Source of the DNA: Cunninghamella blakesleeana
Taxonomy: Eukaryota > Mucoromycota > Mucoromycetes > Mucorales > Cunninghamellaceae
Direction: 5' to 3'
Assembly (NCBI GenBank): GCA_017871115.1
Contig: JAFCIZ010000001.1
Coordinates: 3,205,501 to 3,269,500 of the forward strand
Length of the DNA stretch: 64,000 nucleotides
Position 1 is the first letter of the stretch. Each line of letters begins with the position of its first letter. The notes beneath the pieces were generated by a model. That model was given only the letters and a program-made list of their open reading frames with translations, did no database searches and was not told the DNA's origin. A program made the position numbers and the translations under genes. This document shows, in pieces, positions 1 to 64,000 of the stretch.

Positions 1-536
1 TTATGTACTTGTACTTTTTTTTTATTTACAAGTATATATACATATGTACGTGTTTCTATATTAGCTATTAATATTTAAATCAAATATTACATTATTTTAT
101 TGATCAACAGTATATAAGGGTGAAAGAAAGTGAGAAAGATAGAAGGGTTATGTAAAAAAAAAAATGAGTGGGAATAATATATATATATAAATATAATATA
201 TATATAAATGAGCGAATAATGATTATAAAATAAAAATAAAACAAAACAAATAAATTGAGAACATAGTAATACTAAAAGAATGAACATTTTTTCTTTTTTT
301 CTTTTTTTCCTTTTTTTTTTAAAAATGAATGATTGAGTGAGTGAGTGAAAGAGTGTAAAATAAAATAAAAATGTCAACATTATAATAAATAATAATAGTA
401 ATAAAAATAAAAATACGAATAATAATAATAAAATAATAAGATAGTAGTAATAATAAGTAATAATAATAATAATAGTAAAAATAAAAATAAAATACTAAAT
501 AAATAAATAGAAAAAAATAAAAAGATTGGTATCAAA
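1..536. other. Intergenic AT-rich DNA, no gene seen
   Basis: This stretch lies downstream of the phosphatase gene and is mostly A/T homopolymer runs, TA repeats and AAT-type microsatellite. The only long open frame (87-380, minus) encodes a Phe/Ile/Tyr-rich string typical of translated poly-A/T DNA, with no domain. It probably holds the 3' UTR and terminator of the neighbouring gene, but no distinct signal can be named. Confidence 0.6.
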
Positions 537-1229
537 TTATTTAACAGTAACAGATGAAGATGGATCGATATTGTTGTCTAAAATAAGAGTAACATCTTCA
601 ACATAAGTTAAATCATTTAAAAAATCTACAAGATCAGTTAATTCAGTATCATGTGGATCATTAAACCAGGTGGATACAGGTACAGCATTAGAAGTGTGGA
701 ACAAATAACTAGTAGGCGAATTGTCTAAAATGAGCGTTGCTGCCAAATCACGTCCTAATTTTGATAGATCCTAATATAGTAAAATAAGCATTATCAATAT
801 CATGAGTATTAGTGTTGACGTTTCCATTATATCATTTTTTTAATTCGTTTCATTTACCTTGACATAACTTCCTTTATGATTAAAACATGATTCACGGAAT
901 AATCGATGTTTAACTACTCGGTGTATATCAAGCATATCTAACACAGGGTCAGCATACTATTATATAAAATAAATAAATAAACAAATAAATGAAGTGTAAA
1001 TAAATAAGTATAACATTGAATTCCTTTTAATTCGATATATATATATATTCCTATATCTCTATTTCTAAATATACCTTTGATAAACTAGCTGTAAATATAA
1101 CAATTTCATAAATTTCACCCATTTTTCGCATAAATTCATCTACACCAGGACGTTTTAATACATATACATTGTGATATTGATTATCAATTTCGACAGGTAC
1201 TATAAAATCAGGATTAGGTATAGCCTATC

Positions 1230-1275
<46 letters not shown>

Positions 1276-2631
1276 TATAATAAGTATCTTGATTTTAAAT
1301 ATAATTATTTTATAATTAAAATAAACAAACAAATAAATAATAAATGTTTACATACCTTAAATGAACTATGAAGTAATGTTTCATCTAAATCGAGGACTAA
1401 GCATTTTCTACCAGTATGCTCATTTGAAATTGGAGGGAGGAGCCATGGTACAGCAAAATTCTAATCAGTAATAATAAAAAGAAAACCCAAAAAATAAGGT
1501 TATATTAATTAATGGTTTTATTAAAAATTTTTTTATAACAAAATGATATAATTTACTTACATTAGAATCATCTATAGGATATAATGGGTCATTTGTGACA
1601 TCTTTTAAAGGAGCTTTTGAAGTATTATTATTATTATTATTATTATTAGGTATAGTAGTAGTAGTAGATTGATCTATTGTTTTTTTATTTTCATCCGTAA
1701 TAATGACATTCTTTTGTTGTTGATCATGTTGTTCTTGATGATTATTGTTATATTGACGTGATGCTGGATCATTTTCTTTATCAGGTGAAGATTTAGAAGT
1801 AGAATACCAACGACGATACCATTGCTTCTTTTTTCGTTTCACTCTGACATTGCTTGTTGGTGTAGTCGTAGCCGTAGCCGTAGTCGTATTATTATTAGCC
1901 GTTTTTACTGCATGAGGATCAATCAATGCTGAAGTATCACTCATACAACAAAATAATAATGATAAAAATCCATGTTTTGATCCAGCGTTTTTATTATTAG
2001 TCTTTCGAAGTTGAGGAGGAGAAGGAGGAGGGGAAGACAGTGTTTTATTATCTGTCATTTGTTTTTCTTTGATAAAGTCTTGTTGATGATGATCTATAAT
2101 TATTATAGGAAGAATAAATATATAATCATAGATAAGTTAAAAAAGAAATAATAATAATAATGTTAATATTAATTGAAAAAAAAAAAAAAAGATCTAAAGC
2201 GTTATATATAGCCTTTTTATTTAGAATTCTTTTATTCCCTCTACCTATATAAATTATTTTATATACCTATTTTTCCCCACCCCCAAAGGGGAGAAATAGG
2301 CCCTAACTATTGTATTCTAGTTTATATTCTTAAATAACCCCCACACACATATACACTTTCTCTTGCTCTCTCCCTTTATTAGACCCGCCTTTCCTCCTTA
2401 TTATATATATTATCATTTCTGTAGCTTATAACATTGAGGAAAAGAATAAATATAAAAAAAGGAAAGTAGGTACAGAAACAGGAACTAAATGTGATTCCAG
2501 ACTGCTATAATAATAATATTAAAAAAAAGGATAAAAAACTTACATTTATCTTTTTCTTGTGGTGCTACTTGAGTATGATGAACAGTGGGAGTATTAATAG
2601 TAGGCGTAGATGATTTTATCTTTTGAGTCAT
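537..2631 (-). CDS. PSR1: FCP1/SCP1-family protein phosphatase, Psr1-like (6 exons)
   Basis: Exons (minus) are 2544-2631, 1561-2093, 1356-1460, 1075-1224, 858-956 and 537-770; the phases close to give about 402 residues. The C-terminal ~170 residues form the HAD phosphatase domain. The catalytic motif [16 protein letters not shown] carries the DxDxT nucleophile and acid/base aspartates, followed by [30 protein letters not shown] and the LILDNSP motif near the end. This is the small CTD-phosphatase-like family (CTDSP, yeast Psr1/Psr2, Nem1). The N-terminal ~210 residues are low complexity, but contain FLSLLFCC, like the palmitoylated Cys pair that anchors Psr1 and CTDSP1 to membranes. The likely role (inference) is a plasma-membrane Ser/Thr phosphatase in stress signalling. 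The start at 2631 is preferred over the internal ATG at 2058 because exon 1 splices in frame. Confidence 0.88.
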
Positions 2632-3231
2632 ATAATTATTAAATTAATATAAATAGATAAGAGTAATATATATATATTTATTTATTTATCGATGTAATAT
2701 ATCTTTACGAATGATATTTTTTTTTTGAAGTATATGTATTTTTATAAAAAAATAAAATAAAATAAGAAGAGGGAGAGAAAAAAAAAAAAAAAAAAATGAG
2801 AAAATAATAAAAAAAAAAGAGTGAAAAAATAAATAAATGGTGGGCGAATTTCCATTTTCAACACAATTTATTTCTGGCTTTTAAAATATTTGTGTTCAAT
2901 ATGGCAATGAAGTTTGTGCAACTGGGTTTTTTTTATAAATATATAAAAAAAAGTAAAAAAAAGAAAAAGAAAAAATCAAAGAAAGCTTTATTGATCATGA
3001 ATTAAATACTAAATAATTATTATTAAAAAAGAGCAAATTAAAAAAAAAATAGATTATGAATGTAAATATATAAATGATAAGATATATAAATTAAAAAAAA
3101 ATAAAAAATTGAAAAAGAGAACGAGAAAATATATATATATATATATAAAATATTAAATCGAAATTATTATTATATTATTGTTTAACCACTACAAAATAAA
3201 GTTTGGCTCAATCTAACCTTCGACTTCCTTA
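2632..3231. other. Intergenic region with homopolymer tracts
   Basis: This is the upstream region of the PSR1-like phosphatase and the downstream region of the RasGAP gene, both on the minus strand. It contains long A and T runs and TA repeats. I see no further coding exon or RNA gene. Confidence 0.55.
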
Positions 3232-3881
3232 TCAAGAGAATAGGCCACCCCTAAAAAGATATAGTTTAATGTACATTAACAAAAAAAAACGCACACCCTC
3301 TTATATTTTAATATTTATATAAAAGAACATCCAATTTTCTTTCCCTCATTTTATTTTATTTTATTTTTTACTCTAAATATAATAATTATAATTTTTTAAT
3401 ACTTACTTATTACGTGTTACAAAAGTTTTGTTTAATAATTGAAGAATTTTCGTAACGTTCAAACCGACATATTCAAGATCTAATAATTCTACATTATCTT
3501 GTTGCTATATAAAATGAAATAAATATAATAATGTTATAATAATAAAAGATTAGTCATTATTATTACTATTACTGTTATAATTATTATTACCATTATTGTT
3601 ATTATTATTATTACTATTATTATTATTATTATAAATATTTATATTTATTTTAATACAATATGTTTTACCTTTTCTAATAAATCATCCAATTTAAGATCCA
3701 TTTCTAATATAGCTTTTTCACGACCCTTAAAATGCATGGCAATGATAAATGTGCCAGGCAATGGTGAAGTAAATGCAAAATAAATATTTGGGCGCCTAAT
3801 TTTTAAGAGAAAAATATAAACAAAAAACAAAACAGAAAATACAAATAAATAAACGTGAAACCTATTATTATTATGCATATC

Positions 3882-3920
<39 letters not shown>

Positions 3921-6900
3921 ACAAAATAGATTTACCTGCTTTCGGGTACAGTACTTTGGGAAATAACTCCATCCTTTTCTAATTGACTATGAGTGAATTT
4001 AAATGGACCTTGAACGCCCCCATTTTTTCTATTGGTATGACCTGCATGACCATGACTACCACTACCACTAGCCCCATTAATATTCGATCTATTATTTCCA
4101 ACTTGAACCCCAATACCAACGGATTTTTTGGTTTGTTTTTCAGCACCACTACTTTGTATACGTACATTTTGTAAATAAGCCTTATAACTTTCCAATTGAC
4201 CTCTTAAATAAGTATTATGGTCAAGGATGGTTTGATAGACACTTTCCAAGGATTCCAGCTCCAAAATGACTTTTTCTTTCAGATTTCCTAAATGTGTTAA
4301 TTCTTGGGTGATTTCTTCTACCAAGAGTTTGTATCGATCATGATGATCAATGATGCCCATGTCTTCTAATTCACGTAACATGTCTTTTACTTTGATCCCT
4401 TTACGTACTAATTGTGCATCTTTGGTTGTTGCTGCAGTTTCTGCTATGTAATCCAAGTCTAAACCTAAAGCCCCACTTTTGGCCAAGTGAGGAAGGGATC
4501 GGATTAATTGGACATAAATGGCTTTGGTTTCCATATATAAGATATCATTTTGAGTAATGTTATTTTCTGACATTAGCGCTGTAGTTAAATCTAAAAACAA
4601 AAATAATAAAGGAAAATATAAATGATGGTTAATGTTATTATTTTCGGGTCTATGTTTAAAAAATAAAATAAATTACCTTGAATTGGAATTTCCCATCGAC
4701 TGAATAATAATAAATCTATAGTTTTATTATCTTTTCTAGCTACTTGAGGAGGTGCATTACCGATTTCCGACATTAATATTCTGATATGATCTTTTTCTTT
4801 TGGTGCAATGGTATCAATGTGTTTTTGTAACAAGGTTAACGTATTAAAGATTTCATTTAAAGATATATTCAAGACGATATCCTTTTTTGATAATGCCATG
4901 TATTGATCCATTTCCAATGATTCGTAAAAGTCGCTAACTTCACACAATTCATTTAAAAATTTATTGATACGCTGTTTATTACTTTCTACAAAAGGATTTG
5001 TTGGTAACATATAAGCTTCTTTTGAATAAGAGGGTCTATTGGCCAAGTTTTGTAACATTTTAGCAATCTATAAAATAATAAAATAGTAGTTGTAATAACA
5101 TATTTTTTAGCATATAAATAAAAAATGCATTCTAACCAATTTTTTTTCTTTTTCTTTTCTTAATTATTACCAAAGTTAAAGTACGTCTTGGGTATTTTCC
5201 AGGGGGGTTGTCAAGTAACATATAGGCTCTGGGTGTAACAATGGCAGGATTAATAAAGCGTAAAAAGAAGAACCCACCAATCATAGAACAAACAGCAAAT
5301 TCCGATGCTTGGGGATTTTTTCGTTTGGTTAATGAACGAATTTGCTTGCATATCCATCGAATACCATATGGAACAGAATCAGCTGAGGACAAGATGGTAG
5401 TTAGAAAGCTTTCAGCAATTTCCATCAACATTTTTAATCTTGGTTGAATAATAGCTTGAACGTCTGGATTATTGGCTGCCATTTCTGCTGTCACACTTTT
5501 TGGAATATTATCTGGTAATGTACCTGAATCTTGCTCAATTTGAGCAACCATTTGCTCATAAACCTATAGATTTTTATTATTTTTTTCAAGGAGTGCATGA
5601 AAAAAAAAAAAAAAAAAGAAAACAAAACAAAAACAAAACAAATAGAAAAAAGAAAAAAAGAAAAAAGAAAAAACAAAAAAAAAAAAAAGGATAGTTGATT
5701 TAGGGGTTTAGGGCCATTATCGAAAAATCTTTTTATATATATATCTTTTCTTTGATTCTTTTTCTTTTTGTTGTAATCATTACCTTAAGAGGATTAATTT
5801 CAAGATTGAGATCTTTATGATCAACTAAATTTTGTATTTTTTCAGCCAATAGAGATTTTAAATAAGTTTGACCTGGTCCACGTCTTGTATAAGTTGTCAT
5901 CATACGAGATACAGGTGTATTTGCACGAAGTAAAGAACCAAATTCTGTTGATGTTTCAAATTGAGCAGCTAAAACGTTCTATTAAATAAATAATAGATAC
6001 ATAAAAGAGAATATATATTGATAATTGAATAAATAAATAGATATATGTGTTGTTATCATAGTTATTATTCTTACCTGGAACATGGTCAATAATAAATGTT
6101 CTTCACGACTTTCATATTGGTTCCCATAAAGTGTAAACATAACAGTTTGTAAGAGAGTATCGATTTCAGCTAAACTAACAAGGCGGCATAAGGTTGCAAT
6201 ATGTCTAGGTTCGCTTTGCAAAATAAAAAATAAATTTCCATATTGTTGAAGTTTTCTATCGTCAGGATAAACATCATCATCTCCATCCCCATGTTCCTCC
6301 AAATGCGAAGCCATTTCTGTTTGCTATAATAGAAAAAAAAAAAAAAGGAAAATAATAATAATCAAATGTTAAGCGAGCTTATCTGTTTATTTATTTTTAA
6401 ATATATGTATTAAAGTATAAGATTTACTTCAGCCAAGGCAATACGGTTTTGAATCAATAAAGCAATTCTTGAATCCAAATATCGTACATCTCTTTCCAAT
6501 ACAAAGTTTTTTTTAGATTGACCTGATATTTTTGATTTTAATTCTCTTAAACGTCGTTGAACTAAAAAAGAGAGAAAGAGAGAGGGAGAGAGAAAGAAGG
6601 AAATATAAGTTATATATATATATGTATATATATGTGTATGTGTGTGTATGTGTTTGTACTAGTAAAGATCTTTTTAATATCAATATCATATTTACCTTGA
6701 GCTAATTCATCTTCTACTTCATTGTCTTGTTCGGCGGCCATTGAATAAAAAGCAGAAACTGAATAGCGTTTTGAACCTCTACCAGACTTACCACGACTAG
6801 AATGATGATTATTAGCAGCAGCCGCCGCCACCGCTCTTGTCACTACTTGTGAACTAGTTGTTGTAGTAGCTGAAGCTGTTGCTGTAACAGGATAGCCATA

Positions 6901-6933
6901 GGACTGTACCATACCACTTTGACGATCGGCCAT
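3232..6933 (-). CDS. gap1: Ras GTPase-activating protein with RasGAP_C domain (Gap1/Sar1-like)
   Basis: Exons (minus) are 6696-6933, 6428-6561, 6075-6323, 5784-5978, 5171-5563, 4677-5067, 3936-4590, 3669-3795, 3407-3504 and probably 3232-3250, giving about 832 residues. After a low-complexity head come a coiled region ([14 protein letters not shown]), the RasGAP domain and the RasGAP_C domain. In the GAP domain [13 protein letters not shown] carries an Arg at the arginine-finger position, and [15 protein letters not shown] is the second hallmark. RasGAP_C spans roughly residues 560-800. This is the fission yeast Gap1/Sar1 arrangement: IQGAP-like at the C-terminus, but without calponin-homology or IQ motifs and with the finger Arg kept. 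It should therefore stimulate GTP hydrolysis by Ras. The start is the ATG at 6931-6933. If the last intron is retained, translation stops at 3403 instead. Confidence 0.9.
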
Positions 6934-7567
6934 CAAAATAGATGTTTTAAATAGAAAGTAATTATTATTTTTTTTTTAAAAGAAATGAAAAATAAAAAAA
7001 GAGAGTAAATGAAGTATCAATGTTAAGGAACAAAGATAAGAGGAAAAGAAAAGGGTGAAGGAGTTGAAAAATAAATAAATAAAAAAATGAGTGAAGAAAA
7101 GGAAAAAGAGAGTGAGAGTGAGAGATAGAGAGAAAAAGGATATAAAATATTTTTTAATATTTATGTAAAGTTACACAAATATTTTTTTGATTGGTTTAAT
7201 CACTTTTGCTTTATACTATTTTATTATTTAATACATATAATCTATTTTCCTCTACTTTTTTTTTTTTTTATCACCATTATATTATTCTTTCTTTATTAAT
7301 GCTTTGCTCTTTATACTTTATTGCAATTATTATTATATTCATATTTATTATTAATATAATAACCATTATATAAATAATAATAATAATAAAAAATTTAAAC
7401 TAATAATTAATTATATGAAGGTATTAGATCAATTAAATATATATATATTTTTTAAACTTTTTTTTGCTTGAAATTTGAAATGCTGATTTTTAAATTCTTT
7501 GATGTTTTTAAATTTTTTAAATTTTTACTTTTTTTCTCTCTTTTCTCTCTTTTAATTCTATCTCAAA
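6934..7567. promoter_or_regulatory. Divergent intergenic region between gap1 and gmf1
   Basis: This is the shared upstream region of two genes transcribed in opposite directions. It contains purine-rich GAGA-like stretches (about 7000-7140), T tracts and a pyrimidine-rich TTTTCTCTCTTTTCTCTC run just before the gmf1 start, typical of fungal core promoters. No specific factor site can be named. Confidence 0.4.
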
Positions 7568-8464
7568 ATGGTAACCCACGACCTGTTCATATTATACTTT
7601 TTCTATTTATACCTGTTGCTTTTTTTATTTAATATGTGTTAATAATAATACTATTATTATATTCAGGCTTCTACTTGTGATATTGATCCTGCTTTAGTTG
7701 AAAAAATAAAACAATTTAGATTTCAAAAGTTTTCGAGTGGAAACGCTGCTTTTGTTTGTAAACTATTTTGAAAAATAAACAACAAGGAAAACTAATAAGA
7801 TAGTTTTAATAATAAACTCTTTTATTATTATTGTTGTTATTTTCATAGTAAAAATTGATAAAAAAAAATTATTGATAGAAGAAGATGAAGTATATGAAAA
7901 TATATCAGTAGAAGATTTAGTAGAAGGTAAAGTAAATGATAATACGTGGATTTCTTGGCATAGTTTTTATTTATTTATTTTGGATGGGTTGATATTAAAA
8001 AGACGTTTTTTTATTTTTATCTATTTTTGTTAGAATTACCCGAAAACACGCCTAGATATATTATTTTAAGTTATGAAGTAAGTGTTATAATTATAGTTTC
8101 TTGTTTTTTGTGTGTGTGTGTGTACGTGTATGTTGATATTTATATATACATATATAAATAGTTAAAGCATAGTGATGGTCGTACCAACTTCCCACTTGTA
8201 TTTGTTTACTGGGCTCCTTCCACTTGCAAAGCTGAATTACATATGTTGTATACTTCTGGAAAAACTTATCTTCAAGAAAAAATCGATGTTATGAGGGTAA
8301 TACATATATATATTCTTTTACTTTATTTTAAATATTAATGATAATAATAGTAATAATGGTGATGATACATTTCTTTTTTTTATTTTCTATTATAAATATA
8401 GGGTTTTGAAATACGTGAACCTGAAACATTGACCGACGAATATTTGAAAAGTCAATTGAAATAA
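7568..8464 (+). CDS. gmf1: Glia maturation factor homolog, ADF-H domain (6 exons)
   Basis: Exons are 7568-7570, 7667-7757, 7849-7926, 8034-8077, 8162-8296 and 8402-8464; phases close to 137 residues, the usual GMF length. The single ADF-homology domain covers the whole protein: EKIKQFRFQKFSS, LKIDKKKLLIEEDE, LPENTPRYIILSYE, LKHSDGRTNFPLVFVYW, and a C-terminus ending TLTDEYLKSQLK. The IDKK and LPExxPRxIxxSY pattern and the DGR loop point to GMF (yeast Aim7) rather than cofilin. GMF binds Arp2/3 and promotes debranching of actin networks, so a role at cortical actin is expected. The first coding exon is only the ATG codon, followed at once by an intron. Confidence 0.92.
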
Positions 8465-8610
8465 TTATTCATTGGTACATAATCATTTTTATTATTATTA
8501 TTATTATTATTTACATCATGTATTTATTTATAAAATAAAATAAAATAAAAAAAAGGTATTCATTCTTCTACGTTATCATAAATATCTTTTTATGTATATA
8601 TATATGTCTA

Positions 8611-10975
8611 TTAAGGTTTCGTTTTTCGTTCCCAAATCTATAAAAATAAATATATAAATCAATACATAAATTCATATATCTATTTATTGAGTGTTATTAT
8701 TATTATATCTAATTATTAACTTACTTGAATATAACTTTCTGATAAGAAAATCATTTGTGGCATGATTTCTTCAACAATCAAATCTTGTATTTGATACCAT
8801 TGATCAGTACCACGATGTCTAACATGTACTTTATAAGTCCCTTGTCCTGGTTGAGGTTTTCCTTCATGACTGATATTAGCTAATAAATCATAATGTGTAC
8901 CTACTTTTTCAGCTTCTTCTTTTGTAGTAACTATAAAAAATATTATAAAATAAATATGATTAAAAATTAATAAAAAATAATCACTTTTTTATCTTTTTCC
9001 TTTTTTTTATGTATACAACTTTACCATTTTTCATATCAACATTCTTGATAGGGAAATTAACAATGGTTGGATTTTTTTCTTCACTAAAGTTGTTTTTGTT
9101 AAATCTTTTGATATGGAAAATAATATACTTTGGTAATCGAGTAATGTGGTAACGTTTTTTTTCTCCATTGACTTCTTGAATAGTTGTTCCATCATATTTA
9201 TTAAGAATAGTTGTTAAAGGCACCTGTGGAATAATGTTGGCTTCTTTTTCATCTTGATACAACGGTGCTGCTGGTAAATCCAAAGCCAAGAATAAGAATG
9301 GTAATTTGTTCTTGGTCATTGCTAATAAAGGTGATAAAAAAATCAAAAGAAAAAATGAATGATTTAATCAATGTATATAATCTTAGGTGTATGTATAATA
9401 TATAACCTACGTCTATCTTCATCAAAAACTAAAGCTTGTCCTTTTTCACGTCCACTATCAGCAGGCCCAATACTTTGTGACTCAAATTGTACTTCACCTT
9501 GAAAAGTTTTGTAGACAATACCTATGAATAACCGATACATACATATATGAATGAATTATAAATGAGTGATCTTACTTATTTATATTATATACTATATACA
9601 GTGAACACTTACTGCTGTTGGGTTTTTTAGTACCACCCAAGTCATGATGTAATTTATTTAGGAACCAAGATAAAAAGTCAATGCAATTTCCTTGCTGTGT
9701 TAATTTAAAACGTTTACCACTGGAATTAGATATTTCTTGAAGTAACTCGTGGGGACTTACTTGTCCTTTATATGCCTTAGGATTCCACATTTTACGAACC
9801 AAAGTACCAAATCTTATAACTATATATATTAAAAAAAATTGATTTGTTAATAGATATCCTTTATGATACTGTTCATAATCATAATCATATATATATGTAA
9901 GTCTACAATTGTTTTACCAAGTTGTGATCTAGCTTGCTTTTCAAACTCTTCTAAAATAAAAAAATCTCTAAAACTTGGAATATGAACCAATGCTTGAATA
10001 ACTACATTAACATAATCATTAGCCTTGATATTATTTAATCCAACAAAACCTAATTTTTATAAATGGAAATAGAAAAAAAAAAGAGACCATATTATTAGTA
10101 TTTATAAAACCTTTTAATATGTTGTTGTATTTAGTATATAAATACCTGGAATATATTTTTTGTTATTAAGATCATACGATGGAGTAATATTTTGATCCAA
10201 TGCTGCGACTTGTTGTCTTGTTAAAATAGGGTTTAAGACATACTTTTGTAGAATAAGATTGATATAATGTGAGAAAATTAATATAAAGTAAATATAAATA
10301 AAATAAAAATAACCTTGTAAAAATATTAATGATATTATTGCTATTATTATATTTGTTTACCTTGATATCATTTAAAGATGGATCGTCAACTTCATAACCG
10401 TCTGGTAATATATATACCTAGAGTATAAATAGTATGTTGGTAATTTAAAAAAAATTAAAGTGATCCTTTTGCTATTATTATTATTGTTATTATTATTGTT
10501 ATTATTATTGTAGCTTTATTTCTCATTTTATCTTATTCTATTTTACCTTTAGTGTATGTAAATTAAGGAATACATGGTGATCTCTGTGCATACTATGAAA
10601 ATAAGCATGGGATGATTTTCCACGTCCTATTATATAGTAAATAAACAAATATAATGAATAAAAGACTTTGGATATATTGTTCTTATTCTTATTTCTAGTA
10701 TTGTTATTAAAAAGGCTTTTAAGATTTATATCATGTATATATATTTATCTATTTATAATACCTTGAAAATATTTTCCACAAACAAGACAGGCATATACAT
10801 TAATATTTAATAGAGATACGGAACACACTTTTTCAAAATCAAAATCGAGCATATGGCGATCTATTGTATCAAGGTATAAATCGCGTGATACTTTTATAGA
10901 TCCATTATCTTCAGTAGATTTAGAAGATTCATCCAAGTTTAAATCAGTACGTTGTTTTTTATTTGCTGGTTCCAT
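8611..10975 (-). CDS. SAD1: USP39/Sad1-type U4/U6.U5 tri-snRNP factor (inactive ubiquitin protease fold)
   Basis: Ten exons (minus) are 10762-10975, 10547-10626, 10361-10417, 10146-10242, 9918-10049, 9613-9819, 9411-9521, 9025-9321, 8725-8930 and 8611-8637, giving about 475 residues. The N-terminal third is a ubiquitin-type zinc finger (VYACLVCGKYFQGRG, then SHAYFHSMHRDHH). The rest is a UCH fold with KMWNPKAYKGQVSPHELLQ, GNCIDFLSWFLNKLHHDLGG, ALDLPAAPLYQDEKE, FHIKRFNKNNF and a C-terminal MPQMIFLSESYIQIWER. At the usual catalytic-Cys box the sequence reads GLNNIKANDYVN, with no Cys. That matches USP39/Sad1, which lacks protease activity and is needed for tri-snRNP assembly and pre-mRNA splicing in the nucleus. 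This is a housekeeping gene in an intron-rich genome. Confidence 0.93.
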
Positions 10976-13753
10976 ATAAAATAAATAAAATAAATATATT
11001 AATAAAAATAGAAAGAAAAGGGAAGAAAAGTAAAAAAAAAAAAAAAGAAAGGCTGGCAACTTTTTAAGAAATTTAGCACCAAAGTCCGACTTTGGTGTAA
11101 AAAAATTTCAACTTTACCAATGCTTGTTTTTCTTTTTTTTCGAATTAAAGTGTAAACAACAAGAATGCACAAGTATTCAATCGTTGGACCATCCTGAAAC
11201 CTCCACTCATCTTTATCAATATCATTTCCAATTTTTTTAAAACAAGTGCCATACGAATAATATGAATTGATAGCACAATATATATTAATGTCATAAACTA
11301 TGATATCGTTATGTTACTAGGTTTTTTTTTTTTATCTATCTTCCAAAGTAACCGAAGAGACGAAGACTAGGATAATTTCACAGGATATACTATAATTAAT
11401 AGGTATATAAATATCATATATGTCACTTTAGCTCAATTTCATCCCTTCCATTATGACATGTCTTTTTCATTTATTCTTTTGTATTATTTAATTTGCTATT
11501 AATTTTCGTCTGGATTTTAATTTAATAAATTTAAATTCTATACAAAAAAATATATTTTTTTTATTCTTTTACTCTATGTAGTTTTTACTTTACACTATTT
11601 TTAATAAATAATATTAGTAGTTATTATTTGTATTCGAAGGTTAACATTTTTATATTAAATTATTTAAGTATTTTAATATACTATATTGCAGTTGTAAATT
11701 ATTATCATTCTTCACTCTCATTTTTATTGTGTTTGTTATTAAATTTATAAATATAATATCAAATAAGCATTTTTGTATCAATGAATGTAATTTATCAATA
11801 AGCTATTACCATTAATGAATGTTGGATTAGATCTGTCACTTATGAATATATGGTTTTTTTTTTAAAAAAAAAGAGAATAATGATATATTAATTAATGAAC
11901 ATTATAACAGACATATTATCTTGCTTTCAGTGAGAACTATAGTAACGACTATGCTCAATAAATATTGACTATATTAGTGAATTTTCATATACATCTTGTA
12001 GTTAATATCAATAAAAAAGATGCACCGTACTTGATTAATAAAGCTTTATATGATGCTTAAATTTACGACTATACTAATGAAATGTCATCACCATCATAGT
12101 ATGAATATATATTTCATTCTATTATTTTACAGTGTTAAAAATATTACAATGAAAGTGGATACGGCCTATAATTATTTATTAATTACCAATCCTTTATCAT
12201 CAATTCCTTCCTTTTTTTTTCTTCTCTTTTCGAAACAACTTATATGATTATAAAATGTCAATAAAGAAGATTAAAAAAAAGGCGGTATTTTTTAACTTTA
12301 AAGTATGTGCATTTTTTTTAAAGTAAAATAAGGGTACCTATTGTTTAAGTATGTCATTAAATAGTATTTATTAATAATATACTAACCTCATTATATGTAT
12401 ATATTTATATATATTAGGTTAAAATAATAATACATTTTTTTATATACTCGTGATTATTAATTAACCAATGCCACGTTATATATGCACTCGTCAACCTTAT
12501 GTATAAATAAAAAAGAAAGGCATATGAAAAGCACGTTTTTATCAATGTTCCCTAAAGTATATCCAAAAGAAGTATGATGATTGAATGCTAATAGTAAAAA
12601 TAGTAAATGATCATCTTTTACTAGTGGAATAGATCTGCCTTTTTGTCAATCCATAACTAAACTTATGTCACCATTTATTTATTATTATTATTTTCTTTTA
12701 TAATAGGAGCCATTGTGAAAAATACATATATTTAGGTTAAAACTTTTTATAGACACGTTAAAAAAGAAAATCCACGTTTTAACTATTATAGTTATTGAAA
12801 GGGGAAAATAATATGAAAAAAATTATAAAATGGATAAATATACTGTATATAGTTTACATGTATATAAAAAAAAACGTATACTGATTAATGTGCATTATAG
12901 ATAAAATATAAAAAATAAAAAAGTAAGTCACCATTCATAAAATTTCATTTACCTGCATAAATGTTATATAAAACGTCAATGCTTATTTGTTGTTATTGTT
13001 GTAAATCACTTGTAAATAAAATGACCTGAAATGACATCAGAATATAAGAAAAGGGTCTAGTTTTTTTTATTTTTTTATTTTTTATTTTTTATTTTTTTTA
13101 ATTCTCTCCTTGTACTCTCCTCTTTAGAACGTGGAGAATAGCTCTGTTTCATTCTTTTTCATATTGTATTATTAAAATAGTAATCGAAATCCCAAAAAAC
13201 CAAAAAAATAAAAGAAAAAAGTTTCACATTATTATTATTTTATTATGATTTTTATGAATAAATAATACGAGTTCCATTTTACTTTTTATTCTTGTTGATC
13301 CTTGGGGAAATTTTCGTTCAATTGGATTTTTTTTTGTTTTTTTCTTTTAATCATCTAGTAATGCTGATCATAATTTTATTATCTTACGATTAAAAATGAC
13401 AATGATCATCATTATAAATCGTTGAAATAGTTTATTATTATAATAGCTATAATTATTAATGTCACATACCTCCTTTAAAGAAAATAAAATAAACTCCTCG
13501 ACTTGACCCTGTACAAAATTTAAATATAAACCTTTTTTTTTTTTAATCATTTTTTTTTTATTTTTTATTTTTATTTTTTTAGTATATCAACGTGTTCTAC
13601 TCCCTCAAAAAAAAAAAGGGAAAAAAAAAAAAAAAAGTATTTATTCTGTCATTTATTTATTCTTCTTTTTCTTATTTCTTTCATTTTCATTATTTATTTA
13701 ATTATTCCATCATCTTATTCTTATCTATTAAAAACATTATATAAATACAAATC
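10976..13753. other. 2.8 kb gene-poor intergenic region
   Basis: The region is AT-rich with T-tracts and short direct repeats. No open frame shows domain-like composition; the 65-codon frame at 12050-12247 is His/Leu/Phe-rich and has no support. No tRNA, snRNA or transposon ORF was recognised. It holds the upstream regions of SAD1 (minus) and of the Myb-like gene (plus). Confidence 0.5.
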
Positions 13754-14332
13754 ATGGATATTAAAAATTTACTTTGTACTTACGAAACAACCACCACCAC
13801 TACAGATGCATTAGTATTTAATCACCATGACTACACTAGTAAATACGATAATCATTTTAAATCTTATTATTCACCACTATCATCCATTGTCTCAAGTCCG
13901 GTTTCAAGTATCGCTTCTTCACCATCCCCTATTTTAGACTCCCCACCTCATTCTCCATCACCTTCATCTTTTCAAACTAATAATCATACTAAAAAGTTAA
14001 ATTCACGTACACCATGGTCCTCTGAAGAAGATTTTTTATTACAAAAAGGTTATGGACAGGGATTATCATGGGCAATGATTTCATCTACTTATTTACCACA
14101 TCGATCAAGAGGCTGTTGTTGGGGTCGGTTTAAAACTTTACAAACTAAAGCTTTAGAACAACGTGAATGGTCTGACCCAGAAGATCGTCTTTTATTATTA
14201 GCTATTAAAAAACACACAAAATTATTTAAACATGCATGGAAGTCTGTTGCACAAGATTTAGGTCATCGAAGTTCAAAAGAATGTGAAATTCGCTTCTGTA
14301 AAATTGGAAATATGATTCGCAAACGTCAATGA
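13754..14332 (+). CDS. Two-repeat Myb/SANT-like DNA-binding protein
   Basis: This is an intronless gene of 192 residues. The first ~85 residues are Ser/Pro/Thr-rich (for example SSIVSSPVSSIASSPSP). Two helix-turn-helix repeats follow. Repeat 1 is TPWSSEEDFLLQKGYGQGL...WAMISSTYLPHRSRGCCWGRF, with the acidic EED cluster and regularly spaced Trp/aromatic residues. Repeat 2 is EWSDPEDRLLLLAIKKH...FKHAWKSVAQDLGHRSSKECEIRF. The pattern fits Myb-like DNA-binding proteins, so a nuclear transcription factor or chromatin protein is inferred; no ortholog is assigned. The ATG lies about 140 bases downstream of a poly-A/poly-T rich leader. Single-exon structure is unusual among its neighbours. Confidence 0.75.
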   Translation: MDIKNLLCTYETTTTTTDALVFNHHDYTSKYDNHFKSYYSPLSSIVSSPVSSIASSPSPILDSPPHSPSPSSFQTNNHTKKLNSRTPWSSEEDFLLQKGYGQGLSWAMISSTYLPHRSRGCCWGRFKTLQTKALEQREWSDPEDRLLLLAIKKHTKLFKHAWKSVAQDLGHRSSKECEIRFCKIGNMIRKRQ

Positions 14333-14734
14333 TTTTTTTTTATAATTACTCTATTTATTTTATTTTATTTTATACATTATATATATATATATATTTATGA
14401 TTATGGTGAGGCTGTAGAACAGATATCCCATTTTCTATTTATTGATTTTTATTAAGGCTATTATTTTTATATCTATTTTTATTTATCCATTTATTTACGC
14501 TATGTTATTATTCTATTTTTATTTTATTTTATTTTATGATTGCTTTTTGTAAATATCACCTGATTTTATGTCACTTTAATACCTTTTTATTTTATTTTAC
14601 TTTAATTGCTTTTAAATATTCATATCTTTTCTTAAATAAAAATAGTTTTAGTTGTATGTTAAAAATCAAATTAATAAATATATTTATATATATCCACTTT
14701 TAATATATTTTTTAAAAAACCAATAATATTGCAA

Positions 14735-14767
<33 letters not shown>

Positions 14768-15288
14768 TCAAAAATAGTCATACTAATAGTATATTACCTT
14801 TATAATTAATATAAAAAAAAAAAATCAACACTACTGTATTTTATATGCTTATCTGAAATTTCCATCTTTCCACAAGTCTGTACTAAACTTCTTTGTATTC
14901 TGATTATCAACAAATAAACATATTAAAAATATATAAATTAAAAAATAAAACAAATAAAACTAGTAATTATAGTTTTTATATGAAATATATTAATATATAA
15001 TCCAATTCATTGAATCAGTAGTTTTTGTTTTTTGTTACTTTTACATTATAATTAAAAATAAAGGAAAGAAAAAAAATTTCTTATGAACAAAGTAATTTTT
15101 TCAAAAAAAAAAAAAAAAAAGTCGGATTTTTAAAAAACTATTGTTTCAAAAAAAGGAAATCGAAATTTTTTTTTTTTCCTTCTTTCTCTTTTTTTCTTCA
15201 CTTTTAATATAAATTATTATTTAATCGATGTATATTAAATTATAGTCATTTTAATATACATTATATATTTCGTACTGACTATAAAACT
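14333..15288. other. Intergenic AT-rich region
   Basis: It holds the 3' region of the Myb-like gene and the upstream region of the receptor kinase gene. It is low complexity (ATT repeats near 14740, A18-type runs near 15102, T runs near 15167). No gene was seen. Confidence 0.5.
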
Positions 15289-18200
15289 ATGATAAAAGGA
15301 AGATGGATATTTCATTGGACTTTAATAACTTTTTACAGCTTTATTTTTATTTATGCACAACAAAATCCTAATTTATTACCAAGTTGTACTAAAAAACAAT
15401 ATACTTCTAAAAAACCTACTTTTGCTTTAATATCTTATGATTCATTTAGTCAAAAATTTAATGGTAATTCAAACATTGGTGCTTTGGATTCAGCTTCTCT
15501 TTTAGGTGTCAATCTATTAATTAATACTCGTTTTCAAAGTACTATCCATCAAATGGAAAGTGATATTTTAAATGCTATAGAAAAAGTAAGTTTATAAAAA
15601 AAGTTAAAACCCAGTTTTTTTTTCTCAACTTTAATTTTTATATTTTATTCTTTAGAATGTTGATGGTATTATTACTGCCATTCCTAATGAACAAATATAT
15701 AAAGCCGTAGAAATAGCTAAAAATAAAAGAATTCCTGTCATAGTATTCAGTGTTGGAGAATCGTATGCTTCTCAGCTTGGACTGACACGTGTATTGCAAC
15801 AAGAAGATAAACTAGGTAAAACCATAGTAGAACAATTAAAAAGTCGCGGTTTCAGTAAACCTTTAGCAATACATACAGCACTTAATAATGACATCTTGGA
15901 AATACAATCGAAAAGAACAATTATATCAAATTATTTAAACGATCCCACCTATCCTATTTTATTACAATTTGAAGATAATCAAGAAACGTTCAACACAATT
16001 TATAATGGTATACAAACTGGCAAATATGATTCTATTATCTCTATGGGAGGATATGTATGTACCCATCTTTTATTTTACTTTTCTATACATATATATATAT
16101 ATATATAACTTTTACTTATTATGTTTATTCTTACTATATATTATTTATATAGAAAACAACTGATATTGTTAGCAACCTCGTATTAAGACTTCGATCAACT
16201 TTACCAAATCCACAACGATTTGGAACCGTATTTATAGATCTAGGTGGTGACAATATGGCGTTATTAATTCAAAAATATCCTGAATCAACTGTTGCTATTA
16301 ATCAACTTCCTTATTATCAAACTGCTTTACCTGTATTTTATTTGTACTTAGAAGTATGTAAAATGAAAAAAATAATAATACAATACATAATAAATAAATA
16401 AATAAATAAATGAATCTATATATAAATAGTCTATGGATTAATTCAAACCGTACATTAAGAACTAATAATTATATTATATTACATTACATTATTATTAGAC
16501 AATTACAAGCCGTAGTGTTTATGGAAATCAGACAATTCCTACTGGCCCAATAGTAATCACAAATGAAACGTTACAAACTGGCCTTGGCTTTGATCATCAT
16601 AATGTATTTCCAAATTTAGTAGGTCATTCAAACGTTAGTGTTTTGATACCAAATACTCAAGGTGATACCTATGGTCGAAACATGGCGGTTGGGATTCAAC
16701 AGTTGGGAAAAAAAATTAGATGGGGTATAAATAATGTTATACAGGTATATAATTTTTATCATATAAATATAAATGGAAGAATAACCTTAATAAAATTGAC
16801 AATAGACAGTAATATATATTATCTATTTTTATTTTATTAATAGAAAGATTACGTTGATTTGCCACAACATGTCATTGATGGAATAAATTTATCTGTTCAC
16901 CAAAATATCAGTGGTATAATAGTTTTATCCAACAGTAATATAGTAGCAGAAACTGCAATCAATACCACGTCACAATCCAAAATTCCTTTGGTACTTATAA
17001 ATTCAATCAATGATAATGACTATAATCATATTGCACCGTAAGTGAATGATGATAAAAATATATATTTTCATAATGGCAATTAAAATTAAAATTTAAAAGG
17101 AAAAAAAAATTAATACTTCTTTAAATAATCATGTATACTTTTTTATACCTTTTTTTCAGTCATGTTTCAGCAGTAAATTATGATCTTCATTCTAGGGCAA
17201 AAATAATAGCAGATGAGATGGTTAAAAATAATATCAACAGGCCTGTTTGTATTTCAGAAAGATATTATTGGGACCAAAGCTATTTTTGTGATTATTTTTA
17301 TGATGAATTATCCAATCCACCCCCCAAAAATCAAGTGGTTCATTTGGTCGATATTACAAGGCAAAGTAATGTAGATAATGATATTGCATTATTTTTGAAT
17401 GGGCTGAAACAACAAAATTATGATGCAGAAGCTATCATTACTTTCTCGGAATATGCATTCAATTCTATAAATATGGTAATTATTAAATTAAATTATATAT
17501 ATATATATATATATATACGTATTTTTTTTTTTTTTTTTATAAAAAAAAAGGATATCGAGATGATAGATTACTTATTTACTATTATTTTTATTATTATTAT
17601 ATGTAGCGAATACTTCAAAATCTTACCTCCAATGATATTCACTTTTTTAGTTCACCTGAAATATTTAATCAAAAACAAGCTATAATTGACGGACGTATTG
17701 ATAAAGCATGGTAATAATATCAAAATATACGAGTATCTCTAAATTATATCAAAGTGTATAATGTTTTTTTATCCTAACTGATATTTTATTTTTCTTTTCA
17801 TTTTTTTTCTTTCAGGACATTAAATACATTCTCTGTTGGATTTATATCATTGCTTAATATAATCATCAATAAACACTTGCCGGAAGTACCTTGGAAACAT
17901 ATTAATACATCAGCAAGTGAAGTTGAATATATATGCCCGCCTGGAACTTTTTATACCATGTTGTCAACTGCTTCTTTTTGTTTGGATGATGAAAATGATG
18001 TCAAAGCATCTTTTCAATGCTCACCTTGTCCAGCAAATAGCTACAATGATAAACCAGATCGAACAGAATGTCAACCATGTCAGAATGGAACAATTGTGAA
18101 TGCTGATGCCACTAAATGTATTTCATGTTATGATCCACTAGCTAGCCATTCAGAATACTGTTCTAATTATATCGTGTCTCATGATAACAACAAAAAACAA

Positions 18201-18728
18201 TTGGCTTTATCTATTGCTTTACCTATTGCTTTGGTAATTTTACTCCTTATCATTGCCTTTATCCTTTGGAAATTGAGAAAACGGCGACGATACAAAAAAC
18301 AATCATTAGGTTCTGATAATGAAGATACCTGGCTATTATCGTATAATCATCTTATGTTTCCATCCATGCGTCATTTACCTTCTGATTATGAACAGACTCA
18401 AGAAAAAATAATACACCCCACTTCTGATACATCATCCACATCCATGTCATCATTATCGCCAGCTCGAGATAATAATAATAATAATATTAACAATAATAAC
18501 AATAATAGTAATAATAACTCTGGTTTACTGGGAAATAATATCGTTGATAATAATAATCAATTTCGCCCTTCTAATAATTATACCAACACTGGAACTCTAC
18601 AAGATTCTTTGATATCAACCCCCACCCATTGGGCTTTGCTCAAAAATGGAAAATCAAGTAAAATAAAGGATATAGGAAAAAATGAAAGGTAGAAATAATG
18701 AAAAATAGTTATATATATATAATACAAT

Positions 18729-18775
<47 letters not shown>

Positions 18776-20576
18776 AATTGTAATTTTATTTTATTTTTAT
18801 TTTTATTTTTTTCAATAACTATTATCCAGTGCATCACCAACAAATTCAAATATAGCCTTGCCTCTTATTAATCCTAATAGTTTGTATAAATCAGTGGGTC
18901 GATAGTAAGTAAATTTATGACTAAATTAAATAATAAAATAAGTAATGATAAACTAATTGATTGGTTTTTATTTTTTATTTTATTTTATTCTTTTTATAAT
19001 AACATATAGTAACAATTTATATGTTACTATAAAGCAAATTGGATTTAATCCTTTAAAACTGGATATGGAGTTAAAAAATGAAATTCAACTTTTAAAACGT
19101 GGTAGATGTCCAAATTTATCAGAGTTTATTGGAATTTGTATTGAGTCCCATGGTACCTATCTGGTGGAAGGTAAATTGCATATACAATAGTGATAATAAA
19201 AACTCTTTAAAATAATGGTAATAATAGGATGTAATTAACATTGTGGGGGGGGGTTTTTTTTTTTTATTATAACACAGAGTACTGTAGAAAAGGCTCGTTG
19301 GATAAAATATTAGCTAACAAAGACATTAACCTCACTTGGGTCTTCCGATTTTCATTGATGAATGATTTACTACAAGGGATGCAGTTTATTCATCGTTCAA
19401 AAATAAATACCCATGGGCTATTAACATCAGCAAGTTGCATGGTTACCTCAAGATGGGAATTAAAAATCTCTGATTATGGGTTAAGGAAAACACGTCAAAC
19501 TCAATATGAACCTTCAGTTATTTCAACTATTCAAAAACATCATGCACAAAATTTCATTATTATCCCTTCTGATGATGTTTTGTTATGGATGGCCCCTGAA
19601 TCAATCGTTTCAATATTTTCAAACCTATATATAACGGTCCCTTCTAAACAAGCAGATATTTACAGGTAAATTATTTTATTTTATTTTAATATTTAATATT
19701 TAATAGTTAATATTATAATTGTAGTTATTACTATTTAGGAAATGATTATATTAATATGATATTAATATATTATTATTATTTGTTTTATATTAGTATTGGT
19801 ATTATTATGAATGAAATTTTGACAAGGTCACTACCTTATAAAGAGCACACAACTGTTTATAATGACTATAAAACAATATATCAACGAATAAAAGAGGAAA
19901 AAATCACACCTGCACAAAATGATTCACCAGCTGATTATTACAGCCAAATCAATCGTCTTATTAGCTGGTGCTGGAATACTGAACCTGATAAACGCCCTTG
20001 CATTATTGATTTAAAGGTATACTAATTATTAAATTTAATAATAATAGTAATAGTAAGTATTTTTTTTTAATATCATATTTATATATATTTTATTTAATTA
20101 ATATAGAGCCAATTGCATACTATTGCTCCTTCTCTAATGGGTTCAGATTGTATGGTGGAAAATCTTGCTCTAATGGTAATTGTTTATATTTATTAATAGT
20201 GATATTCTTTTTAACTCATTTAATTATAATTCTCTCTTGCTTTTTGTTTTATTTATTTATTAAGCTTGAAAAATATGCAAACGATATGGAAGATTTAGTA
20301 TATAAACGAACATCAAATTTACTACAGAGAACAATAGAACTTGAAGAAGAACGTGCAAGGACGCAAACTTTATTAAAAGGTATTAATATAAATATATATT
20401 AAGAGGTTATGAGGAAAATTGAAAAACAAATCAAGTTACTAATTTAAATTTTATTATTTATATTCATAACCACGCTATTCATATTCTAGATCTAAAAGCT
20501 GCCAAAGAAAAAGCGGAAGCTGGTGCTAGAAGCAAACAAAACTTTCTGGCTAATATGTCTCATGGTAATATACTTT

Positions 20577-20627
<51 letters not shown>

Positions 20628-23414
20628 ACTAAGATGATGAAATCCTAATTTTTTTTTTATGAATATAAAGAGATCCGAACGCCTATGAATGCTGTTATTG
20701 GAATGTCTCATATTTTGATGGAAAGTGATTTACCACCTGAATTACATGATTGTGTTGAAACGATTGAATCTTCTGGCAATCATTTAATAGCCATTATAGA
20801 TGACATTTTGGATTATTCAAAAATAGAATCAGGAAAACTGACTTTAGAAAACAAGGAATTAGATTTGGTAAGTACTTCAACCCATTTTTTTTAATATATA
20901 ATCAAAAGAGAAAAAGTTAAAATAAAAAAATAAAAAAAATGAACAACACTAATTCATATATATTCATCTGTTTTTATTATCATTATTTTATATATATAGT
21001 CATTTGTCATTGAAAGTGCTATCAAACTAGTGGCTCCTAATTATTTAGCAAAAGGTATAGCTTTATGGTATACTTTTGATCAAAATATTCCGGTTAAACT
21101 TATAGGTGATGTGGTTCGGTTACGTCAAATAATACTAAATCTGTAAGTTAATATTATAATCATTTTATATTATTTTGTATTTTTTTTTTTTTGATCAGGT
21201 ATATGTATATGTATACTAATATTACTATATATTGTAAAATATTAATATAAATAATTTTATAATTATTTATTAGACTTTCTAATGCACTCAAGTTTACTCC
21301 TTCTGGTGGCCAAGTTAGTGTTCAAGTAAAAGAAGTAATACAAGATCAAGATTACATATCAAAAAAGAAATCGCTAGGCGCTGTAGATATTAAGGATTAT
21401 GTGCCTCTGCAAATTGCTATCAATGATACAGGTGTCGGAATACCAAAAGATAAAATCAATAAATTGTTTAAATCATTTTCACAAGTAGATGCATCAACAA
21501 CAAGAAATTTTGGTGGCACTGGTCTTGGATTGGCAATTTCACGTCAATTAACTCGCATGATGTATGGTGATATGGTACGTAAACTTCCTTAAAAAATAAA
21601 AATAAAATATTCCATCCATTTAACCACTCTAATGATTAATTTATTTTAATTTTTATAAATATATACATAATAGTGGGTAAATTCAGTTCATGGGGAAGGC
21701 TCAACCTTTACATTTAGAGTACTACTTGAAAAGCAAGATAACAGCCAAACCTATGGAGAGCAACATGAATTAAACGAAATAGTGAAGGGACTTGATGGTA
21801 TGGTAGTGATCGCTGAACAAAATCATGTATCAGTGATATGGAAGAATATTCTTGAATATTTAAACATCAAACACTTAAAAATCCTCACATTTGATCAAGC
21901 CAAAGATTACTTTAATAATCAGTTAAAGGGTGAAAAAATCCCAATACTTATTGTTGACGCGGATTATGCTGTAATTAAAGAAGTAGAACATGGAAAAAAC
22001 GACACTACCACAAGTCAGAATGTGATTATTTATCTTCGGAATCTTTATCCAGAATTATATAACATTCCAACTATATGCATTAATGATATTCGAAGTAAAC
22101 GTCAGTCTGCAAAATCTGACTCTCAGTCCGCTTTAGATTATAAACAATTTGATAATCCTTTAGCTATAGTTAGCCACAAAGAGATTTTGAAAGGGAATGA
22201 TGTTACTCCTATTAGTTTGGTAGAAGAACGAAATCCATTTGATTTACTTACAACCATACTTTATAAGCCATTAAAAAACTCTATTTTATTTACTACACTC
22301 CATCGAATAGTCGCTACATCCTGTAATACCAATACTTGTACATTAAACCCATCACCTTCAAAGCTAGATTCATACTATCACCAACAAAATATCGATAATA
22401 ATAATGATAATAGAAACTCACTAGACCCATGCTATTTCAATCATCATAATAACAACAATAATAATCGACTTTCATTGGACCCTTCCCTCTTTAATAAAAG
22501 AAATAATAAAATTCTTAATAATAGCAACCCTCTTCGATGCAATTCATCTGATGAAATCACTCATCAATCCAATCGATCCTCCTACCTATCATCTTTATCT
22601 GCTACAAGCACATTACCAAATTCACCATTAGAGGGTACGTTCTGCATAAAACCAACACCATCATCAGTTTCACTTACTAATTTAATAAAAGACAATGATA
22701 TCAATATACTTATAGTGGATGATAACCCTGTGAATCGCAAAGTATTAAAACGAATGCTCGATAAACTAGGCATGTCCTGTTGTATGGCTCAAGATGGACT
22801 AGAAGCTTATAACATGGTACAAAAAGCCTACAACGATGGAAAACCTTTTGGATTAATATTAATGGACATTTGGATGCCCAATATGAATGGATTTGAAGCC
22901 ACTAGTAGTATTCGTAAACTATTCCCAGATTCTGGTATAGAACCTTATATTATTGCATTAACAGCTTGCGTGACACCAGATGATCGTAGAAAGTGTAAAG
23001 AAGCAGGTATGTAAATTGATTTTATTTTATTTATTTATTAAAAAATATTTTATCATGATTGCTTTATTTATATTTATATAACAATTAATCCACTTCATTA
23101 AAATTTTATATATATTTTTGTATCTTATGATATATATAGGAATGAATGGGTATGTCAGTAAACCTGTTAGAAAACCAGAATTAATGGCGGCTATTAATGA
23201 ATTTAAACAGACTACACAAGTTAATTCACAAAACGATAATATACCAAATCAAAAAGATTCTATAGATACATCTCCTAAAAGAAATGAATATAAAGATATA
23301 ACCTCTCTAAAGAAAGAGCCAACTCTCGATATAACACCAGCACCGCCAACTGTAACAATAACAACTAACCTAACTAATAGAGGTAAAGACGACATAGACA
23401 GTCGTAGACCATAA
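15289..23414 (+). CDS. Receptor with PBP-like ectodomain, guanylyl-cyclase-receptor-type pseudokinase and hybrid histidine kinase output (20 exons)
   Basis: Exons start at 15289, 15656, 16153, 16499, 16844, 17160, 17607, 17816, 18830, 19010, 19278, 19794, 20107, 20265, 20490, 20671, 21000, 21274, 21674 and 23140; all phases close to about 1994 residues. In order: a signal peptide (1-24); two periplasmic-binding-protein-like domains (~35-610); a Cys-rich GCC2/GCC3-like module (626-690); one membrane helix (~714-738) followed by a basic stop-transfer; a low-complexity stretch; and a kinase-homology domain (~877-1165). That domain has VTIK lysine K910, [10 protein letters not shown] at 1001 in place of HRD, DYG at 1021 and MAPES. 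Next come a coiled linker (1183-1221, [16 protein letters not shown]), HisKA (FLANMSHEIRTPMN, H1245), HATPase ([25 protein letters not shown]), a degenerate receiver (~1497) and a canonical receiver (LIVDDN, phospho-acceptor D1857, K in VSKPV). Sensing of a secreted ligand with phosphorelay output is inferred. Confidence 0.9.
18730..18773 (+). repeat. Poly(A) tract of 44 in an intron of the receptor kinase gene
   Basis: An uninterrupted run of A lies in the intron between the juxtamembrane exon and the pseudokinase exons. It is not required for splicing and may be a microsatellite or the relic tail of a retroposed sequence. Confidence 0.9.
20579..20626 (+). repeat. Poly(A) tract of 48 in an intron of the receptor kinase gene
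   Basis: An uninterrupted run of A lies inside the intron that splits the histidine kinase H-box (MSH|EIRTP). It is the second such tract in the same gene. Confidence 0.9.
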
Positions 23415-23990
23415 TTTTATTTTATATTTTTTTTTTATTTTATGCATTTTATAATTTTTTTTAAAAAAATCCATTTGTATATTAATATCAAATATAAATT
23501 ATTAAAAAAAAAAAGGAACATGTCTATAAACTGTTTATTAAAGAAATAAAAATTTACAATTAATATTCTAGAGTTTGATTAATATGAATATCAATAATGT
23601 TTGGACCAAATGGTAAATTAGAAATACGTAGAAGATGTGTTCAATTTGAAAATAGTTTTAGATTTCGTTATGATTATTGCCTTTAAATAATAATAATAAT
23701 AATGGTGATGTTGATAGTACGATAAAAAAAATAGAGAATTTTATAATAAAAAGTTGATAAAAAACAAATAATTGTCATACCACTTTTTTTATTTTATTTT
23801 TTTTACACGATTAATTCTATTTTATGCATATGTTACTGAACACAAATTGCTTTTTTTATATATACATATGCGACCCTTTATTATTATTATTATTGTTAGT
23901 ACAATGTAAAAGTAAAAAAAAAATATCATTAAAATTTTTTGAAATTTTATATACATTTTTATTAAAGCGAGCTTTTTTTACTGGAATTAT
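23415..23990. other. Gap between receptor kinase and DIRS element
   Basis: It contains the 3' region of the kinase gene, then AT-rich DNA up to the left end of the DIRS element. A short open frame at 23597-23683 (plus, 28 residues, MFGPNGKLEIRRRCVQFEN...) has protein-like composition but lies just after a stop. It may be a decayed or unrecognised exon. No other feature was seen. Confidence 0.4.
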
Positions 23991-24007
23991 TGATTATTTA
24001 GACATAA

Positions 24008-24131
24008 GAATACAAAATAAGAAATATGATTGATTAATTCTTCTTTATTATTTAAAGTCAGCGAAAATTAAGATATATAAATTAAAATTTAAAATGATAT
24101 ATATATATATATATATTTTTTTTTTTTATCT
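24008..24131 (+). repeat. DIRS inverted terminal repeat, copy at the element's 3' side
   Basis: It begins gaatacaaaataagaaatat and runs through the (TA)n and T-rich block. It is the reverse complement of 28355-28477, with only small differences in TA/T run length. Confidence 0.9.
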
Positions 24132-24170
24132 GAAATTAAGCGAGGATAAGAGGGAAGAGGTGGGAGGGGA

Positions 24171-24286
24171 AATCATATTTCTTATTTTGTATTCTTATGT
24201 CTAAATAATCATTCATGTGTCGAAATAAATTCTAACAGAATTTCTTGAGACACTCGAATACAAAATAAGAAATATGATTGATTAAT
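24171..24286. repeat. DIRS internal complementary region (ICR)
   Basis: 24171-24211 is the reverse complement of the left end 23991-24031. 24212-24286 is the reverse complement of the right end 28447-28521. The two blocks abut with no gap at 24211/24212, so the ICR reproduces the circle junction. This fixes the element boundaries at 23991 and 28521. Confidence 0.93.
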
Positions 24287-24403
24287 CCAGAGTATTTAAA
24301 GTTTTTTTTTTTTTTTTTTTTTGTGGAGTTTCAATAAATGACTACATAAACATAAATAAATAAGCAAATACGTTTTCTTTCCTTTTTTTTTTTTTTTTTT
24401 TTT

Positions 24404-25483
24404 TTATATAGTAGAATCCCTAGCATCATAGAAGGATTCTTCTCTTTCAGAATCCGTATCGTTTTCTCTATTAGGCGATTTTATCGAATCATCTATTGTT
24501 ATTAATGTATTTGTAAAGTCAAATAACGATAGGTGTTCACGACGATAATGGTGCTCAAAAGTAGTTGCATTTGCCCAGTTTCCCATGGTTATAATATCTT
24601 CTTTTGGAATTCCTGCTTGAAATGCTAAAGAAGAAGCAATAGATCTTAACGATACATTACGTTCAGTAGTAGATAACCTTAATAAATGACGAAGCCAGTT
24701 GTGAATAGTACGTGTAGCTATCGGTTTGTTTGGACAAATCGAATTTATAAATAACAGAGTAGCTGTGCAATTTGGACGTCTATCTTGATATACTTTATAA
24801 GTAATTACCGGACAAATAGATGGATTAGTGTGTGCTTTTATCGTGAAGGATTTAATAATTGATCTATTTTTCCTTCTTTCTTTAGGACAATGAACTTCTA
24901 AAGAAATACTAGTATTATCTGGTGATAAAGTTACTGAATGAAAAGGAATTCTATGAAGATCTGAAGTGCGGAAAAAACATGTAACTGCTAATAAGAAGGC
25001 TAATTTTGCTTGTAAGTTTGATAAAGAGATATTGTCATTATTTTGTTGTTTTAAATAATTAAAAGTGGGTTGTATATCAATTGTTGGTTTATGTGTTCTT
25101 ATAGGTGGTGCCAATCTTGCTAATGTACCAAAGAAATCATTTATTTCCTTATTTTGTTTTAAGATATTTTGATTAGGATGTAGATTTGAAACGGCAGAGC
25201 GTATTAATTGAAGTGTAGTATATGCATAATTATATTTAGTACGAATATCACTTAGAAAATTGATTAAATCAGTAGCATTAAATGATTCCATTGAGATATT
25301 ATTATCTGATGCCCATTGAATAAATAAATATTGACCCCTTCTATATGATTTATTGGTGTCATTATCTGTAGTATATCTATTAATAAGCAGGTTTTTTGCA
25401 TTATTATTTAATTTGGAGGTATTATATTTTGAACTGATAATTTCCATACGGCGAGTTTCCAATTCTTGTTTATCATAGGCCAT
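24404..25483 (-). CDS. DIRS tyrosine recombinase
   Basis: The recombinase occupies the C-terminal ~350 residues of a frame that is open from 27280 to 24404. The most plausible start is the ATG at 25483 in an ACCATGG context, which overlaps the end of the RT ORF by about 75 bases and gives 359 residues. An N-terminal SAM-like region (RYTTDNDTNKSYRRGQYLFIQW) precedes the catalytic domain. Key boxes are FFRTSDLHRI with the first Arg, SLRSIASSLAFQAGIP with the second, GNWANATTF and the final HHYRREH with the Tyr nucleophile. The usual His of HxxR reads Val (VSLR). The enzyme would integrate the circular DNA copy. After the stop comes an A-rich 3' stretch (T-rich on the plus strand). Confidence 0.88.
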   Translation of the reverse strand: MAYDKQELETRRMEIISSKYNTSKLNNNAKNLLINRYTTDNDTNKSYRRGQYLFIQWASDNNISMESFNATDLINFLSDIRTKYNYAYTTLQLIRSAVSNLHPNQNILKQNKEINDFFGTLARLAPPIRTHKPTIDIQPTFNYLKQQNNDNISLSNLQAKLAFLLAVTCFFRTSDLHRIPFHSVTLSPDNTSISLEVHCPKERRKNRSIIKSFTIKAHTNPSICPVITYKVYQDRRPNCTATLLFINSICPNKPIATRTIHNWLRHLLRLSTTERNVSLRSIASSLAFQAGIPKEDIITMGNWANATTFEHHYRREHLSLFDFTNTLITIDDSIKSPNRENDTDSEREESFYDARDSTI

Positions 25484-27330
25484 GGTGTCTCTGGTGTTGG
25501 TATTTCTATGCATGATTGATCTAGTATTATTGGTGGTAAGATCGATAAGGATTGGAGAGTCGGAAACCAAAGGGCTGATGTCCACCAAGGTGTTATCATT
25601 GTTGTTAGTTGTATCTTCTCTTGTATTAGTTTGTGGAGACAACGATTTATCAGATTCCAAGGAGGATTGATATAAGGATTGTGAAAGATTGTCCAAGGTA
25701 TCGTGAAGGCGTCTGTGAATAAGCTCCCCGGATCCGGTAGCCATGACACGTATCTTTTTAGCTGAGTTGTATGTCTGTCCGCAAAAAGGTCTATGTCGTT
25801 TGGACCCCAAGTTGATTGAATCTGTTGAAATATTTGTTTGTTGATCATCCATTGATTCTTTTGATAAGGTCTTCTTGATTCGTAGTCTGCTATCGTATTG
25901 TGTATCCCTTTCACATGGTTGGATTGGATTGTGATCCCCCGTTTCAGACACCATTTCCAAAGTGTTGTTGCTAAAGTCATCAGAGGTAAAGATCTCGTCC
26001 CCCCTTGTTTGTTCAGATATGACATCGATGTTGTATTGTCTGTCCGAATCAAAATCCTCATATTGCGTAAATGTGGAAAAGTTTTCAGGGAAAGAAATGC
26101 TGCCATTAATTCCCTCCAGTTGATAGACATCTTTGATTCCTGGTGATTCCAAAATCCATGAGCTGTCTGATGTTGATTGTTCTGGATAAGACTGCATCCC
26201 CAACCTGTATTGCTGGCGTCCACATAAATTGTCTGTTGAGGGGTCTGTGGTAGAAAGCTTCGACCATTCCATAATTTTAGATTGTTCATCCACCAGCGAA
26301 GTTCCTTCAAGCATGTATTCGGTAAAGGTAGTGGAGTGTCCCAATCTGTTGATGTCCTGACTGATTGATTCTTGAATCGTAGGAGATGTTGTGTATATAG
26401 GCGAGCTGGTATTAAAGCAAATGTCGCTGATTGAATCCTCATTGTTAAGCTGTGAATTACTCTTGCTGATCGAATTGGTTTCTTCAAAACTTGTTGAATT
26501 GAACGACGAAGATCCCGAATCTTCTTGCCAGGTAGTTGAGCTGTCATTTTGCTTGTATCCAATAAGAAGCCGAGGTGTTCCATTGATCTGGTTGGAATCA
26601 GATTGGATTTCTTGTAATTTATCAACCATCCCAGTGTTTGAAGCTTTTGAATAAGAAGTTGAGTATGAAGGATTGATTGCTGGTAAGTATCTGCTATTAT
26701 AATCCAATCGTCTAGATAAGCACTTATTCTTATCTGTTTTGTTCTTGCCCATTGTAATATTGGTTTGGTGATCTTTGTGAATAACCAAGGGACTAGAGAA
26801 AGGCCAAATGGTGTTGTGCAAAATTGATATGTTTTTCCTTCCCAGCAAAAACGAAGGTAAGGACGGGAATTCATATGAACAGGTATATGTAGGAAGGCAT
26901 CGGAAAGGTCTATTGATGTTAACCAATTGTTCTTTTTGATCATCCTTGTAACTTCTTGAAGTGTTTCCATTTTGAAATGTGGGGTGAAAATGTATTGGTT
27001 TAATTGTTTTAGATTGAATACTGGTCGATGACCTCCGTTTTTCTTGGGGATCACAAACATGTTGCTGTAAAAACCTGGTGTCATTGGTTGTAGTACAGGT
27101 TCGATTGCGCATTTCTTTAAAAGTGCATCTATTTCTTGTTGTAATAAGATCTTTTGTTGATGATTGTAAGGAATTATTATTGATGGTGTTGTACGTAATG
27201 GTGGTGGTGTTATGAATGGAATTTGGTAGCCGTGAAGAATTATGTTTAATAGCCAATTGTTTGTTGAAATTGTTGTCCATTCTGAATAGAACTGGCTTAG
27301 ACGACCTCCTACAATTAATATAGAAGGATC
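25408..27330 (-). CDS. DIRS reverse transcriptase - RNase H - methyltransferase-like polyprotein
   Basis: The first ATG of this frame is at 27084, but recognisable RT-family sequence (GGRLSQFYSEW) starts upstream. The frame is open back into the end of the gag-like ORF, so a frameshift or other non-ATG route is likely; the 27330 limit is approximate. Domains in order: reverse transcriptase (GGHRPVFNLKQLNQYI, SIDLSDAFLHIP, TPFGLSLVPWLFTK, catalytic AYLDDW); RNase H (IYVDASNTGWG, INWRELMA, IRTDNTT); and a C-terminal methyltransferase-like module (DIDLFADRHTTQLKRYVSW, INPPWNLI) typical of DIRS elements. The whole ORF is overlapped by a second open frame on the same strand that continues into the recombinase. 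Confidence 0.9.
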   Translation of the reverse strand, partial: DPSILIVGGRLSQFYSEWTTISTNNWLLNIILHGYQIPFITPPPLRTTPSIIIPYNHQQKILLQQEIDALLKKCAIEPVLQPMTPGFYSNMFVIPKKNGGHRPVFNLKQLNQYIFTPHFKMETLQEVTRMIKKNNWLTSIDLSDAFLHIPVHMNSRPYLRFCWEGKTYQFCTTPFGLSLVPWLFTKITKPILQWARTKQIRISAYLDDWIIIADTYQQSILHTQLLIQKLQTLGWLINYKKSNLIPTRSMEHLGFLLDTSKMTAQLPGKKIRDLRRSIQQVLKKPIRSARVIHSLTMRIQSATFALIPARLYTQHLLRFKNQSVRTSTDWDTPLPLPNTCLKELRWWMNNLKLWNGRSFLPQTPQQTIYVDASNTGWGCSLIQNNQHQTAHGFWNHQESKMSINWRELMAAFLSLKTFPHLRNMRILIRTDNTTSMSYLNKQGGTRSLPLMTLATTLWKWCLKRGITIQSNHVKGIHNTIADYESRRPYQKNQWMINKQIFQQIQSTWGPNDIDLFADRHTTQLKRYVSWLPDPGSLFTDAFTIPWTIFHNPYINPPWNLINRCLHKLIQEKIQLTTMITPWWTSALWFPTLQSLSILPPIILDQSCIEIPTPETPWPMINKNWKLAVWKLSVQNIIPPN

Positions 27331-28322
27331 TATTGTCTTTGAGGACGGAAAGGGTTGTAGCCGTTTCTGTTTGATTGGTTTTTGTTGTTGTTTTGATTGG
27401 TGCTGCTGTTGTTGCTGTTGTTGCTGTTGTTGCTGCTGTTGTTGAAATTGAAGTTGTTTCTGTTGGAATTGAATTGACCGCCCTGCTGAGAGGACGGACC
27501 TGATCGAAAAAACTGACCTAATGAAGAATGATCATATCTAGTGTTAGTATTGTCGCTATTATTTACATTAAAATTATTACGACGTCTATTTGTAAATCTA
27601 TTGGCATGGCGTATCGCTTGCTTGTTTGCTGCCTGTTGTATAATGGCGGATTGAAAATCAGTTGGCGACATAGTGTAATTATCTTGACCAGTATTTGTTG
27701 TGGCATAGAATGATGGATTAATAGATTGTAATGCAATATTATTACGTAAGTTATTAATATTTGAGGATAAATTAATTAATAATTCACGGCAGTCATTAAG
27801 AATATTAAGGTAGCGTTGGGAATTATCATTATCTATATCTTCACTTATTTCATGACTCAAAACATCAAGAGGACGAACAACTCCTGATAGGAGGTATTGA
27901 AGACGTTTAAGGGACATATCTTGTCGAGATTGTGATTTATGCATTTTTCTAGCCGCCTCTGGTAGTGTATCAGGGGGTTGATATTGTAAAGCATCAATCA
28001 TAGGATATTTTTCGATAATACGTTTACGCTTCTCATCTGAAATCATTGGTGAAGTGAATAATGATTTATCTAATGAGAGGAAATCAACTAAAGCAGGGTG
28101 AGGGTTCCAAGTATAAGATGGCCTGATATCCAATGAGTGTAATGCAGAAAGTTGATCCATAGGTTCGGTATTATCTGTATTATCTTCTGATTCTATTGTG
28201 GTTTGATTTTGATTAAGATTTTGTTCTAACTGCGATAGACGTTGTTGCATGTTGATAAATTGATCATATGGTATTTGAATACTATTATTATTATTTGTAA
28301 TATTATTGTTAGTTGAACTCAT
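27330..28322 (-). CDS. DIRS gag-like ORF1
   Basis: About 330 residues start at the ATG at 28320-28322 (MSSTNNN). An earlier ATG at 28391 lies inside the TA-repeat of the terminal repeat and encodes only Ile/Tyr/Phe, so it is not preferred. The protein has a coiled stretch (FINMQQRLSQLEQNL), a conserved-looking core (ILNDCRELLINLSSNINNL) and a basic, Asn-rich tail (FTNRRRNNFNVNN and a long (Asn/Ser)n run) that could bind nucleic acid. There is no zinc knuckle. It sits directly upstream of and overlapping the RT frame, the usual gag position. The Asn/Ser-coding run is a CAACAG-type microsatellite. Confidence 0.8.
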   Translation of the reverse strand: MSSTNNNITNNNNSIQIPYDQFINMQQRLSQLEQNLNQNQTTIESEDNTDNTEPMDQLSALHSLDIRPSYTWNPHPALVDFLSLDKSLFTSPMISDEKRKRIIEKYPMIDALQYQPPDTLPEAARKMHKSQSRQDMSLKRLQYLLSGVVRPLDVLSHEISEDIDNDNSQRYLNILNDCRELLINLSSNINNLRNNIALQSINPSFYATTNTGQDNYTMSPTDFQSAIIQQAANKQAIRHANRFTNRRRNNFNVNNSDNTNTRYDHSSLGQFFRSGPSSQQGGQFNSNRNNFNFNNSSNNSNNSNNSSTNQNNNKNQSNRNGYNPFRPQRQ

Positions 28323-28354
28323 TTTTTGAGGTGCTGACCCGAGCGAAAAAAGAA

Positions 28355-28477
28355 GATAAAAAAAAAAAAAATATATATATATATATATCATTTTAAATTT
28401 TAATTTATATATCTTAATTTTCGCTGACTTTAAATAATAAAGAAGAATTAATCAATCATATTTCTTATTTTGTATTC
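28355..28477 (-). repeat. DIRS inverted terminal repeat, copy at the element's 5' side
   Basis: It is the reverse complement of 24008-24131. It holds the leader upstream of the gag-like ORF (ATG at 28322), so it probably includes the element promoter (family knowledge, not visible directly). Confidence 0.9.
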
Positions 28478-28701
28478 GAGTGTCTCAAGAAATTCTGTTA
28501 GAATTTATTTCGACACATGAAGTATATATAAATGTATGTATATAAATAAAGTATTTATAATGAAATCGAGAATGTATGTATCTATCATTACTGAATAAAG
28601 ACAGATCACTAAAAATATTAAAGTTATTTTATTGTTATTATTATTAATATAATTATAGCAAAACAAAACTAAAAATTGTCTATTTTTAACTAACATCATC
28701 A

Positions 28702-29815
28702 TTAAATTTTTTTGGCACCAATTCCACTTTTTTTCTTTTCGCGTAACTCTGCCATCCTCTAAACATAATATTAAAAAATAAATAAAATAAAAAGTAGATA
28801 GTTAGTATTGATCAATTTAGTTATTTATATTTACATACACACATATATATGTATGTGTGTGTGTTTATGTTCGTAGGTAAACGTGTAAAATATATTACCT
28901 GTCTTCTTTCTTCTCGTCTTTTTTCCATTTCAGCTTTTCGATCATTTTTTTCTGTATTTGAAGGGCTATTATGTTGAGGGGTATAATGTTGAGAATTATC
29001 TAGAGTTTGCGATAGATGAGAAGTTGATTTGTGTTCCAGTTTCATTGGAGTACCTGCTGGCTTATTATTATAATTACTTTGATGTGCTGTTGAAGCTTGT
29101 ACTGTTGCTCCAAAACTTGATACAGATGATGCATGGTTATTTGTTGGAATGATTGATGTGATAGGTACCGGCTTTTCTGCTTCTGAAGATCTGTGATCGA
29201 ATGGTTCTACAAAAAGGAATATATAAATATTAATATTAAAAACACATCCATAGCGATTATATTCATACAAAAAATATATGCAATAAGTAAAAACAAAAAA
29301 ATATATAACTTACCCCAATCATCATTTACTTCAAGTAAATTATTATCATCATTATTCCACCCATCCATAGCTGAGTTTTCTTCTGGAGCTAAACGATCTG
29401 ATAATATTGATGCAGGTCTACTTTCATTTAAAATTCTTGAATCTGGTGTTAATACTGTTTGTTGCTCAATTTCCCCATTAGGTGTTCCAAACTATGTTTT
29501 TAAAAAAATAAAAAAATAAATAAAAATAAATAAATTTAAGCAGCCATTAAATATTAATACTGTTACAATTTCGTCATGCTATAAACGATATTATTCTATA
29601 ATTACTCTAGTAATAGAAAATCCTGCCCAATCTGCTAACCCTTTTGTAGCCCCAAATATTGTTGATACTCCAGGAGTTGATGGATTGGAATTTGTTGAAC
29701 TTTCAGTTGATGGACTTGATGTATTAACAATTGGAGGAAGCTCCAATGCAGTATCTGGCTAATTATTACAAAAAAACAATATATACATACGTAACCGGCC
29801 TTAGTAAACTTACCT

Positions 29816-29854
<39 letters not shown>

Positions 29855-31710
29855 TTACCATATGTTCAGCGGCTTCTTCTAATCGGTTCAAGAAACTTGT
29901 CATTGTTTTGAAGGCTTGAGTACGTACAGGTCTATTTTTTTTTTAAAAAAAAATAAAACAAAAAGATAAATAAAAGATCAGGTGTTAATAGTTTTATAAA
30001 TATGAATATATATGACATTTTATAATTTCTATCATCATTGCTAATACTTTTCTTTATCCAAAAGCACAGGTGATATACTAGGTATAATTCTTTGGGCACA
30101 TTCTTCAGGGTCGTAGTATTCCGCAGTAGCATTAAGTGCCATTAATGCGGCAACCCTAGCATGGTGAAAGCCATCTCGTAAACTTCTAGTAAAAGCTGGA
30201 ATGAGGACTTTTTTACGTGTCTATTTTTTTAAAAAAAGAAAAAAAAAAGGAGGGGGATTAATAATACTATTAACCTACAATAAATGTAACGTTTATATTG
30301 CTTTATAAATTTTTATTATCATTATTACTATTGTTATTACTATTTCAACTTACTGAATCATTGAGATGTTTTGCTATTTTTCCTAGACAAATAGTAGTGT
30401 TTGTTCTAATACCAGGTTCAGGGTCCATTTGTAATTTGGCCATATATTTCAATAAATCGTAGTTAATAACACGATCGTTTAACTATAATAAATGTTGTTA
30501 ATAAAGATTAATTTAATTATATATAAAAATAAATATGCTTATTTTATTTTATTTTATTTTATTAAAATAAATGCTTTTTTTTTTTTTTTACTTTTGGAAC
30601 CAGTAAGAGGATCGACTTGACTGTCTGTTCACGTATAATTGGCACAGTATCAGTAAAACCAGTAGCAACATTAGGAAAAACTTGAGAAACGATGAGTTTA
30701 TTTGGGATATGATCAATAAATTTAGGCATATTTTCTAATAAACTGACACGAATAGCACGATCAGGTGATGCAAACATTCGTAAAATAGGTGTAACTAATA
30801 CTTTTTCATATTCATCGTCAGGAAGATGTTCACCAATTTTAATAATGGCATTCAAAGCTTTTGCTCCACCAGATCCATATTCAAAGGCTTTTACTAATTC
30901 AGGTAATATCTTGTACATAGCGAATTCATTAGGAAATTGATCCACCACTGTATCCAATTTTCTAAAGAAGGCGTCTTTTTCACTTTGCTCTTTGATACTA
31001 ATATTTTCCAAAAATAAGTTGACTTTAATAAAATCAATAGAGAAAAAGCCCACTCTTGCCCTTATGCCTTCATCCAAAAACGAATCTGCATCTAATCGAG
31101 AACGAGGTGATGATTGCAATAATGATTTATAAACTGATAACATATTTGATGGAATGTCACCCTGTTGTGATAATAATTGCTGTGGTGTATCAAATCGGCG
31201 ATTGTACACTTCATATATTAAACATCCAAGCTGATATGAATCTACAGCTGTAACAGGTAAGCTATTAAATAAATGATATATATATATATATATAAATTTA
31301 ATTTTCTATCCTTTTATTTTCATTTTTACTATTCACACAATTAAACATATTATATACTATTATTAATTACTCTGCTACTTTTGACCAGCTTGATTGTAAT
31401 ATTTCAGGAGGAGCATATTTCGAAGCGTCAGGTACTAAACCACCAAATGTCTATCTCACATATATACATGTTGTTAACAACCACTATATTAATCATATAT
31501 ATATATCTAAATATATACCTTTTTTTCTCTATCATTCTATTAATTTATTTTTACCAAAATCATAGGACTTTCATCTTTCATAGAGGATAATAAATCTAAC
31601 CCACCTAATTTCCATTCTCCAGCTTTATTTGTAAAGATTGAATCCACCCTGATATTCCCATGTACCATATTACAATCATTGTTGATAAATTTGATAGCAT
31701 TCTAATATTT

Positions 31711-31745
<35 letters not shown>

Positions 31746-32502
31746 CAATGGTACACATATTTAAGTTTATCATTCAATAATTGAATTATTTCCAATCAAT
31801 CATACATGTTATATGTTTGTTTATTTATTTATCTTTCGATTTACCGCAATTTTATATAAACCCCATAATATTAAGTTTTGATCTGGATTTTGGTTAAGCT
31901 GATTTGAAAGTGGTTCTACGGAATCAGTAACAAACATAATAGCTTGATCCGTCTAAGTTGAAAAAAATTCGAGGAATATTATTACATAGCCAGTGTAACA
32001 GATACACTCTCCCATACATACACATATTTATAAATCAAAAAGTACTTACTTCAACGCCATCTATATATTTTAATAAATCGGGATGTCTTAGGGTACGTAG
32101 TCGTTTAAAGGCATTTTTTGCAAGTTGGATCTTGTCCCTGTTTCTATTACAATCAAAAGCAAATATAGATACAAGAGATCCATCTTCCTATACATAAATA
32201 ATAATAATAATAACAATAATAATAGTAGCAGTAGCAGTAGCCACAATAGTAATAAAAATAATAATCAGTATCTAGTATTCTATTTTATTTTATAAAAACA
32301 TTAAAAAAATAAAAATAAAAAATAAAAAAAAGAGAAAGTGGGAGTGTCGATTTAAATAAGTTACCTTCTTTGTACCATGATGAAGTGTCCATAAGGAATT
32401 ATTATAAAACTCTACTTTATCACCAATGGAATATGGAAAAGAGCTTGAATCTTTACCAATAAGAGATAATCCGCTTTTAACAAAGCCAGACAAAAAGGCC
32501 AT
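28702..32502 (-). CDS. CEX1: SCY1-like pseudokinase, SCYL1/Cex1 family (13 exons)
   Basis: Exons (minus) are 32365-32502, 32050-32187, 31845-31952, 31555-31701, 31371-31450, 30592-31261, 30354-30482, 30048-30220, 29859-29931, 29606-29758, 29314-29491, 28899-29206 and 28702-28758, giving about 783 residues. The N-terminal ~300 residues are a kinase fold without catalytic residues: MVHGNIRVDSIF replaces HRD and GGLDLL replaces DFG. A HEAT-repeat region follows (for example DTVVDQFPNEFAMYKILPELVKAF). The C-terminal third is disordered and ends in a charged helix EMEKRREERRQ and KKSGIGAKKI. The family (human SCYL1, yeast Cex1) binds COPI coat and nuclear-exported tRNA or Golgi traffic machinery, and its C-terminal basic tail contacts COPI. 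A Golgi/cytosol role is inferred. Confidence 0.92.
31712..31744 (+). repeat. Poly(A)/poly(T) tract of 33 in a CEX1 intron
   Basis: An uninterrupted A run on the plus strand lies in the intron between the exons encoding KIA and NAIKF. Read in gene orientation it is poly(T), and could serve as an extended polypyrimidine tract. Confidence 0.85.
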
Positions 32503-33123
32503 AACTGTAAAAAGTTTAAAATATTAGAAAATAAAATAACCGGTGCAGAAAAAGAAAAAGAAAAAGAAAAAGTGAGAAGGAGAAAAAAAAAGGGCAAGGT
32601 TAAAAAAATTAAAAGATTGGGTTTGAAAAATAAAATTGGTTTCGATTTTATTGGCTAAATGTTTTGATAATTTTTTTTTTAAATGGGCTTGGAGCATAAT
32701 TCTTTTTTTTTACTATTACGCATTAAAAATTTATATAAGAACATTAATGTATAATTGAATTATTGAAATTAAAAAATATAATTAATTTCTGTGTTTAATA
32801 TAAGATAATCGTATATAATATTATGTACATATATTAGGACAAATTAATAACGAGCTTTCCCAGTCTTTTTTTAATATATTCATAAACTATATTGGCCCTA
32901 CAACTAATAAATAATATACAATATAATAATAATAATAATATAAATTAATCTTTCAAATTGATTATAAAAAATTATTATTTTTTTTTTATTAATCAAATAT
33001 ATTATTTATGCAAAAATGAATTGAAATAGCGCAGTTGTTAATAATAAATACGATTTATGCTTTTTTTATTATGTATACTTTTTTTTTTTAAAAAAAAAAG
33101 TACATATCAATCTTATTTTTACT
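32503..33123. other. Intergenic region between CEX1 and hydrolase genes
   Basis: It holds the upstream region of CEX1 and the downstream region of the hydrolase gene, both on the minus strand. AT-rich runs only; no further gene was seen. Confidence 0.5.
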
Positions 33124-33864
33124 TTATTTAGCCAAGCTAATCAAAATATCAAATAATTCATCAGGTTTTGAAAGGAAAGGTGAGTGAGAAGTGTCCATTT
33201 CGATAGCATTATCAATATCATCTTTATACATTAATTCTTGAATAGAGGGATTGATTGTTTTATCTTGTAATGTAGTGATATAGTATTTATTGACCTTATT
33301 TTTAATGATATCTGAATTGATCTGTGGAATTTCAAACATGGGAGTTCTGCTTTGTAGTCTTAGTTTTGATTTAGCAAATAGAATATCTGCTTCTTCACAA
33401 TCATGGTAAAATGCTTCTTTGGCATTTTCAGGATCGAGAATGAAATATTTTAAATCCTCTGTAGGACAAAAATCCTTTACCATTGATAGATCAGGGAGAT
33501 AATATCGTGGCGGATCAGGGAAATAAAATGCAGCTATATATACGACACAATGAATTTTTTCAGGGATTTTTTCTGCTACCAGCGTAGCAGTTAAGCCGCC
33601 CAAACTATGTGCCACCAGAATCACCTTTTCATCTTGACCATCATTGTTTTTAAGATTATTTTCAATAACAGATAAAGTACAATTCATGTAATTTGCGATA
33701 GTAATATCTTCATAAGGGGTTTGGTAATCCTCCCCACTTCCTGGTAAATCGAAGGCAATTGCTCTGTATTGACTCTTTTCAAAAAGTGGTAACAGTTTTC
33801 TTTCAAAAGCCCATTTACCATGCATAGCGCCATGAATAAACACGAATAAATACTTTTCAGCCAT
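33124..33864 (-). CDS. Alpha/beta hydrolase, methylesterase/hydroxynitrile-lyase-like group
   Basis: This is an intronless gene of 246 residues. The oxyanion motif FVFIHGAMHGKWAFERKLLP opens the protein, AIAFDLPGSGED follows, and the nucleophile elbow is VAHSLGGLTA (Ser ~90). The acid is probably the Asp in TTLQDKTINPS and the base the His in DTSHSPFLSKPDELF near the C-terminus, so the Ser-Asp-His triad is complete. The compact cap and DTSHSPFLSKP end resemble the plant methylesterase/salicylate-binding and fungal AB_hydrolase_6 group. The substrate cannot be told from sequence. There is no signal peptide, so it is probably cytosolic. Confidence 0.85.
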   Translation of the reverse strand: MAEKYLFVFIHGAMHGKWAFERKLLPLFEKSQYRAIAFDLPGSGEDYQTPYEDITIANYMNCTLSVIENNLKNNDGQDEKVILVAHSLGGLTATLVAEKIPEKIHCVVYIAAFYFPDPPRYYLPDLSMVKDFCPTEDLKYFILDPENAKEAFYHDCEEADILFAKSKLRLQSRTPMFEIPQINSDIIKNKVNKYYITTLQDKTINPSIQELMYKDDIDNAIEMDTSHSPFLSKPDELFDILISLAK

Positions 33865-34785
33865 TAAACTGATAAATTTTTAATAATATATTTTGGAAGC
33901 TGGCTTAGTATATAATAAAACATGTATATGTATATATATGAATAATAATAATAAAAATAGAATATTAATATATTGTATAGAATATAAAGCATTTATATAA
34001 TTCTTTAATTTTTTAATTTTTTTAACCTATATTATATTTACTAAGTTTAAATGGAATGAATAAGTAGAAATTGTCGTTAAAAAATATAAATGATTTAGAA
34101 AGTAAAATAAATGAATTAAAGATAAAAAGATAAGTGAAAAATGGGGAACTCCTTGTTTATTAATTATATAAATGAGGCTAAAAAAGTGTGATCATTTTGC
34201 GTAGCATAAATTTTAAGAAATTCGTATTTATACTCGAAAGGAAATGTTTCATATTCTGTATATGTTGTTGATGACACTGACTTAAGCCTTGTCAATGATA
34301 TTTTATTTAAAAAATCACTAAATGTTGTTGAAAAGAAAAATTATATCTGGATCCAATTATGTTTGAAAAAAGATGTAGTTTTTTAATATTAGTCTTTTTA
34401 TTAATGGCGTTTGTTTTTTGTTTGATAACAAAAAAAAGAAAAAGAAAAAAAACTGATAAAATAAAAGGCTAACTATCAATTTTTTTTTTTTTTTTTCAAA
34501 TCGAATAAACGTAATGATGATATGTTATGTTTCTTCTACATCGCTACTTGATGGTATTTTAACTAAGCTAATATACTCAAAATTATGTATTTATTGCATT
34601 GAAATATTTTAAAAAAATTTTTTTTTATTCACGGTATTATAATATAAAGTTGTTGCTACTGCTATTGTATTAATAGTATTACTTCTATAATTAAAGGTAT
34701 TTCATTTTTTGAATAAACTGAGGCGCTATATTTTTTTAATAAAATGAAAACTAAACTAATTATTAACTTTAGAACTTTGTTGAGC

Positions 34786-34825
<40 letters not shown>

Positions 34826-35009
34826 TAAAAATAAAAGAACGTGTGAATAAAGTATATGAAAACAAAATGTAAAGAAAATGAAAAAAAAATCTAATTGGTT
34901 TTAAAATAATGGACGGGGATTTAAAACGTCAAAATAAAAAAATATAAAAAAACCTGGGGGTGCCTTTTATTTTTTCTTTCTTTTTCTTTACTTTTATTTT
35001 TTATTAAAA
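33865..35009. promoter_or_regulatory. Divergent intergenic region upstream of HSP60
   Basis: 1.1 kb lies between the hydrolase (minus) and HSP60 (plus). It is AT-rich with a pyrimidine-rich TTTTTTCTTTCTTTTTC tract just before the HSP60 ATG, a usual fungal promoter feature. I looked for heat-shock elements (nGAAnnTTCn arrays) and found no convincing one. No gene was seen. Confidence 0.4.
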
Positions 35010-37067
35010 ATGAATCGTTTAATTACTAGTACTGCTCAACGTGCTTCTCGTTTTAACCGTTCTTCTACTGGCGTATTAACCCGTCTTTATTCTTCTCATA
35101 AGGAAATTAAGTTTGGTGTTGATGGTCGCGCAAGTTTATTAAAAGGTGTTGATATTTTAGCAAAAGCTGTCTCTGTTACTCTTGGTCCTAAGGTATAATA
35201 AATATATATATAAAGTGATTTATAATAATAACAATAATAATAATAAGGATAAGGATAAGAATAAGGATAATAATAAAATAATAATAGTAATGTAAGAATA
35301 TGTGTTTGACAAGTAGTGATTGTGTAAATCGATTTACTAAATGTTATAATTATTTATTTATTGATTTCACTTACTAAATAACAAAAGGGTCGTAACGTAT
35401 TAATTGATCAACCTTATGGCTCTCCCAAGATTACTAAGGATGGTGTTACTGTAGCAAAGTCTATTACTTTAGAAGATAAGTTTGAAAATTTAGGTGCTAG
35501 GTAAAACAATTAACTATTTTTATTTTATTTTATTAAAAAAAAAAAACGAAACATGTCAAAAAATGATGGATAAAATGCTAATAATAGGTATTTTTAATAT
35601 TTTCAATACTAAAATAGACTTGTTCAAGATGTTGCCAGCAAAACCAACGAAATCGCCGGTGATGGTACTACCACAGCCACCGTTTTAGCTCGTGCCATTT
35701 TCACTGAAGGTGTTAAGAATGTCGCTGCCGGTTGTAACCCAATGGATCTCCGTCGTGGATCTCAATTAGCTGTTGAAAAAGTCATTGAATACTTAAAGAC
35801 CAATACCAAAGGTATTACTACTTCCGCTGAAATTGCTCAAGTTGCAACTATTTCTGCTAATGGAGATAAGCACGTTGGTAATATGATTGCTCAAGCCATG
35901 GAACGTGTTGGTAAAGAAGGTGTGATCACTGTAAAAGCTGGTAAAACCATTGACGATGAATTGGAAGTCACTGAAGGTATGCGTTTTGATCGTGGATTCA
36001 CCTCTCCTTATTTCATCACCGATACCAAAACTCAAAAAGTAGAATTTGAAAAACCATTAATCTTATTATCTGAAAAGAAGATTTCTCTTTTAACCGATAT
36101 CTTACCTGCTATGGAAGCTGCTGCTACTCAACGTCGTCCTCTTTTAATTATTGCTGAAGATGTAGATGGAGAAGCTCTTGCTGCTTGTATCTTAAATAAA
36201 CTCCGTGGTCAATTACAAGTAGCCTGTGTCAAGGCTCCTGGTTTTGGTGATAACCGTAAATCCATTTTAGGTGATATTGGTATTTTAACCAACAGTACTG
36301 TCTTTAACGATGAATTGGATCTTAAATTAGAAAAGGCTACTCCCGACTTATTCGGTACAACAGGCTCTGTTTCCATTACCAAGGAAGATACAATTATTTT
36401 GAATGGTGCTGGTTCCAAAGACGTGATCACCCAACGCTGTGAACAAATTCGTGGTCTCATAAATGAACCCACTACTTCTGATTATGAAAAAGAAAAATTA
36501 CAAGAACGTTTAGCTAAACTTTCTGGTGGTGTTGCTGTTATCAAGGTAGGAGGTACTTCTGAAGTAGAAGTAGGTGAAAAGAAGGATCGTTTTGATGATG
36601 CATTATGTGCTACCCGTGCTGCTGTAGAAGAAGGTATTGTTCCTGGTGGTGGTGTTGCTTTATTAAAGGCTGCTAAATCTTTAGAATCATTAAAGGGAGA
36701 TAACTTTGATCAACAATTAGGTATTAATATCATTCGTCAAGCCATCCAACGCCCTTGCCGTACCATTGTTGATAATGCTGGTGGTGAAGGTTCTGTCGTT
36801 GCTGGTAAACTTTTAGATGAGCATGTGGATAATCCTAACTGGGGTTATGATGCTTCTTGCAATGAATATACCGATATGATCGAACGAGGTATCATTGATC
36901 CTACCAAGGTCGTTCGTACCGCTCTTTTAGACGCTTCTGGTGTAGCTTCACTTTTATCCACTACCGAAGCTATGATTGTTGATGCTCCTGCTCCTGCTCA
37001 ACCTGCTGGTGGTATGCCTGGTATGGGTGGCATGGGTGGCATGGGTGGAATGGGTGGAATGATGTAA
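35010..37067 (+). CDS. HSP60: Mitochondrial chaperonin HSP60 (3 exons)
   Basis: Exons are 35010-35192, 35388-35500 and 35618-37067, giving about 581 residues. Residues 1-~32 form an Arg/Ser-rich mitochondrial presequence ([20 protein letters not shown], ending ...LYSSHKE). The mature chaperonin has the nucleotide-binding [65 protein letters not shown] and the Gly-Met-rich tail [16 protein letters not shown]. It folds imported proteins in the mitochondrial matrix together with HSP10. Codon use is more GC-ended than in neighbouring genes (many GGT/GCT/ACC/ATC codons), as expected for a highly expressed gene. The first intron falls inside the conserved LGPKGRNV motif. Confidence 0.98.
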
Positions 37068-38891
37068 AAAAAGAGTATATATAATAGATATTTAAAAATA
37101 AGGATATTTTTATTGTATAAAAAAAAAGTACAGTATATTTTCATATGTATTACACTTGACTATTAAAAAAAAAGTCTTTACACTACAGATTATAATTTAA
37201 TAATAATAATAAAATATATATGTATATATAAATAAAAATTATGATTTTAAAATTAGAGTTTGAATCCCAGATCAAAATTTTTAATGGTGGTTAACTTTTT
37301 TTTTGATAGTATTTTTTTTTCATATGTACATGATGTTAAAAAAAAAGTATATTAAAATTGATTAGAGTAAATAAATTTTTGAATATAAGGTTTCCATATT
37401 AAAAGGCATATTAGTGAAATACACATATAAATGCAAACACTTGGTTGTTCAGTGTAAATTCCGTTTTTAACGAAATATAAGCCTCCATTAAAAGATGCTG
37501 TATTTAATAAATGATACATATTAAACTTTCAAGATAGTTTATTTATTATAAAAGCATATATAAATAATATAAAGAGCGAAGGTCATTCCCTAAATACGCT
37601 GTTAAAAGGAATAAAGTATTTTTAAAGTTAAACTTTTTTTTTGTAATTGATGTTAAAAATATTAAAATATTAATAAAAAAAAAGCTACATATTAATGTTG
37701 TTTACTTTATGCAAACCTTAATTTTACATTAATTACTTCCCAATTAAAAATGATCGCATTACTAAAAAGTGATCTAAACTGTCTATTCTATACAAAGTTT
37801 GACAGCATTAAACTTTTTTCTAGATATGAAAAATGCTAACTTTATCGATGGATCTTGAAAATCTTTTGATGGGTGCGGTTTTTTTATATACCTCTGTCGC
37901 TAAATTACATTTGTTTAATAAAGATAAAATAAAAACGATATATATTTTTTAATCTAGGAAACAATTTTTTTTATATGATTTTACTTTTAATATATAAACT
38001 ACGTCAAATTCATTTTATCTCTTATAATTTATATTCATTTAATTTAATAATTATTATCTTTATTCTTTTTTTTAAAAAACTATTTTATTATATTAACAAA
38101 AAAAGAAAATATTTTTATTGGTATTAAGAATATACCTTTTTTCTATTTTCTTTTTTTTTTTGGTTTTAAGGGCGATCAGACCAACCAAGCATTGCTACTG
38201 GGTTTAAAAAGAAACAAAAAAAATCTCATCATAAGAGATTAATTTATACCCCAAACATTTATTGGCCAGTGTCATGATCTTTTAAAAAAAGAAAATAAAG
38301 GTTAATTTTTCTAAATGATAAATAATATAAATATATAAAACATCTTATTATCAATGAAACAATTAATTCATTCATTTAGTTCAAAATAAAATTCTTATTA
38401 AAAGATGATATAACCAAAATTTGTTTATTTAATAAATAAATAAAGAAGATTTATTATAAATAATAGATTTACATACATGTAATAATAAATTAGAGATGAC
38501 AATAAAATTTGAAGAGTGATTTTCATACTTTTCACACTATAAATTATCACTACAAAGATTACAAAAGCGGAATTTAAAAATTGCGCGGTAATCAAAAATC
38601 ATAAATTCAGTAGTTTATTTTTATTTTCTTTTCCTTCCTTTTTTTTTTTTTCACTCACACACTTTTCTTTCCTTCTTGCTCTTTCTTTTTCTTTTTCTTT
38701 TTCTTTTCTTTTTTATTATTACTGTTTATATATTTTACACTTTTTAACTCTATAAATTTTATTTATTTATCTATTTTTTTTTTAAAAAAAATACCTATAT
38801 CTATATATATTTTGTATTTTTATTATAATAATTTACTAAATTAATTTACCAAAAACACACCTTTTTTTTTTAACTTTAAACTTTAAAAAAA
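37068..38891. other. 1.8 kb intergenic region with one coding-like fragment
   Basis: It is mostly AT-rich DNA between HSP60 and the WOPR gene. At 38171-38277 (plus) an acceptor-like TTTTAAG is followed by a 34-codon open frame (RSDQPSIATGFKKKQKKSHH..., ending YTPNIYWPVS) with balanced, protein-like composition and no start codon. It may be an orphan last exon or a relic. CT-rich DNA (38630-38715) precedes the WOPR gene. Confidence 0.4.
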
Positions 38892-39077
38892 ATGTTAGTA
38901 ACAGAATCTTTTCATGGATTTATTGAAACAACACAAGATGTATTACTTATTTTTGAAGGATGTAGAAGAGGTTTATTACCAAGAATCTGTAGACGTTTAC
39001 AAGAAAGAGAAAGAAAAATGATTCGTTCAGGTTCAGTTTTTGTATTTGACCAACGTGAATCTGGTAATAATAATAAC

Positions 39078-39129
<52 letters not shown>

Positions 39130-40835
39130 TATACATATATAATATTACTTCCTATTTTATAAACTAACTATTTTTTCCTTTTTTTTTTTTTTACTTTTAC
39201 TTTTTATATCTATTTTTATTTTTTATTTTTTATTTTATTTTATTTTATTTTATTTTATTTTTTTAAAAAAAAAAAGGTATTAAACGTTGGACTGACGGTA
39301 GAGTATGGAGTCCTTCAAGAATATTGGGTAACTTTCTTATTTACCGTGAATTAGACAAACGTAATCCTGGGGACAAGAAAATGTCTATATCCTCATCCAC
39401 CTCGCTTGGATCTTTAGATGAACGCCGCCTTAGTTATTCATTAGATAGCATTACATCTCCTACTTCACCATCTGGGTCTTCTGTTGATCATAATCGTGAA
39501 CGTCAATTAGTAGGTAGTCTTTCTGATACATACAAATTTCGTCAAGATGGATTAATCAAGAAAACTATGTCTATTGTGGTAAACGGTGTTACTCAACACT
39601 TAATCTCTTATTATGATCCTCGTGATGTCCGTCAACATAAACTTCGTACACCCTCTTCTGTCCCTGAACTTGCTAGTTTGGAAATATCTCCCGAATTATT
39701 AGTTAAACAAAACTTTAGAATCCCTCCTATGGTAGAACCTACTTTTGAACATACTGATGGCTTGTCGAACGGTCCACTTTCTCCCCCAGATTCATTATCA
39801 GGATCTTTGGGTAAGCAACGTTTTTTATTGGTTTAATTTATATATATTTATTTATGTTTATATTAACTCCGTTTAAATAGATTAAACTCACACCATACTC
39901 ACCCTCTATTTTTTTTTTATATATCTATCGTTTCAGATCGTAGAATTCATCCATTACGTAGTATGTCATTGGGATCCGTACGTCAAGATATTAATACATC
40001 ACCACATCATGTCTATTCAACTTCTTATCAATCACAAGGGCAACGTATGGATGGTTTAAAACCTGATCACCATTCTCCAACTATTTCTAATTTCGTTCAG
40101 CCCGCTTTACCAGTTCCTACCAATGTTTATAATGCTTTTTCAGCAGTCCAATCGCCTACTAGCATGTCTTCATCTCCTAGCACACCTATGCTTTCACCTG
40201 CTCGTGCTTCTTTCCAGCACCAAAGACACTATTCTACTTCCTCTGCTTCATCTTCCTCATTATCTTCTTCTGTACCCAGATATGATCCTCGTCATTATAG
40301 TGCTGATTATTCTACTTCACCTACTACAACAACCTCAACCTCAACAACAAGTGGTGCTAATGATCGATTACAACCTCTCCATCCCCATCATCAGCATCAT
40401 CAATCCAATCAAATGGATTTATTATCAGATAATAATAATGGTAATAACAATAATTATGATCAAAGAGAACCCCCTACATCCCAACATCATACAGCGAATT
40501 TGGGTCAATTATTAAATCCTGTTCACCCACTTCAAAATGATAATACTTCACAAAATGGGTTAATGAATTCCATGTCCGTCTCTTCTCATCCACACCATTC
40601 CTCTTTTACCGATTATAATTCTGGTTACCATCATAATAAAGATCATCCTTATCATGTAGATCCCCAACAACAACAACAAAGTAATCATCAACATTCTCAT
40701 CACCATAGTAATAATAATGATAATAATGGCAGCAGTGGCTTTATGCCTATCCGTTATCCAATGGCAAATCAACATCATTCTACTTCTCTTGATTCTTTAT
40801 ATGATACTTCTGGTGGTGTACATTCCTCTTTTTAA
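38892..40835 (+). CDS. Gti1/Pac2 (WOPR) family transcriptional regulator (3 exons)
   Basis: Exons are 38892-39063, 39277-39810 and 39937-40835, giving about 534 residues. The N-terminal ~200 residues form the WOPR DNA-binding domain: ETTQDVLLIFEGCRRGLLPR, MIRSGSVFVFDQRESGIKRW, TDGRVWSPSRILGNFLIYRE, and the second half DGLIKKTMSIVVNGVTQHLISYY. The remaining ~330 residues are Ser/Pro, His and Asn/Gln-rich, the usual disordered effector tail. Relatives (Wor1, Ryp1, Mit1, Pac2) are master regulators of morphology, mating or virulence-related switches; the role here is unknown. The first intron begins with GTAATAATAATAAC and contains a long AAT microsatellite that would read as poly-Asn if the intron were retained. 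Confidence 0.94.
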
Positions 40836-41850
40836 ATATATATCTTTTTTTAATTTATTTTAATTTTATCTTATTGCTTTTTTGATTTTAGCTATTTTGT
40901 TTCCCTTTTCTTTTTAAATTATTGATTAATATAGGTATATTCTTTTATTTTATTATTTTATATTTAATATTATTTATTTTTATTTTTTATTATTATATAT
41001 TACTATCTTTATTATTATTATTATTATTATTTTTACTTGTATAAGTACATTATGACTTTTATATTACCTTCTTTATTATTATTATTAGTTCTTCAATATT
41101 GTTATTATTAGGTTTTTATTTTTTATTTTTATTTATTTTTTATATATTTTATATTTATTATACTTGCTTTACTGATAAAATTCTATATCCATTAATATAC
41201 AATTTATTTATTTATTTATTTATTGACAATTCACCCAATTACATATACATATACACTTTGTAATATTAATTTAATAATAAATAAATAAATTTGAAAAAAA
41301 AAAGGAAATTGTCAATCTTTAAACTTGGTAACCTTATTATTAAAGCTATTTTTGTTAAAATAAAAAAAGCATCATATCAAAATATGATGAGAATAAAAGT
41401 TTTTATTTTTTAAAAAATAAGGTATGAATACTCAAGATTTTTTGAAAGTAATTATCATATATGCATATATAATACATATTTCATTAACTTTCAATCCAAT
41501 TTTTTTAATATTATTATTATGATCTTGTATACATTTTGAATAGAAAAATATAATAGTAATAATCGTTACAAAAGGTCTTTCTTCCTAAAAAAATAGCTGA
41601 GAATATTTTTTGAATTATACTAACCTTATTATCTACTCTTGACAAGGGAATGAGGGATCTGGGGTAACTAAAAATTAAGCTGGTTAGGTTAGATGTTACC
41701 TATTTGGATTTTTTTAATGTGGAACCAATGGTGTGATCTTTTTTAATCCCGCCGAATTTTTTTTAAAAAAATATAGGTGTACCTTTAATTTTTTAAAATC
41801 CTTTTTTTTTCCTTTTCCTCTCTTATCATTTTTTTTTTTTACAAGTTACT
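40836..41850. other. Intergenic region, microsatellite-rich
   Basis: ATT and TTTA repeats follow the WOPR gene. The TTTTTTTTTCCTTTTCCTCTCTT tract near 41805 is the probable core promoter of the MFS gene. No other feature was seen. Confidence 0.45.
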
Positions 41851-43797
41851 ATGACAGCTAATAATAATACTTGGTTTATTGAACTCAAACTATTATCAGT
41901 TTTCAGCATAGGATGTATTGGTTCGTCTATGCTTTATTTACCCACTTTTTATAAAAGTGTATTAGATTTAAGCACGGATAAGATTGGGATCATCTATTCA
42001 ATAAGTAAACGCCCTTTTTTTACTCTTATCATTACATATGTTTAAAATATTTTTCTTATCCTAACTATGATGTTTATTATTATCTTATTCTTATTCTTAT
42101 TAGCACCTTTTATATCTTGCTTATCTTTTCCTTTTTGGGCTTCCTATTTAGATCGTACCCAAGCGTATAAACCTATTATGATCACCAATATGTTAGTTGC
42201 ACTTATAGTAATACGTCAAAAAATATAAATAAGAATCATAAAGATAAAAAAGGGCAATATATATATGTATATGTATATATTAATATTAGTATTAATATAA
42301 ATATAAATATAAATATAAATATAAATATATATTATAGTCTTTACTCTTTATTGCCATTGTGCCAACGTTAACGGATGATGTGTGGAATACAGTTGCTTTA
42401 GTGTCGCTTGGCTGTTTTGGTTGGAGTTGGTTTGGGTAAATATAAAAATTACATTATCATAATTATTGTAAATATAAAGAGGGAGTGAATATTATATGAA
42501 CCTGTATTAACATAAACACTTTAATCATAATATAAACAGATATCCAGTAATTGCAAGTTTTGTAGATTCTGGTAATTTATATTATTATTACTAATTATAT
42601 ATCTTTTTTTATTATTATTGCTATCATTATTGCTATATACTAAATTGATTCATTTTTCTATGACTTTATCTAAATTTTTTTGATAGTGACATTTTTAATA
42701 TTGGGTGACTATAAAGAATTATATGGCAGACAAAAAATTGGCTGCCCTATAGGTTATGGATTATCTATCTTTTTAGCTGGTTTAACGACTGAACTCTTTG
42801 GTCCTTATGCATTTTTTGGTGTTTATACCTTTTTCACCTTTGCTTTTATTATTACTGTCATCCAATTAGATTTTATACCGCGTAAAAAACCAACCATTTT
42901 AAATAGGATAAATGATCGTGATGACATAACAGTGGATAATGATAGTTATTATGGATCAATTGAAGAAGAAGTAGAAGATAATGATATATTAGCAGCGGGC
43001 ACAATTATTACTGAACATGATGGTAATGATGAAGGAATCAAACAACAAAAATCTTTATCCATATGGTATTTGTTAAAAAATCCTGACGCTATTCAATTCT
43101 TTTTGGTCATGGCTTTAATGGGATTTTCTATTGCGGTGATCCAAGCTTTTTTATTTTTATTTATGCGAAACGATTTACATGCTACACCAAGTACAATTGC
43201 TCTTTTGGGTCCTTTAGGTAGTTTTCCTGAAGTAATAGGTTTCTTTTTTACAAAACAGGTAACATAATATATAGCTATAAATGATAAAATGTATGTAATA
43301 GGTAAATAAATGCGTGCATGAATTATTTCACTAAATATAAATTAAACACTTTCTTTTTTTAAAAAAATAATGAAAAAAAGATTCATTCCAAATTGGGACC
43401 AAAAAAGATGTTATTACTGGCTCAATTTATCACCATTTTTCGATGTTTAATGTATGTTATATCCATGGGATTGGGTGAATTTGGCATCTTTTTATCAACT
43501 GCAACACAATTGCTACATGGCCTTGGCTTTTCATTAACATGGTCAGCAGCTGCCTTACAAGCAGATCATATAGCCCCAAAGCAATTAAAAAACAGTGCTC
43601 AAGGTTTATTAAATATGTGTTTCAATGGCATTGGGGCTGGATTAGGGTCTTTATGTGGTGGTTTGATTTATAATTCTTTGGGTGCTAAAATGATGTGGTT
43701 CTCAGTTATCTTTATCATGCTATTTACTATTTTTATTTACACTACTACTTTTCTTAAAAAAATATTACCTACTTCTTATTATACTTCTTTAAAGTAA
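41851..43797 (+). CDS. Major facilitator superfamily transporter, MFS_1-like (6 exons)
   Basis: Exons are 41851-42004, 42104-42207, 42338-42435, 42540-42571, 42687-43258 and 43381-43797, giving about 458 residues. About 12 hydrophobic segments surround a central hydrophilic loop (residues ~190-250, acidic: DDITVDNDSYYGSIEEEVEDND). Signature-like pieces are WASYLDRTQAYKP after helix 2, ILGDYKELYGRQKIGCPIGYGL and, in the second half, LKNSAQGLLNMCFNGIGAGLGSLCGG. These match the MFS_1-like (LacY/nucleoside-symporter related) group, which has many uncharacterised fungal members. The substrate is unknown; it is probably a plasma-membrane or vacuolar proton symporter (inference). Confidence 0.85.
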
Positions 43798-44745
43798 TTT
43801 ATATATACCTCTATTTATTTTGTTTAATTGTATTTATTTACACATATACCTTTCCTCTTTCTCTTTCACTACCATATGTGTATTTAAATATATTGTATAT
43901 ATTATATTATGATAAAAAAAAAGAAATTTGATTTTATATAATAATAAAAAGGTAAATTATAAGTCTAATAAACTATGATTGTCGCATATAAAATGTTCAG
44001 AGGGAAAAAAAAGTTCTTTATTGGCTGAAATTTATATATATTGTATTTCAGTGTTCATATATGAGCTAGTTAAAAATATGGAGCCAGTTAGATTAATAAA
44101 AAAAACTACAATAATTTCATATATAATGATCACAGCTAAGACTGTACATTGGGATTGGTTTGATGGTCGCCTAATTAACTATCCCTAATGGCTTTTTTTA
44201 TATTACCGTTGTGGCCATTCTATACAAACACAACTCATAGTATAGGATTATTGTATTGTATTATTATTTATGTTGTTTTTCAAATTGAAATGAAATATTG
44301 TTTTATAAATTGTTTTATAAATATTATGAAAGAAAAAAGATAAATAATAATAAAAAGGTATTTAAATTAACATCTGTTATATATATCCTTTTTTTTTGTC
44401 CTGGCAATAGTGTTATAAAAACATTTATTTATTTATATTAATTTTTTTATTTTTATTTCTTTATAACATGCATTATTATGATACAGCTTATTAAAAAATA
44501 GCTTATAACTTTCTTTTTATCTCTGTATTTATATATCATATAGGCTCCTTTTATAAACACACATATATAACTTTAAAATGATTACATTAACTTTATTATA
44601 ATGTTTACATTAATATTTAATTATAGCTAAGCATAAGGATAAAAATCTCAATCTGTAAAGCAATTTATCACCCTAACACTATTTATGACTTTCCAATTAT
44701 ATACGATGATTTTTCTTCCTAAGCAACCAATTTCAGATTTAGACT
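43798..44745. other. Intergenic region after the MFS gene
   Basis: AT-rich. The 69-codon plus frame at 43979-44188 has no domain and no splice-supported extension. No gene is called. Confidence 0.4.
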
Positions 44746-45383
44746 CAACTTCATATATTGATCCAACTTCATATATTGACCCAACTACATATATAATTCA
44801 ATTCCGGGTATAGACACAACATCAAACAGCCTATAGCTAATGGCGGATATATAAATAACCACCCTTCTTTTTTTGTCACTTTAACCTAATCCCTGTCTTT
44901 GTAACCACATAATTATTTTTCTGAGTTGAGATATCCATTTTTCAGTTATATTCGAATTAAACCATTGTAAAAAAGGTTTCTTTTTTTCATTTGTTAGGTT
45001 GGATAGTATCTACAATAGATTAACAAAAAAAGGAATAAAAGGTTCATAAACGAACAAATAAAATGATCTTGATATATTTATTTTTATATACACATTGATA
45101 TATAAAAGGCATAAAAAAAACACTTACTATTAATAACATTAATCTTTTTTTGTTGCATAGATAGGTGTTATCATCGCTTTTCTTATTTTTAGTGTAATAC
45201 AAATGGCCATATTGAATATCAAAACTGTCAAAAGAAATGATTTCATCCATTGTTGGAGCTAATACAAGCTGGTTATTTTCTATTGCTTTAAGTAGATGTT
45301 TGTTGTAATCAATTTTAAAATGGATACTATCTAAACCGTTAAACGAAAGCATATTATGTAGTTGGAATCAATATATGAAGTTG
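44746..45383. repeat. Inverted-repeat unit enclosing a small gene
   Basis: The left side has three tandem ~18-base units starting caacttcatatattga (44746-44762, 44764-44780, and a diverged one at 44782-44798). The right side (45356-45383) carries the inverted copy, atgtagttgg followed by atcaatatatgaagttg. The left block 44764-44790 pairs with it over ~27 bases with a one-base length difference. The layout resembles the terminal inverted repeats of a short foldback or MITE-like element, but no target duplication is obvious. Confidence 0.5.
44881..45352 (-). CDS. Small uncharacterised protein (2 exons)
   Basis: Exons (minus) are 45128-45352 and 44881-45009, joined by a canonical GTAAGT...TAG intron of 118 bases, giving about 117 residues. 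The protein starts MLSFNGLDSIHFKIDYNK and contains LVLAPTMDEIISFDSFDIQ, a Lys-rich middle (YTKNKKSDDNTYLCNKKR) and an amphipathic, Trp-containing end (QWFNSNITEKWISQLRKII). I do not recognise a family. Composition is protein-like rather than translated repeat, and the intron keeps frame, which supports a real or recently lost gene. It lies exactly between the arms of the inverted repeat at 44746-45383. Confidence 0.5.
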
Positions 45384-45711
45384 TCTCAATCGATTTTTGA
45401 AGGATACTTTAAAATAATTCTAAAAAAAAGAAAGAAAGAAAAGCAATTAAGATTAGGCTGATTGTTTTAAATATAATAATATTATTAGTATATATAAATA
45501 TATCTCTTTTTATATTTTATAATTTTACTAAAGTCCTTATGTCAAGAAATTATTTTGTATTTTTATGTTGTTTTGTTTCCTATGAAGACAAAGAATAATC
45601 ATAAAAAAACGTATAAACGCGTTATTTTTTATCATGCTTCGCTTTGTTTTTAATATAAAAAAATAGAATAAAATTTAAAATATAGCTAAATAATTAAAAA
45701 AAACTTACAAG

Positions 45712-45757
<46 letters not shown>

Positions 45758-46042
45758 GGGATAAATCAAATGTTCACTATTGCAGTATAATTGAAGGATA
45801 AATAAAAAATATCAAAGAAAGGGGTTGTTCAAAATTTTTTGGGTCTTTTTATTATAAAAATAATAATTAAAATTCCGTCACTTTTTATTTAAAAAAATAA
45901 ATCTTGCCACTTTCTGTCCTTTTTCATCTTAAAAAGGAAATTGTATAGAAAAAAAGAGGGTTTAAAAAATATGAAAATTGCTACTTTTATTAGATTTTAT
46001 ATTTAAAAAAATATATGTACATGTTTATTAAGAATATATCAA

Positions 46043-46088
<46 letters not shown>

Positions 46089-47722
46089 CTTTAAAAATGT
46101 ATTAACTTTTCATGGCTTTAAACTATAATTATATCAAATAAATGGCAAAGTGATTGTGGTAAAGGGGTATAAATTTCTCGAAAACTACTCAAATTATCAC
46201 TCTGTTCATTGAATCAGCGTAACCAGAAAATAACTAATACAACCTATCTAGTAATAACACTAGCATTACAAAATGGATGATATGAATAATGTACTTCCTG
46301 TGCGATATATTGATTCTTAAGAGTGTGAGGTGTTCCTTTTCAATGACAATCTTTAGATACATTTTATAATAATACCTTCTAGGTATTATCCCTATTTCTT
46401 TCTATATATTCATAAATCAATTTATAATGAGGAACTAATGTAATATTTCAATTTTAATGCTTATTATATTTGCTTTATTCGTTGTAACTACTCTTGTGAT
46501 TATTTCTAGCTTCATATCATTGTATGTTCTATGGAACAACATGATATAAGCGTCGACTTTACATTATTTTTAGTAGTCAAAAAATAAATTCTAGAGTATT
46601 ATTAAAAATAAGATAAATAACTGTCAGTCTATGCCTTATAAAAAAAACGATTAAATAATAAATTATAGTTAATTATAGCTACTAAATACTTCGAAATAAT
46701 TGTAATTCATTGATTATATATTTAGAATTAGTTATTAAAGCCCTTCAAATGAATTCTTTTTATTATTATTTTGGAAAGCTAACCCTTTAATATTTAAAAA
46801 GAATAATACAGTTACACCATATAAATATACTCTCATTGAATGTATATGATACACTCTTTTCTTTATCATCAATTCAATCAATTGAGTGCATAAAAGTTAC
46901 TTATTTGACGTTTTACAATTAGTTGGCTGATCATTGGAATAAGACTGTTTACCTAAAGTGTTTGGAATTATATTTAAAGTAAAAAATAAATTGTTATGCA
47001 TTTGATTTTTCAGACTTTATTTTTAATTAAGTAACAGTACTTTAATAACTTAATATAGTCATTCATCAAGTTTTCTTCACTTGAAGAAAATTATAAATCT
47101 TTTCTTGTATTACTTTTACTATATAAAAAAATAAAACAAATATTAAAGCTTTATTAATTTAATTGATGCATATGAATTTTCCCTCTGATTTTTAATTTAA
47201 AAAGACAAAGTATAAATATCAGTTTTAATTTTCTCTTTCACTTTATTCTTTCTTCTTCAGTATTAATAATCACGAGAAAAAAAAGAAAAAAAAATCGCAA
47301 AGTGACCTTCGGACTGTTTACCTCTGATTTATTGTCTTACCGTTAGATTTGTTACTATTACTAGTATTTCTGTTTCGTTAAATGTGAAAAACTATGTGTA
47401 AAGGAATAATATATTATTTTATATTTGTGATTATTTGTTTCTATAAATGCTGACTAAAATACTAGTAATACATTTCCTTTTTTTTTCGTTATCTTTGGAT
47501 TGCTTCGAGACTCATTTATGCATTTGCCCTTCCTCTCATTTTATGTGTATATTTATTATTATTATTATTACATACACATACATTTTATTATTCTATATTA
47601 GTTTATAGTTTGTTTAAATTTTTATTTTATAAGACCATTTTATTTTATTTTATTTATTTATTTATATCATTTTATTAATAAGTTTACGCATTCATACAAA
47701 ATTTTCTATCAGTGTTAGAGAT
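45384..47722. other. 2.3 kb gene-poor region
   Basis: It contains two long TA microsatellites (about 45715-45754 and 46044-46084) and AT-rich unique DNA. I see no open frame with protein-like composition and no RNA gene. Confidence 0.5.
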
Positions 47723-47800
47723 GCGTGGTAAGACAGTTCTTTAGTTCAGGGTAAAACTCCGCTAGAGGATTGTTGGACCACGTCGAATCTTTTCTTTTTC
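47723..47800 (+). other. tRNA-like / Pol III box-containing segment
   Basis: An A-box-like TAGTTCAGGG (47742-47751) and a B-box core TCGAATC (47783-47789) are spaced as in a tRNA gene, followed by T-rich TCTTTTCTTTTTC. The D-stem-like GTTC/AAAC pairing is partial, and no good acceptor or T stem forms. The segment can also fold as one long hairpin: GCGTGGT with ACCACGT, ACAGT with ATTGT, CTTTAG with CTAGAG. It is either a decayed tRNA or tRNA-derived SINE head, or a structured element in the SPC3 upstream region. Confidence 0.25.
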
Positions 47801-47880
47801 TTTTCTTTTCCTCTTTTTTTTTTTATTAAGTTAATATAAATATTCCCTTTTGAATTGACAATATAATAATTATCTTAACT

Positions 47881-48148
47881 ATGTACAACTTACAGCAACG
47901 TGGGAATGTAATATTATATGTTTAAGTTCATTTATATAGTACTTGATTTATAGTCAAAAACCATTATTAATATTATATATATATATAAAACAAAATAGAT
48001 TATATTTTCTTTTGCTTTATCAGTCTTTGGATGTGTATTAGCTATTATTTCTGCTATTTCAGCTTTACAATCCTACGGCACACCATTACAAGCTTTATCT
48101 GTTGATACTAAAACTTTACGCGTGTAAGTACCTATGATTATTATTCAG

Positions 48149-48182
<34 letters not shown>

Positions 48183-48971
48183 TATATACAATATATGCTT
48201 TTGTACTTCAATATTTATTTATCATTTTCAATAATATTACTATTATTATTGTTATTGTTATTAGAGCAACACGAAGATATGGACCTGCCCCTGATAGATA
48301 CGATTACAGAAATTCTAAAAGTGAATTTACACGTTTAGCTTTTAATCTTGATGCAGGTAAAATATTAAAAAAAGAATACAAAAGTTTATTATAATAAAAT
48401 TAATCAATTATACGTGTATCATTATTATTATTTATTATATTCATAGATTTTACCCCTCTTTTTAATTGGAATACTAAACAAATCTTTGTATCAGTTGTAG
48501 CTGACTATGAATCTAAAACTCATGTAAGCAAAATAACCAAAATAATATCTTTTTATCTACTCGTATACATATATATATATTCATTAACTAAACAATGTAT
48601 ATGTATATGTATGTTTATTTTTAAATAATAGAATCGAAACAAGATTGTAATTTGGGACACTATTATTACTGATAAAGAAAAGGCCAATCTTAAACTTCGA
48701 AAAGTACCTAATAAATATGCTGTCATTGATTATAGTGGAAAATGGAAGTAAGACCATATTAATTTTTTTATTATATATAGCATTTTTTTTTCCATTTTAC
48801 TCAATTTTTTATTTCCCCATTTAATTTTTATTCCATAATAGCTATGAAACTGCCAATTTAACATTACACTGGGATGTAACGCCTCATGTTGGATTGCTTC
48901 AAAATGGCCATAGCTCAAATCCTTTAGCAAGCATAGTTTTATCTCCTGCTAATACCAACCCTACCAAATGA
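47881..48971 (+). CDS. SPC3: Signal peptidase complex subunit 3, SPC3/SPCS3 (6 exons)
   Basis: Exons are 47881-47907, 47999-48123, 48265-48356, 48447-48523, 48632-48747 and 48842-48971, giving about 188 residues. The short first exon encodes MYNLQQRGN. It splices to IIFSFALSVFGCVLAIISAIS, the single N-terminal membrane anchor that leaves the rest in the ER lumen. The lumenal domain has FTRLAFNLDADFTPLFNWNTKQIFVSVVADYES, NRNKIVIWDTIIT and ANLTLHWDVTPHVGLL, the conserved blocks of SPC22/23 proteins. It is an essential partner of the Sec11 catalytic subunit in cleaving signal peptides at the ER. Start choice is set by the in-frame splice of the 27-base first exon. Confidence 0.93.
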
Positions 48972-49290
48972 TAAAATAAACAAACCTTTTACTTTTGCAT
49001 TGTCAAATATTATTATTTGATAAATAAATGTGTACAGAGATTATTTTTATTATTTTTCTTTATTTTATTTTATCATCTTCAGCATTAAAATAGTTATTAT
49101 ATGAGTAATTTTAATATAATGTAGTATATTTATATATATTTATATATATATAAGTGGGTGGGTGTAATAAATAATGAATAAATTATATTAATTAATTAAA
49201 TAAGCTAAAGAGAAATAAAATAAAAAAATATATAGAGAGGTATTTGATGGTATATTAAAATAAAAAATAATTATATAAGTAATTTAGATA
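48972..49290. other. Convergent 3' region between SPC3 and the BTB gene
   Basis: Short AT-rich spacer holding the 3' ends of two convergent genes. No other feature was seen. Confidence 0.45.
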
Positions 49291-50784
49291 TCAATAATGA
49301 AATAACTTTGTCGTATCATCAGTCATTCCTAATTTCAACAGTCCTAATTTAGTCATTAACATTATTATTAAAAGAGAAAAGAAATAAGTATAAATGTAAA
49401 ATCGTCATCACAATATCTTTTTTTTTTTTTTTTTACCATTGATTTGATAATGTCTAGCTTCTTGCATTAATTCATCCATACTATATAAAAAATAAGAAAA
49501 TAAACAAAAAACAATAGTAATTAATACTAATACATATATGTACACGCATATACATGTATTTGAATAGTAATAGTAATGGTAACGATGACTTACATTTTAG
49601 GATCTTCACGAACACTTGAAGGTACTCTAAGATCACGAAGGTAGTTCAATACCAATCGAAAATAAGTTCCATCCCGATCGATAAAATAAGATCCATCTGC
49701 TTCGTCAGGTAAGATATTACTGTATCCATTAAACATAGCTGCCAAAGTTGAATTTGGATCCCTTCTTAATGTTGATATGGATGTTTCAAAGATTTGTCCT
49801 CCTACATTTAATTTAATCTATTAAAATATATTAATAGCAGTATGAAATAAACGTTTAGAAAAAAAATTGTTGGTTTCATATAAATCATGTGCAAGATGTA
49901 ATATTTATTTTTATTTCTTCTCTGTACCTTTTCATCTTGAGATTTTCGAATTTCTAAATATATATAAATATAAAACAATAAAAGATTTATAGAATAAAGA
50001 TAAAATCAATAAATATAAATATACATTTCCATTTCTATTATTTATTATTCATTATTTGTTATTTTATTTCAAATACTTACGATGCATTAATTCCTTTTCT
50101 CGATCAAAAGATTTTTCTTCCGTTTCCAGTTCATCTTGCCATACAAATAAATCATCTGATAATTGTTCATATGCACTTTCTACTTTACGATGAAAATCAA
50201 TACTCATTTTTTCAAACCGATCCTCTAGTTCATTTAAATTGGTTAATTGTTCTATGATACGTTTATGTAAATCTTTTTTAATATAATAATAATTAAAATA
50301 ATTAAAATGAATAGAGATACATATTAGTTAATAATATAAACTTATATAAATATGGTCCTTTGTTATTTGTTATTTGTTATTTACGTTGTTTTTGACTTTT
50401 ATAGGATTCACTAAGCATTTGCCATTCAGGTAAAAAGTCTTATGATAGGTACATAATAAAATAAAAATTAATAATAAAAATTAATAGGTTTTCTATATGC
50501 ATAAAAATAAAAACTTTGCCTATAAAAATATTCATTGCCATTTATTATTGTTATTTTATTCTTATTTCATATGTACCTTCATATACTGCAAAATTCATCT
50601 TTTTTAAATTTTTTATAGTGCCACCTTCTCCAGGAATAGGTGTATCTGGTGAAATATCATTGTTACTTTCATATGATAAAGATGTACTACTATTTGATTC
50701 TCGGGAGTTGCGTGGTAAAAAAGGTGGTGGCGAAGATTCTTTGGGTATAAACGAATCAAAAAATGAAGCGCCTGTAGTACTCAT
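49291..50784 (-). CDS. BTB/T1 (KCTD-like tetramerisation) domain protein (7 exons)
   Basis: Exons (minus) are 50577-50784, 50385-50438, 50081-50272, 49928-49953, 49594-49817, 49437-49480 and 49291-49343, giving about 266 residues. A Ser/Pro-rich head (SSPPPFLPRNSRESNSSTSL) leads into a long coiled coil (LHKRIIEQLTNLNELEDRFE to EKSFDREKELMH). The BTB T1 domain follows: IKLNVGGQIFETSISTLRRD, STLAAMF, GSYFIDRDGTYFRLVLNYLR. The NVGG and FIDRDG motifs are hallmarks of the potassium-channel tetramerisation/KCTD class, but no channel pore follows. Such proteins act as soluble oligomeric adaptors, often for cullin-3; that role is an inference here. The last small exon (GLLKLGMTDDTTKLFHY) is predicted from splice signals alone. 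Confidence 0.82.
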
Positions 50785-51060
50785 TATTGAATGGTATATT
50801 ATTTATTGTTCTTTAATAGAAATAAAGAATATTAATTATAAACTATAACTAAATATATGAAAAAAAAAAAAATAAGGATAATAGTATTAAAAAAAGGGAA
50901 AGAAAAAAAGAGGAAGGGAAAAAAAATAAAGGGAAAAAAAAAGGAAATAAGGAAAAATAGAAATCAAACTCAGTTCCATTTTAAGTTTATATAAAGTTTT
51001 GAATCATGTTTTTATTTTTAATCTAAATCATTATTGTTACTATTATTTTATTTTTATCTA

Positions 51061-54000
51061 CTATTGATTTACAATATTAATACATCTATTACAAAGCGAA
51101 TCCATTTCTATAGAATGGAAATTCCAGCACCGAGGACATTTATATCCAGTTGATTTTTTTGCTTTAATCATACAATTAGTTTTATCTATACGTATAAATA
51201 ATAATAATAACAATAATAATAGAATGTTTTTTTTAATAGCCTGTTTATATTATTTTTTTTTATGATAACATATGATAAGAAAATATAAATAAATAAAATC
51301 ATTACCTGAGCCTAATTGCATTTCTCGTTTATATTCCTTATCCGATGATAATATGCTTTCTTCTTCAATTATTTGTACACGTGAGGTAAGTAATAAAGAA
51401 GCCAATTCTGAATCTAATAAATATAATATATATATATATATATAAGCATTTTAAATATCTGGCCATAAACTTAGAGGAAAAATATTAAAAAAAGTATTAC
51501 CATTCATAGTATGTATAATTTGACCTGTGGGAGTATCCTTTTTAATAATAATATTAACATCAGCTTCTTGTGATGATCGTATTTCTCTATATTAAAATAC
51601 AAAAAAATAAAATGAAAATATTCATTAAATATTATAAAAAACAAGAAATTATTATGTCAATTATTATTATTATTAATATACTAATTACTTTTCCTGTCTA
51701 GCTTCTTCTAAAACTTGATTAACTTGGTTTTTAAGATCTTTTAAGACCGCCCATTTTGATTCTAACTCTTGATTATCCCATAATGGATTGACTTGATTGT
51801 ACCATCCAACTTTAAATATAGACGTTTCAGGTTGTTCTGTTTTGGATCGATATTGTTCATATATTTCTTCAGCTGTATGACATATAACAGGTGATAACGC
51901 TGTTGTATAGATTTGTAAAATTTCATATAATACTGTTTGTGCCGTTCTTCTTGATACTGAATTCGCTTCATCATTATAAATTCGGTCTTTAATCACATCA
52001 AAATAAAAGGATGATAATTGGCTAGTTGTAAAATTTTGAATATATTGCATAGCTGTCAATATTAAAAAAAAAAAACAATATATATATATAAGAAATTATG
52101 TTTTTTTAAAAAAAATTATTACATCATAATTATATTCATTATTGAATTGACTTTAGTTTTCTTATATAGCTTTACCTCTATTGTACATAAAATTATCATA
52201 AGAATATTTAACAGATTGATCAAATTTATGTAATTCATGCAACATATATTTATCGATCTGAATAAAAAAAAAAGATAGATAGACAAACATATATGTATAT
52301 ATATTTAGGAATAGATGCAGATAAATAAATTAGTCATATAATACATACATATATATATGTAGAGATCTTCTTTTTCTCTTACCTCTTTCAAATCTTCATA
52401 TTTAACTCTATTTTCGTATGTAAAATCATTAAGATTGCCCAGCATGAATCGTGCTGTTACTCTAATTTTTCGCATAGTTTCAGATATTTGAGCTATTAAA
52501 AAAAAGATACAGATATATAAAATAGAGTTTAATATTCAGTGCGTATATATTTTACTCGCTATCTAAATGAATAATCTTACCAATAATGTTTGGACCAATA
52601 CTAACATCTCGTGTATATTCACAATTTGCAACCCACATACGCAATACATCACTACCATAAGCAGGATTCTTTTTTTTATCCTTCCCCCCATCAATAATCA
52701 AATCAGGATCTAAAGTATTGCCAATACTTTTTGACATTTTTCTTCCATGTTCATCCAAAGCAAACCCGTGTGTAATTAAAGTATTATAAGGTGCTTTCCC
52801 GGTTAATGCGACTATACATATCCGTAAAAATATACATATATATATCAATAAGTAATTTTTATAAATTTTTATATTTATCCATTATAAAATATTCATATTT
52901 TAAATACTTACTTGAAGTCAATAATGAAGATTGGAACCATCCACGGTGTTGATCACTACCTTCTAAACATATATCAGCTAATGGCTGATCATCGCTTGTA
53001 GATCTAATATTTTTTTAACAAAAAATAAAATAAAAATAATAATAGCAATAATATTTAACATCTAGTCATTTTTATCTCGAATATACTGCTCTAAATATAG
53101 ATACATAAACAACTACCTTCCATTAATACCATCTAACATTGTCCATGAAGTACCACTATCAAACCATACATCCATTGTGTCATATCCACGTTTATATACT
53201 TTTCCATCATTTTTATATTGGGGTGCAACAAAAATACTATCATCATCAGCTTCCCACCAAATATCAGTAGATCCATGCTTATCAAAAATATCGATTATAT
53301 GTTGTACAGATGTTTCAGTTAACAATGCTTCCCCTGTTTCACTATCATACAATGCAGGAATAGGCACACCCCATGATCTTTGACGTGAAATACACCACTC
53401 TTTACGAGATAATGTAAATTGCTCTAACCTTCTGAAAGCTATAATACAAAAATAAAAAATAAGGAATAGAATTTAAAAATAATAATTAAAAAAAAGCAAC
53501 TAAATAATATATAAGTATAAAAAAAATACTTACAAACATCAGGTACCATTCGAGTCTTTGCTAATGCTTTGACAGCCTTTACTTGAAGTTCTTCAACGTT
53601 TGCAAACCATTGTGCAGTTGCTCTATAAAAGATAAATTTTGATCAAGTTTATAAAATAAATAAAAAAAAACAAGATAAATAATAATTATTAAGAAAAATT
53701 AATTATATATAATTATATGATTATGATTATTATTTACCTAAGCATAACTGGCTTCTTTGTTCTCCAATCATAAGGGTATTTATGAATGTATTCTTTTTCT
53801 AAAATCACTGCAGACTCTTTATTAAGTAATTCAATAACTGCCTTTGTGCCTTCTTCGAATACTGATTTCCCTTCTAATCCCAATTTAGCCACTTCATTGC
53901 TATAGAAGCCATCATCAGTTACTAAAACAATCATCAGAAAAAAAAAAAAAAAAAAAAAAAGGATAATAATAATTCTATTAATATTTTTTATCCATCCATT

Positions 54001-56222
54001 TTAAAAATTATAATATTTGTAATCAAAAATAAAATAAAATAAAAGAACTTACTAGGGCTAAAAGGTTCAATGCCAAGTGGTAAACATGCATCGTAATCTT
54101 CCATCCCATGACCAGGTGCAGTATGTACAAGTCCAGTGCCAGAATCAGCCGTAACATGAGAGCCTCCAATAATAGGATTGTTGTTACTTTTCCATAATGG
54201 GTGTTGATAGGATGAGCCAATAAGAGATGAACCAAGAATAGAATCTACTACTTCAATATCTTTTCCGATTTCATTTTTAAATGCTTCAATACGATCCGTG
54301 CCAATAACATAATATGCATTCTGCTCCTTTCCATCTTCGATTCGAATTAGTGAATACTCCAATTTTGGATTAATTGCAATTGCCTAAAATATTGAAATAA
54401 AATGAGATAAAAAAAAACAGTAGGTTTGTTGTTAAAAATAAATTAATAAACTAATAAAATGCAATAAAATAATTAATCATTAAAAGCGCATAAGCTGTAC
54501 CTTATTAGAAGGAAGAGTCCATGGTGTAGTTGTCCAAATAATTGCATATATGTTTAAGTTTGAATATTTTTTCCATTTTTCTGCTAATGATTGTCCTATT
54601 TTTAATAATATAATTATATGAATGTTGTACTCTTTTACTAAATAAACTTTTTTCTTCAAAAATAACATTAATAACTACCTAAATTAATAATAGGAAATCG
54701 GACGTGAATTGATTGTGATTTATGTGCTTCATTATATTCCAACTCTGATTCTGCCAATGCTGATCTAAAATATTATCAATACATATATACATATATATAT
54801 ATATATTTCAAATCAACACTACATCTTATATCCCTATTATATATACATATATATTTTATATTGTATTACTTTGATGATGGTGACCAATAGACAGGCTTCA
54901 ATTGTCGATAAATATACCCTAAAAAAGAAAAGGAAAAACCAGGAATTAATCAATGTCAATATCGATAATATATAACTATACTAATACATTATATTATGAC
55001 TCCACTTACCTTTTTTTACCATTTCATTGAAAACGTTTAATTGACGGATTTCAAAGTCTTTATCTATATATAGTAATACATACATACATACATATATATA
55101 TATATATATGAAATTGATAGTTTAATACATAGTCAATTAATAAATATATATTTTATACAAATGTCACTTCAAATGCTATTTTTTAAATTACCAAGAGTTT
55201 TATATGGATTATCCCAGTCTCCCATAACACCCCAACTTATAAATGCATTTTTTTGTATATCCACTTCTTTTAATGCTCTCTTTCTTGCCAATGAACGAAT
55301 TTCTTTAGGTGATAAATCATGTTTTAATCCCTTTTTCTATTGTATTATTTAAAAAAGAACAGAAAAGAAAAAATAAAATCAATGAGTAAGATATTAAAAT
55401 ATCCTAATATATGTATATAATCGACTTTTCCTCTCTGATTTTTATTTTTCCTCTTTTTACCTTTAATTCTTCTAAGACTTTAATTTCAATTGGTAATCCA
55501 TGACAATCCCAACCTGGTCGATACCTATATAAAATAATTATACCAAAGTACACGTTTATATCAATGTTTATCCTCTTTTTATTATTATTATTATCATTAT
55601 TATTTTATTATATTGATTTTACCACACTTTACGGCCCTTTAATAACTGGTAACGGTTGGTAATATCCTTTAATATTTTATTCAAAGCATGCCCTGAAAAA
55701 AAAATATAGAAAAATAAAAAATAAAAAATCAGCAATCACTCTATTTATTAGATATATAAACTATGCTTTTCATACCCGAATGAACACTTCCGTTTGCATA
55801 AGGTGGTCCGTCATGTAAAATAAAAAAATCCTTTGGATTATTTTTTAACTTGATAAAATAATAAAAATGTAAAAGAAAAAAAGGTATTTAATACTTTAAA
55901 CGAAAGTTTTCGAAATTTCTATACAAATAAAAAAAAATCGTTTATGTATATGATATACCTGCCAAGGATAGAGCTCAGTTGTACACCGATCGCGAAATAG
56001 GTGTTCTCTTTTAGCAGCATCAGCACGTAATGGAAAGCTTGTTTTTGGTAATAGAATGGTATCTGAATATTTGTTTTTATTCATGTCAGCTTTAGCTGTA
56101 TAGGTTCGTAGTTGTTGCAACTGTTTATATTTTGATAGCGAAGAGTAAGCTGTTTTACCATTTTCTTTCAATGTTGAATTATGAATAGAAATCAGTCGTG
56201 AAACTAGAGTACGGCCTACCAT
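51061..56222 (-). CDS. ISM1: Mitochondrial isoleucyl-tRNA synthetase (21 exons)
   Basis: The gene runs from the ATG at 56220-56222 to the stop at 51061-51063; 21 exons close in phase to about 1007 residues, the usual length. Main exons are 55959-56222, 55192-55336, 54053-54383, 53738-53921, 53117-53438, 52581-52811 and 51689-52052. The N-terminus ([20 protein letters not shown]) looks like a mitochondrial presequence. The class I HIGH motif is HSGH in [16 protein letters not shown], split by an intron. The editing domain ([25 protein letters not shown]), [19 protein letters not shown] and KMSKS ([17 protein letters not shown]) follow. The C-terminal zinc finger is CPRCW...CNRC. It charges mitochondrial tRNA-Ile. 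A LINE now sits about 100 bases upstream of its start. Confidence 0.95.
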
Positions 56223-56312
56223 ATCATTTAAATATATATATATATGTATATATATAACAATAAAAAATAAAAGAAAAAGAAATAACAAAAAAAAGTCAAA
56301 GCGAAGTGAAAA

Positions 56313-56325
56313 AAGAAAAAGGATT
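56313..56325 (+). repeat. Candidate LINE target-site duplication, 3' copy
   Basis: The sequence aagaaaaaggatt is identical to 61888-61900. Its purine-rich composition means chance identity is possible. Confidence 0.55.
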
Positions 56326-56543
56326 TTTTTTTTTTTTTTTTTGTATGGTATTTAAATTTATTAAATTAAAATTCAGACGAAAGTTAATTGAAAAGTTAAA
56401 TAAAATAAAGAAAAATTAAAAGAAAAATTTAAAGGTAAACACGTCATATTGAGAGGTGAAACACCGTTCTAAAATAGGATATACGATTACTATAAATCTA
56501 ATCACTATAATATATTCTATAGACTATTCTACAATTATATAAT

Positions 56544-59500
56544 CTAAAAATTATTATTACTATTCTTGAGAATACAATAATATTCAAGAATACTTTTGTA
56601 TATATTGTTAGTAATAAATGGACGTTGATATATAATGACCTGCCATATAATTTTCCATATTTGCATGATTATACAGCTAACAACGACCATAGTTTCTTGA
56701 TTTATCCTTGAGGAATTTGCACCTAGGTTAAATATAAGCTCATACAGATCATGTTCATCGATAGAAATGTTAATTTCATTGGAAGTTAATACTGAAGTCC
56801 ATAATCTTTTAATTCTTTGACATTGGAAAAACAAATGTGAAAGATTACCTTTATCTATATTACAGAAAGGACATTGTTCAGTGCGATCTTTATTATATCT
56901 AGCAATTGATGATGGTGAGTTAAGTTTTTTGTTGATTAACCTGTACCAAATTGTTCTTGCTTCAGGATATGTTTTGATGCTCCAAAATTTTTTCCAAGAT
57001 GATGATGATATATATTCAATAGGTGAAGGATGTAGAGTCGTGTAGATTATATTATACCTTAATGTCTTAGATGAATATTTTTTCCATGAATCCATCAGCT
57101 GAAATTTGTGTAAAAAGTTGGTATCATTAATAATATTAGCATCTTCATTATTTATCTTGATCATTGATGAAAAGGATGATGTTAGTAGTATTGTCCTTTT
57201 TTCAATGTCTTTATGTAATCTTTTATTAAGACCAGGAAATGTTAGATTATCTGTTGTTTGTTTCTTCCTTATATTACCTATATCCTTATCAAACACGAAG
57301 AAGTCTGAGACAGTTTTCCTATAGTGTTGTTTAGAATATAACCAATGGTTAGGAGGTATGAATGCCATAATTTTGACAATTGGTAAATATAATGCAGTAG
57401 ATGCTGAGCATTTTATATTTTTTCCAATGAAGCCAAAGTGATCGATAGTATCGCATATACCTGACAACATGTAGGGGAACTTATATAAATGATTTAAACG
57501 TAAACTTGGGAATAGTAAAGGTAACCAAATAGGGTCCGATCTAGCAGCCATTTTTAATTGATGAAGTAAGATAGCCGAACACATAGAATGGTTGTTTACA
57601 GATTCTATTATTGATTTAATCCATCTTTGTTTCAGTACCATAGATTGAGCCAAAGGGTCTAGTACACCAAGGCCACCTTTATTAATAGGGAGGCAGAGGG
57701 AAGAGTAAGAAGCTTTAGGAGAAAACCGGTGCCATATAAAATTGTATATTATCGATCTTAACTTGTAAAAGAAAGATTTGTTTGGATTAAATAGACGAAG
57801 GTGATACCAAATCATAGATAATATTAACGTATTTAAAATAGTAACCCGGCCACGTAGTGATAGGTTTCTTTGTTTATATATGTTACATTTAATTTCAATA
57901 TTATATAGCAACTTCTTTTGATAATACTTCCGTTGTGCATTTGTCATAATCATAGGAAAGCCCAGGTATGATAAAGGGATATCAAACTGTTGATCACACC
58001 ATTGAGATATATTATAATCATTAAGAGCATTCACCCATACTAAATCCTTTTTACCAGAAAGAGGAAAAGCAATTGTTTTATCCACATTAACCTTTGCGTT
58101 TGATACTTTCATATAAGATGTTAGATGTGATTGTAGTGAGTTAAGATCATTTTGATTATCTATGAGAACACATATATCATCTGCGTAAGCTAAAAGTTTA
58201 ATTTGTTGTACTGTATCATTATTATGTATTTTGTACCCACTAAAAGTTGAGTCCTGTAAAATGTGACATAATAGAGGTTCCAAGACAAAATTAAATAATA
58301 TAGGTGATAGAGGATCTCCCTGACGTAATCCACGTTGTTGAATGACTGGTGATGTAAAATATCCATTGACATTTATTTTGACTTGATTACCAAAAAATAA
58401 CCCATGTATACATTCTACAACTAAAGGAGGAAAGCCAAATTTCAAGAGTGTTTTTTTAAGATAAACATCATAAACCCTATCATAAGCCTTTTGCTGATCC
58501 AGAAGAAGACCAATACCATTGTATTTAGATTGTTGAGCTTGTTCCATAATTAATTTTAGTGTTAAATCATTTTCAGCAATAAAGCGTTTAGGGAGAAATC
58601 CCGATTGAAAAGGATTAGTGAGTTTATTAGCAATAATCTTTATCCTATCGTTCAGTATTCTTGTAAATATTTTAGCATCGCAATTAATAAGAGAGATTGG
58701 ACGCCAATTAGATAGTGAGGTAAGATCACCTTTCTTTGGTAGTAAACGTACCCGAATGTCTTGCCATGATTTAGGAAAATTCTGATGAGATAATGCTTCA
58801 TTAAAGATTGACACCATCAAAGTTTTGATTTTATCATATTGAAATATGAACGATAGCATAGGGTAACCAAGTCCATCAGATCCCGGACTACTATTAGCAG
58901 GTAGTCTAGACGCATGGTATGTAATATCTTCAAAGGTTATTGCAGTAGTTAATGATTCTTGTTGAAATAAATTAAGAGTGGGAAGATCAACCGAGTTTAA
59001 ATATGTATCAATATCAAGTTCATCCACCATGTCACTATCATAAAGTTGTTGGTAATATTGATGAGTTATATTTAACATCTGATCATGATTGTTTCCTTTT
59101 ATATTATCACTATCTATATCAGGAGTATTATTCAAATTTTCAATGTGTTGTTGAATAGAACGTCGTTGGTGAATTTTTTTAAGATATTTTGGTGATTTTT
59201 CCCCCTTTTCACGCCAATTAGCACCCGATCTTAGAAAAGCGATCTCAGCCATTTCTGCTTGTAAGTGACCAATTTGTTCATGATAAAAAGGTAAACGTTG
59301 AAGTCTGATAGCCAAAGGAGGTTTACTGCGTAGGAAAGCATTTCGTTTCTTCTGTAGAAATTTTAAAAGCTTGGTTCTCCAGTTAATGTATTGTCGGCCA
59401 AACTTTTGAGAAAATTTCTTAATGTTAATCTTGATCAAATCCCATATTTCCTGAGGTGATTTTTTTTCATATTCAGTAGATGTTAAGTATTTGTCGATTA

Positions 59501-60311
59501 TTTGGTGTAATTTATTTTGATAATCTTTATCCTTTAAGAAGAGAGGATTTGCTTTCCATAAACCAGGTCCACTTGGTGTAGATACATGTTCCATTTGGAT
59601 TTTTACATTTAGAGAGTCATGATCCGTCCAATCATTGTTAATTTCATCAATAGCAAATGAAGTTATGTTATTTGCATAAGAGTGTTTACTGACAAAAATA
59701 TAATCGATGGTAGAGTATGATGTATCAGATCTTCTAAAGGTAGGAATGTTTTGGTGACCATTTGAAGAAAAACAGTTGTAGAAGTGTTCCTCTAAAAAAG
59801 ATAACCAGTCGCCGTCAGAATTGTTTAATATATAAGATCGATTATAGGAGTAGTTAAAGTCGCCCATAATGATCATATGATTAAAGTCAATACTTAGGTC
59901 TTGTTGATGTAGTAAAGAATATAGCTTCTTGAAGAAAGTCTTACGCAGAGCTATCTTCGCTGGAGCATAAATTACTAGTATATAGAAAGGAGTGTATATT
60001 TGTTGAGGGTGTGTTACTTGGCATAATATGGCCCGTTCTTCTTGAGGAAAAAGATTGGGAGATAATTGGTAATGATTGGAGAAGGATATAAGTCCACAAT
60101 ATTGTGTCCATAAACATTGCTGGGCTTGAAATTGATTAGTTATTCTATTAATGTTGGAATCGTTAATGTGAGTTTCTTGTAAGGCGAGGATAGATGAGTT
60201 TAAAAGACGAAGGTATCTGATGAAGCTTTTTTGAGTTTTTGATTTACCCGTTTTAATTAAACTATTACAGTTTAAAGAAAATAGGTTTAAACTATTATGT
60301 TGTTTAATCAT
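56544..60311 (-). CDS. LINE ORF2: AP-endonuclease and reverse transcriptase
   Basis: 1255 residues. The N-terminal apurinic-like endonuclease has LFSLNCNSL, ILALQETH, IIMGDFNYSY, STIDYIFVS and WTDHDSL, so the catalytic Asn, Glu, Asp and His positions are present. The central reverse transcriptase has SSPGSDGLGYPML, NWRPISLINCDAKIFTRIL, QSGFLPKRF, LLLDQQKAYDRV, QRGLRQGDPLSPILFNFVLE and the catalytic LLAYADDICV. The C-terminus carries a zinc-binding zf-RVT-type motif, CPFC...HLFFQCQRIKRLW. There is no RNase H. The protein would nick the target and prime reverse transcription from the 3' tail. Its ATG (60309-60311) overlaps the ORF1 stop as TAATG. Confidence 0.95.
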   Translation of the reverse strand: MIKQHNSLNLFSLNCNSLIKTGKSKTQKSFIRYLRLLNSSILALQETHINDSNINRITNQFQAQQCLWTQYCGLISFSNHYQLSPNLFPQEERAILCQVTHPQQIYTPFYILVIYAPAKIALRKTFFKKLYSLLHQQDLSIDFNHMIIMGDFNYSYNRSYILNNSDGDWLSFLEEHFYNCFSSNGHQNIPTFRRSDTSYSTIDYIFVSKHSYANNITSFAIDEINNDWTDHDSLNVKIQMEHVSTPSGPGLWKANPLFLKDKDYQNKLHQIIDKYLTSTEYEKKSPQEIWDLIKINIKKFSQKFGRQYINWRTKLLKFLQKKRNAFLRSKPPLAIRLQRLPFYHEQIGHLQAEMAEIAFLRSGANWREKGEKSPKYLKKIHQRRSIQQHIENLNNTPDIDSDNIKGNNHDQMLNITHQYYQQLYDSDMVDELDIDTYLNSVDLPTLNLFQQESLTTAITFEDITYHASRLPANSSPGSDGLGYPMLSFIFQYDKIKTLMVSIFNEALSHQNFPKSWQDIRVRLLPKKGDLTSLSNWRPISLINCDAKIFTRILNDRIKIIANKLTNPFQSGFLPKRFIAENDLTLKLIMEQAQQSKYNGIGLLLDQQKAYDRVYDVYLKKTLLKFGFPPLVVECIHGLFFGNQVKINVNGYFTSPVIQQRGLRQGDPLSPILFNFVLEPLLCHILQDSTFSGYKIHNNDTVQQIKLLAYADDICVLIDNQNDLNSLQSHLTSYMKVSNAKVNVDKTIAFPLSGKKDLVWVNALNDYNISQWCDQQFDIPLSYLGFPMIMTNAQRKYYQKKLLYNIEIKCNIYKQRNLSLRGRVTILNTLILSMIWYHLRLFNPNKSFFYKLRSIIYNFIWHRFSPKASYSSLCLPINKGGLGVLDPLAQSMVLKQRWIKSIIESVNNHSMCSAILLHQLKMAARSDPIWLPLLFPSLRLNHLYKFPYMLSGICDTIDHFGFIGKNIKCSASTALYLPIVKIMAFIPPNHWLYSKQHYRKTVSDFFVFDKDIGNIRKKQTTDNLTFPGLNKRLHKDIEKRTILLTSSFSSMIKINNEDANIINDTNFLHKFQLMDSWKKYSSKTLRYNIIYTTLHPSPIEYISSSSWKKFWSIKTYPEARTIWYRLINKKLNSPSSIARYNKDRTEQCPFCNIDKGNLSHLFFQCQRIKRLWTSVLTSNEINISIDEHDLYELIFNLGANSSRINQETMVVVSCIIMQIWKIIWQVIIYQRPFITNNIYKSILEYYCILKNSNNNF

Positions 60312-61882
60312 TACGCAGAGTAACGGGCAGGTGTCCCAGCTTTACGTTTAAGGTGTTCCCTTGAAATACCAATATTTGCATGTTTCGACATTCTGGTTGA
60401 TCTGTTGTCATTAGATTCAACCGTTGTATCATCAATGACATGTGTATAGCTGATAGATGTAGTAATAACTCCGTCCATATTATTATCCTTTTCCAAGTTA
60501 TCCAAGATGTCGGTGGTTTCTTTGTTAATGAATTCTTCAATATCATTGAATGCTGAATCATATTCATCATCTATATAATCCATATCATTAACGTATCGAA
60601 CACTATCATCATCATTACCATTGTTGTTATCCAGAATATTATCCCTTGTATTTTTATCATCATTTGTTGAGGATGCTGAATTATAATCAGGGCGAGGTGA
60701 ATTGCCTTCAGAATGATCTCCATTGCACTTTTGTATTTCCTTATCTGAGATATTATTATCTGTTCCATGCGTTTGATGTGTGCCATCCAAATCATTAACT
60801 ATACTATGCCCTTCTCCTTCATGTGTACCAACACTTCCTATTTCTTTACAGTTTTCAGTATTGTTGTCATATTGTATTTCTTGATCCTTTTCATTGTCTT
60901 TATATTGTTTGTCTGTATCATCTATTTTGTTAGAAATGTTATTAACTTCTGGGTGAGAATCATCTTTGTTATTGGAAGGTGATTTCCTAACTTTTTTTGC
61001 AGGAGCTCCACGAGGACAAGTGGCTGCAACATGACCCGTTTGGTTACAGTTCCAACATAGTTTGGATCGACGACTAGCCGGGCAGTCTTTTATGATATGA
61101 CCAATTTCATGACAGTATTTGCAGTAGGTTGGCATATTAGCCCAAGTGGCTTGAATAGTGAGTTTTCCTCCAAACCATTCTAATTTGTGTTGAAGTGGAG
61201 CATAATTATTTTCATTACCAATGTCAATAACTGCATATCCTGTACCCATAAATGTATCAGTGGTAGGTTCTTTGTTTACACCAAAATCAATAACTTCACC
61301 ATACATGCTAAGAGTATATTTAAGACCTCTCATAATATCTTCTTCATCCATAAAAGGAATACCGGTTAAACTCAAGCGAACTAGGTTGGTAGCTTGATTA
61401 AGAGCAATAGTAGGGTATACAATAGTGTTTGCATTCTTGAAATAAAGACCTTTATTTCTAGCCCTGTCATAATTGTCGTCTTCAGGTTTAAAGTTTACTT
61501 CCGCAAAGTTTCTAGATCCTTGTTTTCCGGGTTTAAGACCTCTACGATTCGGATATTGTTCCAGGACTAATTCCATAAATTCTAGATGAGTTATCTTAAT
61601 GTTAGTAACATCAAATATTAAGCTACCAACTGAAGGACTAGTAGCCCATATTTTTGTATAAATATGTTTTACTTTGTTTGATTGTGTATCTGATTGTGAA
61701 CTAAGCAATTGATGTTTTTTTAAATCTTCAGAGTGATTATAAGAATAAAGTAAAGAATGACGTTCAGTATTACGACTAGCAACCTGAGCCCAGGATTGCT
61801 TGTTAGAATTATTTTTATTAAATAGAGTGGAAAGAGTACCAACTCCATCCTTAGGTATGGATTTTGAAATAGAAAAAGCCAT
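60311..61882 (-). CDS. LINE ORF1: CCHC zinc-knuckle nucleic-acid-binding protein
   Basis: 523 residues. The N-terminal half has a DUF4283/RRM-like region (GSLIFDVTNIKITHLEFMEL, LVRLSLTGIPFMDEEDIMRG, GTGYAVIDIG). Two adjacent CCHC knuckles follow, CKYCHEIGHIIKDC and CWNCNQTGHVAATC, then a basic stretch PAKKVRKSP. The last ~200 residues are Asp/Asn-rich and disordered. This fits the ORF1 RNA-binding chaperone of plant- and fungus-type L1 elements. It is translated first, with ORF2 starting one base into its stop codon. Confidence 0.9.
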   Translation of the reverse strand: MAFSISKSIPKDGVGTLSTLFNKNNSNKQSWAQVASRNTERHSLLYSYNHSEDLKKHQLLSSQSDTQSNKVKHIYTKIWATSPSVGSLIFDVTNIKITHLEFMELVLEQYPNRRGLKPGKQGSRNFAEVNFKPEDDNYDRARNKGLYFKNANTIVYPTIALNQATNLVRLSLTGIPFMDEEDIMRGLKYTLSMYGEVIDFGVNKEPTTDTFMGTGYAVIDIGNENNYAPLQHKLEWFGGKLTIQATWANMPTYCKYCHEIGHIIKDCPASRRSKLCWNCNQTGHVAATCPRGAPAKKVRKSPSNNKDDSHPEVNNISNKIDDTDKQYKDNEKDQEIQYDNNTENCKEIGSVGTHEGEGHSIVNDLDGTHQTHGTDNNISDKEIQKCNGDHSEGNSPRPDYNSASSTNDDKNTRDNILDNNNGNDDDSVRYVNDMDYIDDEYDSAFNDIEEFINKETTDILDNLEKDNNMDGVITTSISYTHVIDDTTVESNDNRSTRMSKHANIGISREHLKRKAGTPARYSA

Positions 61883-61887
61883 CTGTG

Positions 61888-61900
61888 AAGAAAAAGGATT
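61888..61900 (+). repeat. Candidate LINE target-site duplication, 5' copy
   Basis: Identical to 56313-56325; it lies immediately upstream of the proposed LINE 5' end. Confidence 0.55.
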
Positions 61901-61917
61901 GTCAAAATCAATTCAAA

Positions 61918-61919
<2 letters not shown>

Positions 61920-61975
<56 letters not shown>
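61920..61975 (+). repeat. Poly(dA) tract of 56 (poly-T on the minus strand)
   Basis: An uninterrupted A run lies about 20 bases outside the proposed LINE 5' end. In the pre-insertion arrangement it would have been about 130 bases upstream of the IleRS ATG, a position typical of promoter poly(dA:dT) tracts. Confidence 0.9.
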
Positions 61976-61976
<1 letters not shown>

Positions 61977-62501
61977 GGAATTTAAATTTTGAATTTTTGA
62001 TTTTGTTTTTTACCTTTCAGTTTTTTTAGAAAATGTAAATAAACTTTCAAGTTATGATTGTTTAATACAAAAGGTAAAAATTAAATAAAGGAAAAAGAAT
62101 AGGTTGTATTAGAAATTCAATTTTGAATTGAATTAATCCATAAATCATCATATCACGAAAATAATAAAAAAAGTAACATTTGTTATTGGTTACGAAAATA
62201 AAAAAAACCAAAATTAAACATCTCCAAATAAACATTACTATTTTTCGTCACAAATAGTAAAATATGAAATAATTTTAGTACGCAAAACATCAAATTTTAT
62301 TTTATTTACTAAGAAATTGATTTATATACAAGTTTACAAAATATACTACTTAGTTTATTAATTCTTATTTTATTAATAGAGCTATTCCATTGTTTAAATA
62401 TAGTTCGCAGCCATTTTATAGTATAACAATTATTGATATTGCTGTTGTGTTGTTTTATTTTATCAATTTGAATTTAAAAAGAAATAATTTATGCAAAGGT
62501 A
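61976..62501. other. Intergenic AT-rich region
   Basis: Spacer between the LINE flank and the low-complexity gene at the right edge. No gene or repeat was recognised. Confidence 0.45.
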
Positions 62502-64000
62502 TTATAAAGAAGTAGGGGGTGGGTTATTTTTCTTTTTACGAAGAATCACTAGATCGTTCGACTTTGGAATGCATTGTACTTCTAATTTCTCGATTTCGTC
62601 ATTTGAAGTGAGATAGTAAGCCGAATGTTGGTCTAAAACAACTAATACAGGTAATTTACCTTGTCGAATATGAGAATCATATATTTCTAATCCCTGATCA
62701 TTCTGAAGTTTTTTCTCATAATAAGATATAGCATATTCCGTTAGTAATTTCTGATTTTTGAAGTCGAAATTAATCCATATATTTATATTGTTGTTGTTGT
62801 TTTTGTTGTTTTGATGCTGATTTGCTATATTTTGTGAGGTATTACTTGGTGATTTGAAAGCCCATATTTGATCAAGTAATGCAATACGGTAAGTATCATC
62901 CATTTCAGTATCATCAGCTTCGTTACTGTTCATATGCTCTTGATTGGTTGATTTTTTTTTGTTGGTCATGGTGGTATTTTTTGATTTAGATGATCTTGAA
63001 AATTTTCTTATCAGCGACATTGTTTTACTATTATTAGATGAGGAGGAGGAGGATGGCGATGGGTTCATTTCATTATTATTGGCGTCATTATTCATAATAT
63101 TATTAATAGTAGTATTATTTTCATTATTATTAGTTCTATTATTATCTTGGTTAGGTATTGAAGGTGAGTGTGATAAAGATGAAGTCGTTGAAGATTGTCT
63201 AAATAATCGCATAAATGGCCATTTTTGTTTTTTAGTTATAATAGAAGGCTGCTGAGAAACCAAAGTATTATCAGATGATGATGTAGTTGTAGGTGATAAT
63301 GCTGTAGAATTAATAGATGTATTGGAAGATGATAATGATGGCTTATTATTATTGGTATCATTTACTTGAAGTGGAGGTTTGTTTTCCAAAATGGGATTGT
63401 CTTGTCGATCAACTATTATATTATTATGAATCGTATTATTATTATTACTATTATTATTATTATTGATGCTACTTTGATATTCTTGTGCTGATATGGGTAT
63501 GGATAAGTTGTCTATATCAAAAGGAGGAGATGATGATGGAGGTGGTTGTGGTTCATAGTGTAAATTAAATTGATTTCTTTTCGCATTTTCGGCAGCTAAT
63601 ATTTCCATGGGAGTTGGTGTTTCATCATCATTGTTGTTGTCAATATTATGGTCATGAGTATAATTCATTCCAGCATTATTATTATTATTCTGATTATTAT
63701 AATAAAAATCGTCATAGTAATATTGTGGCTGTTGCTGTTGCTGTTGTGGTGGTGGTTGGTGATATGTATATGATCCTGATGAGAATCTTTTATTATACAT
63801 TTGATTAAAATGAGGCTATTAAATAATTAATTAATAAAATAGAATGATATAAATTGAAATAAATAAAAGTATTCTTATATTTCTTTATATATTTATTTAC
63901 CCTTCCTGGATCTTGGCGATGATTTGATTCAGAGAGATATTGTTGATAAGGTTCTGGCTGATACAAAGACCTTTCATTATAATAATATTGATCTTCCTGA
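62502..64000 (-). CDS. Low-complexity protein of unknown function, 5' part outside window
   Basis: The last exon is 62502-63815; a preceding exon occupies 63901-64000 and continues beyond the window (reading ...YQQYLSESNHRQDPGR, then PHFNQMYNKRF). The visible ~470 residues are mostly Asn, Ser and Gln-rich and disordered, with a basic block MSLIRKFSRSSKSKN. Only the C-terminal ~120 residues look folded: YRIALLDQIWAFKSP, NIWINFDFKNQKLLTEYAIS and LPVLVVLDQHSAYYLTSNDE. I do not recognise the family; the folded tail is probably the conserved part. Many poly-Asn codons are AAT microsatellite. Confidence 0.7.

Follow-up and report, generated by a model that had tools for sequence, protein, structure and literature searches.

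A predicted receptor hybrid histidine kinase of early-diverging fungi carries a kinase-homology domain and linker of the animal receptor guanylyl cyclase type

The gene described here, from the 64,000-nucleotide stretch of Cunninghamella blakesleeana DNA that was analysed (the window), probably encodes a single-pass receptor hybrid histidine kinase belonging to a conserved family of early-diverging fungi, in which signals would pass from the ectodomain through a kinase-homology domain (KHD) and a signalling helix to a phosphorelay. Sequence analysis confirms that its domains lie in one gene, which starts with a probable signal peptide and continues with two sugar-binding-protein-like domains, a Cys-rich stalk and one membrane helix, after which come the KHD, the signalling helix, HisKA, HATPase, a degenerate receiver and an intact one (Table 1). 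An earlier note had read this gene as a guanylyl-cyclase chassis whose cyclase is replaced by a hybrid histidine kinase, an interpretation that the present sequence comparisons support overall, with the amendments given below.

Table 1. Predicted parts of the 1994-residue protein and their positions in the window
Feature	Residues	Positions	Strand	Exons	Basis
Likely signal peptide	1-23	15289..15357	+	1 (start)	Hydrophobic by eye
First periplasmic-binding-protein (PBP)-like domain	about 43-335	15415..16606	+	1-4	
Second PBP-like domain (boundary approximate)	about 342-622	16625..17924	+	4-8	Homologue model P0146
Cys-rich stalk, 9 Cys	626-701	17934..18161	+		Cys positions
Single transmembrane helix	about 714-740	18198..18278	+		Hydropathy up to 3.15
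Kinase-homology domain	about 894-1170	18879..20139	+	9-13	
Signalling-helix linker	about 1174-1220	20149..20378	+	13-14	Alignment with animal receptor guanylyl cyclase linker
HisKA, phosphoacceptor His1245 (20561-20563)	1236-1300 (Pfam)	20534..20834	+	15-16	HisKA 3.7e-21
HATPase_c	1347-1477	21105..21727	+	17-19	HATPase_c 2.4e-26
Degenerate receiver-like domain	about 1501-1672	21797..22312	+		Homologue model P0008
Intact C-terminal receiver, phosphoacceptor Asp1857 (22865-22867)	1804-1923	22706..23198	+	19-20	Response_reg 6.7e-26

Twenty exons at 15289-23414 (+) join into a single frame whose sole stop is the terminal one, and all 19 introns are GT..AG, in keeping with the note's description of one 20-exon gene with closing phases. 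Every splice junction falls inside sequence alignable to a relative: at junctions 5 to 19 the protein aligns with P0001 of C. blakesleeana apart from a single 1-residue gap close to junction 12; at junctions 1 to 4 it aligns without gaps with P0004 of Chlamydoabsidia. Junctions 1 to 4 fall in a region missing from P0001, and the exon 8-9 junction depends on P0001, since P0004 has gaps at exons 8 to 10. The gene is a member of a widespread family rather than a peculiarity of this genome, the taxonomic scan proposed in the note having returned at least 46 relatives, of which the named ones all belong to Mucorales, Mortierellomycotina or Piromyces. As to the note's remark that no such fungal sensor had been described, no published description of this architecture was found in a literature search that did not extend to Figure 2 of PMC5285503, which compiles the hybrid histidine kinases of early-diverging fungi, Mortierella elongata among them, or to a 2019 survey of histidine kinases across eukaryotes; gene models of the relatives are, however, already public, and at least three are named guanylate cyclase.

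The ectodomain probably consists of two PBP folds and a Cys-rich stalk. The note's PBP-like ectodomain is borne out by a Peripla_BP_4 match (1.5e-11), and the nearest counterparts of the first domain in both sequence and fold searches are bacterial sugar-binding proteins, placing it in the sugar-binding PBP type I class; it is not, however, of the ANF type found in receptor guanylyl cyclases (RGCs). Peripla_BP_4 was matched in the window protein and in four of the five relatives scanned, the fifth (P0035) being without any PBP family, whereas ANF_receptor (PF01094) was absent from all six proteins and is listed for 0/36 relatives. The word chassis is therefore apt for the KHD and linker only. 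The second PBP-like domain is predicted because strands alternate with helices between about 366 and 651 in the P0146 model; of the two ectodomain units, the first was the one searched singly for fold. Similarity of the stalk to NCD3G (0.00096) and Ephrin_rec_like (0.025) is weak, both below Pfam's cut-offs. A search for other outputs behind the same ectodomain, of limited sensitivity, showed none among 12 matches including the query, P0146 being one that ends inside the KHD. Searched against the own genome, Peripla_BP_4 matched nothing but this gene's exon 2, and that below cut-off; the search is insensitive there, since it missed the paralogue. The signal peptide claimed in the note looks plausible on inspection, although hydropathy over 19-residue windows nowhere exceeds 1.6 in it; the only strong hydrophobic stretch spans about residues 712-742.

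Sequence comparison shows that the KHD (PK_Tyr_Ser-Thr, 902-1162, 2.1e-29) is of the RGC type and that, together with the linker, it is specifically homologous to animal RGCs. In phmmer searches, KHD plus linker scored 129.4 bits against NPR1, and the KHD without linker still gave 108.7 bits for NPR1, followed by MLKL (67.9) and GC-C (66). The profile search and phylogeny suggested in the note agree with its assignment and not with unrelated Ser/Thr kinases: against solved structures, a family profile ranked NPR1 best (207.8 bits), with GC-C at 144.9 and RIPK1, the best non-RGC, at 101.1, and in the tree the fungal and animal KHDs are split from four other kinases (96/98). With a Piromyces relative as query, the best 120 of 248 matches comprised 18 fungal members and 102 kinase-plus-cyclase proteins, 89 of the latter bearing an organism name, in each case animal, and 13 bearing none; the top kinase-plus-cyclase match among those listed shared 38% identity over 94%. 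Foldseek listed GC-A ahead of every other eukaryotic-kinase fold, but a geometry-only comparison favoured RIPK2, BRAF and BTK, GC-A being absent from its best 50 rows, so that fold comparison is not usable as proof of this kinship.

The dimerisation linker, or signalling helix, of RGCs is likewise found. The 16 linker residues quoted in the note are present from residue 1183, and the linker motif was matched in 44/44 fungal and 98/102 RGC proteins. Homology spans the linker and fades at the start of the animal cyclase, most clearly in Piromyces, whose linker aligns with RGCs without gaps, whereas the three Mucoromycota members compared show a one-heptad skip. Identity between Piromyces and animals is 0.42 through RT inclusive and 0.44 over the following 17 residues, and then falls over three consecutive five-residue blocks to 0.165, 0.071 and 0.016, the ungapped comparison giving chance-level blips of up to 0.26 past the breakpoint. 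From R to His the spacing is 48 for 43 of the 46 proteins measured; Piromyces and its relative P0034 have 62, an excess of two heptads. In the model of homologue P0008, a single helix is predicted to run from the KHD into HisKA (residues 320-408). Signalling helices are common to histidine kinases and RGCs, and deletion of that of Sln1p abolishes its kinase activity (PMC1592074).

Downstream of the linker, HisKA, HATPase_c and the C-terminal receiver appear to form an intact hybrid histidine kinase, as the note had proposed, with the phosphoacceptor His, the G1 and G2 motif residues and the receiver catalytic residues each retained in 29/29 aligned sequences. No C-terminal class III cyclase domain was matched by Pfam in the window protein, and PF00211 is listed for 0/36 relatives; a split-off cyclase gene nearby was also rejected, the genome search finding just two PF00211 places, both on other contigs. 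Where the note spoke of receivers, only one is intact, the other region giving no Response_reg match in Pfam; its receiver-like nature is suggested by the P0008 model, in which strands and helices alternate over about 667-835, with confidence high to about 760 and low at 768-811. HPt was found at one place in the genome.

Other readings of the gene have to be weighed. Over-prediction might have fused a PBP-receptor gene to a neighbouring histidine kinase gene, as could be suspected from the exon 8-9 intron, with its long poly-A tract and GTAGAA donor, and from truncated models among the relatives (P0146 as above, while P0008 and P0033 begin in the KHD). However, the kinase domain and HisKA are joined in one predicted protein in 36/36 relatives, a PBP family and HATPase accompanying them in 21/36, so that a chance joining of adjacent genes is very unlikely; moreover, the alignment with P0001 passes through the exon 8-9 junction, and the open frames of a paralogue in the same genome give, by eye, an identical domain order. 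The artefact, which the note itself had named as fatal to its interpretation, is hardly credible and was rejected on the joined domains and aligned junctions. Protein kinase activity of the KHD, which would make the protein a dual-output receptor kinase, is also very improbable. As the note had observed, VTIK with Lys910 and DYG (1021-1023) are retained, and APE is present as well, but HG (1001-1002) stands in a degenerate HRD (HGLLTSASC). The HRD Asp, whose loss led to rejection of this reading, is absent in 36/36 relatives, the DFG Asp is missing in 10/29 aligned sequences, and the usual Gly-rich loop was not seen by eye.

Convergence of a general TKL-type pseudokinase on RGC-like features, with a linker resembling that of RGCs merely through the commonness of signalling helices in histidine kinases, is quite unlikely. 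It would agree with the geometry-only ranking, with the rank of GC-C under MLKL in the linker-free search, with a fungal plus MLKL grouping that is not rejected (p-AU 0.123), and with the ERT-signature helices also present in Sln1-type histidine kinases (PMC1592074). Against it, NPR1 leads MLKL, the next family, by 41 bits in that same linker-free search, groupings of fungal KHDs with RIPK1 (p-AU 0.0037) and with RIPK1 plus MLKL (0.012) are rejected, and the linker part before RT, outside the common ERT signature, is conserved as well.

Among known systems, animal RGCs (NPR1/GC-A, Gyc76C, Gyc32E, retGC, GC-C) share with the fungal protein a PBP-superfamily ectodomain, a single membrane helix, a KHD that has lost the HRD Asp and a sequence-matching signalling-helix linker. 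In contrast to them, the fungal protein has a histidine kinase and receivers in place of the cyclase, its ectodomain is of the tandem Peripla_BP_4 type with a Cys-rich stalk, and the Mucoromycota linker is one heptad longer. With hybrid histidine kinases of fungi, whether Sln1-like or of other types, it shares HisKA, HATPase_c and a C-terminal receiver with all catalytic residues, as well as a signalling helix ahead of HisKA; it differs from them in the RGC-type KHD that lies between membrane and kinase, in the PBP ectodomain and in an extra degenerate receiver. Those of group X, in which HisKA is preceded by a Ser/Thr kinase at the N-terminus and by a GAF domain, also combine a protein-kinase-like domain with a histidine kinase; unlike them, the window protein gave no Pfam match to GAF at E up to 1. 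Bacterial CUT2 or ribose-type sugar-binding proteins, including XylFII (solved with LytSN), resemble the first ectodomain in fold and weakly in sequence, whereas here such domains are predicted in tandem on a single-pass receptor.

In the favoured mechanism, a small molecule, most likely sugar-like, would bind the tandem PBP ectodomain and shift the seating of the two subunits of a presumed dimer across the membrane. The cytosolic KHD, a pseudokinase without catalytic Asp that may bind nucleotide, would relay and tune this shift, and the signalling helix, which runs unbroken into helix 1 of the kinase, would bring the change to the phospho-histidine. Phosphate might then move to the C-terminal receiver, an HPt protein and a response regulator. 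We infer, as did the note, an allosteric relay through pseudokinase and linker to a phosphorelay.

Regarding origin, horizontal transfer from an animal might have given fungi the KHD-linker module, followed by its fusion to a fungal histidine kinase. Named matches among those listed come from animals and three early-diverging fungal lineages only, and animal KHDs were not recovered as a single clade in the best trees; yet monophyly of the animal KHDs is not rejected (p-AU 0.175), and those of the fungi group together (100/100), their stem being long (about 1.0 change per column) and outside any particular animal group, which makes transfer unlikely. A speculative and still rather doubtful reading is that KHD and signalling helix are an ancestral opisthokont transducer that first drove a histidine kinase, animals having swapped in a cyclase while fungi kept the older output; animals are not known to possess histidine kinases. 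If true, a two-component receptor would be ancestral to the natriuretic peptide receptors and retinal cyclases.

A fungal rhodopsin-guanylyl cyclase fusion has reportedly been known since 2014. The RGC-type KHD explains the guanylate cyclase names on some public records. The family bears on the origin of animal RGCs, placed by a 2006 survey after the split from protists, when fungal guanylyl cyclase was unreported (PMC1435932), and on the statement, as worded in PMC6733946, that fungi are without receptor-kinase architectures except hybrid histidine kinases. In these fungi, the regulatory core of animal RGCs is conserved ahead of a quite different enzyme, and it thus becomes testable whether KHD and linker constitute a general transducer independent of the cyclase.

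The 20 exons of the gene, whose introns are of the GT..AG type, join into a single frame of 1994 residues in which Pfam recognizes, in this order, Peripla_BP_4, a Tyr/Ser-Thr kinase domain, HisKA, HATPase_c and a receiver; the only strong membrane segment spans roughly residues 712-742. Long poly-A tracts are also seen within the introns after exon 8 (about 18729-18773) and exon 15 (about 20579-20626). Alignment with P0001, a C. blakesleeana homologue that shares 1046 of the 1552 residues aligned, covers splice junctions 5 to 19 with a single one-residue gap near junction 12, while junctions 1 to 4 are covered gap-free by the Chlamydoabsidia homologue P0004. The weakest junction of all, exon 8 to 9, is continuous in P0001 and gapped in P0004. 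The single 20-exon gene claimed by the earlier note is borne out, since the frame closes and these relatives align across junctions; to the extent that sequence can tell, the gene is genuine. Among its neighbors, the overlapping minus-strand frames have a C-terminal part reading like the tyrosine recombinase carried by elements of DIRS or crypton type.

Coordinates of the gene, its linker and other elements in the window
Feature	Position	Strand	Remarks
Hybrid histidine kinase gene	15289-23414	+	20 exons
Linker	20149-20378		predicted signaling helix between kinase-homology domain and HisKA
Long overlapping open frames	24404-28451	-	two scanned, no Pfam match
Alpha/beta hydrolase frame	33124-33879	-	frame scan
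TCP-1/cpn60 chaperonin frame	35613-37067	+	frame scan
LINE-type element	56544-61912	-	endonuclease, reverse transcriptase, zf-RVT in one frame; zf-CCHC frame upstream

With the kinase-homology domain (KHD) and linker as query, 36 proteins were retrieved, their names being those of genera that we take to belong to Mucorales, Mortierellomycotina and Neocallimastigomycota (Piromyces finnis), except for the nameless P0034, 88% identical to the Piromyces region. All 36 list a kinase domain and HisKA, 21 additionally a PBP family and HATPase_c, and none a cyclase or PF01094. A Piromyces-query search added seven members and another search three, giving 46. The window's own genome holds a second copy at C1:6152500-6162000, whose open frames give the same part order as judged by eye; identity is 46% across the single KHD exon that was matched. 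Judging from 79% identity in the KHD region, the host would be a mucoralean near Cunninghamella.

The HRD Asp is missing in 36 of 36 relatives, as the earlier note had read for this protein. In an alignment of 29 of the 46, which omits truncated models, P0003, P0017 and P0027 among them, and some near-duplicates, the VAIK Lys is retained in 26 (two gaps, one Thr) and the DFG Asp in 19 (nine Gly, one Asn). All 29 keep the histidine of HisKA, the G1 and G2 residues of the HATPase and, in the receiver, the Asp pair, the phospho-Asp and the Lys. This conservation pattern identifies the protein-kinase fold as a predicted pseudokinase and the two-component part as intact. Of the receivers formerly proposed, one is intact; the second is degenerate, Pfam giving no receiver match between HATPase and the intact receiver in the window protein, and a homologue model predicts alternating strands and helices there.

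The linker motif occurs in 44/44 fungal proteins and 98/102 proteins of receptor guanylyl cyclase (RGC) type. Ungapped, Piromyces and animal linkers are 0.42 identical through the RT of the motif and 0.44 across the following 17 residues, falling to 0.165, 0.071 and 0.016 in consecutive five-residue blocks, a drop that coincides with cyclase entry in the animal proteins; an LP.SVA-like motif lies 19 residues on in the 91 of the 102 that were measured. Unlike the animal linkers, those of Mucoromycota carry one extra heptad, their alignment requiring one seven-residue skip, which in the window protein lifts the identity beyond RT from 0.16 up to 0.33 (best among skips of 1 to 14) and is likewise best in two further members. 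The distance from RT to phospho-His is 48 in 43 of 46 proteins measured (one of 47 has no motif); Piromyces and P0034 have 62, and one protein has 65. The difference of 14, two heptads, is what one would expect if the register of the helix is important. For the homologue P0008, a single predicted helix (320-408) spans the linker and runs beyond His 390, at a model confidence of about 52-70. Because signaling helices occur in histidine kinases and RGCs alike, according to the portion of PMC1592074 consulted, which places a kinase domain before them in animal RGCs only, the linker by itself is not diagnostic; the diagnostic element of RGC kinship is the KHD.

Scores and trees bear on whether the KHD is kin to RGCs or to other kinases. 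With its linker, the window KHD gives 129.4 bits with NPR1, 72 with GC-C and 68.6 with MLKL; without it, NPR1 keeps 108.7, followed by MLKL (67.9), GC-C (66) and RIPK2 (about 61), GC-C here scoring no higher than MLKL, a point against RGC kinship. A profile of six fungal KHDs gives NPR1 207.8, GC-C 144.9 and RIPK1 101.1, other kinases being lower. Among the best 120 of 248 matches to the Piromyces query, 18 are fungal members and 102 have kinase and cyclase families (89 named, all animal; 13 nameless), the best animal match listed being 38% identical over 94% of the region.

Three trees were built from the kinase part alone: a quick one of 65 rows and careful ones of 62 and 32 rows. The larger two sample 32/44 fungal and 28/102 RGC rows, with GC-C in the 65-row tree; the smallest holds 13 fungal rows, 14 RGC rows plus GC-C, and RIPK1, MLKL and two kinases of the same genome as outgroups. 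Fungal KHDs are monophyletic (support 100, 100/100 and 98/100, respectively), and fungal and animal KHDs separate together from other kinases (99, 98/99 and 96/98), against just four, two and four outgroups on long branches. Grouping fungal KHDs with RIPK1 (p 0.0037) or with RIPK1 and MLKL (p 0.012) is rejected; grouping them with MLKL alone is not (p 0.123). Animal RGCs form a single clade in none of the three trees, a grouping not rejected in the 62-row tree, where tested (0.175).

Unlike RGCs, the window protein has no cyclase and an ectodomain of different type; judged from its predicted domains, it is not an RGC and is a hybrid histidine kinase. Public names are divided, other members being called histidine kinases and at least three, among the names shown, guanylate cyclase (P0017, also named RGC/RGC protein kinase, P0146 and P0148), with no cyclase domain listed for these three; their names probably follow from the KHD. 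Some of the "guanylate cyclase family" proteins whose unexplained abundance in Glomeromycotina is counted in the part of PMC8778642 seen may be KHD proteins without cyclase. Gene models of the family are already public. No description of the architecture was found in the parts of the literature searched, a check that lay outside Figure 2 of PMC5285503; this source, in its accessible part, mentions hybrid kinases of the membrane that have no precedent, from early-diverging fungi, and the figure may include a family member. The portion of PMC6733946 consulted recognizes no receptor-kinase-like architectures in fungi except hybrid histidine kinases. A bold reading would have animal RGCs originate from such receptors.

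Genome searches gave at least one HPt place, at least 15 receiver places, one presumably Skn7-like, and at least two class III cyclase places on contigs other than the window's; a phosphorelay is thus predicted to be available to the protein, and no indication of cGMP output from the gene was found. Beyond the anatomy, we infer that, most likely, ligand binding would alter dimer geometry, a change that the pseudokinase would gate or tune, as the KHD does in RGCs, where it has no kinase activity and serves as a negative regulatory element (PMC1435932, in part); the helix would turn or shift the HisKA bundle, and phosphate would pass to the receiver and then onward. By analogy with GC-C, an Hsp90-Cdc37 client via its pseudokinase according to the part of PMC10400071 seen, the fungal KHDs may also be clients of this chaperone pair.
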